From contig JADGEI010000007.1 in NCBI GenBank assembly GCA_016744455.1, positions 62,001 to 126,000 of the forward strand: 64,000 nucleotides of DNA. The letters are read 5' to 3'. Made by a program: the position numbers and the translations under genes. This document shows positions 1-64,000 of the stretch, in pieces (the first letter of the stretch is position 1; every line of letters starts with the position of its first letter). The stretch is from Alcanivoracaceae bacterium (GTDB taxonomy: Bacteria > Pseudomonadota > Gammaproteobacteria > Xanthomonadales > Marinicellaceae). The notes below the pieces were generated by a model. It searched no databases and was not told the origin of the DNA. It worked only from the letters and a program-made list of their open reading frames with translations.

Positions 1-628
1 GTTATTTGCGGTTGATCAAATTATAAAGAAAGTGGTTCGATTTATTACGGGCATGTTTGAAGGTATTATGAGATTTTTACCTATAATTCCACAACCTATT
101 GTTAAATTTATCAGTGCTGTGGTTAAAAATTCTATGACCTATGTAGATGAAATAATACTTGCCTATAATATTAAAAATGAGATTGACAATCCTTGGGAGG
201 GCTCTAAAACAGCCATAGTCTTATATGCTCAAAATTACAAAAAATTCCTTAAAAATGCAGTAGTTGTCACGCTAATCAGTTGGGTGTTAACATTGTTAGT
301 TTTAGCTTTGACATTTGGTCCAATTGCTTTGGCAATCAAGTCTTTTGGCTATACAGGTGGGGCAATGCCGTTTATGATTGCAATTGTGGCATCAGTCAGT
401 ATTAAGGCGGCCTTAATAGATCCTTTTGCAATGACAGCATTAATGCAAGTGTTTTTTAAAGTGACAGAAGGTCAAGAACCTAATCCAGAGTGGGAAGCTA
501 AATTGGATAAAGGGTCTAAAAAATTCCGTGAAATGAAAGATAAAGCACTGGCTTGGACTAAATCTAAATTTGCAGGTAAGGCCAAAACAACAGATACAAT
601 GGATGGTGGATTACCTCCACAAGCTTGA
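1..628 (+). CDS. Hypothetical multi-pass membrane protein, 5' end probably outside the window
   Basis: Frame stays open upstream of the listed GTG at 32 to the window edge (LFAVDQIIKKVVRF...). Two hydrophobic segments and a charged C-terminus. Confidence 0.6.
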   Translation, partial: LFAVDQIIKKVVRFITGMFEGIMRFLPIIPQPIVKFISAVVKNSMTYVDEIILAYNIKNEIDNPWEGSKTAIVLYAQNYKKFLKNAVVVTLISWVLTLLVLALTFGPIALAIKSFGYTGGAMPFMIAIVASVSIKAALIDPFAMTALMQVFFKVTEGQEPNPEWEAKLDKGSKKFREMKDKALAWTKSKFAGKAKTTDTMDGGLPPQA

Positions 629-648
629 TTTGTTTAATTATTTAAGAT

Positions 649-684
649 AACGCTTTGGCAGCCTATCTTCCAAAGCGTTTTTTA
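649..684. terminator. Intrinsic terminator-like hairpin (AACGCTTTGG ... CCAAAGCG + T-run)
   Basis: Perfect CGCTTTGG/CCAAAGCG stem followed by TTTTTT between convergent genes. Confidence 0.7.
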
Positions 685-1263
685 CCTTTTTGTTCTAATG
701 CCTTCAATTGAGATTGTGAGTTCTAGTGTTTTTGAAGTTTTCCCCAAAAACTTTGTTATTCCGTAATCTGCAAGTTTAATTATCAAACTACCTTCAAATC
801 CTACGCGGTGTCCTCCCCATGGATCATTGCCTTCTCCAACTTTTACAATAGATATATCAATAACCTTTTTAACACCGTGTAATGTCAATAGACCGGTAAC
901 TATGCCATTACTGCTTTTATCTAATTTGAATTTAGTACTAACAAATGTGGCATTCGGATAACTATTAACATCCAGGATCTTCTTATCACGTAAATGTTTA
1001 TCACGTTCAGCATGGTTTGTGTTGATACTTCTAGTATCGACTGTCATTGTTATTGCTGATTCATTTGGGTTTTTCTTATTGTACCTGAATTTTCCTTCAA
1101 GTTTATCAAATCGGCCATGTATCCAAGAGGTGCCGAGGTGTGATATTTTAAATAATACAGCTGCATGCATACCTTTAGTATCTATTTTGTATTCAGCAGA
1201 TGATACTTGTCCACCAAATATCAGTGTTAGTAATGCAATGATTGTTTTTATGAAATTTTCCAT
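682..1263 (-). CDS. YceI-family periplasmic protein
   Basis: Signal peptide, then YceI-like pattern (YKIDTKGMHAAVLFKISHLG..W..GRFDKLEG.., TGLLTLHGVKK, GFEGSLIIKLADYGI). Confidence 0.85.
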   Translation of the reverse strand: MENFIKTIIALLTLIFGGQVSSAEYKIDTKGMHAAVLFKISHLGTSWIHGRFDKLEGKFRYNKKNPNESAITMTVDTRSINTNHAERDKHLRDKKILDVNSYPNATFVSTKFKLDKSSNGIVTGLLTLHGVKKVIDISIVKVGEGNDPWGGHRVGFEGSLIIKLADYGITKFLGKTSKTLELTISIEGIRTKR

Positions 1264-1428
1264 GCTTTTAGCTCAAATCACCCTATTATAGCTGTAAAGT
1301 AATCGCTATCAGGTATATTTCTATTCAATGATTTGGGTCTAATATTGCTTTTGCGAAAGATACATAAATTTAATGAAAAAGCACTTGATGAAAACCCTGA
1401 TTAACTTATTAGTTGTTTTCGTTAACGG

Positions 1429-2199
1429 TTATTTTTCAATCCATTTTTTCCCGTTAACGTAAACATGACCACTTCCCCCATCAATGAGTTTGAAATTGCC
1501 GGCCAACTGTTCTACGTTAATTGAACCTGAACCATCATCAATTGTCACGTTTCCTGAGACATTAGTGATATTGATTTTCCCTGAACCATCGTCAATAATG
1601 ACACTCCCTGTTATATTGCTTAATGTTTGTGTTCCCGATCCATCATCTATAGCAACATCTCCATCTATTGTGTCGATAGTTAAATTGCCAGAACCATCAT
1701 CAATGGCAAGATTGCCACCAATGTTGTTAATTAGTGTAGAGCCAGAACCATCATCAACTTCGAGGTTACCATTAATGTCGACAATTTTCATACTGCCTGA
1801 ACTATCATCTATTTCAACATTCATGTTTATTGGTACAATTATATCCACATCAACAGCAATGTTTGAATTATTCATCATAAACAATTTTTTTTTAGTTATG
1901 GCTTTAAATACAATTGTTGATTTTGTTTCATCTAAGGAAAAAATCATTTTATTTTCGAATGCCTCTTGTAAGTCATCAATTGTATTGTATTCTTTTGAGT
2001 GGACTTTTGCATGAATAGTAATTTCATGAACATCTTCACCTTTGACGAATAATGTGCCAGCACCGACATCAATAAAGACATTTTTTGTGTTGCCAGCATT
2101 AATAGCTAAGTTACGATCAAATGAATGGGGTTGTTTTGCAGAGGTGGTTAGGCTGAAAAAACTGAGTATTAAAAATATCGAAAGAAGTATATGTTTCAT
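1429..2199 (-). CDS. Secreted repeat protein with about six 18-aa IDDGSG repeats (DUF4097-like beta-solenoid)
   Basis: Signal peptide; repeats such as VEVDDGSGSTLINNIGGNLA / IDDGSGNLTIDTIDGDVA / IDDGSGTQTLSNITGSVI / IDDGSGKINITNVSGNVT. Confidence 0.75.
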   Translation of the reverse strand: MKHILLSIFLILSFFSLTTSAKQPHSFDRNLAINAGNTKNVFIDVGAGTLFVKGEDVHEITIHAKVHSKEYNTIDDLQEAFENKMIFSLDETKSTIVFKAITKKKLFMMNNSNIAVDVDIIVPINMNVEIDDSSGSMKIVDINGNLEVDDGSGSTLINNIGGNLAIDDGSGNLTIDTIDGDVAIDDGSGTQTLSNITGSVIIDDGSGKINITNVSGNVTIDDGSGSINVEQLAGNFKLIDGGSGHVYVNGKKWIEK

Positions 2200-2254
2200 T
2201 ATTGAATTCCTGTTTAAGTTATTACTATAACAATTAAGAATGCAAAAGGTTACA

Positions 2255-2575
2255 TTATTGAGATAGGTTTTTAAAAGAAAAGGCTTTGAAAATTCGATTT
2301 TTAGTCATGATACCCGCTACAACCACCTCGTCACCATCATTGGCATCAATTGCTTGAGTGGAAGTAAACTCGACCATGACCTTGTTAATAATGAAGGATG
2401 ATTTATATACAATGGTGACTTTATCATTGTTGTTGTTTAACTCATTAGTTAAGTTTATTATTTTCCCTTTGATGGTTCTCAATGATTGCCTCCCTTGTAA
2501 ATAGCACTGTAAGTTTGTACTATCCATAGATTCCTCAAAATATAATAGATTATAGTTATTTTTTCTACGTTCCAT
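2255..2575 (-). CDS. Hypothetical protein
   Basis: Open ORF of 106 aa in a gap between annotated genes; no recognised family. Confidence 0.4.
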   Translation of the reverse strand: MERRKNNYNLLYFEESMDSTNLQCYLQGRQSLRTIKGKIINLTNELNNNNDKVTIVYKSSFIINKVMVEFTSTQAIDANDGDEVVVAGIMTKNRIFKAFSFKNLSQ

Positions 2576-2656
2576 GAGCTATGCAAAGCCCTGATGTATA
2601 GTAAGTGTCAATTATAGATAAATTCTCCCTTTAGAAAATGAATCTTTGCTCGAATC

Positions 2657-3946
2657 TTAACTATCATTGAGTCGTTTTTGTAGAATTTCTATTCCCAAGT
2701 TAGCTGTTGCTCCAAGTGATATACGTGCAGCAATGGATTGTTCGGCTGTAATTTCAGAACTTTCATTTTTTGCCTGTCCATAGGCATCACGGAAACTAGC
2801 TCCATGTTTAACGTGTTTAAGTGCTTGGTCTGTTGCCATCATTTCAGGGTTTATTGCATCTCGCATAGCTTGTGTATTAAAATTTAATGCCATTATTAAC
2901 CCTGGCATTAATTTTAAAACGTGTTTCGTTAGTACAACACTTTTGATAAGGGGTTCTTTTGTGTTTTGTAAATCTCTTTGATAGCCAGATGGCAATGAAA
3001 TTAAACCTTGTATTTGTGCCATACACCCCTCAATTGTTGCCAGGCTTGCACGCATGAGTTCAACAACATCTGGGTTGGATTTATTTGGCATAATTGATGA
3101 GCCAGTGGTATGTGACTTGTTTAAAGTGATAAAGTTAAATTCAGAGGTTATAAACAAACTTAGGTCCCAAGAAAAACGTCGAATATTAAGCATGACTTGA
3201 TATAAAGCCTGTAAAACGACTAAGTCATATTTCCCTCGTGAATTTTGTGCATAAACTGGGTTGATTTGTACACGGTCAAAGCCCATTGCTTTAGCAGTTT
3301 GTTCTCTAGGTAAATCTAATGGTACGCCAAAACCAGCTGCAGTACCTAATGGAGAGCAATTAATATAATCTAAGGTGGAATTTAATAAATAGCTATCATC
3401 AATCATAGCTTCGGCAAAACCTAATAGCCATGCTGCAACTGTATGTGGCATAGCCCGTTGTAAATGTGTATAACCAGGCATAATAGCCTCCTTGTGTTGC
3501 TTGGCTAAATCAATAGTGCATTGTGCACATGCTTTGACGAGTTCATTTATGGTGTTTAAATTATGCTTGCTGAACAAACGTGTGCTTGTTAAAACTTGAT
3601 CATTTCGGCTGCGCCCTGTGTGTGCCTTTTTTCCCAATTCACCCAGTTTCTCAGTGAGATAAAACTCTATTGCTGAATGCCCATCTTCGTAAAAATTGTC
3701 TAGGATAAACTCGTTATTTTGATAACTCAGATTAAGCTGTGACAGGCACATGTGGAGTTTTGTATATTCTTCACCAGATAATACCCCACAAGTTTTTAAA
3801 CCTCCAATATGTGCCTGGCTTCCAATAATATCAAATTTAAATAAGTGTTTATCCAGTTTAATGTCTTCTCCTGCCATGAAGTCCATTAGTTCTTCGTCAA
3901 TGCTCTGGTTGTCGTCTCCACTCCATAAATAATTTTTGTTTTTCAT
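2657..3946 (-). CDS. argH: Argininosuccinate lyase
   Basis: Fumarase/ASL signature GSSIMPNKSNP; HTGRSRNDQVLTSTRL; PGYTHLQRAMP. Confidence 0.95.
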   Translation of the reverse strand: MKNKNYLWSGDDNQSIDEELMDFMAGEDIKLDKHLFKFDIIGSQAHIGGLKTCGVLSGEEYTKLHMCLSQLNLSYQNNEFILDNFYEDGHSAIEFYLTEKLGELGKKAHTGRSRNDQVLTSTRLFSKHNLNTINELVKACAQCTIDLAKQHKEAIMPGYTHLQRAMPHTVAAWLLGFAEAMIDDSYLLNSTLDYINCSPLGTAAGFGVPLDLPREQTAKAMGFDRVQINPVYAQNSRGKYDLVVLQALYQVMLNIRRFSWDLSLFITSEFNFITLNKSHTTGSSIMPNKSNPDVVELMRASLATIEGCMAQIQGLISLPSGYQRDLQNTKEPLIKSVVLTKHVLKLMPGLIMALNFNTQAMRDAINPEMMATDQALKHVKHGASFRDAYGQAKNESSEITAEQSIAARISLGATANLGIEILQKRLNDS

Positions 3947-4236
3947 TTGTATTTTATTCCTGTATTCATTTTTAAATTATATTTCGCTTTCAAAGCCAAA
4001 TTCATGTTTTGGATAGCTTGATTTGCAGCACCTTTTAACAGGTTATCAATACTAACACAAAAGACCAAATGATCGTCTTGCAAATGAAAACCATCTATTA
4101 ATATGGCCATTTTGACTATGGTTTGGTAGAGTTCTTGATGTGTTGGAATTATAGGATTGGGTAAGATTAAAAATAGAATAGTTAAATCTTCACCATATAG
4201 TTCATGATAATATGCAGGTGCTAATTTAGCTAATGG
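3943..4236 (-). pseudogene. argC: 3' remnant of argC (N-acetyl-gamma-glutamyl-phosphate reductase)
   Basis: Manual reverse translation: PLAKLAPAYYHELYGEDLTILFLILPNPIIPTHQELYQTIVKMAILIDGFHLQDDHLVFCVSIDNLLKGAANQAIQNMNLALKAKYNLKMNTGIKYK*. It ends in an ATGA overlap with argH. An in-frame TAG precedes it and no N-terminal ArgC domain is seen. Confidence 0.7.
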
Positions 4237-4502
4237 CTAATAATTAAAAATATCCATCCATGCTTGCATCTTTTTTAAAACACTATACTCCAAGTTTCTT
4301 TTGTGTTTCCAGTACAACAGCATGGTATAAGATTTATTACGACGTAAGCGCCTTACTACAGTAGGCGCATAAGGTGTTGATTGTTGTATTGATTTAATTG
4401 TGATTGATAATTTATATCCGTAGTGCATTTCGATAGTACTAAATACTAAAAAATTGCTATTGTCGAAACGAAATAGGTTTCGGGCAATATATTTCTATTA
4501 AA

Positions 4503-4516
4503 TTGACTTATATCAA
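4503..4516. promoter_or_regulatory. FNR/ANR-like box TTGACTTATATCAA upstream of porin
   Basis: One mismatch to TTGATnnnnATCAA; a TAAAAT (4538-4543) places it near -41. Confidence 0.5.
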
Positions 4517-4580
4517 GGTCGGTTTTAAGACAATTACTAAAATGCAATTATTAACTAAATTTCAGATTTTGGAGTAAAAA

Positions 4581-5777
4581 ATGAAAAACATTCTAAAGAC
4601 CTTAGTTGTCTACGGTCTATTACAAACTATTGGCGTATCAGCAGATGATAGTTTTTTAAATTCAATTAGCGAAGGCGAGACAAACTTAAATTTCAGATAC
4701 AGGTATGAATTTGTTGATCAAGATGGGTTTAATAAAAATGCAAGTGCATCTACTTTAAGAACTCGTTTAAATTATAAAACTAAAGCATACAAAGGTTTTA
4801 CCTTTTTTGTTGAAGCGGATAATGTTACAGAAATATTAGATGATAACTATAATGCAGGAGCTGGTAATTCTCCAGGTAATACAAGGTATCCTATCGTAGC
4901 TGATCCACAAGGAACTGAAATAAATCAAGCATGGTTTAATTTATCGTTGAACAAAGATAACAATGTAAAAATTGGCCGTCAAAGAATATTGCTAGATAAT
5001 CAACGATTTGTAGGTGGTGTGGGTTGGCGTCAAAATGAACAAACATATGATGCTATTTCTGGAGCTTTTGGTTTGTCAGGCTCAGAATTGTTTGTATCTT
5101 ATATTGGTAAAGTTCATAGAATTTTTGGCGATGATGTGGCAGCTGGTAATCATGATAATTCAACGGTATTAGTAAATTGGTCAAATAAGTTTGAAGATTT
5201 TGGAAAATTATCGGTTTACTATTATGATATAAATAATAAGGATGTTGCCGCTTTTTCAACCTCAACTTTAGGCGCAAAATTTGCTGGCCAAAAAAATAAA
5301 TTCACTTATGGTATGGAGATTGCTATACAAGATGATGCACATAATAACGAAGTTAGTTATTCTGCCAATTATTACCGTTTAGATGGTGGTTATAAATTAG
5401 AAAAATCGACAGTTTATGCAGGTTACGAATCTTTAGAAGGTAATGCGGATATTGCGGGCTCTATGTTTAGAACACCTTTAGCAACATTACATGCGTATAA
5501 TGGGTGGGCAGATAAGTTTTTAGGTACTCCTCAAGATGGTATTGATGATATCTTTATTGGTGCTAAAGGCGTGATCAATGGTTTTAAATGGAATGCATTA
5601 TTTCATGATTTTTCAGCACAAGATAGTGGTCGAGATTTAGGCACAGAGTTTGATTTTTCAATTGCTCGTAAGCTTAATAAACATGTTTCTTTATTATTAA
5701 AAGGTGCAATCTATAAAGCAGATGAACACGCTACGGATACAACAAAAGTATGGTTCATGGTTACTGGTAATTTTTAA
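4581..5777 (+). CDS. Outer-membrane beta-barrel porin (alginate_export-like family)
   Basis: Signal peptide; LNFRYRYEFVDQDG, INQAWFNLSL..., KIGRQRILLDNQRFVGGVGWRQNEQTYDA; C-terminal aromatic (GNF). Confidence 0.75.
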   Translation: MKNILKTLVVYGLLQTIGVSADDSFLNSISEGETNLNFRYRYEFVDQDGFNKNASASTLRTRLNYKTKAYKGFTFFVEADNVTEILDDNYNAGAGNSPGNTRYPIVADPQGTEINQAWFNLSLNKDNNVKIGRQRILLDNQRFVGGVGWRQNEQTYDAISGAFGLSGSELFVSYIGKVHRIFGDDVAAGNHDNSTVLVNWSNKFEDFGKLSVYYYDINNKDVAAFSTSTLGAKFAGQKNKFTYGMEIAIQDDAHNNEVSYSANYYRLDGGYKLEKSTVYAGYESLEGNADIAGSMFRTPLATLHAYNGWADKFLGTPQDGIDDIFIGAKGVINGFKWNALFHDFSAQDSGRDLGTEFDFSIARKLNKHVSLLLKGAIYKADEHATDTTKVWFMVTGNF

Positions 5778-5803
5778 GCTAAATTAAAGTACTATGAAAA
5801 TGT

Positions 5804-5834
5804 AAAGAGGTGTATTTAAACACCTCTTTTTTTA
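5804..5834 (+). terminator. Intrinsic terminator downstream of porin
   Basis: AAAGAGGTGT-ATTTAA-ACACCTCTTT followed by T-run. Confidence 0.85.
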
Positions 5835-5931
5835 TGAATCTGTTCGTTCTTAACTGATAAATCTGTTTAATCAGCGATAAAACATGTATATCAAGTCTTT
5901 CCACTAGCTGTTAATTCTTTGTCAGTGCTAA

Positions 5932-7267
<1,336 letters not shown>

Positions 7268-7280
7268 CTTGATTTGAAAG

Positions 7281-8411
7281 ATGCCTATTTATTCAGTCAT
7301 ACAACTTAGCCAAGAATTAATCCGCAAAAAATCAATTACACCAGATGATAAAGGGTGTCAAAAATTAATTTCCAATCTATTAGTTAAGGCTGGTTTCACA
7401 ATTGAGACGCATCGCTTTGGTGATGTAGACAATCTTTTTGCATGGCACGGAGATAAAGCTGGTAAGAGTTTAATGTTTCTTGGGCATACTGACGTTGTTC
7501 CTGTGGGTGATGAATCAAATTGGCAGCTACCTCCATTTTCTGGACATGTTGATGAGTCTTATCTACATGGTCGTGGATCAGCTGATATGAAAGCCGGCGT
7601 TGCAGCATTTACCTTGTCTGTCATCAAGTATGTAAGAGAAAACCCAAATCACAATGGCAAAATATCGTTAATGCTGACAAGTGATGAAGAGGGTGTAGCT
7701 GAAAATGGCGTAAAGAAAATGATGCCTCATATTGCTATTAACCATGAAATTGACTACTGTGTTGTTGGAGAGCCATCGAGTTCTGAGCAATTGGGTGATG
7801 TAGTACGTATTGGTAGGCGTGGATCGTTGCATGTGGCCATTACTGTTCATGGAAAACAGGGGCATGTGGCTTACCCACAAAATGCATCTAACCCTGTTTT
7901 TTTAGCCGCAGGTTTGATAAAAGACTTGGCATGTTATAAATGGGATAATGGAAATGAAGATTTTCCGCCCACAAGTTTTCAAATATCTTCGGTTAAAACA
8001 TCAAGCAATACATCCAATATTATTCCAGCTGATTTATCTATTCAAGCTAATTTCAGGTATTCTACGGAGTCTACAGAAGAGAGTTTGAATAAGCAGTTAA
8101 CACAACTTCTTAAGCAACATAATCTAGATTACTCTCTCAATTGGAATTTGTCTGGTTTACCATTTTATAGCCAAAATCATCAATTTAGGTCTGTTGTAGA
8201 GTCGAGTATTCGTGAGTATTGTCACATAAATCCAATTTTTAATACGGCTGGCGGTACATCAGATGGTCGTTTTGTTGCACCTTTTGGGGTTGATGTGATA
8301 GAGTTGGGTGTTATCAATAAAACTATTCACCAAATAGATGAAAAGGTTTTAATCGATGACGTGAAAAAGTTGGAAAAAGTTTATTTTAGACTTATTACGT
8401 CATTACTATAA
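7281..8411 (+). CDS. dapE: Succinyl-diaminopimelate desuccinylase
   Basis: GHTDVVPVGD, GRGSADMKAGVAAF, TSDEEG, GGTSDGRF, IDEKV. Confidence 0.93.
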   Translation: MPIYSVIQLSQELIRKKSITPDDKGCQKLISNLLVKAGFTIETHRFGDVDNLFAWHGDKAGKSLMFLGHTDVVPVGDESNWQLPPFSGHVDESYLHGRGSADMKAGVAAFTLSVIKYVRENPNHNGKISLMLTSDEEGVAENGVKKMMPHIAINHEIDYCVVGEPSSSEQLGDVVRIGRRGSLHVAITVHGKQGHVAYPQNASNPVFLAAGLIKDLACYKWDNGNEDFPPTSFQISSVKTSSNTSNIIPADLSIQANFRYSTESTEESLNKQLTQLLKQHNLDYSLNWNLSGLPFYSQNHQFRSVVESSIREYCHINPIFNTAGGTSDGRFVAPFGVDVIELGVINKTIHQIDEKVLIDDVKKLEKVYFRLITSLL

Positions 8412-8433
8412 TATTTATGAAAGAGAGGCCATA

Positions 8434-10275
8434 ATGAAAAAAATAATATTAATTGCTGTCAGTATTTTAAGCACGCAAGTTTCAGCACTAAGTCCATGGT
8501 TGGAAACGTTAGATAAAGAGAATAAACAGCAACAATTAGACTTAAGGTGGTCGGCTTTTGGAGGTCAAGCTGATGTCAAGTTTATGTACAACAAGTTAAA
8601 TGATATGCATGTAACTGTTTCTCCATTGCCGCAATACCCAAATATGCATTGGGATTTAAATCATTTGGTCTATCCAATAAGTGAAAACTCAAAACTGGAA
8701 CTTCAAATGCCCTATGGTAACATTGAAGAAGTGACAGGCGGCTCTTTAGCAATCGATTCTGATTTTACTTTCACAAATGGCAAGTACTCAATAAAGGTTA
8801 ATTCATTTAAGTTAATTCCAGCAGAAAAACCAAAAGAAAGCAGTGACATAGTCAACTTCAAGCTGATTGACCAAAACAACAATCATTTATTTACTGTTAA
8901 TAGTATTCATATTGAATACGATAGAGAACAAGGTTTGTTGCTTATGTCAAATATGGATTTATTTGCGACAAAAGAATTTGCAACTCTTCTGGGAAACTCA
9001 TTTTTAGAAGGGCAAGTTGTAGGACAATTACATACGTATAATAAATTATCTATACCAGAAAATGCAGAGGTGGAATTGAGAGGTGGTAGTTGCGCTAATC
9101 ATCCTGTTTGGCCTCCGGCTGGTAACGTTGATGTGGCATTAACTGCAATAGGCAGCGTACAATACCGCAGTGCACATAATTCGAATGGTTTAGATTCTGA
9201 CTATATTGTGATTGCACCATCGGCAAGTTTAAAAAATGTTGGAACAGCAGATGTTCCTTGGTATACAAAGTACTCGGGTATTTTTGATCCTTATAATAAT
9301 GATCAGCATCCTTTACTAAATTGGGCAATATACCGTGAGGTTGATGGTAGGTTTGAGCAAATGGCTGTCTCAGGTGTTAAGCATGCCTTTTTAACAATTA
9401 ATTTTAATTGTACTATTGATTGTGGGAATAGCCATATACTTTGGTTAGGTTGCGAAGATGTCTATGGTGTTGGAAATAATGATTCAAGTTCGGCAATTGG
9501 ACCAAGAGAAGAAATTGAGGCATATAGTGGTACTTGGGACAATTGTGGTACATTTTTTGACCCTATGCCGTGTCAAGGTAGTCAACAAAACTTCTCCAGT
9601 GGACCAGGCCAGTTTAGAGCCGTTGTAAATACAAATGATTTGGTTGATGCCAATAATTCAGGTGTATATATGCAAGCTTGGTACCTGATTCGCGATGATG
9701 TCAATATATTTAATTCTATGGGCTATCGTGAAATCACACCAACAGCTGGAGGTGGAGGGTGGAGCTTTAATCCAGGGCCATTTGCAAATGGTGCTGCATT
9801 AGATAACTATGTACCCAAAAATACCATATCAGCCATGCAGTCTTCTCAGACAATAGAGTCTAGAGAAGGTCAATTTGCTGTAGCTGTTAAAGTAATTGAT
9901 CTTGGTAATGGGCTTTTCCGATACAATTACGCTGTTGAGAATTATGAAGTGGACCCACAGTTTAGTCAATTCAGGATACCTATGCTTGATTCACCACTGG
10001 TAACAGACTTTGTATTTTCTGATCCTGATGACAATGTTACAAATGATTGGAGTTTTAACCTTATTAATAATGAACTACAGGTCACAGGTAGTGCGACCAA
10101 CGAACAAGACTGGGGGATGTTGTTTAGCTTTTCTTTTACCGCACCGTCACCACCAGTTGAAGGTGTTATGACTATTGATATCGCTAATCCAAACGCTACC
10201 AATACCGTCTCAAGTGTTGTACTTGTTCCAGATTTGAATGATTTTGATAGCTTGTTTAATAATAGTTTTGAGTAA
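8434..10275 (+). CDS. Secreted protein of unknown function with C-terminal SLFNNSFE tail
   Basis: Signal peptide (MKKIILIAVSILSTQVSA); C-terminus DFDSLFNNSFE. Confidence 0.7.
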   Translation: MKKIILIAVSILSTQVSALSPWLETLDKENKQQQLDLRWSAFGGQADVKFMYNKLNDMHVTVSPLPQYPNMHWDLNHLVYPISENSKLELQMPYGNIEEVTGGSLAIDSDFTFTNGKYSIKVNSFKLIPAEKPKESSDIVNFKLIDQNNNHLFTVNSIHIEYDREQGLLLMSNMDLFATKEFATLLGNSFLEGQVVGQLHTYNKLSIPENAEVELRGGSCANHPVWPPAGNVDVALTAIGSVQYRSAHNSNGLDSDYIVIAPSASLKNVGTADVPWYTKYSGIFDPYNNDQHPLLNWAIYREVDGRFEQMAVSGVKHAFLTINFNCTIDCGNSHILWLGCEDVYGVGNNDSSSAIGPREEIEAYSGTWDNCGTFFDPMPCQGSQQNFSSGPGQFRAVVNTNDLVDANNSGVYMQAWYLIRDDVNIFNSMGYREITPTAGGGGWSFNPGPFANGAALDNYVPKNTISAMQSSQTIESREGQFAVAVKVIDLGNGLFRYNYAVENYEVDPQFSQFRIPMLDSPLVTDFVFSDPDDNVTNDWSFNLINNELQVTGSATNEQDWGMLFSFSFTAPSPPVEGVMTIDIANPNATNTVSSVVLVPDLNDFDSLFNNSFE

Positions 10276-10315
10276 ATGAATAATACAGTCGTTTTATCAA
10301 TAGGTGTTTGTATTT

Positions 10316-11041
10316 TTATTTTTCAATCCACGCTTTCCTGAGCTTGTAAGTATCTAAATGTATTTGGTAATTTTTGAGGTTGAGTTTCCTCTGATTCATC
10401 TCAAAAATTACCCACTCTTGAAGTTTAATTGCTGCATTAAAATCAGCCACGGAAGCTAATACAGCGGCCTTTGTATCCCAAATGTAAAAAGGAATGCTTT
10501 TTTCATAAGGAAATGTTGACCAAAGTTCAGAAATTATTCTTAACGCTTTTTCAGGGTTTCTACAGTGTTTATCTTTTGAAGTTGCAAGGTTCCACGCATG
10601 GTTGTTAAAGGCAAGTTCGACCCCTTTTTTTTCGGCTTTTTCGTACCATTGATAAGCAGTTTGGCAATTTTTTTCAAACCCAGCTTTACCATGGTAATGG
10701 TAGGAGGCAATAAGCTCAAGCACACTAGCGACACCAAGATTGGCAGCCCTTTGCATCCAGATTAACGCTTCATCTTCTGTGGCTTCTACATTTAATTCAT
10801 AGGCTAAATCTTCCATGGCATGAGGATAGCCCATATCTGCAGCTTTCCTTAACCAAATCATAGCCTCATCGTAATCTGCATTAAAATCATCTGAGCCATC
10901 AAATAATGTAGATGCAATAAAATATGCTACTTCGGCGTTACCATTTTCAACTTGAGAAATTAACGCATCAGGGACAATAAAATCTTCCTTGGCATAACTG
11001 CACGCAGCACATAAAAGTAATATAAAGAGTTTAATATTCAT
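10316..11041 (-). CDS. Sel1/TPR repeat periplasmic protein
   Basis: Sel1 motifs (DYDEAMIWLRKAADMGYPHAMEDLA, EALIWMQRAANLGVASVLELIA, AYQWYEKAEKKGVELAFNN). Starts in a 4-bp overlap with the upstream ORF. Confidence 0.8.
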   Translation of the reverse strand: MNIKLFILLLCAACSYAKEDFIVPDALISQVENGNAEVAYFIASTLFDGSDDFNADYDEAMIWLRKAADMGYPHAMEDLAYELNVEATEDEALIWMQRAANLGVASVLELIASYHYHGKAGFEKNCQTAYQWYEKAEKKGVELAFNNHAWNLATSKDKHCRNPEKALRIISELWSTFPYEKSIPFYIWDTKAAVLASVADFNAAIKLQEWVIFEMNQRKLNLKNYQIHLDTYKLRKAWIEK

Positions 11042-13608
11042 AATTTTTTGAGTTGTTGTTCAAAATATTCCCCTCTTTTGATATAACTTTTAAACTCATC
11101 AAAGCTTGGGGCACCTGGTGACAATAATATTGTATGCTCTAAAGGCGTGTGCTTCTTTGCATATAGTATAGATTGAGCTAATTTTTCGTGATAAAAATAA
11201 TTTTTATTTGATTTAATTGATTGTAAATAATTGAAAATAATTTTTCCGCTGGGGCCACTAAATATCATCAGTTTTGCAGGGTTATCATGTAACGATTGGG
11301 CAAACTCACTCCAATCATTTCCTCTATCATAACCGCCAACTAGTAAGGTGGTTTCATTTAACTTTAATGTCTGCATTGCAGCTAATGTTGCTATCGGAGT
11401 AGTAGCTATGCTATCATTTATAGCATAATGACCATTAATTTTCCCTAAGTTTTGTAAGCGATGGACCAATGGTTTAAACGATTTAATGGCATTGACACAT
11501 GTTGCTAATGTGAGGTTTAATTGTACACAAACGGTTAAGACCGCAGCAATATTTTGTAAATTGTGCAAGCCTATGAGTGCTGTATCATCAAGCGTAAAAA
11601 TCGTATTGTTATTATAGACTAAGTCGTTTCCTTTGATGCAAAAACCGTTTGTATGATTAAAGTAAATAATGCCTTTTCCATTAGCTAATTTTGCTAAATT
11701 TGAATTTTCAGCATTAATAATTTTGGTTTTTGCAAAATCTAATATTTTTAGTTTATCCCTGAAATAATTTTTACTACCTTTGTGCCAATCTACGTGTTCA
11801 GGATAAAGGTTTGTGACCACGGCAATGTCAGCTTTTATATTTCCGTCATAAATCTGAAAACTTGAGGCTTCGAGAACAATATAGTCATAGTTTGAGTCTG
11901 ATGATATTAGTGCTTGACCAATATTCCCTACTAAGTTCACTGTAGCACCACAGGCTTTAAGTACATGTGCTAATAGACTTACCGTAGTGCTTTTCCCTTT
12001 GGTTCCTGTAATTGCAATGACCGTTGTGTTTTTTTCATTTGCAAACCAAAGAGCTGTTGGTGAAGTAAATTGACATGTGGCCTCCTGTACTAGTAGATTA
12101 TAAGGACTGATTCCAGGAGATTTTATCACTAAGTCAAAGGTGTTAAGTAATTCTGCGTTGACCTCTTTTGTATAACATTTGTATTTTTCATCTTTTTCTT
12201 CCTCAGCGCATAAAACTGTAAAGTTAATTTGATTTTTCTCTAAATATTTGGCGGTTGCTTTCCCCTCAACTCCATAACCCCAAATTGCAATTTTTACACT
12301 TGTGTTTTGTAATTGAAGTAGCTTTAATAGCTTGGTCTTGTTGGTTTCGTTTTGCTTAAATGTTTTTTTAAAGTGTACGATTAAAGCATCATTTTTCCAT
12401 TCGTGTTGATTTTTAATCATAGCGAAGGCCTGTAGACTTTCTTCTATTTCGCCAACACATTCAAAAGGTTTAATGCCATTAATGCCTAGTAACTCAGAAA
12501 AGCCTTGTGCTTGTGTTTTATCATCAAGCATGTTTTTATTGAAAATATTTAGTAACTGTTGTTTTTTTATGAATGGTGCAAGCCCCAAAAAAACGAAGCG
12601 GCATTTCGGGCAATTACAACACCATTTTGTTTGATTGTTTTTAGAACCTTCGATATGGAAATTACGATTACAACTAGAAAAAACAGGGAAATATTTAGGA
12701 TACTTGGCAAATTTTTCAAGAATTTCTAATTCTGAAAATTGACGTTGCTGAGAGTAATAACGAACATTGTGGGTAATTTCATTTGCTATAATGGTAGAAA
12801 AATCTTCTTCGAATTCATAGCTTTTGGAATATTGGTGATTAACTTTGTCTCCATGTTTATTGATGGTGTTTTCACTGTCTGCAGATTTTTCATTGGAGAA
12901 AACAACCTCATCAAAATTATATAGTAAGGCACTTAAAACCGATATGGCTGAGTTTATAGCTGTTATAGGTACATGGCCATTAAAAGCTCCTTGAGAGTTA
13001 TATTTGATTAATTTAGGGTCAATTTTACGTTGAACTTGAATTAAGGGTAAATTTATAAATTTTGCTACATCTTTTATTAGCGTCGAATTTCCAACCATAA
13101 ACAAATTTAAATCATTTCCACGTTGTTTAAGTTCTTCAACAGTGACTAACGAGTCTTTTCCTCCACCTAAAGCGACTAGGAATTTAGGTGCAGATTGAAC
13201 CTTGGGTTGAGGTTTTATTTTTTGTTGTATTTGTGTTGTTGCAGTAAGAAAATCATTAATACCAATTAACTCCACGTGGTTTACATAAGCCAGTTCTGCT
13301 AAACCATGTTTCCAAGTCTTTGCAATGAAATGTCTCATGGTCTTAGAGGGCAAGACGTTTTCAAATATAATGTTTCTGGCCAAACCAGATTTATAATAGC
13401 TTACACCGGACATTAAATGGACTAATCTACATGCAGAATCAATTTCGTTACGCGTTGATATATCATTCTTTATGGTAAAAGAAGGAAATGACAAAGTTTC
13501 TGTGACTGTGCCAATTTGTTCTACTTCATAGTTCAAAAATAGTTGGTGTTTTGATCTGTCTAATTTCCAATCAAGAAATCTAAAGTTTTGATGAAATTTC
13601 TTTGTCAT
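11038..13608 (-). CDS. Fusion protein: MurL-like UDP-MurNAc-L-Ala-L-Glu epimerase (N-terminal) + MurD/MurD2-like ligase (C-terminal)
   Basis: N-half: LVALGGGKDSLVTVEELK, VFSNEKSADSEN, KWCCNCPKCRFVFLGLAPF (MurL-type). C-half from about KIAIWGYGVEGKATAKYL: VIAITGTKGKSTT, NIGQAL, VLEASSFQ, TNLYPEHVDWHK, ATTPIATLAAM, GGYDRG (MurD-type). One uninterrupted frame. Confidence 0.85.
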   Translation of the reverse strand: MTKKFHQNFRFLDWKLDRSKHQLFLNYEVEQIGTVTETLSFPSFTIKNDISTRNEIDSACRLVHLMSGVSYYKSGLARNIIFENVLPSKTMRHFIAKTWKHGLAELAYVNHVELIGINDFLTATTQIQQKIKPQPKVQSAPKFLVALGGGKDSLVTVEELKQRGNDLNLFMVGNSTLIKDVAKFINLPLIQVQRKIDPKLIKYNSQGAFNGHVPITAINSAISVLSALLYNFDEVVFSNEKSADSENTINKHGDKVNHQYSKSYEFEEDFSTIIANEITHNVRYYSQQRQFSELEILEKFAKYPKYFPVFSSCNRNFHIEGSKNNQTKWCCNCPKCRFVFLGLAPFIKKQQLLNIFNKNMLDDKTQAQGFSELLGINGIKPFECVGEIEESLQAFAMIKNQHEWKNDALIVHFKKTFKQNETNKTKLLKLLQLQNTSVKIAIWGYGVEGKATAKYLEKNQINFTVLCAEEEKDEKYKCYTKEVNAELLNTFDLVIKSPGISPYNLLVQEATCQFTSPTALWFANEKNTTVIAITGTKGKSTTVSLLAHVLKACGATVNLVGNIGQALISSDSNYDYIVLEASSFQIYDGNIKADIAVVTNLYPEHVDWHKGSKNYFRDKLKILDFAKTKIINAENSNLAKLANGKGIIYFNHTNGFCIKGNDLVYNNNTIFTLDDTALIGLHNLQNIAAVLTVCVQLNLTLATCVNAIKSFKPLVHRLQNLGKINGHYAINDSIATTPIATLAAMQTLKLNETTLLVGGYDRGNDWSEFAQSLHDNPAKLMIFSGPSGKIIFNYLQSIKSNKNYFYHEKLAQSILYAKKHTPLEHTILLSPGAPSFDEFKSYIKRGEYFEQQLKKL

Positions 13609-13705
13609 AAAAAAGAATTAGGTTTACCAATAAAGTGAACGATGAATTTTATCTTATTATGGAGATTTACACAATTTCCATAAGTGCCTCATTTGAAAAC
13701 TATAT

Positions 13706-14329
13706 TTAGCTCAAAAGTTTTTTAATAATCGATTCATTGATAACTGCTTGTTTTGCGGTTTCTAATCGGTGTGCACGAACAATAGTTTTTAAGCCTTTCA
13801 GGGCATCTTCGAAATCGTCATTGATGACTAAATAGTCGGCTTCACCGTAATGTGATATTTCATTCAAAGATTTTTCCATTCGGGCATCAATGACTTCTTT
13901 TGAGTCTTGACCACGATTTTCCAATCGATCACGTAAGTCCTGAATACTAGGTGGTAATATGAATATGCTAATGGCATCAGGGCGGCGTTTTTTTATCAGT
14001 TGCGCACCTTGCCAGTCGATTTCAAGAACGACATCGTGGCCCTCGTGAAGCATTTTGTCGACAGATTCTTGAGATGTTCCATAATAGTTCCCAAAGACTT
14101 CTGCGTACTCTAAAAAGTCGCCAGCAGTCATTTTTTGTTTGAATTTTTCAGTCTCAATAAAATGGTAGTGGTAACCATCAATTTCACGTGGACGAATGTT
14201 GCGTGTAGTTGATGATATGGATAATTTCAAATGGTTAGTATCACGAACAAGTGCATTGACTAAGCTTGTTTTGCCAGTGCCTGAAGGTGCTGAAACGATA
14301 AATAGTGTGCCAATTAATTTTCCTATCAT
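13706..14329 (-). CDS. gmk: Guanylate kinase
   Basis: FIVSAPSGTGKTSLVNAL, STTRNIRPREIDGYHYHF, LEIDWQGA. Confidence 0.95.
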   Translation of the reverse strand: MIGKLIGTLFIVSAPSGTGKTSLVNALVRDTNHLKLSISSTTRNIRPREIDGYHYHFIETEKFKQKMTAGDFLEYAEVFGNYYGTSQESVDKMLHEGHDVVLEIDWQGAQLIKKRRPDAISIFILPPSIQDLRDRLENRGQDSKEVIDARMEKSLNEISHYGEADYLVINDDFEDALKGLKTIVRAHRLETAKQAVINESIIKKLLS

Positions 14330-14334
14330 AATAG

Positions 14335-15207
14335 TTATTCTATGTTTTGAACTTGTTCACGCATTTGCTCAATGGCTACTTTTAGATTAATGCTGGATTG
14401 TGAAGTCAGTATGGTAGCAGATTTGGACCCAATGGTGTTAGCCTCTCGGTGTAATTCTTGTATCAGGAAATCCAGCCTACGCCCTACAGGCTCATCAAGT
14501 TCAATTACACGTTGAATCTCTGTAATATGAGTATTTAATCTATCGGTTTCTTCAATAATATCAGCTTTTTGTAGTAATATTGCAAGTTCCTGCTCAAAAC
14601 GGTCTTCGTTATGATCGACATCAATTTCTTTCAATTTGGTTAATAAACGGTCCTTTAAGCCTTTTTGAATGTCAGGAATATGTTTTTCTACTAAATTTTT
14701 AGTTTCAAGTATGGTGTCTAATTTTTCTAATAAGACGATTTTTAGAGATTCGCCTTCTCGAATGCGTGCTTTGAGTAATTTCTCTGTTACATTTTTTATT
14801 AAATCTAAAGTAGTTTGTTGTAATTCAGTGGTGTCTTTTGGTGTTTGAATGACCAATTGTGGCCAAGTTAAGATGTCCATGGTATTAAAGTCTGTATTGA
14901 CGTCAATAACTTTTTTGTTTATTTCTTCATTGCAATGCAATAGTTGTTGCAACATAGGAAGGTTAATACTTAAGTCATTGATATCTGCATCTGGGTTAGG
15001 GTAATATTTAATGAAGACTTCTACCTTTCCACGACTTAAATAAGTTGATAATAGTTTGCGAATTTTACCCTCAGACTTTCTTAAAAAATCAGGTTGCCTT
15101 ATGGTAGTGTCTAAGAAACGTTGGTTTACAGAGCGCATTTCGCAGGTAAATCTTCCGTATGGAGTTTGGATATCGCCATTGGCGAATGCGGTCATGGATT
15201 TAAGCAT
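14335..15207 (-). CDS. yicC: YicC-family endoribonuclease-like protein
   Basis: MLKSMTAFANG..., EMRSVNQRFLD, RLDFLIQELHREANTIGSKS. Confidence 0.92.
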   Translation of the reverse strand: MLKSMTAFANGDIQTPYGRFTCEMRSVNQRFLDTTIRQPDFLRKSEGKIRKLLSTYLSRGKVEVFIKYYPNPDADINDLSINLPMLQQLLHCNEEINKKVIDVNTDFNTMDILTWPQLVIQTPKDTTELQQTTLDLIKNVTEKLLKARIREGESLKIVLLEKLDTILETKNLVEKHIPDIQKGLKDRLLTKLKEIDVDHNEDRFEQELAILLQKADIIEETDRLNTHITEIQRVIELDEPVGRRLDFLIQELHREANTIGSKSATILTSQSSINLKVAIEQMREQVQNIE

Positions 15208-15244
15208 ATCAATAAAATGTAATCTAAAGTATTACGCATTATAC

Positions 15245-15276
15245 AAAAAACCCATGTAAAGGTACATGGGTTTTTC
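15245..15276 (-). terminator. Intrinsic terminator downstream of the peroxiredoxin-glutaredoxin gene
   Basis: AAAAACCCATGTA-AAGG-TACATGGGTTTTT. Confidence 0.8.
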
Positions 15277-15299
15277 TAATGAAATAGAATGGTTGATGT

Positions 15300-16025
15300 T
15301 TATTTTAAAAATTCTTCTAGTTCAGAACTTCCTCCAATTAATTTCCCATCAATGAAAATTTGAGGAACGCCGCCGCCGCCACTAAGTGCTCGTGTAGTAA
15401 TATGTGTGGCATCTTTACCTATGACGATTTCTTCATAAGTCATGCCTTTCGCATTTAGCATTTCTTTGGCTTTCATACAAAACGGGCAGGTATCCTTACT
15501 AATGACAACGACTGATGAAGGGGGTTTAGCATCAGTATTGATATAATCAAGCATGGTATCAGCATCAGACACGCCAAATGGATCACCAGGTGTTTCTTCT
15601 TCAATAAACATTTTTTCAATCACACCGTTTTTAACCAACATGGAGTAACGCCATGATCTTTTCCCAAATCCTATTGCATCTTTCTCTACTAATAAACCCA
15701 TGCCATCGGTAAAATCACCATTGCCATCAGGTAATAATTTAACATTTTTCACCTGTAGGTCTTTTGCCCATGCGTTCATGACAAACGTATCGTTAACACT
15801 AATACAGTAAACTTCATCTATGCCGTTATCCTTCATAACTGGAGTAAGTTGGTCATAACGCGGTAAATGTGAAGCTGAACACGTTGGTGTGAATGCGCCA
15901 GGTAAGGAAAATACCACGACTGTCTTATCTGCGAATAAGTCATTAGTTGACCATTTGGCCCAGTCAAAATTATGGCGTACAGGAAAGTCTACTTGAGGAA
16001 CGTTTTGTCCAGTTTTATCTTGCAT
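15300..16025 (-). CDS. Hybrid peroxiredoxin (Prx5)-glutaredoxin
   Basis: N-terminal PGAFTPTCSASHLP; C-terminal glutaredoxin SKDTCPFCMKAKEML, GGVPQIFIDGKLIGG. Start reset to ATG at 16025 (MQDKTGQN) because the listed start overlaps rph. Confidence 0.9.
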   Translation of the reverse strand: MQDKTGQNVPQVDFPVRHNFDWAKWSTNDLFADKTVVVFSLPGAFTPTCSASHLPRYDQLTPVMKDNGIDEVYCISVNDTFVMNAWAKDLQVKNVKLLPDGNGDFTDGMGLLVEKDAIGFGKRSWRYSMLVKNGVIEKMFIEEETPGDPFGVSDADTMLDYINTDAKPPSSVVVISKDTCPFCMKAKEMLNAKGMTYEEIVIGKDATHITTRALSGGGGVPQIFIDGKLIGGSSELEEFLK

Positions 16026-16163
16026 ATTTCTTCTCTTGTTTAAAATAATCGAACTATTATCTACTAACATTAGGCAAATGTATATTTGAATGTTTCTATT
16101 GTAATGTATTAAAAAATAGAACATTGGTTTAAAATACATGTTTCTAACTAATATAAAGATACG

Positions 16164-16883
16164 ATGCAAAGACCTAGTAAGCGTAATAACAATCAACTAA
16201 GAGATATTAAGATAACAAGGAACTACACCATACATGCTGAAGGTTCTGTACTCATTGAGTGTGGGAATACCAAAGTATTATGTAATGCATCAGTGGAGGA
16301 TCGCGTTCCTATGTGGTTACGTGGAAAAGGTAAAGGTTGGGTAACAGCTGAATATGGCATGTTGCCTCGCTCAACTAATTCTCGTATGCGTCGTGAAGCG
16401 GCTGCGGGAAAACAAGGGGGCAGAACCATGGAGATTCAACGATTGATTGCACGGTCATTGCGTGCTGTTGTGGATTTAAAAGCCTTAGGCGAAAGGATTA
16501 TAACAGTTGATTGTGATGTTATCCAAGCGGATGGTGGTACAAGAACGGCGTCTATTACTGGTGCGTATGTGGCGATGGCAGATGCTATTAATAAACTCTT
16601 AGAGGAAGGCACTCTTAAGAAAAACCCAATTCATGGAGAAATTGCAGCAATTTCTGTTGGGATATACGAAGGTGAGCCAGTATTGGATTTGGATTACCCT
16701 GAGGACTCAAATGCTGAAACAGATATGAATGTTGTAATGAATGGTTTAGGGCACTTTATCGAAGTTCAAGGAACAGCAGAAGGGCATGCCTTTAGCCGTA
16801 ATGAAATGAATAATATGTTGGACTTGGCTGAATTAGGAATCAATCAATTAATGGCAGAACAAAGACAGGCGCTTGATGGATAA
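16164..16883 (+). CDS. rph: Ribonuclease PH
   Basis: [55 protein letters not shown]. Confidence 0.95.
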
Positions 16884-17481
16884 GGTTATTCTAGCTAGTG
16901 GTAATCAAGGTAAACTACTAGAGTTACAAGACATACTTAGTGGGTTGCCTTTTGAATTGGTTCCACAACCAACAACCCATGAGTATGAAATAGAAGAAAC
17001 GGGCACCACATTTGTGGAGAATGCTATTATAAAGGCGAGACATGCAGCAAAATTAAGTGGTATGCCTGCGATAGCTGACGACTCAGGACTTGTAATTAAA
17101 TCATTAAATGGTGAGCCAGGAATAAAAACCGCGAGGTATGCTGGAGTTGGATGTAGTCCACAAGACAATATGGACTTGATCCTTAAAAGGTTAAATCCTT
17201 TTGAGAAGAGAAGTCAACGTAAAGCTACGTTTGTTTGTGCCTTGGTTTATTTGCGAAGTGCTGCGGATCCTTTGCCTGTTATTGCTGTTGGTCAATGGCA
17301 TGGTGCAATTACACGAGAAAAGCATGGTGATGCTGGGTTTGGTTATGATCCTGTGTTTTGGGATTTTAAACATAAATTGACCGCGGCTCAAATGCCTAAG
17401 CAGCTAAAGACACAGTTGTCTCATCGTGGCAAAGCTTGTAGAAAATTAAAAAAGAAACTTGTAAAGGTATGGGACAAATAA
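16876..17481 (+). CDS. rdgB: XTP/dITP diphosphatase (RdgB/HAM1 family)
   Basis: [42 protein letters not shown]. Confidence 0.93.
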
Positions 17482-18617
17482 TACCGCCACCTTTAAGTCT
17501 TTATATACATTTTCCATGGTGCATAAAAAAGTGCCCTTATTGTGATTTCAATTCTCATAAGTTAAAGGAAGATTTTAATGAAAGTCTTTATATTGATAAG
17601 CTCATCTCTGATCTAGAGCAAGATGTGCCTTTGGTATGGGGGAGGCCAATACATTCTGTCTTTATGGGTGGAGGAACTCCAAGTTTGTTTTCAGCAGAGT
17701 CTGTCGAGAGATTGTTAAATGCTGTTAGGAGTTTGCTACAGTGTAAACCTGGTATGGAAGTGACCATGGAAGTAAACCCAGGAACAGGGGAGTATGATAA
17801 TTTTGTCGGTTATAAAAAATCTGGTGTAAATAGACTGTCAATTGGTATACAAAGTTTGAAAGACGGCAACTTAAAAGCATTGGGCAGAATCCATTCATCT
17901 CAACAAGCGATTGATGTTTACCATAGGGCAAGACAAGCCGGTTTTGACAATATTAATTTAGATATGATGTTTGCCTTACCTAGACAAACACTATTAGACT
18001 CAAAACAAGATTTGCTCAAGTTGATAGAGTTACAACCTAATCACATTTCCTATTATCAATTGACAATTGAGCCGAATACGCTTTTTTCGTACAATACTCC
18101 AGAGAAACTACCCGATAATTATGAATTAGAATTAATGTATTTGCAAGGCAATAAAATTTTGGAAAAAAATGGTTATAAGCAATATGAAGTTTCTGCGTAC
18201 ATGAGAGAAAATGATAATTGCCAACACAATATGAATTATTGGCAGTTTGGTGATTATTTAGGGATTGGTGCTGGAGCTCACAGTAAAATTACATTTGCTA
18301 GTGATAATAGTGTTAAACGTTATGTGAAGTTTAAACTTCCCAAAACATATATGTCACAAGATAAAAATTTTAGGCAAGAAGAGAAATTGTTAACGACTGA
18401 TGATTTGATTTTTGAATACATGTTAAATGCAGTGAGAGTAAAGAAAAGTATAGCTTTAAATGATTTCACTTCTAGAACAGGAATAAAGTCTTCTGTTTTA
18501 GTTGATAAATTACAAACACCAATTAAAAAGAAGTGGGTGGTTATGAAGAATGAAACATTAGAGATTACTGCAAAAGGTTTTCTAATTAGTGACGAAATTA
18601 TTAAATTGTTATTGTGA
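17469..18617 (+). CDS. hemW: Radical SAM HemW-like coproporphyrinogen III oxidase-related protein
   Basis: SLYIHFPWCIKKCPYCDFNSH, FMGGGTPSL, RLSIGIQS. Confidence 0.93.
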   Translation: MGQIIPPPLSLYIHFPWCIKKCPYCDFNSHKLKEDFNESLYIDKLISDLEQDVPLVWGRPIHSVFMGGGTPSLFSAESVERLLNAVRSLLQCKPGMEVTMEVNPGTGEYDNFVGYKKSGVNRLSIGIQSLKDGNLKALGRIHSSQQAIDVYHRARQAGFDNINLDMMFALPRQTLLDSKQDLLKLIELQPNHISYYQLTIEPNTLFSYNTPEKLPDNYELELMYLQGNKILEKNGYKQYEVSAYMRENDNCQHNMNYWQFGDYLGIGAGAHSKITFASDNSVKRYVKFKLPKTYMSQDKNFRQEEKLLTTDDLIFEYMLNAVRVKKSIALNDFTSRTGIKSSVLVDKLQTPIKKKWVVMKNETLEITAKGFLISDEIIKLLL

Positions 18618-18885
18618 TTATGCTTGAATTTGTAATGATAATATAGGTTTTAACGAATTTATGGAATTATTAAAAGCTAAAAAAAAATGAAATTATTCTT
18701 GCTTTTTCAATGCTTTAAGAGTTATTCTTACGACAGTTTCTTAAAAGATGCATAAGAAAGTGTGAAACTGTGATGTATTACACAAAAAAAAATGACTAAT
18801 TTTGTTCTTATACAAACACGATTAGTGTAGTAAAAAAACAAAATTATTTTACTAAAATAAATAACTATAAAATAGAGAGAAGGTT

Positions 18886-19944
18886 GTGGGGTTGTTTTCA
18901 AGTAACAAAATGCAATTATTCGGAGTGGATGTTAGTTCATCCGCTGTCAAAGTTCTGCAATTAAGCAAATCAGGTAAAAAATACAAAATTGAACATTATG
19001 GTGTCGATGCCTTGCCTGATAATGCGGTCGTAGAAAAGAATATTACCGAAGTAGATAGAGTTTCAGCAGCTATAAGAAATGCGGTGAAAAGAGCAGGGAT
19101 AAAGCTTAAAAATGTCGCAATAGCTGTCTCTGGTTCTGCTGTAATTACTAAAACCATCAATATGCCTTCAGATTTAACTGAAGATGAATTGGAAGAACAG
19201 CTGTCTTTAGATGCCAATCAGTACATTCCATATCCAATAGAAGAGGTTAGCCTTGACTTTAATATTCTAGGCCCTGTTGAAAATACTCCGGAAATGTCAC
19301 ATGTATTAATAGCATGTTCAAGAACTGAGAATGTTGACGTCTGTGTCGAAACTATTGAAGGTGCAGGGTTAAATACATCAGTCATTGATGTTGAATCGTT
19401 TGCAGTTGAAGCAACTTATAATCTGATGAAAGATGGGTTAGGGCTTGAAGATGATGAAATAGTCGCTTTATTCGATATTGGTGCTACAACAACGACTTTA
19501 CACATAATGTATCAAGGAAGAAGTATTTATACTCGAGACCAAACCTTTGGAGGCAAACAATTAACAGATGAAATTATTCAAAGGTATGGGTTATCTGTTG
19601 AGGAAGCTGGGTTAGCTAAAAGACAGGGTGGATTACCGGAAAGTTATGAAAGTGAAGTGTTGCAAAGTTTTAGTGATTCTTTAATACAACAAATTAGTAG
19701 AGCACTGCAGTTTTTCTTTTCTGCTACAGAATTTAATAATGTTGATAAAATTATTTTAGGTGGTGGAACGGCTTCCATTGCTAATTTAGTTGAATTAACA
19801 GAACAACAAATAGGTGTGCCAGTGCAACTTGTTAACCCTATGGAAAACTTAGCACTCGCTTCTAGAATTGACGAGATAGCAATTATCGAAGATTCACCCG
19901 CGTTAATGACCGTGATTGGTCTAGCATTGAGGACATTTGACTAA
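18886..19944 (+). CDS. pilM: Type IV pilus assembly protein PilM (GTG start)
   Basis: LFGVDVSSSAVKVLQLS...; operon order pilMNOPQ. Confidence 0.95.
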   Translation: MGLFSSNKMQLFGVDVSSSAVKVLQLSKSGKKYKIEHYGVDALPDNAVVEKNITEVDRVSAAIRNAVKRAGIKLKNVAIAVSGSAVITKTINMPSDLTEDELEEQLSLDANQYIPYPIEEVSLDFNILGPVENTPEMSHVLIACSRTENVDVCVETIEGAGLNTSVIDVESFAVEATYNLMKDGLGLEDDEIVALFDIGATTTTLHIMYQGRSIYTRDQTFGGKQLTDEIIQRYGLSVEEAGLAKRQGGLPESYESEVLQSFSDSLIQQISRALQFFFSATEFNNVDKIILGGGTASIANLVELTEQQIGVPVQLVNPMENLALASRIDEIAIIEDSPALMTVIGLALRTFD

Positions 19945-20534
19945 TGGTTAAGATTAATTTATTACCTTGGCGTGAAGAAAGACGTCAACAATTGACAAAA
20001 GAATTTTTTGTGTTGTTGGGAATTGGTGGATTCATTGCAGCTGCAATAGCTGCCGCAATATTTTATGTATACTCTCAGAATATAGAGTTTCAAAAAAACA
20101 GAAACACTAGAATAAACAATGAAATCACTCGATTGAATGCCCAGATTAAAGAAATTGAAGGTTACGAAAAGGAACGCAATGGATTATTAGCTAGAAAAAA
20201 TGTAATTGAAGAACTCCAAGCAAATAGAACACAAATGGTTCATTTGTTTGATGAGTTAGTGAAGTCTATTCCAAATGGGGTTTTTCTAGAAAATATAAAA
20301 CAAAATGGGAATAGTATTCAACTTGAAGGGTATGCACAATCACATTCAAGGGTGTCTGCTTATATGCGTTTGTTGGAAAAATCCGAATGGTTTTCCGTAC
20401 CAGTAAGCGTAGAATACATAAAGGCTGATGAATCTTTTGATACTCATGAACAAAAATTTAAGCTTCTAGCTAAACTGGTGAATCCATTGAGCAAGACCAG
20501 TGATGATGTTCTAGATGGAGGAGAGGTAGAATGA
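19944..20534 (+). CDS. pilN: Type IV pilus assembly protein PilN
   Basis: INLLPWREERRQQ; operon context. Confidence 0.94.
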   Translation: MVKINLLPWREERRQQLTKEFFVLLGIGGFIAAAIAAAIFYVYSQNIEFQKNRNTRINNEITRLNAQIKEIEGYEKERNGLLARKNVIEELQANRTQMVHLFDELVKSIPNGVFLENIKQNGNSIQLEGYAQSHSRVSAYMRLLEKSEWFSVPVSVEYIKADESFDTHEQKFKLLAKLVNPLSKTSDDVLDGGEVE

Positions 20535-21178
20535 ACTTTGTAGATGAATTACAAAACCTAGACACTTCCAACCCAGGAGGGTGGCCATCATGGGTTAAGT
20601 TAGCTAGTGTCATTGCTTTAATGGTTGTTATTGGTGTTGCTAGTTATTTTGCTTTTATAGAAAGTCAAATGATAAGTTTGACTAAATTAGAAGCAGATGA
20701 ACAGGCTACTAAAACAACTTATAAAATAAAACAAAGGAAAGCATCACAATTACCTGCATATAAGGCTCAATTAGAAGAAATGAAACTCATATTGAACTCT
20801 ATGTTGAGGCAGCTACCAAGTAAGAATGAAATGTCAGATTTAATCGTAGATGTATCTCAAACTGCATTAGCAAGCGGTATAGAAAATGAGTTGTTTGAGC
20901 CTGGTACAGAGACACTTAAAGAGTTTTATGCAGAAAAACCCATAGCACTTAGAATGGTTGGAAAATACCACCAGTTTGGAGAGTTTGTAAGCGGAGTTGC
21001 ATCATTACCACGAGTAGTTATTTTAACTATGCATGATATTTCATTGAAACCATTGGATAATGGTAGAAGTGGTGTTTTATTGCTAGAAGGTACAGCAAAA
21101 ACATACAGGTATCTAGATGAAGATGAACAGGCCGAAATGGATGCTAAGCTTGTTGATCAGGCTGCTGCGGGGAAATGA
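20531..21178 (+). CDS. pilO: Type IV pilus assembly protein PilO
   Basis: Single TM, coiled coil, 4-bp overlap with pilN; operon context. Confidence 0.92.
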   Translation: MNFVDELQNLDTSNPGGWPSWVKLASVIALMVVIGVASYFAFIESQMISLTKLEADEQATKTTYKIKQRKASQLPAYKAQLEEMKLILNSMLRQLPSKNEMSDLIVDVSQTALASGIENELFEPGTETLKEFYAEKPIALRMVGKYHQFGEFVSGVASLPRVVILTMHDISLKPLDNGRSGVLLLEGTAKTYRYLDEDEQAEMDAKLVDQAAAGK

Positions 21179-21711
21179 TTATGAATAAAATAAAAATGAT
21201 TATAGTTTGCCTTCTAATATTATCTCTAATTTCGTGTAATAAAGACATGTCTGATTTAGACAAATTTTTTGCGGATGCTAAATCAATTCCAGCCAAGCAA
21301 ATAGAGCCATTACCAGAAATTAACCCACCTGAAGTTTTTCTATATGAAGCCGTTCAAGAAAGAGACCCTTTTTCTAACGATTTACAATTGATGCAAGAAA
21401 AAATTGCGGAAACATTGTCTATTGTAGAAGGGGAAGGTCCAAATTTAAATAGAAGAAAAGAAATATTAGAAAACTATCCATTAGATGGTTTGTATATGGT
21501 TGGTACTTATTTACAAGAAAATAGTTATCGGGGTTTGATAGAGGACCCGGAAGGAGTTGTTCACTTCGTGTCTATCGGTGAGCATATTGGACAAAACTAT
21601 GGCGAGATTATTCAAATAAACGAAGATCAAGTTGACGTATCTGAATGGGTGTCAGATGGTTTGGGTGGATGGATTAAAAGAGAAGCAAGTATTGCTTTGA
21701 GAGAAGAATAA
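21175..21711 (+). CDS. pilP: Type IV pilus lipoprotein PilP
   Basis: Lipobox LLILSLISC; ERDPFS; operon context. Confidence 0.92.
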   Translation: MIMNKIKMIIVCLLILSLISCNKDMSDLDKFFADAKSIPAKQIEPLPEINPPEVFLYEAVQERDPFSNDLQLMQEKIAETLSIVEGEGPNLNRRKEILENYPLDGLYMVGTYLQENSYRGLIEDPEGVVHFVSIGEHIGQNYGEIIQINEDQVDVSEWVSDGLGGWIKREASIALREE

Positions 21712-23933
21712 TGAAGAGATTGATGGTTAAACTTAATAATACTGAAAAAAGGCTTGGAAATAAAATGAAATCTAAAAAATATAAACAAAATAAATTGTTA
21801 ACTGTTTCATTTGCATTACTGTTAATGATGGTGTTCTCATCAAGTATAGCTCAACTAAACCTTGAATCGGTTGATTACAGTAGTAGCTTAGATGGAAGCA
21901 TAGAATTTCAATTGAAATTTGATGGCAACGTAACGAAACCTGAGGTGTTTATGACTGCAAAACCTGCTAGGATAGCCTTTGATTTAGATGGTGTGTTAAA
22001 TAGTTCTGGCGTTAAACTATTGCCAATTGCGGAAGGAAACACTAAAAGTTTACGTATTGTTTCTACTAGCAACAAAACACGTGCTGTTATAGATTTATTC
22101 AAGTCGACACATCATGAACTTCAAGTTGATGGGAATGTGCTTTTAGTAAAGGTATCTGGGGATAAGAAATCTGGTAGTAATTCCGGCCAGAAAAGTAGAA
22201 ATTATAGTATAGAAAATGTAGACTTTAGGCGCGGTGGAAAAGGACAAGGTAAAATCATTGTTTCTTTCAATAAGCCTGGTGCAATTGTAAACCTAAGAGA
22301 GTCGGCAGATAAGATTAAATTGGAAATACTCTCAACAAAATTACCTGAACAATATGATAATAAATTAGATGTTATTGATTTTGCAACTCCTGTATCATTT
22401 ATTGATACAAAATCCAGGAACGGTAATGTCTCTGTGGAAATTTTGGCAAATGGAAATTACGAACACTTTGCATATCAAACGGGTTCTCAATACATAATTG
22501 AGGTATCAGAAAAAATTGAAATTGCAGATAATAGTGCTAAAGCTTTGGATAAAGAAGTTGAATATGTAGGAAACAAGGTATCCTTTACGTTTCAGGATAT
22601 ACCGGTAAGATCTGTTTTACAACTTATTGCAGATGCTTCTCAATTGAATCTAGTTGTTGCCGATACCGTAGAAGGAAGTGTCACTTTAAGACTTAACAAT
22701 GTGCCATGGGATCAAGCTTTAGATATTGTTCTTAACAGTAAGCAATTGGACAAGCGTCAAAAAGACAATGTAATATGGATTGCACCAGCAAAAGAGATTG
22801 CAGATAGGGAGCAGCAGCAATTATTGGCCTTAAAGGAAAAAGAAGAATTTGAACCATTAAAAACCATCTATATTCAAGTAAGTTATGCTAGAGCATCAGA
22901 TCTTGCTGCATTAATTCAAGGTGATGCAACATCTGCTGGCGAAGATGATGCAACAGGTGGCTCTGGTAAAGGATTGTTGTCAGCTAGAGGAACTGTTACT
23001 TTTGAAGAAAGAACTAATACGTTGTTAATTTCTGATGTACCAGATAAATTGTTGGTTGTTGAAGAGTTAGTTCGTACATTGGATGTGGCTGTTCGCCAAG
23101 TACAAATTGAATCAAGAATTGTGATAGCAACAGATGGTTTTGGTGAAGAACTTGGTGTCAGATTTGGCGTTAACGGTTCTAAAGAAGATTCTCATGGTAA
23201 TGTATTAAGTACAGGTGGTTCTTTATTTGCACTTGATAGGTTAAATTCAGCTGCAATTGATAATCGAATCAACAGCCCTAGCGGTTCAGCCCTACCAACC
23301 TTTACACCAGGTACATCTGGTACGCCGATTATTGGACCAAGTTTAGGTGACAGGTTGAATGTAAATTTACCTGCAGCAGCAAGTTCGGCATCAAGCTGGG
23401 CATTTAGTATCCTTGCAGCTGATTATTTGTTGGATTTAGAGTTGTCAGCGTTAAAATCTGAAGGTCGAGGAGAAGTGATATCAACACCTAGGGTAGTGAC
23501 AGCAAACCAACATAAGGCCATTATTAAGCAAGGTGTGGAAATCCCCTATGAACAAGCAGGCGGTAGTGTTAGTGGAGTAACTACAATCGCATTTAAAGAA
23601 GCTGTTTTACAGTTAGAGGTCACACCATTGATAACACCAGATGATAGAGTAGATTTATCATTGGTAGTGAAAAAAGACACTGTTGGAGAGTTTTTTGCAG
23701 GAGTTCCTTCTATTGATACTAGAAAAATTGACACTAGAGTACTAGTTGGTAATGGACAAACAATAGTTTTGGGTGGTGTATATGAACAAATAAAAAGGAC
23801 ATCTAGATCCAAAGTACCAGTATTGGGTGACATTCCTGGATTAGGTGCTCTATTTAGAAACAAATCAATTGAGAATGATAAAGCTGAGTTACTTATATTT
23901 GTAACCCCAACAATAATAAAAGAGAGTTTATAA
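21711..23933 (+). CDS. pilQ: Type IV pilus secretin PilQ
   Basis: AMIN domain, STN domain (DIPVRSVLQLIADAS), secretin (VEIPYEQ, LGDIPGLGALFRNK, ELLIFVTPTI). Confidence 0.96.
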   Translation: MKRLMVKLNNTEKRLGNKMKSKKYKQNKLLTVSFALLLMMVFSSSIAQLNLESVDYSSSLDGSIEFQLKFDGNVTKPEVFMTAKPARIAFDLDGVLNSSGVKLLPIAEGNTKSLRIVSTSNKTRAVIDLFKSTHHELQVDGNVLLVKVSGDKKSGSNSGQKSRNYSIENVDFRRGGKGQGKIIVSFNKPGAIVNLRESADKIKLEILSTKLPEQYDNKLDVIDFATPVSFIDTKSRNGNVSVEILANGNYEHFAYQTGSQYIIEVSEKIEIADNSAKALDKEVEYVGNKVSFTFQDIPVRSVLQLIADASQLNLVVADTVEGSVTLRLNNVPWDQALDIVLNSKQLDKRQKDNVIWIAPAKEIADREQQQLLALKEKEEFEPLKTIYIQVSYARASDLAALIQGDATSAGEDDATGGSGKGLLSARGTVTFEERTNTLLISDVPDKLLVVEELVRTLDVAVRQVQIESRIVIATDGFGEELGVRFGVNGSKEDSHGNVLSTGGSLFALDRLNSAAIDNRINSPSGSALPTFTPGTSGTPIIGPSLGDRLNVNLPAAASSASSWAFSILAADYLLDLELSALKSEGRGEVISTPRVVTANQHKAIIKQGVEIPYEQAGGSVSGVTTIAFKEAVLQLEVTPLITPDDRVDLSLVVKKDTVGEFFAGVPSIDTRKIDTRVLVGNGQTIVLGGVYEQIKRTSRSKVPVLGDIPGLGALFRNKSIENDKAELLIFVTPTIIKESL

Positions 23934-23967
23934 AGTGATATTAAAGAATTCAAAAGGTATTAAAGCG

Positions 23968-26900
23968 ATGACAAAACATATATTAACAATTCTGCTAATA
24001 GCAGCGACTGTAACCTTGTCTTCATGTGGCGGCGGTGGCGGCGGTGCAGCAGGTGGTAACCCAGCAAATAACCAAGCTGATAGTTTAAGTATAGTAGCAA
24101 CACCTGGCGTAGCTAGTTTGCCAGCAAATACGCTTGGCTATCCAATATTTTCTGGTTCTCCTTTTGAGACTCAGGTAGATGTTAGAGTCACGTTTGGAAA
24201 TGGCCAAGGTGTGGCCACAGGGACGATAGTTCATATGCAAACAAACAATACCGCAGTAGCCGTTGTTGGTATTCCTGATGACCCAACAACAGATGATGAA
24301 AATGAAAGAGGAATTGACTTTGTTGGTGCTAATCAAGAGACAATTGGTTCAATTGCATCTTACTTTATACGATCAAATGGTGTAGGGACAGCAACATTTA
24401 CAGTCAACGCAACCCACCCTACTAATGGTCGTAATTTTTCTACTACATTTAATTTTACGGTTACTGAGGGTCCAGATCCAACAGTTCAACAACTAACTGC
24501 AGTGACATCAAGAAATACATTGCCGGTTAATTCTGAAAATACACCATTTTTCAATGGAACGCCATTTATGATGGAAGTTGATCTACAGGTTAAAGATGTT
24601 TTTGGAAACTTTATTGAACCTATATTATTAGGAACAACCTCCGGTTCTGCTGGAAGACCCGTAGTGAAAGTTTCAATCAATCCAACGAATGTATTGTATC
24701 TTACAAAAAATGATGATGTTGGTACATTAAATATTAATGAGTTTTTAACAGAGGTAACACCTGGGGAAATAAATATCAATGCAGGGCATGGTAATTTATT
24801 TTTATGGTCAAAAAATGTACCAGGAACAGCGACCATAAGTTTATCGACTTTTGATAATTTTGGTGTAGAAATAAGCTCGTCTTTCCAAGTTGAGGTCACA
24901 AGTGGGATAGACATAGGCATACCAACAGATATAGAGTTAGCTAGTAATAGCAATAGTTTGTATATTAATGGTTCTGGTGGTGCGACAAGTCAGACCTTAA
25001 ATTATACTATTAAAAGTGGCGAGTTTAACGTCCAGGATACACAGGTTAATAATTTGCAAATTTCCCTAACAACAGATATTGCAAACTCTGGAGAAAGATT
25101 GTCGGCGGTAGATGCACATGGGAATTCAGTATCTGGAACAACCATACAAACATCTAGTGTTAATGGCATAGCTAATGCATTACTACATAGTGGCAGTGAC
25201 CCTCTAACAATAACGCTAACGTCTACAGTTGACGGTTCTGATAATAATGTAGAAAATGGTATACAAACCCCTATTTCAAGAACTGATTCATATATTGTAA
25301 GTGATGGCGTACTTTGGGCTTTAGAGTTAACTTCTCCTGCTTTAGATGCACTAACAGTTAATGGTGAATTGGTTCTTGATGATGAGGGTAATCCTGAACT
25401 TGATAATGGTTTAGTTCAATATAATTTCCAAGATGGTACTTATAGCTTAATCATTAGTGCTATTGGAACAGATAAAGCTGGTAATCCAGCGCTTCCGCAG
25501 ACAGTACAGTTTGGTATGATTAATTCTCCTATTACAGGTTACCCTCTTTCTGGATCTGGTGTTTTTGTACACTCTTCAAATGATGGAGACCCTCAAGAGG
25601 GTGGAACAGGATTTTCCTCTGTTACTGGTGCATTTTTGACTGCGGCAGGTGGAGTACAGCCAGCTGATACATTGGTTGTTTTTGGCGAAGAATCCTTAGG
25701 GAATGAAGATTTAGAAAGTGCTTTAACAGTTTCAAATATCAATTCCCAAACAAGTTTGTCAATAATTGAACGGTTTAATCGAAATGATGAAACTGGCACA
25801 ATTAATAATGATTTTGGTATTTTGCCTTATGCAATTGGTCGAGCAGTTGATGGTAATATCACTGCTACAGCGACTTTAGACGCTAACGGTGTTGCAACAA
25901 CCAGATTAAACTACCCTGTTTCACAACTAGGGAGATTAGCCGCTGTTTTTGTTAAAGGCCAAGGTGGCAATAATAATGGTATTGTTAAATCCGTTACAGA
26001 TGTCGAATTAACTACATTTTCTGGTGTTGAAGGTTTCCAAGGAAACAGATCTAATTTAATTGTTTCTCCTAATATCATTCCTGGTAACGTTACTAATTCA
26101 TTCATAGTTTGTTTGGCAGATTCTGCTAGGAATCCATTGCCTGGTCGTTATGTAAGGTTTAGCTATCAAGGTGTCGGTATTGGTACGATTGATGGTCAAT
26201 CTGGATCTGGTGTAATGAATACAGCAACTGGTTTTGATGGTTGTACAACAGGTATTGCGTCGACCACTGGTGTGGTGCCAGGAACATCGAATGATGAAAG
26301 TGGTTTTAGTTTCTCATCTGGAAGTTTAACTTGTCGTAGTGAAGATGGTAGCTTATTAGATGTGTGTTTGCAGGTCAATGCAACAGCTGATGGTGTATTA
26401 AATGCCACTCCTTCTGCATTTTCAACTTCTGGACAAAAAACAATTATACTAACTTTATTTGATGGTTCAGGCAATAGAATTGAGGGTGCTGCCATTCAAG
26501 GTGAATGTATGTCATCTGGTGGATCATTAGGTATAATCTCAGGACCTTCAATCACAGATTCAAATGGTGAGTCTATAGTTGTTGTTTTAGCTGCTCTTGA
26601 TGAAGCTAATGCAACTAATGATGGCACATGTTCTTTTTCTACAGCTTCTGGTATGCCATCAGTTGATGTAAATTTTTCTGGAAGAGATATATGTGATTTC
26701 AATGTTAGCCCAACACCTCCAGGGTGTGTAGGTACTGCACAGTTTCAAGTTGGTGGTATGGTAACAGGTATGGTTACGGCTGGCCCTATAGTGCTTCAGA
26801 ATAATAATTCAGGTGATATATCGTTATCATCAAATACAACTTTCTTATTTCCTTTGCAAGATGAAGGGACAGTGTATTTGATATCAGTTAAAACGCAACC

Positions 26901-26982
26901 TCCAGGGCAAACATGTACAGTAACAAATGGTGCTGGAACTTTAAGCTCAAATGTGACAAATGTTGCAGTAACTTGTATTTAA
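23968..26982 (+). CDS. Large Ser/Thr/Asn-rich lipoprotein with Ig-like repeats, immediately downstream of pilQ
   Basis: Lipobox TVTLSSC followed by a GGGGGG linker; two repeated N-terminal segments (SLPANTLGYPIFSGSPFETQVDVRV / TLPVNSENTPFFNGTPFMMEVDLQV). ORF start adjusted to the internal ATG. Confidence 0.7.
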   Translation: MTKHILTILLIAATVTLSSCGGGGGGAAGGNPANNQADSLSIVATPGVASLPANTLGYPIFSGSPFETQVDVRVTFGNGQGVATGTIVHMQTNNTAVAVVGIPDDPTTDDENERGIDFVGANQETIGSIASYFIRSNGVGTATFTVNATHPTNGRNFSTTFNFTVTEGPDPTVQQLTAVTSRNTLPVNSENTPFFNGTPFMMEVDLQVKDVFGNFIEPILLGTTSGSAGRPVVKVSINPTNVLYLTKNDDVGTLNINEFLTEVTPGEININAGHGNLFLWSKNVPGTATISLSTFDNFGVEISSSFQVEVTSGIDIGIPTDIELASNSNSLYINGSGGATSQTLNYTIKSGEFNVQDTQVNNLQISLTTDIANSGERLSAVDAHGNSVSGTTIQTSSVNGIANALLHSGSDPLTITLTSTVDGSDNNVENGIQTPISRTDSYIVSDGVLWALELTSPALDALTVNGELVLDDEGNPELDNGLVQYNFQDGTYSLIISAIGTDKAGNPALPQTVQFGMINSPITGYPLSGSGVFVHSSNDGDPQEGGTGFSSVTGAFLTAAGGVQPADTLVVFGEESLGNEDLESALTVSNINSQTSLSIIERFNRNDETGTINNDFGILPYAIGRAVDGNITATATLDANGVATTRLNYPVSQLGRLAAVFVKGQGGNNNGIVKSVTDVELTTFSGVEGFQGNRSNLIVSPNIIPGNVTNSFIVCLADSARNPLPGRYVRFSYQGVGIGTIDGQSGSGVMNTATGFDGCTTGIASTTGVVPGTSNDESGFSFSSGSLTCRSEDGSLLDVCLQVNATADGVLNATPSAFSTSGQKTIILTLFDGSGNRIEGAAIQGECMSSGGSLGIISGPSITDSNGESIVVVLAALDEANATNDGTCSFSTASGMPSVDVNFSGRDICDFNVSPTPPGCVGTAQFQVGGMVTGMVTAGPIVLQNNNSGDISLSSNTTFLFPLQDEGTVYLISVKTQPPGQTCTVTNGAGTLSSNVTNVAVTCI

Positions 26983-26997
26983 AAATATTTAGTTAAT

Positions 26998-27032
26998 AAA
27001 AAAATGCAAATCTAATGATTTGCATTTTTTTT
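26998..27032 (+). terminator. Intrinsic terminator at end of pil operon/lipoprotein gene
   Basis: AAAAAATGCAAATC-TAAT-GATTTGCATTTTTTTT. Confidence 0.9.
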
Positions 27033-27105
27033 GTCTTAAATTTGGTAAGATAAATACTTAATGTTAATATTGCTTTTAATAGAATATTGATAATATTAAA
27101 CAACG

Positions 27106-27993
27106 ATGAATTACCCAACAGTTAAACAGCTACGTTACTTTATTGCCTTAGTAGATAATAATCACTTTGGACAAGCAGCAAAAAGTTGTTTTGTTTCTCA
27201 ATCTGCATTTTCTGTTGCAATCAAAGAGCTTGAAAATACCTTAAGTGGTAAACTTGTTGATAGGACAAATAAGTCAGTCACTGTGACAAATTTAGGAAGA
27301 GAGATTTATTCTCAAGCCAAAATAGTCATGCAAGAATTATCAAATTTAGTAGAATCTTCACATGGTAACCTAGCTCCTCTATCTGGCAGACTATCTTTAG
27401 GGATAATACCAACAATTACGCCATTTATCATGTCCAAATTTGTAATAAACATACAAAATCAATACAAAAATTTAGAGTTATATCTTCATGAAGGAATGAC
27501 TTTAAATTTGTATAAGAAATTAATGTCTGGAGATTTAGATGTAATCTTAATTGCTTTGCCTTATTCCTTGAAAAATATTGAATCCCAAACTATTTTCCAA
27601 GACGGTTTTCACTTGGCATACCATCCCAAAAGTAAATGGATAAAAAAGAAAAATGGAAAATCAATTTTAAGTGATGATAGTGTTTTACTATTAGAAGACG
27701 GGCACTGTATGCGAGATCATGCTTTGAGCGCTTGTAATTTGAAGAACCCAAATAAAATCAGTAACTATGCAGCAAGTAGTGTTTTAACTTTGATAGAAAT
27801 GGTAAAAAGTGATATAGGCGTTACATATCTCCCTGAAATGTCACTGGACTCAAACTTAATACAAAATTCAGGATTGGAAATAGAACATTTAAGTGACAAA
27901 AGTTATCGTGATATTGGTTTGGTTTGGAGAAAGGGTAGCTCTCGTACAAATGAGTTCCAATTACTTGCTAACTATATTAAAAACAATCACTAG
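27106..27993 (+). CDS. oxyR: LysR-family peroxide sensor OxyR
   Basis: LysR HTH (FGQAAKSCFVSQSAFSVAIKELE) and OxyR redox motif LLLEDGHCMRDHALSAC, with two Cys spaced as in OxyR. Confidence 0.85.
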   Translation: MNYPTVKQLRYFIALVDNNHFGQAAKSCFVSQSAFSVAIKELENTLSGKLVDRTNKSVTVTNLGREIYSQAKIVMQELSNLVESSHGNLAPLSGRLSLGIIPTITPFIMSKFVINIQNQYKNLELYLHEGMTLNLYKKLMSGDLDVILIALPYSLKNIESQTIFQDGFHLAYHPKSKWIKKKNGKSILSDDSVLLLEDGHCMRDHALSACNLKNPNKISNYAASSVLTLIEMVKSDIGVTYLPEMSLDSNLIQNSGLEIEHLSDKSYRDIGLVWRKGSSRTNEFQLLANYIKNNH

Positions 27994-28880
27994 TGTTTGG
28001 GTTAGGGGAGTTTTATTCTTTGCTCTGTGCTGTATTATGGGCATTTGCAGTAATTTACTATAAAAAAGCAGGTGATCATTTCAGTGCTTATGAAATGAAT
28101 CTTTTTAAAACAATATTTGTCATGTTTTTAATGGTTCCAACTGTTCTAATAACCGATGGATTTAGTGTTCCAGATCTTAGTTATTATCAATTTGGGATTA
28201 TATTCATGAGTGGATTTGTAGGGATTATGTTGGCTGATCTCCTTTATCTGCGAGCCCTACAACTAATAGGAGCAAGCTTAACTGGCATTACAGGAAGCTT
28301 ATATAGCCCGTTTGTTGTTGGTATGTCTTTATTGTTTTTAGGTGAAGTTTTGCAATTTTGGCAATACATAGGAATGTTGTTAGTTTTGACAGGTGTTATG
28401 TTAGTTGCCTACAGAAAAAAATCATTTTCAAATTCACATCCACCATTAATAGGCTTTCTGTTTGCTATACTAGCAGTTTTCTTTACCGCCTTAGGTATTG
28501 TTATAATTAAACCTGTAACTAATGAACTTCCTTTTTTTTGGGTTATATTGATACGATCTATCGGCGGGTATGTCACTATGGTATTGGTAGGGTTAATATT
28601 AAGAAAACCCTTAAAAGTAAGGCACATATTGACTGCAAAAGCAGGAAAATGGTTAATAATTGGCACATTTATAGGTCAGTATCTTTCAATGATGGTATGG
28701 GTTGCTGGATATAAATATACCAGTGCCTCGATTGCTTCAATATTAAATGAAACTGCTTCAATTTTTATATTAATCTTATCATGGCTAATGTTAGGTGAAA
28801 AAATTACAAGAAAAAAAATAATAGGAATTATAATTACAATATTTGGAGTAATACTGGTGTTGAAGGTTAACAACTATTGA
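27993..28880 (+). CDS. EamA/DMT-family permease
   Basis: About 10 TM segments in two EamA halves; GYKYTSASIASILNETASIFILILSWLMLGEK. Confidence 0.85.
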   Translation: MFGLGEFYSLLCAVLWAFAVIYYKKAGDHFSAYEMNLFKTIFVMFLMVPTVLITDGFSVPDLSYYQFGIIFMSGFVGIMLADLLYLRALQLIGASLTGITGSLYSPFVVGMSLLFLGEVLQFWQYIGMLLVLTGVMLVAYRKKSFSNSHPPLIGFLFAILAVFFTALGIVIIKPVTNELPFFWVILIRSIGGYVTMVLVGLILRKPLKVRHILTAKAGKWLIIGTFIGQYLSMMVWVAGYKYTSASIASILNETASIFILILSWLMLGEKITRKKIIGIIITIFGVILVLKVNNY

Positions 28881-28915
28881 TAGTTGGTTATAAATCAATA
28901 ATTCTTCTTTTTAAA

Positions 28916-29647
28916 TTAGGATTCTGCGATGTTTTCTAACTCTTCTTTTTTCAATATCGTAAGAATATGTTTTTTATACTTTACCATTTCTGATTTTTGT
29001 AATTTTTTAAATACACGACTTAGAGTTTCTTCTGCCATGCCTAAATAATTGGCAATATCTCGCTGAGAGATTGGTAGAAAGAACTCTTTGCCAGAGTAAC
29101 CGCGTATTTCGAATCGATAGGACAGCGTTTTAATAAATAAAGCAAGTTTTGCAGTGCTGCCAATGTCAATATGGTTCTTTTTGCATGAGTAGATTTCTTT
29201 GCTCATAACTTTTAAAAGGTTTTGTTGGATAACAGGATGTTCTATTGAGAGGTCCATAAGCTGCTTATAAGGTATTTTACAGTAAGAACTCATTGTTAGT
29301 GCCGTAACTGTGGATTCATAAAAGTCAGAGTGTATTCCATCTAGTCCCATAACTTCTCCAGGAAGGTGGAAACTAATAATCCTTTCTTTGCCTTCTTCAT
29401 TTACTGTAGTAGATTTAAACATGCCTGAGTGAACTACATAAAGTGAATCAAATTTTTCACCATAAGAAAACAATGGTTTGTTTTTGTCAACTATTTTAGA
29501 CGGTGCGATTACTTTATCTAAATCAAGTAACTCTGATGATGATAAACCAGAGGGTAAGCACAAAGTGTTAACCGAACATTTTTGACATTTTGTCTTAGTA
29601 TTTACTATGTTTTTATAATTTTGTATATTTCTTTGGAGTTTAGACAA
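28916..29647 (-). CDS. fnr: FNR-type (4Fe-4S) Crp-family regulator
   Basis: N-terminal cysteine cluster CQKCSVNTLC plus central Cys (SSYCKIPY); C-terminal HTH QRDIANYLGMAEETLSRVFKKLQ. Confidence 0.88.
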   Translation of the reverse strand: MSKLQRNIQNYKNIVNTKTKCQKCSVNTLCLPSGLSSSELLDLDKVIAPSKIVDKNKPLFSYGEKFDSLYVVHSGMFKSTTVNEEGKERIISFHLPGEVMGLDGIHSDFYESTVTALTMSSYCKIPYKQLMDLSIEHPVIQQNLLKVMSKEIYSCKKNHIDIGSTAKLALFIKTLSYRFEIRGYSGKEFFLPISQRDIANYLGMAEETLSRVFKKLQKSEMVKYKKHILTILKKEELENIAES

Positions 29648-29738
29648 GATATGACCTCACTATATTTTTTACAGATTATGACACAACATATGAAAAAATA
29701 TATAAAATTACGACTATTTACTATGATAAATGAAAAAA

Positions 29739-29752
29739 TTGATATTTATCAA
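29739..29752. promoter_or_regulatory. Perfect FNR box TTGATATTTATCAA upstream of ccoN
   Basis: Exact TTGAT-N4-ATCAA; TATAAT at 29775-29780 puts the box centre at about -41.5 (class II geometry). Confidence 0.85.
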
Positions 29753-29811
29753 TGTCCTTATATTAGCAAATGCTTATAATGGCAAAATCTTTTCATAAAC
29801 GAGGGTATTAG

Positions 29812-31224
29812 ATGAAATTTGAACAATTCAATGACGACATAGTCAAAAAGTTTACCATGGCCACCATTATTTGGGGCATTATTGGTATGCTTGTTGGCGT
29901 TTTCATAGCAGCACAATTGGCATGGCCGGCACTTAACTTTGATATTCCATTTTTAACATTTAGCCGTTTAAGACCATTGCATACTAATGCTGTGATTTTT
30001 GCATTTGGTGGTAATGCGTTGATTGGCACATCATTTTATGTGGTATATCGGACGTGTAAAGCCAATCTTTTTGCACCTAAATTAGCTTCATTTGTATTTT
30101 GGGGTTATCAGTTAGTGATCGTGGGTGCGGTATTGACATTGCCCTTTGGTTATACTCAAAGTAGGGAATATGCAGAGCTGATATGGCCAATTGATGTGTT
30201 CTTAACGTTAGTCTGGGTAGCTTATGCCGTTGTTTATTTTGGTACAATTGTAAAACGGCAAGAAAAACATATTTATGTGGCTAATTGGTTTTATTCTGCA
30301 TTCATTATTACCATAGCTTTATTGCATATTGTCAATAACTTACAAATACCTGTCAACTGGCATTTATCCTATTCGGTGTATCCGGGAGCAGTTGATGCTC
30401 TAGTACAATGGTGGTATGGGCATAATGCAGTAGGTTTCTTTTTAACGGCGGGTTTTTTGGGTATGATGTATTACTTTATACCAAAACAAGTTGGGAAACC
30501 TGTTTATTCGTATAGATTGTCAATTGTACATTTTTGGGCTTTAATTTCTTCTTATATGTGGGCTGGCCCACATCACTTGCAATACACTTCACTACCTGAT
30601 TGGGCACAATCTGTTGGTATGGTATTTTCTTTGATTCTACTTGCACCGTCTTGGGGCGGTATGATCAACGGGATTATGACTTTATCTGGTGCTTGGCATA
30701 AATTACGTGATGACCCAATAATTAAACTAATGATTGTATCTTTATCATTCTACGGTATGTCTACATTTGAAGGACCTATGATGGCGATTAAGACAGTAAA
30801 TGCTTTATCTCATTATACTGATTGGACTATTGGACATGTACATTCTGGAGCTTTAGGGTGGGTTGCATTGATTACCGTAGGTTCAATTTATGTGTTGATA
30901 CCAAAATTATGGAAAAAAGAAGCAATGTATTCAACTAGCTTGATAAATGTTCATTTCTGGATTGCAACACTTGGGATAGTGTTATATATCGCTTCCATGT
31001 GGATTGCAGGAGTGATGCAAGGTTTAATGTGGCGTGATATTAATGCAGATGGAACAGTAGTATATTCATTTGCAGAATCAGTAAAAGCAACCTATCCATA
31101 CTATGTTGCCAGAATGCTTGGGGGTTTACTGTTTTTAGGTGGAATGTTTGTGATGGCTTATAACATTGTAATGACATTGAGGTCTAAAGGCGATGCGAAA
31201 CCTTTAGTAGGAGAAGCAGCATGA
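29812..31224 (+). CDS. ccoN: cbb3-type cytochrome c oxidase subunit I
   Basis: [52 protein letters not shown]. Confidence 0.95.
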
Positions 31225-31838
31225 TTGAACATAGTAAAATTGAAAAAAATATTGGTTTAATGGGTGTATTGATTGCAATTGTAGTGTCAATGGCAGGTAT
31301 TGCAGAGATTATTCCATTAATGTTTCAAACCAGTGTTATAGAAGCTCATCCAAATTTAAAACCTTATACTGCATTAGAGTTAGCAGGTCGTGATGTCTAT
31401 ATTAGTGAAGGGTGTTATAACTGTCACTCACAACAGATTAGACCGTTTGTTGATGAAACGTTGAGATACGGTCATTATTCACAGGCCAATGAGTTTGTTT
31501 ATGATAGACCATTTCAATGGGGTTCAAAGCGAACTGGACCAGACTTACATCGCGTTGGAGGTAAATACTCCGATGAGTGGCATGAATACCATTTAATGGA
31601 TCCACGTTCAGTTGTACCTGAATCGAATATGCCAGGCTACCCTTGGTTGGCTGAAGATTTAGTTGATGCAGAACAAACAGCAGCTGGGATGAAGGTTTTA
31701 CACGATTGGTTTGATCACCCTTATACTGATGAACAGTTAGCTTCTGCAAAAGCCGATATAGAAGGGAAAACAAAGCTAGAAGCAGTAATTGCTTATCTAC
31801 AAGTGTTGGGAACTACAATTCCAAGGAGTTATAAATGA
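31221..31838 (+). CDS. ccoO: cbb3-type cytochrome c oxidase subunit II
   Basis: [34 protein letters not shown]. Confidence 0.95.
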
Positions 31839-32002
31839 TTAATGGAATATTTACAGTAGTACTGATGATATTGTTCTTTGCCATTATTGCATGGGCATGG
31901 AGCGATAAAAGAAAAGAGGAATTTGACCATATGTCAAATTTACCCTTAGAAGACGAAATTGAATTAACTAACAATAAAGGTGACACAAATGGAAATGACT
32001 AA
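31835..32002 (+). CDS. ccoQ: cbb3 oxidase subunit CcoQ (55 aa, not in the ORF track)
   Basis: Manual translation [59 protein letters not shown] overlap with ccoO; one TM then a charged tail. Confidence 0.85.
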   Translation: MINGIFTVVLMILFFAIIAWAWSDKRKEEFDHMSNLPLEDEIELTNNKGDTNGND

Positions 32003-32882
32003 TTTTTGGAGCTGGTGGATAATTATTTTAATTGTTATCCATGTTGTGGGTTATGCGTTATTATTACAAAAAACTTCTAAATTGAAATCTGAAAAACATA
32101 AACCAGGTGAAACAACAGGCCATACCTGGGATGGTATTGAAGAGTATAACAATCCTTTGCCGAAATGGTGGTTTTACTTGTTTGTCTTGACGATTGTTTT
32201 TACAGTGGGTTATCTAGCTTATTATCCAGGTATGGGCAACTTTAAAGGTGTTTCAGGTTGGACTTCCGAAAAGGCATGGAAAGAAGAGAATGATGCGGTA
32301 TTAGCTAAACGTGCAGAACTATTTAGTACCTTTATTGATAAACCAATTCCTGTCATGATAAAAGACGAAAAAGCAATGGCTATAGGAGAACGCCTATTTG
32401 CTAATCATTGCAGTACTTGTCATGGGTCGGATGCTCAAGGTGCTCAAGGGTTTCCAAATTTAGCAGATGATGACTGGCTATATGGTGGTGATGCGGATAC
32501 ATTAGTTGCATCAATAACTAATGGCCGTAATGGAATCATGCCCCCATGGGGAGCAGCACTAGGTGATGAAGGTGTTAATCAAGTTGCTGCTTATGTGCGT
32601 AATTTCAGTGAAGAAGGACAAGATGAAAAATTAGTTACTGAAGGCAAAGCTAAATTTGCTATGTTCTGTGCCGCTTGTCATGGCGCTGACGCTAAAGGTA
32701 ATCACATGTTAGGTGCTCCAAATTTGACAGATGATATATGGTTGCATTCATATGATTCTTCTATGTTGGAAATGGTTATAAATGATGGAATATCAGGCCA
32801 AATGCCTGCGCACAATGAATTATTAGATGCAAACAGTATAAAAGTATTAGCAGCTTATATTTATTCTTTAACCAATGAATAA
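31989..32882 (+). CDS. ccoP: cbb3-type cytochrome c oxidase diheme subunit III
   Basis: GHTWDGIEEYNNPLPKWWFYLF; two CxxCH motifs (CSTCHGSDAQG, CAACHGADAKG). Confidence 0.95.
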   Translation: MEMTNFWSWWIIILIVIHVVGYALLLQKTSKLKSEKHKPGETTGHTWDGIEEYNNPLPKWWFYLFVLTIVFTVGYLAYYPGMGNFKGVSGWTSEKAWKEENDAVLAKRAELFSTFIDKPIPVMIKDEKAMAIGERLFANHCSTCHGSDAQGAQGFPNLADDDWLYGGDADTLVASITNGRNGIMPPWGAALGDEGVNQVAAYVRNFSEEGQDEKLVTEGKAKFAMFCAACHGADAKGNHMLGAPNLTDDIWLHSYDSSMLEMVINDGISGQMPAHNELLDANSIKVLAAYIYSLTNE

Positions 32883-33183
32883 CTCATTTACTGAAAGCGA
32901 TTATAACCAGAGACAGCTCAAGCGGATCTTTTATCGCCGCTTGGCTGTTGTCGTTTGGGTGTCCTTTATAGTGGCAGCTATTCAGACCATGGGTTTTTTT
33001 GCAGCATTTGACCCAGTTTTAATGGGTCAATTAGCCACTTTCAATGTAGAACTTACGGCCATACAAGGATATACTTTTGGTTTTATATTTTTCTGGATTT
33101 TTAATTTGGTAACCGCATTTATTGTCGGGATAGCAATGGTATTACCGCGTACTAAATTGGCAAAAAATCACCGCAAAAATTAA
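32875..33183 (+). CDS. Small membrane protein between ccoP and ccoG
   Basis: 102 aa, two hydrophobic segments, 8-bp overlap with ccoP. Confidence 0.6.
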   Translation: MNNSFTESDYNQRQLKRIFYRRLAVVVWVSFIVAAIQTMGFFAAFDPVLMGQLATFNVELTAIQGYTFGFIFFWIFNLVTAFIVGIAMVLPRTKLAKNHRKN

Positions 33184-33227
33184 CACACAAACTCTGTAAT
33201 TCTATTAATTAAGGAATAGTCAAAATT

Positions 33228-34622
33228 ATGAATCAAGATAAACAGCCTCTTGAGATTCAATTATACGAATCTCGCAAAAAGATTCACCCACGCGATGCGA
33301 AAGGTTTTTTTCAAAACTTACGTAAATTGTCACTGTTTACATTGTTAGGAATATTCTATTTTATTCCTTGGTTGAATTTTGATGGGCATCAAGCTATTTT
33401 ATTTGACTTGCCTGAACGAAAATTTTATATCTTTTCCATAACTTTCTGGCCACAAGATTTTATTTTCTTATCATGGGCACTCATAATCGCTGCATTTACT
33501 TTATTTTTTGTTACGGCTTTGGCTGGGCGTGTTTGGTGTGGGTTTGCCTGTCCACAAACAGTTTGGACAGAATTATTTGTACGTATTGAATTTTGGATTG
33601 AAGGTAATAGAAACAAAAGAATTAAACTAGATAAACGTAAGTGGGATTGGTACAAAGTTAAGACACGAGGCCTGAAAATTCTTCTATGGCTACTTTTAGC
33701 ACTATGGACTGGTTTCACCTTTGTTGGCTATTTTTCTCCAATTCGTGAATTATTTTTTAATGTGCAAACGTGGTCTCTTGGACCTTGGGAGTCTTTCTGG
33801 ATTGTTTTTTATGGTCTAGCAACTTATGGAAATGCTGGATTTTTACGCGAACAAGTTTGTTTACATATGTGTCCTTATGCACGTTTTCAAAGCGCAATGT
33901 TTGATAAAGATACGCTTATTATTTCCTACGATGTAGAGCGTGGCGAACCTCGTATAGCAGGAAAAAAGAAAAGAGCAGAAGCAGATAACCCGGGTGACTG
34001 TATAGAGTGTCAAGCGTGTGTTCAGGTCTGCCCAACAGGAATTGATATTCGTGATGGCCTACAATATGAATGCATAGCATGTGCTGCATGTATCGATGTT
34101 TGTGATGAGGTCATGGATAAGATTGGGAAGCCGAAAGGCTTAATTAAATACACCACAGAAAATCAAGAAAATGGTGGAAAAACCCATATAATGCGACCAA
34201 GAATAATGGTATACATGCTTGCATTAAGTATTTTTATTGGTTTGTTTAGTTATACGTTATATTCGAGAAAGAATATTGCGGTTGACGTGCTACGCGATAG
34301 GAATTCATTTTTCAGGATGGTTGGATCTAAAACCATTGAAAATGTTTATAAGCTAAAAATTATGAATAAAGGTAAGACAGCACAACAATATGACATTACT
34401 GCAACGGGTAATGATGTTGAATTTGATGTTGTAATTGATGATAAATTTAAAGACAGAAAGTTAGCAGCTGGAGAAGTATTAAACTTGCCGGTTAAGGTAA
34501 GAGCCAATAGAAAGGATATTTCACGCCATATTCAAAACATAGAATTACACATTAAAGCCATTAATGAAGGTGGAGATGAAGTAACCGAGGAGACTAAGTA
34601 TTTTGGACCCCGTAAAAAGTAA
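33228..34622 (+). CDS. ccoG: Cytochrome c oxidase accessory protein CcoG (ferredoxin-like)
   Basis: GRVWCGFACPQTVWTE, CLHMCPYARFQSAM, CIECQACVQVCPTGIDIR. Confidence 0.95.
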   Translation: MNQDKQPLEIQLYESRKKIHPRDAKGFFQNLRKLSLFTLLGIFYFIPWLNFDGHQAILFDLPERKFYIFSITFWPQDFIFLSWALIIAAFTLFFVTALAGRVWCGFACPQTVWTELFVRIEFWIEGNRNKRIKLDKRKWDWYKVKTRGLKILLWLLLALWTGFTFVGYFSPIRELFFNVQTWSLGPWESFWIVFYGLATYGNAGFLREQVCLHMCPYARFQSAMFDKDTLIISYDVERGEPRIAGKKKRAEADNPGDCIECQACVQVCPTGIDIRDGLQYECIACAACIDVCDEVMDKIGKPKGLIKYTTENQENGGKTHIMRPRIMVYMLALSIFIGLFSYTLYSRKNIAVDVLRDRNSFFRMVGSKTIENVYKLKIMNKGKTAQQYDITATGNDVEFDVVIDDKFKDRKLAAGEVLNLPVKVRANRKDISRHIQNIELHIKAINEGGDEVTEETKYFGPRKK

Positions 34623-34797
34623 AAAGAATCACATAACACCATGGTATAAAATCCCTATGGTATGGTTTGTCATAGCCTTACCGATGATTGCTGTTGTTGC
34701 ATCATTAACCACAGTTGTTATAGCAGCTAAAAATAGACCTGTTGTAATTGAACACAATGAATCTTATAAGAAAGTAGGTGAAAAACCGACCAGATGA
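34603..34797 (+). CDS. ccoH: Short FixH/CcoH-like membrane protein (64 aa)
   Basis: HITPWYKIPMVWFVIALPMIAVVASLTTVVIAAKNRPVV resembles the FixH N-terminal TM; operon position between ccoG and ccoI. Confidence 0.6.
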   Translation: MDPVKSKKNHITPWYKIPMVWFVIALPMIAVVASLTTVVIAAKNRPVVIEHNESYKKVGEKPTR

Positions 34798-37181
34798 TTT
34801 GTTTTCATTGCCATGAGAACATTCCCAAAGGTTTAACTATTCAAGCGACAATAGCTGGTGAAACACAGTTGATGTGTTGTCATGGGTGTAAGGCGGTTGC
34901 TGAATTCATTGATGAATCAGGTAATTGTGAATTTTATGATTATCGTGGTGATTCACAACCAGCAAGCAAAGCACAAGTTGCTGAAAAAAAATGGCAACAA
35001 TTTGATGATACGTTAAATTTTCAAGCATTTACCTCGCATCTATTTGACAATATCTATACTACAACAATCCGCCTTGATGGCATTTACTGTAGTGCATGTG
35101 GATGGTTAATTGATAAACACCTACGTGGTTTACAAGGCATAAAAGATGTTAAACTCAACACCATCACCAAAAAACTACTAGTAGAGTTTGATTCAGAAAA
35201 AATTAAACTTAGTCAAATTTTAACTACTATAAATTTTCTTGGATATCAACCCATTCTCAGTCAAGGCAACGAAGGCAGCGAGTCAAATGAACGCAAAAAT
35301 GCATTAAAACGTCTAGTATTAGCAGGTTTTGGTATGATGTTTATCATGACAATTTCAGTCCCTATTTACAGTGGAAAATATTCAGGGATTGACCCGCAAA
35401 TACAACGTTTTTTCGAATTAGTGAGTTTATTGGTTGCAACAATCGTCTATTTCTATTCTGGTATAATCTTTCTAAAAAATGCACTAAGAGATATAAGTAA
35501 CAAACATTTAGGAATGGATGTTCCAGTCGCTATTTCAATTTCACTTGCCTATGTTGCAAGCGTATACAACGTATTAAGCCATAATGGCCAAACTATATAT
35601 TTTGACTCAATGGTTATGTTCATATTTTTCTTGCTCGCGGGGAGGTTTGTAGAAATGACTGTACGCCACCAAGGTATGAATGCTCATGATGCACTTGCAA
35701 GTATGGTTCCAACAAGTGTAAGTATAGTTAAGAAATCTGGTATTTCCCAAGCCCCCTTCAGTAGTATTGTAAAAGGTGACATTATACAAGTAGGTTCTGG
35801 CGAATCAATCCCGGTTGATGGGGTTGTTTTATCAGGCAATGCAAATATCAATGAGTCTATGATTACTGGTGAAGAAAAACCCATAACTAAATCCAATAAC
35901 TCAACAGTTATGGCGGGCAGCAAAGTTGAAGATGGTGAAATACAAATAACATCTAAAGCGATTGGTGATGAAACTATTCTTGCAAGTTTGAACAATTTAC
36001 TCGAAAAAGCACAACTCCAAAAGCCAAAAACATTACAGCTGGTTGATAAACTAGCGGCTTGGTTTGTTGCCGTAGTACTAGTTTTAGCGACAGCGACAGC
36101 TATTTATTATCAAATCTTTCAACCAGAAAAAACCATGTTAACAGTACTGGCTGTTTTAGTTGCTACCTGTCCTTGTGCTTTATCATTAGCAACTCCTGCA
36201 GCATTAACGGCTGCTAGTGTACGCTTAATGAAAAGTGGAATCCTAATAAATAATCTTGATGCCATTACAAAAATATCAAAAATAAAACAATGGTTTTTTG
36301 ATAAAACTGGAACGTTAACAGAGCCTCAAATGTCACTAATAAAAGTCCACAACTACAGCGGTTTTTCTGATAATAATCTCTTGAAAATTATAGCAACGTT
36401 AGAACACAATAGCTTTCACCCGATCGCTTCTGCATTCGATGATTATTATGACGAATCGATTACCCTAAGAGAATTTAAAGAGGTGGCCAGTTTAGGTGTG
36501 AAGGGGGTTATTAATGGTTTAACTTATAAATCTGGAAGTAAAACATTTGTAGGGTTTACAGAAGAAAATATTCAATCAAGTAACTTTCAGAACGATTCAA
36601 TACAAGTTTATTTATCAGGGCAAGATAAACTATTGGCAATTTTTGAGCTTGATAATCAATTAAGAAAAGGAACACAAACAATCATAAATCAACTACAAAA
36701 GGATGAAAACCATTTAGTTATTATAAGTGGAGATAAACAAAAACCCGTAGAACATGTTGCTAAAATTCTTCGAATAAAAGATTATTATGCTGAGCAAACA
36801 CCTGAAGAAAAGATAAATATAATTCATCAACAACAAGCAGATTCTAATGGCACAGTGATGTTAGGAGATGGGGTTAATGATGCTCCTGTTTTAGCACAAT
36901 CTGATGTTTCTATTAGTTTTAACCAGGGAACACAATTAGCACGAGCTGCCTCAGATCTAATTATAATGGGGAATTCCTTAACCAGTATAAATTCATTACT
37001 AAAAATCAGTCGTAAAACGAATAACATCATCAAACAGAATATTATATGGGCTTTGCTCTATAATTTATGCGTCACTCCACTAGCTATGATGGGGTATCTA
37101 GCACCCTGGATGGCTGCTATCGGCATGTCACTGAGTTCTTTGTTTGTTGTATTGAATGCAAAACGCATTTTGTTAAAATAG
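34794..37181 (+). CDS. ccoI: Cation (Cu)-transporting P-type ATPase CcoI/FixI
   Basis: YCSACGWLIDKHL, CPCALSLATPAAL, FDKTGTLTEP, GDGVNDAPVLAQSDV. Confidence 0.94.
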   Translation: MICFHCHENIPKGLTIQATIAGETQLMCCHGCKAVAEFIDESGNCEFYDYRGDSQPASKAQVAEKKWQQFDDTLNFQAFTSHLFDNIYTTTIRLDGIYCSACGWLIDKHLRGLQGIKDVKLNTITKKLLVEFDSEKIKLSQILTTINFLGYQPILSQGNEGSESNERKNALKRLVLAGFGMMFIMTISVPIYSGKYSGIDPQIQRFFELVSLLVATIVYFYSGIIFLKNALRDISNKHLGMDVPVAISISLAYVASVYNVLSHNGQTIYFDSMVMFIFFLLAGRFVEMTVRHQGMNAHDALASMVPTSVSIVKKSGISQAPFSSIVKGDIIQVGSGESIPVDGVVLSGNANINESMITGEEKPITKSNNSTVMAGSKVEDGEIQITSKAIGDETILASLNNLLEKAQLQKPKTLQLVDKLAAWFVAVVLVLATATAIYYQIFQPEKTMLTVLAVLVATCPCALSLATPAALTAASVRLMKSGILINNLDAITKISKIKQWFFDKTGTLTEPQMSLIKVHNYSGFSDNNLLKIIATLEHNSFHPIASAFDDYYDESITLREFKEVASLGVKGVINGLTYKSGSKTFVGFTEENIQSSNFQNDSIQVYLSGQDKLLAIFELDNQLRKGTQTIINQLQKDENHLVIISGDKQKPVEHVAKILRIKDYYAEQTPEEKINIIHQQQADSNGTVMLGDGVNDAPVLAQSDVSISFNQGTQLARAASDLIIMGNSLTSINSLLKISRKTNNIIKQNIIWALLYNLCVTPLAMMGYLAPWMAAIGMSLSSLFVVLNAKRILLK

Positions 37182-37422
37182 CCAAATACTTGAAATAAAA
37201 ATTGAATTTTAATTCACTAGAACCTATTAAAATATTGCACTAATTATTGTTCGATACTTTTAGACCTTCTATTCTTTGTAGAATTTATTTTCATGACTAT
37301 GAATTATGTTAATATACTGATTGATTAATAATTTATTCGTAGCGAGACTGAGCCTAGTATTAAGTGATAAAATTTCAGTCAAGCCTTACGAAGTCAATGA
37401 CAACATAATTTGGAGAAATTGC

Positions 37423-37839
37423 ATGAATCCAACTGCATTAGCCTTATCTGGTTATATTACATGGTTTTTAGTTTTACTTAGTAGTATCGTTTTGATGCGT
37501 GTACATTTGACGTTATCTGGAAAAAGACGAGCCAACAGTTTTAGTCCAACAGGAGAAGATGTATCTGATTTTTCAGCACGTTTATGTCGGACCCATGCAA
37601 ACTGTTACGAAGCTATGCCATATATTGGTGGTTTATTAATTGTGGCATTAGCTACAGACAATACACACATTACTGATTCTCTGGCCTTGCCTTTAATGAT
37701 TGCACGTTTCTTGCAGTCTGTTGTTCATTTGATTTCAACGAAAAACTTAGCCGTTATGGCACGCTTTACCTTTTTAACCATCCAAATAATAATCTGTTTT
37801 TATTGGTCTATTATGTTTTTACATAAATTTACAGGTTAA
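37423..37839 (+). CDS. MAPEG-family membrane protein
   Basis: RANSF(S)PTGEDVSDFSARLCRTHANCYEAMPYIGGLL, ARFLQSVVHLIS. Start reset to ATG 37423 with a plausible RBS. Confidence 0.75.
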   Translation: MNPTALALSGYITWFLVLLSSIVLMRVHLTLSGKRRANSFSPTGEDVSDFSARLCRTHANCYEAMPYIGGLLIVALATDNTHITDSLALPLMIARFLQSVVHLISTKNLAVMARFTFLTIQIIICFYWSIMFLHKFTG

Positions 37840-38045
37840 TTCGCTATTGAAGATTATGGATGCTGAGACGATAGAAAAATAAAAAAAAACACTAGGTATT
37901 TATTTAATTGACTTGCGATGAATTTAAAACAATTTATGTAAAAATACAGTAATAATAGTGTCTAGTATCGAAAAGGATTGAATTATTTTTAATTGTCCTC
38001 AGGTAGTATTTAACAAATACATTAACTAAATAATAGGAGCATTCA

Positions 38046-38399
38046 ATGCAAATACTCGTCAATACAGATCACAACGTTAAAGGTGGTGATTTATTGGTAC
38101 AATATGTTAAAAATCTATTAAACGATTCTTTAAATAGCTTTAGGGATGAAATTACACGCATAGAGGTGCATATCTCTGATGAAAATGGTCTCAAAGGTGG
38201 TGATGATGATTTACGTTGTACCATCGAAGCACGCTTAAGAGGAATGCAACCAATTGCAGTCACTCATAATGATGAAAACATTGACTTAGCCATTGCTGGT
38301 TCTGCTGATCGTATTGCTCGGTCAATTAGAAAAACACTTGAAAAAAGACGCGAAATTAAGCTCACACAACAGGGGCATAAAACAGAAATTATTGGTTAA
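38046..38399 (+). CDS. HPF/RaiA-family ribosome-associated protein
   Basis: VHISDENGLKGGDDDLRCTIEARLRGMQPIAVTHNDENIDLAIAGSADRIARSIRKTLEKRR. Confidence 0.75.
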   Translation: MQILVNTDHNVKGGDLLVQYVKNLLNDSLNSFRDEITRIEVHISDENGLKGGDDDLRCTIEARLRGMQPIAVTHNDENIDLAIAGSADRIARSIRKTLEKRREIKLTQQGHKTEIIG

Positions 38400-38531
38400 A
38401 AATTACAAGCAAGGGTGAAAAATACTGAGTATTTATTTTTTGGAATTTATCGTGATGTGTTAACGGTGTTATACTTTATATCTTTCATGATAAATAGATT
38501 TTGACTTAAATTTTAAAAATCATTGATAAAA

Positions 38532-39947
38532 TCAATCCTCAAACCCATCTGTAAAAATAGCGCTATTATCAACAAATAACTGCGTTGCTAATCCATTAAT
38601 GTATTCTTCTATTGCTGTATATCCTGATGGCATTATGGTGTTGTTGTCAACTATACTTGGGTTTAGGCCATTTAGCGATTCCCAATTATTGGGCATTCCA
38701 TCACCATCTGAATCCAGTGGTGGAGCCGTTGGAGTTAAGCCATCGAGTAAATCTACTGGACGGAAATTCCCCCATGAGCCTGATCGTGTTTGTAAATCGG
38801 TTAACGATTGTCGTGCAATAATATCACGTGGGAAGGCTCCGACCTGTTCAATTAAAAGACTTTCGATTTGATTACTGATATCAGTCGTGATTGAAACATT
38901 ACCTTGTGAACTAAAATTGAACTCACCAATTTGATTGAATTGCATTTCAATAATGCCACAACAAACAAAAGTGTATTCGTTTAAGAAAGCACTATCATCC
39001 CAGGGATTATCAACTATACCAGTGTAAACACCTGGGTCTTGGATTAAATTATCGTGTAGCCAGTATTGCGTGATGATTGGAGGACTGTCATTTTCTGGAT
39101 CAAACCAAAAGGGTGCTAATGAGGCACTTGGGCCAGCGATGTAATTATTGCCTATGATATTAAACTGTCCATCTGCAACGACATTGTGGTGGACAAAACC
39201 TTCTCTGCCGTTGTAGATTAAATTATTTTTAACCTCAGCGGGACCAACTGATAGTGCTGGTGTGCGATTACGTGCGTGGGCAAAATAGTTATGATGAATG
39301 GAAATAAAACCACCCATGCGAGAATTACCATCACAACTGTTGTCGTCCAAACACGGCCTGTGGTTTAGTATACCTTTGTTATGATCCCAGCCATTACCAG
39401 GATCATAAATTGGGAATGAAATATTTGACCATTGAATGGTGATATGGTTGGCACCATCCCACATATCAATGTTTTCATCAGCGCCATGGGATACATCAAC
39501 ATGATCTAAAATAATCGTGTTGGCGGATGAGAATTGAATTCCATCATGTTGATTAGGTGGCCATTGTGCATCGGGGTTTGGTGGGCGAACACGAATATGA
39601 CGAATGATAATGTTGCTGGTTTCATTTCCAAATTCTGTTGTAAGATGCCCGACAATAGTAATGCCAGCACCCGGAGCGGTTTGTCCTGCAATAGTGACAT
39701 CACCATGTGGAATTTCGATATCACTGGTTATGATGCCTGAGACGTCAAAAACAATGATACGTGCGCCAGCTTGATCAAGCGCCCACTGTAATGAGCCAAT
39801 ACCCGAAGCATTTAATGTAGTGACTTTAATCACAGTACCATTGCGACCACCCGTGGCAAAAGCACCAAAACCTTCCGCTTCAGGAAATGATTTTAGCTGG
39901 GCTTGCGCTTGAAAAGTAAGCACTACTAACAACAAATATTTAGCCAT
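38532..39947 (-). CDS. Pectate-lyase-like secreted right-handed beta-helix protein with IFTDGFED tail
   Basis: Signal peptide; SFPEAEGFGAFATGGRNGTVIKVTTLNASGIGSLQWALD; DSDGDGMPNNWE calcium-binding-like repeat; C-terminus NSAIFTDGFED. Confidence 0.8.
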   Translation of the reverse strand: MAKYLLLVVLTFQAQAQLKSFPEAEGFGAFATGGRNGTVIKVTTLNASGIGSLQWALDQAGARIIVFDVSGIITSDIEIPHGDVTIAGQTAPGAGITIVGHLTTEFGNETSNIIIRHIRVRPPNPDAQWPPNQHDGIQFSSANTIILDHVDVSHGADENIDMWDGANHITIQWSNISFPIYDPGNGWDHNKGILNHRPCLDDNSCDGNSRMGGFISIHHNYFAHARNRTPALSVGPAEVKNNLIYNGREGFVHHNVVADGQFNIIGNNYIAGPSASLAPFWFDPENDSPPIITQYWLHDNLIQDPGVYTGIVDNPWDDSAFLNEYTFVCCGIIEMQFNQIGEFNFSSQGNVSITTDISNQIESLLIEQVGAFPRDIIARQSLTDLQTRSGSWGNFRPVDLLDGLTPTAPPLDSDGDGMPNNWESLNGLNPSIVDNNTIMPSGYTAIEEYINGLATQLFVDNSAIFTDGFED

Positions 39948-39961
39948 TGTTCTTTACCTTT

Positions 39962-42244
39962 TTACTCAAAACCATCGCTAAATAGAAAGGTGTTTAGGTT
40001 TTGTTTCCAGTGTTGTAACAAGGCCCTAAACGCCTCAGCTTTTTGAGTATTGGCAGGGTTTCCGGCTTGATCAATATCATTTACTCCGTGACAACCACCA
40101 CAGGCACGAATTTCTCCGGGTTGAAAGGTTATCCAATAACGTTCTCGAACTACTGGTGTTGCATCAGGTGCTAATGTTTGCCACGCCATTGCACGTCTAG
40201 CAGGTACAAAGGCGGCAACTGAGCCATCAGGATAAACTTCCATACTACCAGTAGGTGCTGCTGCAAATGGAATGTTATTTGCCATGGCATTGTCATCATG
40301 TAAGAATTGTGCAATCACTCTTTGGCCATTATCTGGTGAAGTTACGCCTCCAGAACCTCTAATCTGATCACCTTGAACAAATTGCATATGAGAAATGTCA
40401 TAAATTTTACCAGCTGAGCCTATGGTTTGATGAAGTTGACCAGCTACTTTAATGTTATAAGGTTGTTGCTTATCTGTGGTGTCTCGTGTTGTGACATCAC
40501 GCATCACTAATACCGCTAGGTTTTTGTTAGATAAGTAATCTTTAAATTGATTGGCGTTAACATTTTCTTCGTTAAACACCAATTGTTCTGGTGTTTGTAT
40601 TTGGCTACTTGTTAAAGGTGGAGTTGTGGTTGTAATAACTTCAACAGCCTGTAACTCCCATAGTGGGCCTGTGTAAGACACTAAAACATCTGGATCAAAA
40701 TAGGAAATAGTGACATTGCCCAAACTCGTAATTGGTGAACTAGGAATATAATCCCCTGAACCATTCATGCTATAAGTTTTTATACGATAAGCATATCGTG
40801 GTTGTGGGTTAGCTCTAGTGCCTTCGTTTAAATTACCTCTTGTTTCAGATGTATGTGAGGCAATTATTGTATTGTTATTCATGGTAATTGGGTCGCGTGA
40901 AAAACCGATATGTTCTGGTGGTGGCGAATCGCTGGTGTCACGGGTAGACTCATGAGTAATATTGTCTACAGTGACTAAATCAGGTCTGTCTCCATCTGCT
41001 AAATTAAAGGCGATTATTTGGCCGCCGTTATGGGTAGCAAATTCAGGTGCCTCAATCGCGAGAAAACGCCCGTCTTGATTGGGGTCTTCATGTAACATAA
41101 AAGTATTCAATATAGAGTTTTGGTTTGGTCTGTTAACACCGGGGATAAATTCTTGTAAATTAGTGTCATCGTTCAAACTGCGATTAAAATAACTATGAAA
41201 TTCATGCCTACCTACATGATTTAATGTTTCTTCTTCTGTACCATCCTGATTGATTTCCCATGGGAAGAAATGATTTATGCTGTGACCTTCTAAGTTTGTA
41301 CCTGTCAATAAATCTACTTCTTCGCCACGAGGTTCTGGAAAAATTTCCAAAACATTATTAACACGTGGCGCACTGGAATCTACGGGTTCAGTGAGGTAGT
41401 TAAAGGCATCTATATTGTTATTTGGAGAGGCTTGTTGATCTCTTTGCAAGTGGTCCCAACGAGTAAATACCAGCCGACCAGAACTATCGATCAAAGGTGA
41501 AAAAGAACCAGAAGGCGAATGTTGCAGAAGTGAAACCTCAGCTGTCGTCGGGTTTAATTTCCATAAACCTGTATTAGTCGCCGATGATTCATATTCGTCA
41601 TGTTGTGGGTAATTATAGCGATTTTTTGTTCGTGGCATATCCGTTGTAAAGATAATGCTGTCATCTGACCCATAAATTGGAGAAATGTTATTATAATCAA
41701 CAGGTTGGTTAGCTAATTTAGTAATGACAACAGTTTGCCCCAAACCAAAACCTGTTATTTCATAGAGTTGCCAAAAGAAATTGCGTTCGCCAAATATTTC
41801 GGCTGGTGCACCAATGACCATACTGAAAAGTGCCTTGGTACCACTCCAATGAATAGCCGGATCTCGAACAGCAATGGAGTCAGCACCCTGAAAACCAATC
41901 ATCCCAAATCCTGCTTCTTGGGTAAGGTTTCTTAAACTGCCATCGGTATAACGAATATACAAATCACCGCCACGGCCAGTGACACTAATTTCTCCTGAAT
42001 GGTTACCAAAAGTTGATCCAATGGTAACAAAATCTGCAGCAATAGGAAATTGTGTGACAAACATAATAGGATTGGCTATAGAGTTTCCAGCTATTGTTAC
42101 ACCGTTAAACAATATAGAATAGATCACAAATAGTATTATGAGAGGTTTTTGCTTAACTGTACGGTAAAATAAATACAGATTAACTTGGGTTGATTTTAAT
42201 TGTCTTGCGAATTGTGCAAAGCTATCTATTATTGTTTTATTCAT
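39962..42244 (-). CDS. HzsA-like/PD40 secreted protein with one CxxCH heme motif and FLFSDGFE tail
   Basis: Beta-propeller-like N-terminal half; PARRAMAWQTLAP...RYWITFQPGEIRACGGCHGVND; C-terminus NTFLFSDGFE. Confidence 0.65.
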   Translation of the reverse strand: MNKTIIDSFAQFARQLKSTQVNLYLFYRTVKQKPLIILFVIYSILFNGVTIAGNSIANPIMFVTQFPIAADFVTIGSTFGNHSGEISVTGRGGDLYIRYTDGSLRNLTQEAGFGMIGFQGADSIAVRDPAIHWSGTKALFSMVIGAPAEIFGERNFFWQLYEITGFGLGQTVVITKLANQPVDYNNISPIYGSDDSIIFTTDMPRTKNRYNYPQHDEYESSATNTGLWKLNPTTAEVSLLQHSPSGSFSPLIDSSGRLVFTRWDHLQRDQQASPNNNIDAFNYLTEPVDSSAPRVNNVLEIFPEPRGEEVDLLTGTNLEGHSINHFFPWEINQDGTEEETLNHVGRHEFHSYFNRSLNDDTNLQEFIPGVNRPNQNSILNTFMLHEDPNQDGRFLAIEAPEFATHNGGQIIAFNLADGDRPDLVTVDNITHESTRDTSDSPPPEHIGFSRDPITMNNNTIIASHTSETRGNLNEGTRANPQPRYAYRIKTYSMNGSGDYIPSSPITSLGNVTISYFDPDVLVSYTGPLWELQAVEVITTTTPPLTSSQIQTPEQLVFNEENVNANQFKDYLSNKNLAVLVMRDVTTRDTTDKQQPYNIKVAGQLHQTIGSAGKIYDISHMQFVQGDQIRGSGGVTSPDNGQRVIAQFLHDDNAMANNIPFAAAPTGSMEVYPDGSVAAFVPARRAMAWQTLAPDATPVVRERYWITFQPGEIRACGGCHGVNDIDQAGNPANTQKAEAFRALLQHWKQNLNTFLFSDGFE

Positions 42245-42314
42245 ATTTCCTCCAATAAGACTTAATTTTACTACGAATTAGAATGCAATTTTTTTATCTC
42301 TATCACAGATTCAA

Positions 42315-44204
42315 TTATTCAAATCCATTCATAAACATGATTTCAGGTTTATCCACCACTTCATCAGCCCCAACATCGTAATAAAATAAGGGTGTGCCAA
42401 TTGTGTTTGGGTCATTAAATCCACGAGTTTCATAATCAATATCTGGTTGAATGACAGTTGTACGGTTAGATGTGTTGATATAATCAATAGCAGGAGAAGT
42501 AGCTGACAAATGATAATTACCATTATTTCTATCTACAAAAAGCGGATCAGCTAGAATAGTTAACCCTCCTTCTGGATAGATTATGGCATCATTGACTAAT
42601 ATACTTGATGTTAAGGAAGTAGTCTCATTGGCAAAACATGCACTAACATTTATGTGCATCTGATCTCCACCTTGGGTAAAGTCAAGTTCATCGAAAGAAT
42701 AAACATCAATAAGTGGATTATGGATAATAGTTGATTGAATCTCTAATAAAGGAGGAAGTGATATATTGGAATTAAAATCAGTTCTAATAATTGATTGAGA
42801 GGCTTGATTGTCGGCAATTGTATTATGAACAAATATCGCGTCAATAAAGCCATATAAATTAAAGAGATAGTCATTCATATTTCCACCATTATCATTAATC
42901 ATACTACTTTCAACACGAAATAATGAAGGAGAAGCAGGGTGACCAACATTTATATCAAACACTGTGGAATCATTGCCTATGATGCTTGTCGATGAGATGT
43001 CAACACTATTATTTAACAATCCAGCTATTACGGTGCCGGTATTGTTTTCTATTAAGTTACATTTATCGTTACTCCAACAAGGTTGAAAAAAACGTTCTAT
43101 AGTTAAATCTGATTCGGTGGCATAAATAACTGATTCACCACTATTGCCTTGGAGTAAAGCTGCATTGATTTTTACATCACTACTATCTGCATAAATAGCA
43201 GCACCATGTTGAAAATTACTTAAATTGTTTTTCATTGCAACTGGGTTGTTATCATCACCTAAGCAGCCCAATGAGCCACAAGATTGATGGCCATGTATTC
43301 TAACTATAGAGTTTTCAACATAAATAGCTCCGCCAAAATTCATGGAAGAATTGGCTTCCATTCCAGTGAAACTTGCATTGCTATTTGAGCCGGTAAACAG
43401 TGCAAAATAACAGCCAGTAATATAAGCCCCGCCACCACGTCCATTAGGTGCAACTATTAATGGATTATTAGCAAAATTTGAAATAATCCCGCTGTGATTT
43501 GCCACATTTATCGAGGACATGCTTCCACTACAGTAAATTCCCCCGCCATAATCAGCAATATTACCAAAAATCAGAGACTCATTTAACAGTAAATCTGTAT
43601 TACCTCCTAAAATAGCAATACCCGCACCATGGATTGCGTTGTTATTACGTATATCGACATTTTCTAACAATAAGGCAACATCAGAATTATCAGAAAGCAA
43701 TCCTCCGCCGCCAGTTGGACTGTTGCCATTGATTAATCGTAAATTTTTAAATTCCATTGTTCTTCTTGTAGTAACACCTTGAACAGTAATTACCGTTCCA
43801 CTATTACTTGCATCAATTAACGCTTGACTTAATGTACCTACTCCCGCATTAGCATTAGTACAATTACTGTAACCTCCTGTTAATGAAACATCAGCATTGC
43901 CAATAACAATATTTTCAAAATAGGTTTTATTGGTTGCAATTCGTATTTCAATTGATGGTAAGGGTGACTGAAAAAAATCATCAATTGCCGTTTGAATGGA
44001 TGAATAACCACAAGCACCATCAGCACCAACAGTAAAAAAACTTATGCCCTGAATACTTTGTGCGTTTTGCATCTCTTGTTCGTGTTGCTTAAAATGCTGT
44101 GCCAAAGCAAGACTTTCCTTGAGCATAATATCAACCTCTTTGTTTTCATTGGTTGAGGCAAAGGCCATACCTGTTATTAATAATAATGGTAGTAATTTGT
44201 ACAT
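42315..44204 (-). CDS. Secreted parallel beta-helix protein, choice-of-anchor-Q-like end, IMFMNGFE tail
   Basis: ATG 44204 (MYKLLPLLLITGMAFA) with AAGGA RBS; DRNNGNYHLSATSPAIDYIN...DVGADE; C-terminus PEIMFMNGFE. Confidence 0.75.
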   Translation of the reverse strand: MYKLLPLLLITGMAFASTNENKEVDIMLKESLALAQHFKQHEQEMQNAQSIQGISFFTVGADGACGYSSIQTAIDDFFQSPLPSIEIRIATNKTYFENIVIGNADVSLTGGYSNCTNANAGVGTLSQALIDASNSGTVITVQGVTTRRTMEFKNLRLINGNSPTGGGGLLSDNSDVALLLENVDIRNNNAIHGAGIAILGGNTDLLLNESLIFGNIADYGGGIYCSGSMSSINVANHSGIISNFANNPLIVAPNGRGGGAYITGCYFALFTGSNSNASFTGMEANSSMNFGGAIYVENSIVRIHGHQSCGSLGCLGDDNNPVAMKNNLSNFQHGAAIYADSSDVKINAALLQGNSGESVIYATESDLTIERFFQPCWSNDKCNLIENNTGTVIAGLLNNSVDISSTSIIGNDSTVFDINVGHPASPSLFRVESSMINDNGGNMNDYLFNLYGFIDAIFVHNTIADNQASQSIIRTDFNSNISLPPLLEIQSTIIHNPLIDVYSFDELDFTQGGDQMHINVSACFANETTSLTSSILVNDAIIYPEGGLTILADPLFVDRNNGNYHLSATSPAIDYINTSNRTTVIQPDIDYETRGFNDPNTIGTPLFYYDVGADEVVDKPEIMFMNGFE

Positions 44205-44341
44205 TAGATTTTTCCTTTTTTTAGTTGTTTTTAAAACTGCACTCATAAATACTCCGACAAAACATCTTAACTTTTCAAGGGATTAATGAATCACTTCATA
44301 AATGCAGTTTTAAAAAATACGGCAGCGACTTTTCTTAATTT

Positions 44342-47300
44342 TCATTCAAAACCATTGGCGAACACCATTTCAACAAAAGCTTCATCTGCACCAACATCGA
44401 AACTTCCTGTAAAATTAGGAAACATGGGATCATCTAATCCTCTTTTTTCAAAATCGATGTCTTTAAAGCGGGCTTGAATAACACTGTCATCACACATATC
44501 TTTTGCCTGAGAATTGGCTGCTATATGGTAGTCACGATTATTCCTATCTACAAAAGAAGGGTCCGCAACTATGATGTTAGTGCCAAGTATTGATAAAGAC
44601 TCATGTGTCATTGCACAGTTAATATTTACGGTTCCAGTGGTTGTAGCTAGAACTACTCCCAAAGGGTCATTAACAATGCTTGAATAAAGGCTTAACTGTG
44701 AATTAAAGGAGACATCAAGTGTTGAAGAATTTTCAATAAAATTATCAGCAAAAGTGGAATGTATAATTTCAACTGTTGCCGAAATACTTGCAATGATGAC
44801 AGAAACATCAGAGAGTGCTGCTGCATTATTATTATTGAAAACACTGCCTTCTATACGTGCAAAAGAACTAACAACAGAAATGGCAGAACCAGTATTATCT
44901 TCAAAATAACTTGAAGATATATTAAGTTGACCTTGAAATGATTCAATGGTACCGTTAGATAGTGTGGATGTGTTATTTAAAAAATAATTACATTTTGTGG
45001 AATCCCAACAATCTTTTGATAACCGAGAAACATTTAAACTAGCTAAATCATTTATATATATTGCACTGCCGCCGAACTTTGATAAATTATTTTTAAATAG
45101 ACTAGCATAAATATTGACCGATGTAGATTGACCAGAAGCATAAATACCAGCTCCTCTGTCATCAATTGATGGTGAACCAGTAAACCCAGATGTATTGTTG
45201 TTGATATTCACAGGGCTAGTGTTATTCCCAACACAACTGGTGGTATCACATAGCTCATGTCCATACAATGTCACTTGCGAGCCTAAATCTGCATAGATTC
45301 CCCCACCTTCGTTATAAGCCAAATTATCAGAAATACCTAAATTTGTGGAGGCATCAGGGTTGTTCTCTCCCGAGTAAATGGTGAAATCACACCCATTAGT
45401 TAAATAAACTCCTCCTCCTTGTCCTTGGGCGGTATTATGAGAAATACCACTCTCGCCTTGAACCACAATTTTTGATGATGCACCTTCACAATAAATGCCA
45501 CCACCTCGGTGAGCAGAGTTCTGCATAACTAGTGTGTCAATTAAAGTTAAGTTTATGGCACCATCGGTTAGGTTAATTGCACCGCCAAAATTAAATTCAT
45601 CAATGTTGTGACCTGTCAGGAAAACATCATTGAGAGTTATATCTGCCACACTACCATTGGCTGATATAGCACTAAAATTTGAATCAACACCTGCAATGGT
45701 TAGGCCTTCAATAAGAATAGAATTGCCTAAACTGGTCCCCTGTATATCTATAGTCGGAACAGCGATTCCACCTGGTGCATCTATTGTTGTATGGGTAGTG
45801 GCGTTGTTGGCATCAGCGGCTGTACAATCAAGAAAACCTCCGCGTAATTTAACACTTTCATCATTAATAATAATAGCCGAATCATAAAATCCATTACGAG
45901 CAATCCTGACTTCTCCAACACCTGTATCTATCACATCTTGGATTGTTTGTGTGGTCGAATTAAAATCACATGTGGCATCAGTTCCAATGGTAAAATAATT
46001 TTTTGAGAAATTTTCATCTGCACCAATATCAAAAGCTCCCATAAAGTTACTCAAATTTGGGTTGTCCCATCCATAACTCTGAAAATCCATGTCTTTATTG
46101 GTTGGTGTAGTTAAAACAGAACAATAATCTATCGCAGGAGAAGTATTACTTAAGTGATAATCTTGATTGGCACGATCAAAAAATTCGGGATCATCTACGG
46201 TATTGCTCGCACCGGATAATGAACTAATTTCGTGTGCCATCACGCAAAATGCGCCAATAAAACCACTGCCACCTAGCCCAAATGCCAATACTGGACCACT
46301 AGTAACATCATCTATAATGCTTGAATTCAACAACAATACCGTACCTGGATCATCTTCAATCTTGAATATGCCAATTTCTGTATCATTGTCGGCAATAGTC
46401 GCGTATTTAAAGGCATAATCAGCACCTGTATTGCCAATAAACAAATGACTACTCAAAAAACCTGATGACCCACCATTGCTGTGAAAAATAGAAGTATCTA
46501 TATTGGTTACACCATTATTGCTGTTATAAACAGCAACCCCTAAGTTGGCATTACTTCCTTGGATAATCGCATGAGATATATTAGCGGTTGCATCATTGTT
46601 GTATAAAAAACCGCCGGTGAAATCAGCACGGTTCGCTTTAAACAAATTACAATTTACAGAATCCCAACAATCAATACCATTGCGATTAATGGTTAGATTG
46701 GCATGATCAAAAAGTGCAATTGCACCACCAGATGATTGAGTAGCTGCATTGGCATTAAACCAAGCAGCAGAAATCGTTACATCGGTATTAGTTCCTGTGG
46801 CATAAATGGCACCACCAGCAAAGGAACTTGGGACAATACCATTCGAATTAGCTGTGTTTTCCATCATATTGGCAGGATTATTTTTATCACCGAAACAGTG
46901 ATTTGATAGGTTACATAATTGGGTACCATGAATTAATAAACTTGCCCCTGAATTAAGGTAAACACCACCTCCTGAACTTTCTGCTTGATTTAGGTTGATG
47001 CCTTGTATATCGGCAATACTTCCTTCTATACTTTTTGTGTTATGAATATTGTTCGGAATATTAAAAGGGTTTGCAGATCCTGCAAATGATGCCAATAAAC
47101 ATTGTCGGAATAAAAAAGCGCCACCTCCATTTCCCTCTGTTTGGTTTAATGATATACTACTACCTGTATTTACAACAATAGTCGCAAACTTATTCATACC
47201 ACTAAAGTCATTACAATAAATACCACCTCCACTACTAATGGTTTGATTGTTACTGATTGTCGTGTTGTTAAGAATAACGGTGACATTACTCGACTGGACC

Positions 47301-47905
47301 AACAATCCTCCACCATACACAATATTTGATCCTTCCGTTAACCACGTATTTTGTAAGATTACATCAGAATCCGTATTAACAACCGCAATACCACCACCTG
47401 TTGTTAAGCCCTGTCCATCGCCAACAACTACTTTTATATTTTCAAAGGTGGTCATGTTGTGAGAAAGCAAGCCAGTAATAGTAAATATTGAACCGCTTTG
47501 ACCATTTGGTCGAGTGATTTCTGTCCAGTCTTGTTGTTGATTTGATTGGTTATTACTTTCAGCAGCGGTGCATGAAGAAAAGCCTCCACGGATACTTAAA
47601 TTGACCAAAGGGTCGTTGATGGTTATAAATTCCTGATAAACATCATTTGATGCAATCCGTATTTCGCTGGCACCGCTATTTATCGCATTTTGTATTTTGT
47701 TTGATCCAACACGAAAATCACAAGTACTATCACCGCCCACTGTTACAAAACTTGCACTCCCTCGGTTTAACTGTTGAGCTTGGAATGAAGAAGACACGGC
47801 TAATGCTTTAGATAGAGCCTGTTCAGTTTTAGGACTTAAATTCCAGTCTGGGTTTGCATAACTTGCTTGTGTAACTATAAATCCTAGAAATAGAAAAATT
47901 TTCAT
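44342..47905 (-). CDS. Large secreted beta-helix protein, two tandem homologous modules, MVFANGFE tail
   Basis: Two copies of TxGxDxTCDF...IQ..I..G..E(I/V)RIA.N..Y...I.IND..V.(I/L).(R)GGF..CTAA and two copies of DYH(L/I)..(S/N)S.A.D.C...D(M/I)DF...G.(D/N).(P)...G.FD(I/V)GADE. Confidence 0.8.
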   Translation of the reverse strand: MKIFLFLGFIVTQASYANPDWNLSPKTEQALSKALAVSSSFQAQQLNRGSASFVTVGGDSTCDFRVGSNKIQNAINSGASEIRIASNDVYQEFITINDPLVNLSIRGGFSSCTAAESNNQSNQQQDWTEITRPNGQSGSIFTITGLLSHNMTTFENIKVVVGDGQGLTTGGGIAVVNTDSDVILQNTWLTEGSNIVYGGGLLVQSSNVTVILNNTTISNNQTISSGGGIYCNDFSGMNKFATIVVNTGSSISLNQTEGNGGGAFLFRQCLLASFAGSANPFNIPNNIHNTKSIEGSIADIQGINLNQAESSGGGVYLNSGASLLIHGTQLCNLSNHCFGDKNNPANMMENTANSNGIVPSSFAGGAIYATGTNTDVTISAAWFNANAATQSSGGAIALFDHANLTINRNGIDCWDSVNCNLFKANRADFTGGFLYNNDATANISHAIIQGSNANLGVAVYNSNNGVTNIDTSIFHSNGGSSGFLSSHLFIGNTGADYAFKYATIADNDTEIGIFKIEDDPGTVLLLNSSIIDDVTSGPVLAFGLGGSGFIGAFCVMAHEISSLSGASNTVDDPEFFDRANQDYHLSNTSPAIDYCSVLTTPTNKDMDFQSYGWDNPNLSNFMGAFDIGADENFSKNYFTIGTDATCDFNSTTQTIQDVIDTGVGEVRIARNGFYDSAIIINDESVKLRGGFLDCTAADANNATTHTTIDAPGGIAVPTIDIQGTSLGNSILIEGLTIAGVDSNFSAISANGSVADITLNDVFLTGHNIDEFNFGGAINLTDGAINLTLIDTLVMQNSAHRGGGIYCEGASSKIVVQGESGISHNTAQGQGGGVYLTNGCDFTIYSGENNPDASTNLGISDNLAYNEGGGIYADLGSQVTLYGHELCDTTSCVGNNTSPVNINNNTSGFTGSPSIDDRGAGIYASGQSTSVNIYASLFKNNLSKFGGSAIYINDLASLNVSRLSKDCWDSTKCNYFLNNTSTLSNGTIESFQGQLNISSSYFEDNTGSAISVVSSFARIEGSVFNNNNAAALSDVSVIIASISATVEIIHSTFADNFIENSSTLDVSFNSQLSLYSSIVNDPLGVVLATTTGTVNINCAMTHESLSILGTNIIVADPSFVDRNNRDYHIAANSQAKDMCDDSVIQARFKDIDFEKRGLDDPMFPNFTGSFDVGADEAFVEMVFANGFE

Positions 47906-48145
47906 TTGAGATCCTTACATCTTAATTATTTAACTTTATGATAGTGTTTAACGATGTTAATAACATGAAGATTTGGTAATGATTGTCTATTTTTTAGGAA
48001 AAACCCATATCAGTGCCTCAGTAAAATAACGATCACTTTTAGAAATATAGCATAGGTATAGATTATTTAACTTTCTATAAAAATAAGATTAAGATGAAAA
48101 TGAACAAAGCCTTTAAATTTAGTAAAGAGACCGATAAACCCTTAC

Positions 48146-48997
48146 TTAGTTTTGTTCTAACCACTGTTTAATATTTTTATTGACTTCAATTGGATAAGGT
48201 AATCCATCTTCAACACCAACATACAATAAACACATGTCTTGTCTTTTTTTGAATACACTGCGGTATTTATTTAGCCAAAAAGACAAGTGCTGGTAGAGCT
48301 CTTGTGTGCCTTCAATTTGTTCAAAAATTTTAGGGTGATTACTCAAAGTACCAACGACTTTTAAATTATTTTGGTACAAACCTGTTTCTGTCATTGCTCG
48401 TATTTGTGCAAAAATAAATTTTTCTTCTTCATTGAGTTTTTTATAATAATATGAAAAATATTTTTCATATTGTAAATCACGTGTAACATCTAATCGTGTA
48501 TTGATCAATTCAACTAATTCATTTCTTCTATTTACTTGAGCGACAAATGTTGTGTATGATTTTTCTTGATACTCTGCTATTGTATTGACTGCTTTGAGCA
48601 GGCGGTAGTTTTGATAATAGTTAAAACAAAAGAATAACCCCAATAGAAGCAATCCAATGAACAATATATTTGGTTTTCTTTTTCTTGCTGTATTTTCTAA
48701 TTTACAAACAAATTGATAACCGCGCCCATGTACGGTTTTTATGATGTTTTGCTTTAGCCCATCATCATTCAATGCTTTGCGAGCAGACTTGATATGATTA
48801 GTAATGGATGAATCTGATACAACCCTTTCTTTCCAAATATTATCAAGCAGTTCTTGGCGTGAAACAACTCGATGGTTATTTTCAATCAAATAAACAATAA
48901 CATTAAATACTTGAGGTTCTACAGCTATAGTATTACCATCCATTACTAAACTAAAATTAGTTGTATCTAGGGTGATTGTATTAAATTTATAAATCAA
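48146..48997 (-). CDS. CadC-like winged-helix regulator with a single TM
   Basis: N-terminal OmpR/PhoB-type wHTH (EPQVFNVIVYLIENNHRVVSRQELLDNIWKERVVSDSSITNHIKSARKALNDDGLKQNIIKTVHGRGYQFV) followed by a TM (ILFIGLLLLGLFFCF). Confidence 0.88.
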   Translation of the reverse strand: MIYKFNTITLDTTNFSLVMDGNTIAVEPQVFNVIVYLIENNHRVVSRQELLDNIWKERVVSDSSITNHIKSARKALNDDGLKQNIIKTVHGRGYQFVCKLENTARKRKPNILFIGLLLLGLFFCFNYYQNYRLLKAVNTIAEYQEKSYTTFVAQVNRRNELVELINTRLDVTRDLQYEKYFSYYYKKLNEEEKFIFAQIRAMTETGLYQNNLKVVGTLSNHPKIFEQIEGTQELYQHLSFWLNKYRSVFKKRQDMCLLYVGVEDGLPYPIEVNKNIKQWLEQN

Positions 48998-49181
48998 TTA
49001 AATTCTTGTGCTAATGTGGTTGTTCAAATCATACCAACATATGTAAATTTTCAGAAGGATAATTTAAGAAAATGTGACTTAGTTTAAAAATGGCTGCCTC
49101 ACTTAAATAAATATGTGACAGAATTGGCAAAAAGAAAAAAATGAGCTTTGAATTGACAATTCGTCACAATTCAAAATTGTA

Positions 49182-51731
49182 GTGAGAATGGTTTCTTGTT
49201 ATATTTTTAGTATTAGAAATTTTATTATGGTCTTTAGCCTTATGCCAAAGAAAACATGTCTTTTTTTAAGTTTTTTACTCTTTCTGAACGGTGCCTATGC
49301 TGGTATTCAAAATGAACAGATATTCAAAAACAGTTTAGAGGAGTTAAATACACTAAATTACCTAGCAGGTGTAAATGGTAGTATTAATGGTGTAGTCTTA
49401 CAAAGGGTAGAAAAAGGAAATGATGGTGTTTTAGTTAAGGCCGTTGCTAATAATGGTTTTGTTTTTGATCAATGGAGTGATAATTCTACGGGCAACCCGA
49501 GAATAGATACCAATATTCAGGGAGATATTACGGTAACAGCAAATTTTATCGCTAGCCCTTTTGGCCAAGATGGTGGTCATACTGTTGCCCAACCCTATCA
49601 AGAGCCGACAGAGCTAGCAACTCTTTATTATCCAACTGATGCGAGTATTGCTAATAAAGTTCCTGTGGTTTTTTTGACACCTGGTTTTGGTGGAATCGAG
49701 CCTAACCAATATGACACGCTTCTTCGATTTATTGCAAGCCATGGTTTTGCTGCTGTTTTTGTTGAAGATAACAACAAATTTGATTTTTCTTCGGTTGATA
49801 TGATTAATGATATTAGTGCGATGGTGGCTGATAAGGCTGAGATATTAGATACAACACGTATTGGTGTTTTTGGTCATTCGAGTGGAGGAGGTTATGCTTT
49901 TAATGTTTTAGATAAACTCAGTGACGTTCAAGGTTGGGGAAGTAACGGCCGTTTTTTATTTGTTAGTGAAGGATGGTTTGCTTTTGAAATGATGCAGATT
50001 GATATGCGAACATTACCAAGCAATACCAATGTTGTTATGCAACAATATGGACCAGGCGGTAACAGTCATGACAATGGTACTGACGCTAGAATTTTATTAA
50101 CAGAATTCTATTTGTTAGAGTCAATTGCAGAAGATAAAAAGGATTTTCAAGTTGATATATCTGGTGATCATGGTTCTCCTTATGGAGCTGGAGCTACGGC
50201 AGTCGATTTTGCAGAAATGGCACTTATACTGCAACCATTGGGAGCTTTGATGGAATACACCTTTGTTGATCCAAACAATCAAATAGCTCATGATGCTGCC
50301 CTCGAATTGGGTAGTGACGATCCCTACGCTGATGGCAATGGTATACAAGTTGTATTTCCGAGAGGAGATGATGTGAATATTCTGTACCCTTGTAACGGCT
50401 TTAATTTTACAGTTGAAGATATTGATTATTGTGATATAAAGGGCTATCCGTATTCAACACAGTTTGATTATCTTGCGACAAATAACAATACAGTGCAACC
50501 ATTTCTTGGTGGTACAGCTTCAATTGATTTAGAGTTTGGCACAACAATTACCCGTTTCACTGAGCGTTTATTACAGAATGACACGCCAACACAGAATGCA
50601 AATGGTGATAGATATCCACGAGGTAATCATCATCCGTACTCAAAAACCCAAGCATGGAATGCCGATATGACAATGATACGGATGAATTATCGAATTTATG
50701 ATGCCAATACATTTGAAGAAATACCTTTAACTACACAAAGTGGTAACTATCCACTGACCACTGCCACTTGGAGTTTAAGTGACTTATACAATATCAATGG
50801 CGCATTAAATGAACGTAAATGGTCAGCTATTGATCCCAATGTGTTCTACGGCGTTTATTTATCAGGAACCAATGGGCAACTCTGGAAAGGCACTATTGAT
50901 AGAGCCAATAATTTGGTTACTTATGGTGGAGGGCTGATTCACCACTTTGCTGGCGACTATGACAAATTCTCTCTGGGTAAATTTGAGGGCAATATCGACT
51001 TCAATGACCAATATGTTGCACTGGTTGGAAGAAAAAATGGTGGCACATTTATTACAGTTATTGTATATGACATGATAAACAATACTTTTGTTGAGAAAGA
51101 CTTTGATGGCACTAAAGGCAATGCCTTGGTTAATTGGACGGATAACCCAGTTCCACAAGAGTTTGATTGGGTTTCAGTTTCACCTCTTGGTAGCCATATA
51201 ATTATGAGCACCAGTGGGAATCTAGAACAATATGACATGAACTTAAACTATATAGGTCAACTTTCAGACCATGCCACCCATGGAGATATGGGTATTGCGC
51301 AAAATGGGGAAGAAGTTTTTGTGAACTTTCAATTTAATGCACCACAAGGAATTTATGCTTATAGATTACAAAAATTTGCCGAAGGAGAACCAGCAAATGT
51401 CTATCACCACCAACTGTTGCCTGAAAAATACAATGGTGGTCATGTTTCATGTAGAAATTACCAACGACCAGGATGGTGTTATTTAAGTACTGTGGCGGAG
51501 GGTCACCGTGAAGTAACTGCACTTAGGATTAATTTTGCAGACATGGGTCTAAATGTAGTTAACCGTTTTGCGCAAACTCATACTTATACAGAAAATGATG
51601 GTTCTTCTATGGGATCACTCGGTGGAGTCAGTCCTGATGGTAAACGCGTATTGTTTTTTACCGATTGGGAAGAAAGTCCACTGGATTATTACGATAGAGA
51701 TACTTATCACGTTCAAAAACTTAACCAATAA
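49182..51731 (+). CDS. Secreted alpha/beta hydrolase with N-terminal InlB-B-repeat-like domain
   Basis: INGVVLQRVEKGNDGVLVKAVANNGFVFDQWSDNSTGNPR; VVFLTPGFGG; nucleophile elbow GVFGHSSGGGYAF. Start may be ATG 49242. Confidence 0.75.
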   Translation: MRMVSCYIFSIRNFIMVFSLMPKKTCLFLSFLLFLNGAYAGIQNEQIFKNSLEELNTLNYLAGVNGSINGVVLQRVEKGNDGVLVKAVANNGFVFDQWSDNSTGNPRIDTNIQGDITVTANFIASPFGQDGGHTVAQPYQEPTELATLYYPTDASIANKVPVVFLTPGFGGIEPNQYDTLLRFIASHGFAAVFVEDNNKFDFSSVDMINDISAMVADKAEILDTTRIGVFGHSSGGGYAFNVLDKLSDVQGWGSNGRFLFVSEGWFAFEMMQIDMRTLPSNTNVVMQQYGPGGNSHDNGTDARILLTEFYLLESIAEDKKDFQVDISGDHGSPYGAGATAVDFAEMALILQPLGALMEYTFVDPNNQIAHDAALELGSDDPYADGNGIQVVFPRGDDVNILYPCNGFNFTVEDIDYCDIKGYPYSTQFDYLATNNNTVQPFLGGTASIDLEFGTTITRFTERLLQNDTPTQNANGDRYPRGNHHPYSKTQAWNADMTMIRMNYRIYDANTFEEIPLTTQSGNYPLTTATWSLSDLYNINGALNERKWSAIDPNVFYGVYLSGTNGQLWKGTIDRANNLVTYGGGLIHHFAGDYDKFSLGKFEGNIDFNDQYVALVGRKNGGTFITVIVYDMINNTFVEKDFDGTKGNALVNWTDNPVPQEFDWVSVSPLGSHIIMSTSGNLEQYDMNLNYIGQLSDHATHGDMGIAQNGEEVFVNFQFNAPQGIYAYRLQKFAEGEPANVYHHQLLPEKYNGGHVSCRNYQRPGWCYLSTVAEGHREVTALRINFADMGLNVVNRFAQTHTYTENDGSSMGSLGGVSPDGKRVLFFTDWEESPLDYYDRDTYHVQKLNQ

Positions 51732-52932
51732 AAATGCGTTGAACACGATTCATGCCCTGCCAATAGCACAAGTCAGCTGGATGTTTGATATTCCATAAGA
51801 CTAAATTTGCTTTTTTGCCAAACTCAATGCTACCAACATCATCTTCAATCCCTAATGCCATGGCAGCATTGATGGTGACACCCTTGAGTACTTCCTCTGG
51901 TGTTAAGGAAAACTCTACACAGGCTTTATTCATCGTCGTTAATAAAGAGCTACTTGGTGCTGTTCCAGGATTACAATCAGTAGAAATTGCCATAGGAATT
52001 TGCCGTTTTCTAAAGGCATCAATGGGAGGCAACTTAGTTTCTTTAAGAATATAAAAAGCATAAGGCAGTAATACAGCAACCGTGCCAGATTCTTGCATGG
52101 CATTGGCACTTTTAATACTAGTATATTCAACATGATCAGCGGATAAGCCGGCGTATTCTGCCACCAGAGCAGCACCATTTAAATCACTCAATTGATCAGC
52201 ATGTAATTTGACAGGTAACCCCCAACGCACAGCGGCGTCAAATACACGTTTGGTTTGGTCATAACTAAAGCCGATACCTTCACAGAATGCATCGACACAA
52301 TCTGCCATCTTTAACTCTGCAATTTTAGGTATGATTTCTGAGCAAACCACATCCACATAACCATCGGCATTGTCTTTGTATTCAGGCGGTACGGCATGAG
52401 CAGCTAGTAGTGTGAGTTTGATTTGAATATTATGTTCTTCGCCTAATTTTTTTGCGACGTGCAACATTTTTAATTCTGTTGCTAGATCCAAGCCGTACCC
52501 CGATTTAATTTCTACAGTGGTGACACCTTCACTAACCAATGCTAAAAATCGTGGCAAAGATTGCTGGTACAACTCCTCAAAACTGGCCTCACGAGTAGCT
52601 CTTACAGTGGATAATATGCCACCACCTTTACGAGCAATTTCCTCATAAGCCACACCATTTAAGCGTTGCTCAAATTCATCAGCTCTATTTCCAGCAAAAA
52701 CCAAATGAGTATGACAATCAATTAAACCGGGAGTAACTAAACAGCCTTGGGCATCTACAACCTCTTTTGCTAAAGTTTCAATGCTATTTTTTATACCTGT
52801 CGTGGTTCCCAACCATTCAATTCGGCCATTTAAAATGCCAACTGCGCCATCAGTTAACATTCCATAAGTACGTGAACCATCTGCCATGGTTGCTAAATTG
52901 GCATTAATAATCAGTGTATCCCACTTAAACAT
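51721..52932 (-). CDS. hutI: Imidazolonepropionase
   Basis: LVTPGLIDCHTHLVFAGNRADEFEQRLNGVAYEEIARKGGGI, STDCNPGTAPSSSL. Confidence 0.95.
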   Translation of the reverse strand: MFKWDTLIINANLATMADGSRTYGMLTDGAVGILNGRIEWLGTTTGIKNSIETLAKEVVDAQGCLVTPGLIDCHTHLVFAGNRADEFEQRLNGVAYEEIARKGGGILSTVRATREASFEELYQQSLPRFLALVSEGVTTVEIKSGYGLDLATELKMLHVAKKLGEEHNIQIKLTLLAAHAVPPEYKDNADGYVDVVCSEIIPKIAELKMADCVDAFCEGIGFSYDQTKRVFDAAVRWGLPVKLHADQLSDLNGAALVAEYAGLSADHVEYTSIKSANAMQESGTVAVLLPYAFYILKETKLPPIDAFRKRQIPMAISTDCNPGTAPSSSLLTTMNKACVEFSLTPEEVLKGVTINAAMALGIEDDVGSIEFGKKANLVLWNIKHPADLCYWQGMNRVQRIFIG

Positions 52933-52956
52933 ATGTCAAATCAGTCAATTTAAAAA

Positions 52957-53097
52957 CTAATTATACGAAAAGAGGGTTAAGCTTGCACCTGAATTTTGTA
53001 ATCTAGTGTTTGCAATATCAGTTTTGGCACAATTAGCTTTGAGTAAACAAAATATTTGGTTTCTTTCTTCTTGGGTAAGGTATGTATAATGATTCAT
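52957..53097 (-). pseudogene. IS30-family transposase N-terminal relic
   Basis: Manual translation MNHYTYLTQEERNQIFCLLKANCAKTDIA..., matching the IS30-type N-terminus (x-T-x-L-T-x-x-E-R-x-x-I), then divergence and a stop. Confidence 0.65.
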
Positions 53098-53288
53098 TTG
53101 CAATCTCATTTTTCAAGAGTTCGTTTATATTTTTACTCATTGCCCAACCCTAACATCACGGTATCTATTAAGTATAGCTGAAATTATTAAATAATTCCCT
53201 ACTTGCCTCTAATTTGAAAATAAAGTATAAATTAACTTTGTAAAATACATGAATAGATTTATCTTTAAATGTGATTAAATGGCAATAA

Positions 53289-53305
53289 TTGACAATTAAT
53301 GTCAA
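53289..53305. promoter_or_regulatory. Perfect palindrome TTGACA-ATTAA-TGTCAA upstream of rloA-like gene
   Basis: 6-bp perfect arms, 5-nt centre, about 90 bp before the start codon. Confidence 0.4.
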
Positions 53306-53395
53306 ATATAGCTTTTTATTTAGCTAGCGAACTTATTTTATTGATTTTCAAATATTCTGGAGTAATATTAATTTAAGAAAAGAGGATATATAATC

Positions 53396-54670
53396 ATGCT
53401 AATTGAATTTACTGTAAAAAATTACCGTTCAATTAAAGAAGAACAAACATTAAGTCTTGTTAAGAATAAAGACGAGAAACGAAATGGTTTTGCTCCAGAC
53501 ATTCCACAAAGTATCGCATTGACAAGTAGCGCTGTTATTTATGGTGCAAATGCTGCTGGCAAGTCAAACCTAATAGATGCTTTGGCTTTTATGGATAACA
53601 TGGTTCGCAAGTCTGCAACCTCAAAACAGCAAGGTGATAAAATTCAAGTCACACCTTTTTTATTTGATGCTAAAACCACACAAGAATCATCTGAATTTGA
53701 GCTTGTATTTATTTCTGAAGGTGTTAAATTTCAATACGGATTTTCTTTAGACAAAGAAAAAGTACTTGAAGAATGGTTAATTGCCTATCCTAAAGGAAGA
53801 CCTCAAGAGTGGTTTTCACGTATTTATAATGCAAAAAATAACAAAAGTGAATATAAATTTGGCAATCATTTATCTGGTCAAAAACAGGTATGGAAAAATG
53901 CAACACGAAATAATGCTCTATTTTTATCAACAGCTATTCAATTAAATAGTGAACAGCTTCAACCTATTTTTAATTGGTTTCAATCTAAATTCTTGATCAT
54001 TAATAGCTCTGAAATAAGTCCAAATTTCACACTAGAGCATTGCGATACAAACAATCATAAAGAGTTGATTCTTCAATTTTTGCAATCTGTCAATATTGAG
54101 ATTCATAATATTGAAATTAAGAAAGAACAATTTGATCCTTCACACCTGCCAAGAGATATGCCAACTTCTGTTAAAGAAATTTATATTAATAAGCTAACTG
54201 GTAAGGAGGTTATTAAAGAGGTTAAATCAATCCATAAAACGCAAAATGGAGACTTAGTTTCTTTAGATTTGGAGGAAGAGTCTGAAGGCACACAAAAGTT
54301 TTTTTCATTATCCGGACTATGGCTTGAAGCTTTGAGGAAAGGTTATGTAATTGTTATTGATGAATTGCACAATAGTTTGCATCCTAAACTAGTCAAACAT
54401 TTGGTTGAGTTATTTCACAATGTAAAAACCAATCCAAATAATGCGCAATTAATTTTTACAACCCATGATACCTCAATTTTGAATCAATATGTCTTTACCC
54501 GTGATCAAATTTGGTTTTGTGAAAAAGATGAATCGCAAGCAACTATAGTGTATCCATTAACAGATTTTAGTCCAAGAAAAGGGCGAGATAACCTTGAGCA
54601 AAGATATATGTCCGGTCGATATGGTGGTATCCCGTTTATTAAGGAGTTTGAACTAATCAAGGAAGCATAA
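53396..54670 (+). CDS. RloA/AbiLi-like AAA ATPase
   Basis: FTVKNYRSIKEEQTLSLV, Walker A YGANAAGKSNLIDAL, ESEGTQKFFSL, Walker B VIVIDELHNSLHP, FTTHDTSIL. Confidence 0.85.
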   Translation: MLIEFTVKNYRSIKEEQTLSLVKNKDEKRNGFAPDIPQSIALTSSAVIYGANAAGKSNLIDALAFMDNMVRKSATSKQQGDKIQVTPFLFDAKTTQESSEFELVFISEGVKFQYGFSLDKEKVLEEWLIAYPKGRPQEWFSRIYNAKNNKSEYKFGNHLSGQKQVWKNATRNNALFLSTAIQLNSEQLQPIFNWFQSKFLIINSSEISPNFTLEHCDTNNHKELILQFLQSVNIEIHNIEIKKEQFDPSHLPRDMPTSVKEIYINKLTGKEVIKEVKSIHKTQNGDLVSLDLEEESEGTQKFFSLSGLWLEALRKGYVIVIDELHNSLHPKLVKHLVELFHNVKTNPNNAQLIFTTHDTSILNQYVFTRDQIWFCEKDESQATIVYPLTDFSPRKGRDNLEQRYMSGRYGGIPFIKEFELIKEA

Positions 54671-54672
54671 CT

Positions 54673-55317
54673 ATGGGAAGCGATAATTTATTTCATAAAA
54701 GAAAAACAAGGAGCAACCAAAGGAAAAAATCGTCTCGCAAAGAATACGATAAAGTTTTGATTGTTTGTGAAGATTCAAAATCTGCACCCAATTATTTTGT
54801 TGGGCTAATAAGCCATTATAAAATAAGCAGTGCAAATGTTACCGTCGATGGTAGTTGTGAGTCAAGCCCGAAATGTGTTTTTGAATACGCCGAAAAACTA
54901 TTTAATGATGAAAAGGGAAAAGGAGATTCATACGATAGAGTTTATTGTGTAATTGATAAAGATTCACATGAAACTTACGATGAAACAATTTTAAAAATTA
55001 AAAGTAAAAAATATTTTTATTTAGCTAGCGCTATACCATGCTTTGAGTACTGGATATTATTACATTTTAAATATACAACCAGTCCTTATTCAAAAAAAGG
55101 CAATTCAAGCATTGGTAATGAAGTATTAAAAGAGCTAAAACAATATATGCCAAATTACGAAAAAGGCGATAAGAATATTTTTCTAGCTACATTAAAAAAT
55201 TTGGACTTTGCTATTAATAATGCAAGTCATTCATTAAAGCAATTAGAACAAACTGGAACTGACAATCCTTCGACCAATGTTCATGAGCTTGTTGAATATT
55301 TACGCAATATTAAATAA
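54673..55317 (+). CDS. RloB/AbiLii-like protein
   Basis: KVLIVCEDSKSAPNYFVGL, YDRVYCVIDKDSH, ASAIPCFEYWILLHF; 2-nt spacing after the rloA-like gene. Confidence 0.85.
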   Translation: MGSDNLFHKRKTRSNQRKKSSRKEYDKVLIVCEDSKSAPNYFVGLISHYKISSANVTVDGSCESSPKCVFEYAEKLFNDEKGKGDSYDRVYCVIDKDSHETYDETILKIKSKKYFYLASAIPCFEYWILLHFKYTTSPYSKKGNSSIGNEVLKELKQYMPNYEKGDKNIFLATLKNLDFAINNASHSLKQLEQTGTDNPSTNVHELVEYLRNIK

Positions 55318-55437
55318 GCAAGCAGGTTGAATTTCTAAATGTGAAGCTTTCGAAAGGCTTTAGTCAATAGCTTAAGGAGTCCTAGTGCAACCTTCAATAT
55401 TATCTAGTTATTTTCTTAAATAACCATTAATCAAAGT

Positions 55438-55830
55438 TTAATAAGGAATTTTCTGTTCTGAAGCAGGTTTTTTTAAATAGAGAATAATATCATTATCAAA
55501 TCTCTTGGGTTCAATTTTGAAGTGCAACATTCCAGTCTCTAGATTTTCTTCAAGCGGAGTTAGAAACCCTAACTTTTTTCTAGGACGATTTTTTAAGTTG
55601 TCTCTAACTACCTGGACTTCATCATCAGTAAGTTGATCAAACCTCGTCGATTTAGGAAAAAAATGCCGGATTAAACTATTGGTATTTTCATTTGTACGCG
55701 TTCCCAAGAATAATTTGGTTTGGCGAAATAAACTTGTATTCCAATTGTTTGGGTAATATTTTCATGTTTGGCAAACTCGAGACCATTGTCTAGAGTCAGA
55801 GAAATATACAGGGGAATATACAGAAATACT
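55438..55830 (-). pseudogene. IS30-family transposase C-terminal relic, frameshifted
   Basis: LTLDNGLEFAKHENITQTIGIQVYFAKPNYSWER, one-base frameshift, then GTRTNENTNSLIRHFFPKSTRFDQLTDDEVQVVRDNLKNRPRKKLGFLTP. Confidence 0.85.
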
Positions 55831-55832
55831 CA

Positions 55833-55925
55833 TTATATTATGCCACCATATAGAAAGGCTCGTCGCATACAGTGAGTGACAATGTGATAGTCGGGCGTGG
55901 TTCAATAGGTATGAGTTGTTTTACT
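55833..55925 (-). pseudogene. RAYT/IS200-like (REP-associated) transposase N-terminal relic
   Basis: Two frames join to KQLIPIE|TTPDYHIVTHCMRRAFLYGG, resembling the RAYT start ...KQLISL..TPYYHxVSRCVRRAFLCG. Confidence 0.5.
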
Positions 55926-55964
55926 ACAGGCGTCCTGCCTACCGCCACTTCGTGGTCAGTCTAC
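55924..55964 (-). repeat. REP-like palindromes flanked by GTAG
   Basis: Minus strand GTAGACTGACCACGAAGTGGCGGTAGGCAGGACGCCTGTAG: CCAC/GTGG and AGGC/GCCT hairpins each bordered by GTAG. Confidence 0.45.
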
Positions 55965-56503
55965 GAGTGTTCAATTTGTACCTAACAATTTAGTCTTGGT
56001 AAAGTCATGATTGTCTTCTTGTTAAGCTGCTATTATACAAAATTCATGCCAAATAATATGAAGGGGAACTACTTTGTGTCTTGTATGATGTTTCCTATGG
56101 GTGTATATCCAGTGTATTGGCGGCACTCTTGTAACTATTCTTGTTATGAGTTTTTGAGGCTATGCCTAAGATACTGTTCGCAATTGTGGATGTTAAAGTA
56201 AGGGATAAGTGTTAGTCTGACCCACAGATTTTTTTTAATCTAAGAGTATATTGCAACATTTCTTTCCCTTTATTCAATTGTCATTGAATAGTGTAATCTA
56301 AACAAAAATATTTTTCTTAATTACACAATTCTTACATGGCTGCGCATTCGAAGTTGTTTTTCCAGGAGAATTCGTTACTAAGTGTTTTTATATAGAAGAA
56401 CTATGTTCTATAAAAACTATCATAACGATAAAAATATACTGTTTTACATAACGTTAGATGTCCTTATAATAGAAGCCTAATTACATTATAACAGGTAAAT
56501 ATT

Positions 56504-57151
56504 ATGAACAATGAAAACACAGTAGCTGCATTCCCGCAGTTAAATGCGCAAGCTCCACACTTTAAAGCAGAAACAACACATGGTCCAAAATCGCTTAATG
56601 ATTATAAAGGAAAATGGTTGGTTTTATTTTCTCACCCAGCAGATTTTACACCAGTTTGTACTACAGAATTTATTGCCTTTGCCAAAAGACATGGTGATTT
56701 TTCGGAGCTAAATACGGAACTATTGGGTTTGTCTATCGATAGTGTCTTTTCTCACATGGCATGGGTGGACAATATTAAGAAAAACTTTGATATTGATATT
56801 CCTTTCCCTATAATTGAAGACTTGAGTATGACTGTTGCTAAGTCATATGGCATGATACACCCAGGAGCTGCAGATACTTCGGCTGTCCGTGCGACCTTTA
56901 TTATTGATGACAAAGGTATCTTACGTGCAATGATTTATTATCCTATGAGTAATGGCCGAAGCATTGATGAAATTTTACGTTTAGTAAAAGGTTTACAAAC
57001 ATCAGATAAGCATGGTGTTGCAACACCTGAAAATTGGCAGCCGGGAGATAAGGTCATAGTGCCACCACCTAAAACAGTAGCTGATGCACAAAAACGTGTT
57101 GATGAAGGTTATGAGTGTACGGATTGGTATTTCTGCAAAAAGAATCTTTAA
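56504..57151 (+). CDS. AhpC/TSA peroxiredoxin (Prx6-like)
   Basis: HPADFTPVCTTEF, DSVFSHMAW, VRATFIIDDKGILRAMIYYP. Confidence 0.92.
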   Translation: MNNENTVAAFPQLNAQAPHFKAETTHGPKSLNDYKGKWLVLFSHPADFTPVCTTEFIAFAKRHGDFSELNTELLGLSIDSVFSHMAWVDNIKKNFDIDIPFPIIEDLSMTVAKSYGMIHPGAADTSAVRATFIIDDKGILRAMIYYPMSNGRSIDEILRLVKGLQTSDKHGVATPENWQPGDKVIVPPPKTVADAQKRVDEGYECTDWYFCKKNL

Positions 57152-57388
57152 TCCAATAGTGATTTAATCGTGCCTGTCTTTGCTCTTTTTACATACTTTT
57201 TAACTTAGTTAATGCATTGTTTAAATGCATTGATGGGCGCTTTTCTATGTTTTGTATTTCTAAGGTTATGCAAAAGCCTCTAATAATTTAATCAGCAAGG
57301 CCAAACACCATAACTTTAATGGAATTTCTGTTGCGGTGTTTGGGCATTTTCAGGCTAGACTGTTCTAAATAGTCATACAAGCACTCTA

Positions 57389-58600
57389 TTATAATGAATC
57401 TAATTGATAGGTTATTTTCACTCCTGAAAAGATCAATTCTGTGCCAGGTATTCCTGGTTTAGGAATTGTAATAAAAGCATAAAAAATGCTGGTAGAAAAA
57501 TAATTCTCATTAAGTAAACCTGAAGAAATGACAATTCCCCCAGGCGTAGATAACGACCCAGTACTAATTGTACTTAGCGTATTGGAAGTATTGTTTGCGG
57601 TAAAACTAGTGCGTTTTATCCTTGCTGTTACTTGATTTGTTGGATCATCATCAAATGCAAGCAGTTCAAATTTAGTTATTATGGCACCATGTGGAATAAT
57701 AATGGGAGCATACAGTGAAACCGCCTGATTGAGGGGCTCAGTATTTGATAAACCAGCTGTTGTTCCTGAAGAATTTATTTCATATTGGAAGGAAGATTTT
57801 TCAGGGGTAAATGCCTGATACCCTAATGTTAAAAATTTAGTCTGAAGAGTTCTTTCAATTGTTCCATCCAAGTTAACTTTTAAAATTGGGGTATTTAAAA
57901 TACTTCTTATCTCTAGAGGGGCTGAAGGTGTGAAGTTGTTGCCAGTACTGATACCGACATTACCATCATAGAGTATACCATTTGTAGTCTCTGTCCAGGG
58001 AGTGGCATTACTTGACAGTGTTGCAGACTCCCATTCTCCAGATGTGCTATTGTATTGAATAACATCTCCTTCACTGGCTCCATTTGGAGAAAATTTCTCA
58101 AAGCCAATAGAGCTGTTTGCAATTTTGCTGTTACTAATGGTTAAATTTGCCAAATCCATTCCAAGTAAAGATCCATCTTCAACAGATCCAGAGTTTATTC
58201 CATCATCAGCTATAAAGTTTGCCTGAATTGCATAGGGTGAAGTATTGATTGCTATTCTCGGTGTAAGCCTGAAATATCCTGGAACTCCATTAGGTTTTTC
58301 AATTAAGACTTCTAGCCATAAATCTTGACCGTTAAAAGCAACATCTCCAAAATCTAATTCTGTATATAATAATCCATTCTCAATAACAAGTGTTTGGAAT
58401 ATTTCAGATAACTCAGTACTCGATATATTGTCTGGGTTATCAAATAATTTAAACCATACATCAAATGTATCATTAGCAGGAGAGCCTTCAAAAGTCACCT
58501 GTCCTTGATAATTAAATTTTGTTGTGGCTGCATCTGTATTATTCAAGAATAATACAGTAAACAACAAACCACTTACTAATTTTAAACTATAAAATTTCAT
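57389..58600 (-). CDS. Secreted protein of unknown function
   Basis: Signal peptide (MKFYSLKLVSGLLFTVLFLNNTDAA); FNYQGQVTFEGSPANDTFDVWFKLFDNP, RLTPRIAINTSPYAIQA. Confidence 0.6.
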   Translation of the reverse strand: MKFYSLKLVSGLLFTVLFLNNTDAATTKFNYQGQVTFEGSPANDTFDVWFKLFDNPDNISSTELSEIFQTLVIENGLLYTELDFGDVAFNGQDLWLEVLIEKPNGVPGYFRLTPRIAINTSPYAIQANFIADDGINSGSVEDGSLLGMDLANLTISNSKIANSSIGFEKFSPNGASEGDVIQYNSTSGEWESATLSSNATPWTETTNGILYDGNVGISTGNNFTPSAPLEIRSILNTPILKVNLDGTIERTLQTKFLTLGYQAFTPEKSSFQYEINSSGTTAGLSNTEPLNQAVSLYAPIIIPHGAIITKFELLAFDDDPTNQVTARIKRTSFTANNTSNTLSTISTGSLSTPGGIVISSGLLNENYFSTSIFYAFITIPKPGIPGTELIFSGVKITYQLDSL

Positions 58601-58609
58601 TTTTTTCTC

Positions 58610-58906
58610 CTATTCGAAACTATTTAAAAATATTAATTCAGCTACTGGGCTAGGTTTTAATAAACCCGAATGAATGACAAATCCAGATACTACATCTGAT
58701 GATTTCCCAACAATTGTTTCATTAATTGCATTAATGGCACTAAAAGAACCGTTTGGATTGGCCGATAGAGAAGGTTTATAACCAATGGAAGTTCTATTGT
58801 TTTTTATTTCTCCAAACGGTGATGCCCCTTTATTGGTTATTGTCTTAGCAAAAACATTTCCAATTATTATTAATCCCATTAAACATACTATTATTTTCAT
58901 GTTCAT
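58610..58906 (-). CDS. Small secreted protein with LIFLNSFE tail
   Basis: Signal peptide (MNMKIIVCLMGLIIIGNVFA); C-terminus AELIFLNSFE; 9 bp upstream of the next gene. Confidence 0.65.
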   Translation of the reverse strand: MNMKIIVCLMGLIIIGNVFAKTITNKGASPFGEIKNNRTSIGYKPSLSANPNGSFSAINAINETIVGKSSDVVSGFVIHSGLLKPSPVAELIFLNSFE

Positions 58907-59042
58907 TTAAATCTCAACAAAATCAAGTTGATCAAATTATAGGCTTTGAATACACGATTTTCCTATGGAAAATACTTGACAAAATCTGACAAAACATGAA
59001 AACAGCACTAAAAATACTGCAATTTGCTCTATAATATAAAAC

Positions 59043-61376
59043 ATGGGACAAAGATATGATTTTTTAGACTTCAGTGTCGATACTCAAAACCACCAATTAT
59101 CACAAGCGGGTAATCGCCTTGATATTACTTCAACAGCATACAAACTTTTGACGTATTTTATTGATAATCCTGGCGTGACTATTTCACGGCAAAAAATAAC
59201 CAACCATGTTTGGTCAAATCGAATCGTTTCAGAAACGTCGCTGGATAAACTCATTCAAAGACTAAGGAAAATATTAGGTGATACGGGACAACATAAAAAC
59301 ATCATATCAACTGTGCATGGAGAAGGATTTGTCTTTCTCCCAAAAGTCAATATCGATGAGATTCATGATAAATATATTCGAGATAAAAAAAATAATAAAA
59401 AATTTAGATTCAGCACTTATGTGTTACTTCCTATCATTCTATTGGTTTATTATGCCAGCACCGATAAAACTAACACCGATGAAATCCCGATTATATCGAA
59501 AGCAGATGCTAGCCCGATGATCTTGGCATTAATTCCTAACATCACAGCTTTATCTGATAAAAATCAGACATGGATGATCCAAGGAGGTATGTACTATTTT
59601 AAAGAAAAATTTAACGATTCTTTAAATATAGAACTTAAAAATATTAACCTAACAAAACTAGCTGATGTTAGCCCTCAAAGGTATGCCATAGATTTAACAA
59701 ATAAAAATCAAATAGATTCCTCAATCATTGTTAGTGTAGAAGAAAAAGATCAGCAGTTTGTTTCTGAAGTAATTATCCGAAATAATGATGGCATATTGGC
59801 ACAACAGTCTTTTACCTCAGCAACTATCAAATCACTATTTGATAGTATCAGTAATTGGTCACATGAAAAATTAAGAATTACATCAGTAGCAAATGTAAAT
59901 ACTAAGACCAGTACCATGAGTAAAAATCGTTTTGCAGTAGAAAACTACATTCGTGGTATGTCTGCTCAACTGTCAGGAGATGCAGCAAAAGCCATCAACT
60001 ACTTTGAACTAGCTACCCATGAAGATCAGGACTTTTGGTTAGCTTGGTATGAGTTATCTCTAGCCTATAGACACCAAGGAAATTATCAAAAATCATTATC
60101 AATCATTAAAGTGCTTGAAAATTCTTATCTATCAGATAAAAACCAATTGATGATAAAAAATGCTGAAGCATTAAATTATTATTATATGGGTAATTACAAC
60201 AAAGGTATCGAGATAATAAATCAGAGCATAAATATAGCAAGTAAAAACAATAATTCAAAAGATCTTGCAGCGTCGTTAATAAACAAGTCTTTATTTGCCC
60301 GAAACCTTGGAAACCAAAAGTTGGCTTTAGCTAGCATAAACCAATCAATCCAAGTGATACTAACATTAAAAGGAGATAATTATTCTAAACTTGGTTCTGC
60401 CTATAATGCTTTGGCTGGTATTGAGATTAATTTATATGATTACGAATCAGCACAAAAACATGTATTACAGGCAATAGAAAATTTTAATAAATCTGGTGAC
60501 AAAAGGTACAAGGCGATTGCTCAATCCAGACTTTCTGAGATTTACTATGCCAAGGGTGAGTGGAAAAAAGGAGAAAAATTAACAGTCGAGGCATTGGCTA
60601 TACAAAAAGAGTTAGATAATACTCTTGGGCAAACCACCAGTTATATGCGTCTTATCGATTATGATATATTAATTGGTGATTTCTCTATTGCAAATGATCA
60701 CCTAAAAATTCTTAGTGAGCTTATGGACAGTATTAGTAGTAAATACCAAAATGACAGTTATTTAATTACTAAAATCAAGATCTTGTTATTGACCAAACAA
60801 TTAGAGAGTGCACTGATATCATTAAATAAACTTAAAAATACCATGGTAGATGATAAGCGACGACTAAGCTATCATATACTTATGTTAACGTACTATAAAC
60901 TAAAAAATAATAATGCCATTTGGAAAAGCTTCGCAGAGAAATTCTTAACTGAAAACAAAAGTAACCCTAACTTTTTAAATCAACCTATGTTTTTATTACT
61001 TCAAGCACAATTGGCTAATATGAATAGCAACCAGGGGCTGGCTATGTCTTTGTATTTGCAAGCCCAAGAATTAGCCATTCAACAACATAACACGATAACA
61101 CTGGCAAAAGTAGTTAATGCCCACATGAGTTATTTACTTAAGGAAAATAAAATAGACCAAGCCTATCAAAAATTGTTAGTCGCTGATCAGTACAACTTCC
61201 CCATTTATCCCTATTTAAAAATAAAAGCCCAAGTATTGTTTAGCCAAGGAAAAATATTTAAATCAACTGCCTTATTAGAAGAATTAAAGTCTAATTCTGG
61301 CGGCCATTGGAACATTGATGACCAACTACTTTTAGAAAGTTTTAGAACTCAGCTAAATACAGCAAGTGATCAATAG
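59043..61376 (+). CDS. CadC-like winged-helix regulator with TM and TPR domain
   Basis: wHTH (LLTYFIDNPGVTISRQKITNHVWSNRIVSETSLDKLIQRLRKILGD...ISTVHGEGFVFL), TM (YVLLPIILLVYYAS), TPR repeats. Confidence 0.88.
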   Translation: MGQRYDFLDFSVDTQNHQLSQAGNRLDITSTAYKLLTYFIDNPGVTISRQKITNHVWSNRIVSETSLDKLIQRLRKILGDTGQHKNIISTVHGEGFVFLPKVNIDEIHDKYIRDKKNNKKFRFSTYVLLPIILLVYYASTDKTNTDEIPIISKADASPMILALIPNITALSDKNQTWMIQGGMYYFKEKFNDSLNIELKNINLTKLADVSPQRYAIDLTNKNQIDSSIIVSVEEKDQQFVSEVIIRNNDGILAQQSFTSATIKSLFDSISNWSHEKLRITSVANVNTKTSTMSKNRFAVENYIRGMSAQLSGDAAKAINYFELATHEDQDFWLAWYELSLAYRHQGNYQKSLSIIKVLENSYLSDKNQLMIKNAEALNYYYMGNYNKGIEIINQSINIASKNNNSKDLAASLINKSLFARNLGNQKLALASINQSIQVILTLKGDNYSKLGSAYNALAGIEINLYDYESAQKHVLQAIENFNKSGDKRYKAIAQSRLSEIYYAKGEWKKGEKLTVEALAIQKELDNTLGQTTSYMRLIDYDILIGDFSIANDHLKILSELMDSISSKYQNDSYLITKIKILLLTKQLESALISLNKLKNTMVDDKRRLSYHILMLTYYKLKNNNAIWKSFAEKFLTENKSNPNFLNQPMFLLLQAQLANMNSNQGLAMSLYLQAQELAIQQHNTITLAKVVNAHMSYLLKENKIDQAYQKLLVADQYNFPIYPYLKIKAQVLFSQGKIFKSTALLEELKSNSGGHWNIDDQLLLESFRTQLNTASDQ

Positions 61377-61621
61377 TCAATGCAAGAGAATAAATTTGCA
61401 TTCTATCTTGCCCATGAATCATTAGGACATTGAGCTAGAAACCTTAATCAATGACTACCTTTTTAGATGGTCAATTGCCTGATGAAGCTCAATGATTAAT
61501 TTTATGGTGTTTATCATGTTTTCGATTAATTTCCTTGATTAAGCGTAGTTATTGAAAATTGATTGTAAAAACCCATGTAATGCTTTAAATTTGTTTTTAA
61601 TCATTACTTTGGTGCTATACT

Positions 61622-62233
61622 GTGAGAAATAATTCAGCAAAACCTATACAAACATTCAATGGCCTTCGTATGATTGCAGGGCAATCTGCATTAGATCTGC
61701 TTAACACAGTGAAATACCGTGGTGAGGTTGATAATGGTGATAGGTTTAATACTTTTTCTGACATTGTTCAATGGGCATTGTTGGCTGATATCATTAATGA
61801 TAAAGAATGCAAAATACTAGACAACCAAAAAGACAATTCAAAGCATGTCACTTTATTTGATCAATTATGTGAGTTTCGTGAACATTTCAGAATAATTCTC
61901 ACTCCAGAATCAAACGAAAAAAAGCAAGTGGAAAAATCAATTCAATCTATTGAAAATACCATTGCACAATTGCGCCCTAGTATTAAAATTAACGCAAGTA
62001 CAAGTAGCCTTCAAAAGATTTATCCAATAAATAACAGTTCAGATTTAAAAAGTCGAATTGTTGCATGCGTATCCGACTTATTAGAAAATCGCGAATCCCA
62101 TACAATTAAACAGTGTTCAGGGACGGACTGTGACTGGTTGTTTGCTGATGTGACAAAAGCCAAGCGCCGTAAATGGTGTGATACAAAAACCTGTGGTAAT
62201 TTGGCCCGTGTTAGAAAACATCGAGGACAATAG
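61622..62233 (+). CDS. ABATE/CGNR zinc-finger protein (GTG start)
   Basis: ALDLLNTVKYRG...; C-terminal CSGTDCDWLFADVTKAKRRKWCDTKTCGNLARVRKHR. Confidence 0.88.
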   Translation: MRNNSAKPIQTFNGLRMIAGQSALDLLNTVKYRGEVDNGDRFNTFSDIVQWALLADIINDKECKILDNQKDNSKHVTLFDQLCEFREHFRIILTPESNEKKQVEKSIQSIENTIAQLRPSIKINASTSSLQKIYPINNSSDLKSRIVACVSDLLENRESHTIKQCSGTDCDWLFADVTKAKRRKWCDTKTCGNLARVRKHRGQ

Positions 62234-62234
62234 T

Positions 62235-63848
62235 ATGAATCAAGAATTTGAATACATAATTATAGGTGGTGGTTCAGCAGGAATGGCAGTAGCAGCTCGC
62301 TTATCAGCGGCGAAAAAGAAGACTTTGTTGATTGAAGCAGGGCCAGTTAAAAGAAACCTATTTAATTTTTGGAAAACAGCGATGCCAGCAGCTTACGGCT
62401 ATGCTTTTATGAATCCATCAATTAACTGGATGTACGAAGGAGAGCCAGAACCAACGCTAAACAACCGAAAAATGTACCAACCGCGCGGTAAATTATTAGG
62501 CGGATCATCATCAATTAATGGCATGGGTTTTGTTAGACCGCATTACGCTTTATTTGATGAATGGATAAAACACGGTGCACAAGGTTGGAGTTACGATGAG
62601 GTTTTGCCTTACTTTAAAAAACTAGAAACATGGACAGGGGTACCAAACCAATACCGCGGAACCGATGGCCCAGTCCATGTCAAAAAAGGTGATTTTGATT
62701 GTCCCTATTATGGAGCTTTTATAGAAGCGGGAAAACAGGCGGGTTACTCTTACACTGATGATAATAATGCCGAAACACAAGAAGGGTTTGGTCATTTTCA
62801 GATGAATATTGAGAAAGGTTACAGGGCTTCAACTGCACATGCCTATAAAAAACACGTGGTTGATAAGACTTGTTTAACTATACTAGGCAATGCCCAAGTC
62901 AGTAGATTAATGATTAAGAATGATACAGTAACCGGTGTTGAATACATAAAATCAGGTAAAAAAAATGTAGTGACTGCAAGTAATGAAGTTATTTTATCAG
63001 GCGGGGCATTTAATACACCGCAGCTAATGATGTTATCAGGGCTAGGCCCAGAACAAGAACTTTCTTCTCATGGGATTAAACCGGTTAACATCATGTCAGG
63101 TGTTGGACAAAACTTACAAGACCACCCTATATTGTACCCAAAATATTTATCAAAAAATAACGACTCACCGATTAAATACCAACGCTTAGACCGCAAAGCA
63201 GTTGTTGGAGTTCAATGGTTGCTCAATCAAAAAGGGCCTGGTGCTTCAAATTATATGGAAGCCATTGCTATTATAAAGTCTGAAGCGACAGTTGCTTTTC
63301 CTGACATAGAGTTTCAGTTCTGTCCGTTGGTTATAGATCATGCTGAAGGTGGTGCCAAGAACAATATCCACGGATGGAGTAATTCATGTGGACCTGTGGC
63401 AGTTGAAGGCAGAGGCTGGGTGAAGTTGCGATCTAAAGACCCATTGGATACACCTCGAATACTGTGTAATTTTATGAACACAGATTATGACATAAAAATG
63501 ATGCATAAAGCTTTTGAAATTAACCGCGAAGTGATGTCTCAACCTGCCTTTAAACCATTTTTAAAAGATGAATTAGAACCCGGTTTTCACATTAAATCAA
63601 AGGCTGATATAAATAATTACATTCTTGAGCATCTCGCAGGTGATTATCATCCGGTTGGAACTTGTAAAATAGGAGTGGCTAACGATCCAACTGCTGTAGT
63701 TGATTCACAACTTAGGGTTCACGGCATTAATAATTTACGCATTGCAGACGCATCAGTTATGCCAGTGATACCTAATGCCAACACCAATGCCACCAGTATT
63801 ATGATCGGTGAACGAGCTGCCGACTTCATATTAAATAATACCAAATAA
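62235..63848 (+). CDS. GMC-family oxidoreductase (choline-dehydrogenase-like)
   Basis: YIIIGGGSAGMAVAARLS, PRGKLLGGSSSINGM, GAFNTPQLMMLSGLGP, DHPILYP, NTNATSIMIGERAAD. Start at ATG 62235. Confidence 0.92.
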   Translation: MNQEFEYIIIGGGSAGMAVAARLSAAKKKTLLIEAGPVKRNLFNFWKTAMPAAYGYAFMNPSINWMYEGEPEPTLNNRKMYQPRGKLLGGSSSINGMGFVRPHYALFDEWIKHGAQGWSYDEVLPYFKKLETWTGVPNQYRGTDGPVHVKKGDFDCPYYGAFIEAGKQAGYSYTDDNNAETQEGFGHFQMNIEKGYRASTAHAYKKHVVDKTCLTILGNAQVSRLMIKNDTVTGVEYIKSGKKNVVTASNEVILSGGAFNTPQLMMLSGLGPEQELSSHGIKPVNIMSGVGQNLQDHPILYPKYLSKNNDSPIKYQRLDRKAVVGVQWLLNQKGPGASNYMEAIAIIKSEATVAFPDIEFQFCPLVIDHAEGGAKNNIHGWSNSCGPVAVEGRGWVKLRSKDPLDTPRILCNFMNTDYDIKMMHKAFEINREVMSQPAFKPFLKDELEPGFHIKSKADINNYILEHLAGDYHPVGTCKIGVANDPTAVVDSQLRVHGINNLRIADASVMPVIPNANTNATSIMIGERAADFILNNTK

Positions 63849-63876
63849 TAAACAAGCATAATAGGAGTAATAAACT

Positions 63877-64000
63877 ATGACTAATAAATTTAAACTCATC
63901 GGTGCACCATCAAGTGCTGGAGCACATGCACCAGGACAAGAAAAAGCTCCTGTTGAATTAAGAAAAGCTGGATTGATTAATGATTTAACCCAAGCTGGAC
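63877..64000 (+). CDS. Arginase/agmatinase-family protein, truncated by window end
   Basis: MTNKFKLIGAPSSAGAHAPGQEKAPVELRKAGLINDLTQAG resembles the arginase N-terminus (GAP.S.G....G...AP..LR..GL...L...G). Confidence 0.65.
   Translation, partial: MTNKFKLIGAPSSAGAHAPGQEKAPVELRKAGLINDLTQAG

Follow-up and report, generated by a model that had tools for sequence, protein, structure and literature searches.

A short, usually C-terminal motif on exported proteins of Lysobacterales/Xanthomonadales co-occurs with one type of type II secretion system

PEP-CTERM/exosortase, LPXTG/sortase and MYXO-CTERM/myxosortase are many-to-one C-terminal signals that can be detected by co-occurrence. GlyGly-CTERM/rhombosortase (TIGR03501; PMC3237569, PMC6219818) is a lineage-limited C-terminal tag found on many unrelated exported proteins of bacteria that possess a type II secretion system (T2SS); it consists of a motif, a transmembrane (TM) segment and a basic cluster, is cut by an intramembrane protease, and was not tied by its authors to a particular T2SS subclass. 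In the T2SS itself, cargo recognition has been attributed to structure and to multiple sites (PMC7949064, PMC12369372), with GspC and GspD recognizing folded cargo through determinants such as loop 3 of PelI, the loops of Pel3 and the Ig-fold of VesB, and a 2025 study concluded that recognition is structural and that no universal linear signal for secretion by the T2SS exists (PMC12369372). T2SSs with a PDZ domain in GspC are found outside the order considered here, as in the case of EpsC and OutC (PMC12369372).

The seven-residue motif [ILMV]-F-x-[ND]-[GS]-F-E described here, hereafter the tail, shares with GlyGly-CTERM its restriction to a lineage, its many unrelated exported carriers in T2SS-bearing bacteria and some cargo families (ExeM), but it is a bare motif and, unlike GlyGly-CTERM, is linked by co-occurrence to one T2SS subclass. 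It has 'choice-of-anchor' bodies in common with PEP-CTERM, LPXTG and MYXO-CTERM, but not their TM helix, basic cluster or invariant cysteine. The first-pass annotation had already set the tail apart from PEP-CTERM, GlyGly-CTERM and LPXTG for want of a TM segment and basic cluster, and this is borne out by tails that end within 3 residues of the E, with no conserved hydrophobic helix or basic end. The C-terminal signal of type IX secretion in Bacteroidota also leads proteins across the outer membrane and also has no TM helix. It is a folded domain of about 70-100 residues, whereas the tail has about nine conserved positions and no conserved domain of that length. Type I secretion cargo carries no N-terminal Sec signal peptide, whereas tail proteins do, and the beta-signal of outer-membrane proteins is the last strand of a barrel with an aromatic end, whereas the tail ends in E on non-barrel bodies. 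The determinants of PelI, Pel3 and VesB are structural and specific to each protein, whereas the tail is one linear motif across unrelated cargo. Known C-terminal tags have either a TM helix with a basic end or a folded domain, and the tail matches neither. No C-terminal sorting model appeared for 76 tail proteins among the first 25 of 73 families listed, nor in the tail proteins examined singly, and a literature search for the motif found no paper describing it; to our knowledge, no short linear label of such a kind has been known before for T2SSs.

The tail and the proteins that carry it

The window, a stretch of 64,000 nucleotides, encodes six exported proteins that were noticed at first reading to share their last residues, and all six translations end as claimed (Table 1); the remaining exported proteins of the window lack the tail on translation, again in line with that reading. 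Four of the six genes are neighbours. The pectate-lyase-like body of one matches NF041900 pec_ly_PelZ (6.5e-27) and that of the next PF18582, the hydrazine-synthase-alpha middle domain (9.2e-11), the latter lying without obvious hydrazine synthase context. The start of the 42315 gene had been placed at 44204 and is corrected to the first ATG, at 44246. A fold model of its product, based on 4 sequences, is beta-rich with the last ~105 residues unordered (pLDDT mostly ~22-27), which with so few sequences may reflect disorder or a poor model alike. The bodies had been called unrelated, which does not hold for the beta-helix proteins starting at 42315 and 44342, members of one BLAST cluster.

Table 1. 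Tails, internal motif copies and associated loci (window coordinates unless a handle precedes them)
Feature	Coordinates	Strand	Remark
Tail SLFNNSFE of exported protein 8434-10275	10249..10272	+	translation; S-type variant of tail
Tail AIFTDGFED of pectate-lyase-like protein 38532-39947	38535..38561	-	translation
Tail FLFSDGFE of HZS_alpha-middle-domain protein 39962-42244	39965..39988	-	strict pattern match
Tail IMFMNGFE of beta-helix protein 42315-44246	42318..42341	-	strict pattern match
Tail MVFANGFE of beta-helix protein 44342-47905	44345..44368	-	strict pattern match
Tail LIFLNSFE of small exported protein 58610-58906	58613..58636	-	translation
Run of four neighbouring exported tail genes	38532..47905	-	
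pilMNOPQ-like operon	18886..23933	+	secretin not the tail-linked one
Tail-linked gspC-D-E-F	G000:C36 (L123:6200-12533)	-	outside window
Tail-linked gspG-K	G000:C39 (L366:6943-9755)	-	outside window
Exported proteins with motif followed by 60-94-residue extension	L057:4236-6407, L060:9673-13455, L064:10667-13303, L056:272-2110, L049:3788-6220		
Exported protein with motif directly behind signal peptide	L088:11681-13666		
CadC-like winged-helix regulators beside tail genes	48146-48997, 59043-61376; L039, L043, L049, L064		some with TPR repeats
Sigma-factor-like paralogues beside tail genes	L035:736-1317, L039:2446-3015, L054:9538-10101, L060:3719-4315, L061:5819-6382, L066:5206-5757		by eye; ~190 residues
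Pair of exported proteins, the smaller with tail	57389-58906; L043:8378-9764		larger protein of 360-400 residues
Canonical GspG of an f2 genome	G312:C85:4152-4547		
Exported Pfam-less proteins beside Xps-type T2SS	L124:4698-5645, 5675-6763, 7042-8487, 8625-9077 (G000:C28)		

As a DNA pattern, the strict tail F-x-[ND]-G-F-E followed by a stop occurs at 42 places in the 3.62-Mb genome from which the window comes and at none in the reversed control, and a looser pattern without the stop at 105 places, against 16 in the reversed control; about 0.06 chance C-terminal matches would be expected per proteome of about 3300 proteins. Gene calling in 61 sampled stretches, for which 60 had been fetched around matches, gave 78 tail-bearing proteins. 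Within the 382 called genes of these loci, which were picked for their matches so that totals there are not a proteome fraction, F-x-[ND]-[GS]-F-[ED] was found 74 times at most 4 residues from the C-terminus and 16 times internally. The E is the exact end of 56 of the 74 tails, and the other 18 have it within 3 residues of the end. Conservation is limited to positions -3 to +5, with D/E preferred at -3, [ILMV] at -1, F at 0, any residue at +1, N/D at +2, G/S at +3, F at +4 and E at +5, so that the core runs from -1 to +5 with an acidic preference at -3. The strictly C-terminal position assumed at first reading did not stand: 3 of the 16 internal copies sit 5-9 residues before the end, and several others lie in exported proteins, in the same local context, ahead of long extensions (Table 1). 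If functional, these internal copies would make the signal an exposed linear peptide, not a free C-terminus. F-x-[DN]-G-F-E-x-G was tried as a general variant and set aside: copy numbers were mostly 0-4, and part of the copies were strict tails whose stop had been read as an extra codon.

The 78 tail proteins fall into 39 body groups by BLASTP, the largest with 22 and 12 members, with no sequence kinship between groups. Enrichment on secreted proteins, on which the first-pass annotation had staked its reading beforehand, was found: by a crude but strict heuristic rule, used in place of SignalP, a signal peptide was called in 55 of the 78 tail proteins and in 79 of 300 other genes from those loci (odds ratio 6.7, p 1.5e-12), while the majority of the 23 rule-negative tail proteins have one that is visible by eye. 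Their domains include subtilases, carboxypeptidases, M14 and M28 peptidases, FG-GAP repeats, endonuclease I, nucleases, beta-helices and choice-of-anchor families. In a LapA-like aminopeptidase (NF045908, 4.1e-30) and in an ExeM/NucH nuclease (NF033681, 3e-28), the family match stops short of the tail; both matches lie below the equivalog cut-offs, so the two proteins are relatives of these enzymes and not the same enzymes. LapA is T2SS-dependent in Legionella (PMC5904407). In L040:674-1933, the choice-of-anchor Q domain occupies residues 345-408 of 420 and the last 12 residues hold the tail. Like T2SS substrates, which bear a Sec or Tat signal peptide, the tail proteins have a signal peptide (by the heuristic rule) and a T2SS in the genome, and the LapA-like and ExeM/NucH proteins among them are relatives of proven substrates.

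The recurrent neighbours of tail genes in the sampled stretches were regulators and sigma-factor-like genes only, with no enzyme or receptor among them. The regulators are CadC-like, and six sigma-factor-like paralogues, which may mark regulons of tail proteins, share four of their six loci with a large protein of 786-916 residues. A pair of genes that occurs both in the window and elsewhere (Table 1) joins a small exported tail protein to a larger exported protein that starts with an 'F(S/N)YQG' motif behind its signal peptide.

Distribution of the tail and of two T2SSs

The strict tail occurs in 11 of 11 genomes of the genus to which the window belongs and in most of the family. In a class-wide draw, 24 of 364 genomes outside the order had a match and none had more than 2, so that within the class the multi-copy tail is confined to the order of the window, Lysobacterales/Xanthomonadales. 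A more specific pattern run over named genomes matched at least 119 stretches; the 80 matches listed carry mostly Lysobacterales/Xanthomonadales titles or belong to unplaced MAGs, and the named genera among them are Marinicella, Dokdonella, Rudaea, Tahibacter, Aquimonas and Pseudofulvimonas. The clearest outsiders among the matches listed, from Ferruginibacter, Bacteroidales, Alteromonas and Bacteroidetes, are 12-37-residue ORFs of the kind that chance predicts, and long tail ORFs were also listed in MAGs deposited under the titles Sedimenticola and Alcanivoracaceae.

Each of the 21 tail-positive genomes tested has two GspD secretins, the second being fragmented in one draft, and among eight tail-negative genomes two had no GspD, three had one and three had two. 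The first system is an Xps-type cluster with the order E-F-G-H-I-J-K-L-M-N-D, which is rejected as the partner of the tail because tail-negative genomes possess it as well. The second comprises a gspC-D-E-F operon with gspG-K at a separate place, both outside the window (Table 1); its GspC combines a T2SSC domain with a PDZ domain (PF13180, 8.2e-9) that is missing from the Xps-type protein. No GspL, GspM or GspN was found for the second system, and the full Xps-type cluster is present in the window genome. In a phylogeny of 36 GspDs, the 15 that belong to the second, short type all form one clade with support 100/100, apart from the Xps type, with which the sole GspD of the single-GspD tail-negative genomes groups. 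The secretin of the pilMNOPQ-like operon in the window (G000:C47:84926-85927) scores 186.8 bits, under the GspD cut-off of 351. PF03934 (T2SSK) was dropped as a T2SS marker, as it matches helix-hairpin-helix proteins, including in 7 control genomes. The exported Pfam-less proteins beside the Xps-type T2SS (Table 1) form a set of four that is kept at this site in several families of the order.

A GspC HMM was run over 151 genomes of the order, in which true matches cover most of the model and the others only the PDZ of DegP-like proteins; a genome was taken as tail-positive when it held two or more copies of the strict tail. Both were found in 53 genomes, the tail only in 3, GspC only in 30 and neither in 65, so that 53 of the 56 tail-positive genomes have GspC and the three without it are drafts 77-94% complete. 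The families in which the T2SS is sporadic (f2, f8 and f12) give 6 genomes with both, 0 with the tail only, 2 with GspC only and 64 with neither, an agreement of 70 out of 72: f2 has one GspC genome with 16 tails, plus one (G442) with a divergent, weak GspC match, all four GspC genomes of f12 have tails, as does one of the three in f8, and each of the 64 GspC-less genomes has fewer than 2. A further f2 genome, G312, has a canonical GspG without GspC-PDZ and without the tail, perhaps from an Xcs-type system, and G011, a complete genome of the window family, has no GspD, GspG or true GspC and no tail.

Family f9, without the strict tail, accounts for 22 of the 30 GspC-only genomes. Its subtilases end in [IV]F-x-D-R-F-E-like sequences (IFHDRFEADD, AFDDRFEP, IFDDRFEQ, VFEDRFELLP, IFDDRFENAN), which run on for 1-15 residues past the motif. 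Counted at any position, F-x-D-R-F-E has 10-81 copies in each of 15 f9 genomes and 0-5 in all other genomes, with 0-4 in total in the controls, its terminal placement having been seen in the fetched f9 subtilases. With the DRFE genomes counted, the table becomes 68/3/15/65 (p 4.6e-24, by a Fisher test that ignores shared ancestry). Family f3 showed two single variants (LFADGFESGG, LFSDGYDGD) and f7 one (VFTDGYEN), and some GspC-positive genomes have few or none of the known tail variants (f7, f10, some f8 and some f9). The co-occurrence is not phylogenetically independent and may go back to only a handful of co-losses or co-gains (f2, f8, f12, G011), and other gene families may have the same profile; given those few independent events, the support from co-occurrence is good but not overwhelming.

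Readings of the tail

At first reading, it had been proposed that a secretion or surface-attachment machine could recognize the tail, and co-occurrence now supplies a candidate in the GspC-PDZ T2SS. We consider it probable that the tail, most often at the C-terminus, acts as a short linear signal that targets proteins to this one specific T2SS of Lysobacterales/Xanthomonadales; the link is shown by co-occurrence, and both direct recognition by the T2SS and the subunit that reads the tail are inferred. Cargo would reach the periplasm through its Sec signal peptide and fold there with the peptide [DE]-x-[ILMV]-F-x-[ND]-[GS]-F-E flexible and exposed at its C-terminus; one of the subunits of the gspC-D-E-F T2SS would then recognize this peptide, and the cargo would pass the outer membrane. 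In this way the tail would direct cargo to the gspC-D-E-F T2SS rather than to the Xps-type system of the same cell. The likeliest reader would be the periplasmic part of GspC (through its HR or PDZ domain) and/or the N-domains of GspD. GspC is the best candidate because, in Dickeya and Vibrio, the choice of cargo is affected by GspC and by its PDZ domain (PMC12369372 and work cited there). The GspC-positive genomes with few or no tail variants count against a T2SS signal, as does the structural, multi-site nature of T2SS recognition. GspC-PDZ systems outside the order, for which we know of no such tail, count against it too.

The main rival, which we regard as rather unlikely, is a surface-retention or processing tag, in which the proteins would be exported by the T2SS for structural reasons and a putative outer-membrane receptor or enzyme would then bind or process the tail, by analogy with the GlyGly-CTERM/rhombosortase cargo of Vibrio, anchored on top of T2SS export. 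Several bodies do come from families with other anchoring signals elsewhere (choice-of-anchor Q, B and J; ExeM), and T2SSs are also present in GlyGly-CTERM genomes (PMC3237569), but since the tail has neither a TM segment nor a basic cluster nor a conserved cysteine, no inner-membrane transpeptidase of a known type fits, and no candidate enzyme adjoins the tail genes in the sampled stretches or lies in the T2SS operons examined. As a special case of the T2SS signal, and an unlikely one, the tail could be a canonical PDZ ligand whose free C-terminal carboxylate is bound by the PDZ domain of GspC. The presence of a PDZ domain in the tail-linked GspC and its absence from the Xps-type protein would suit such a ligand, as would the many tails that end exactly at E and the impaired secretion of VesB on deletion of the EpsC PDZ (PMC12369372); the f9 tails that extend beyond the motif, however, together with the copies far ahead of the C-terminus or just behind a signal peptide, would, if they work, render a free carboxylate unnecessary and argue against ordinary PDZ binding. 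A periplasmic quality-control or chaperone tag independent of secretion, read for instance by DegP-type PDZ proteases, is very improbable: many genomes of the order have DegP-like PDZ matches, but tail-negative ones have DegP-like proteins too, and these leave the phyletic pattern unexplained. That the tail is no signal at all, and stems from one inherited domain end, from recombination of gene ends or from chance, is hardly credible, since the paralogues in the two largest clusters stand against 39 unrelated body groups, varied codons among the strict matches of the window genome, an empty reversed control and a derived variant multiplied in f9.

We see an even chance that the tail is a general and transferable linear secretion signal of a T2SS, which would make it the first short address tag for such a machine; its lineage variants (NGFE, DRFE and single cases of DGYE) would then reflect co-evolution with the reader. 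Recognition of cargo by the T2SS is an old open question, and the tail, together with two T2SSs in one cell, makes it directly testable. If the targeting reading is true, the cargo of the tail-linked T2SS would be readable from sequence across a bacterial order, and the tail could serve as a compact export tag.
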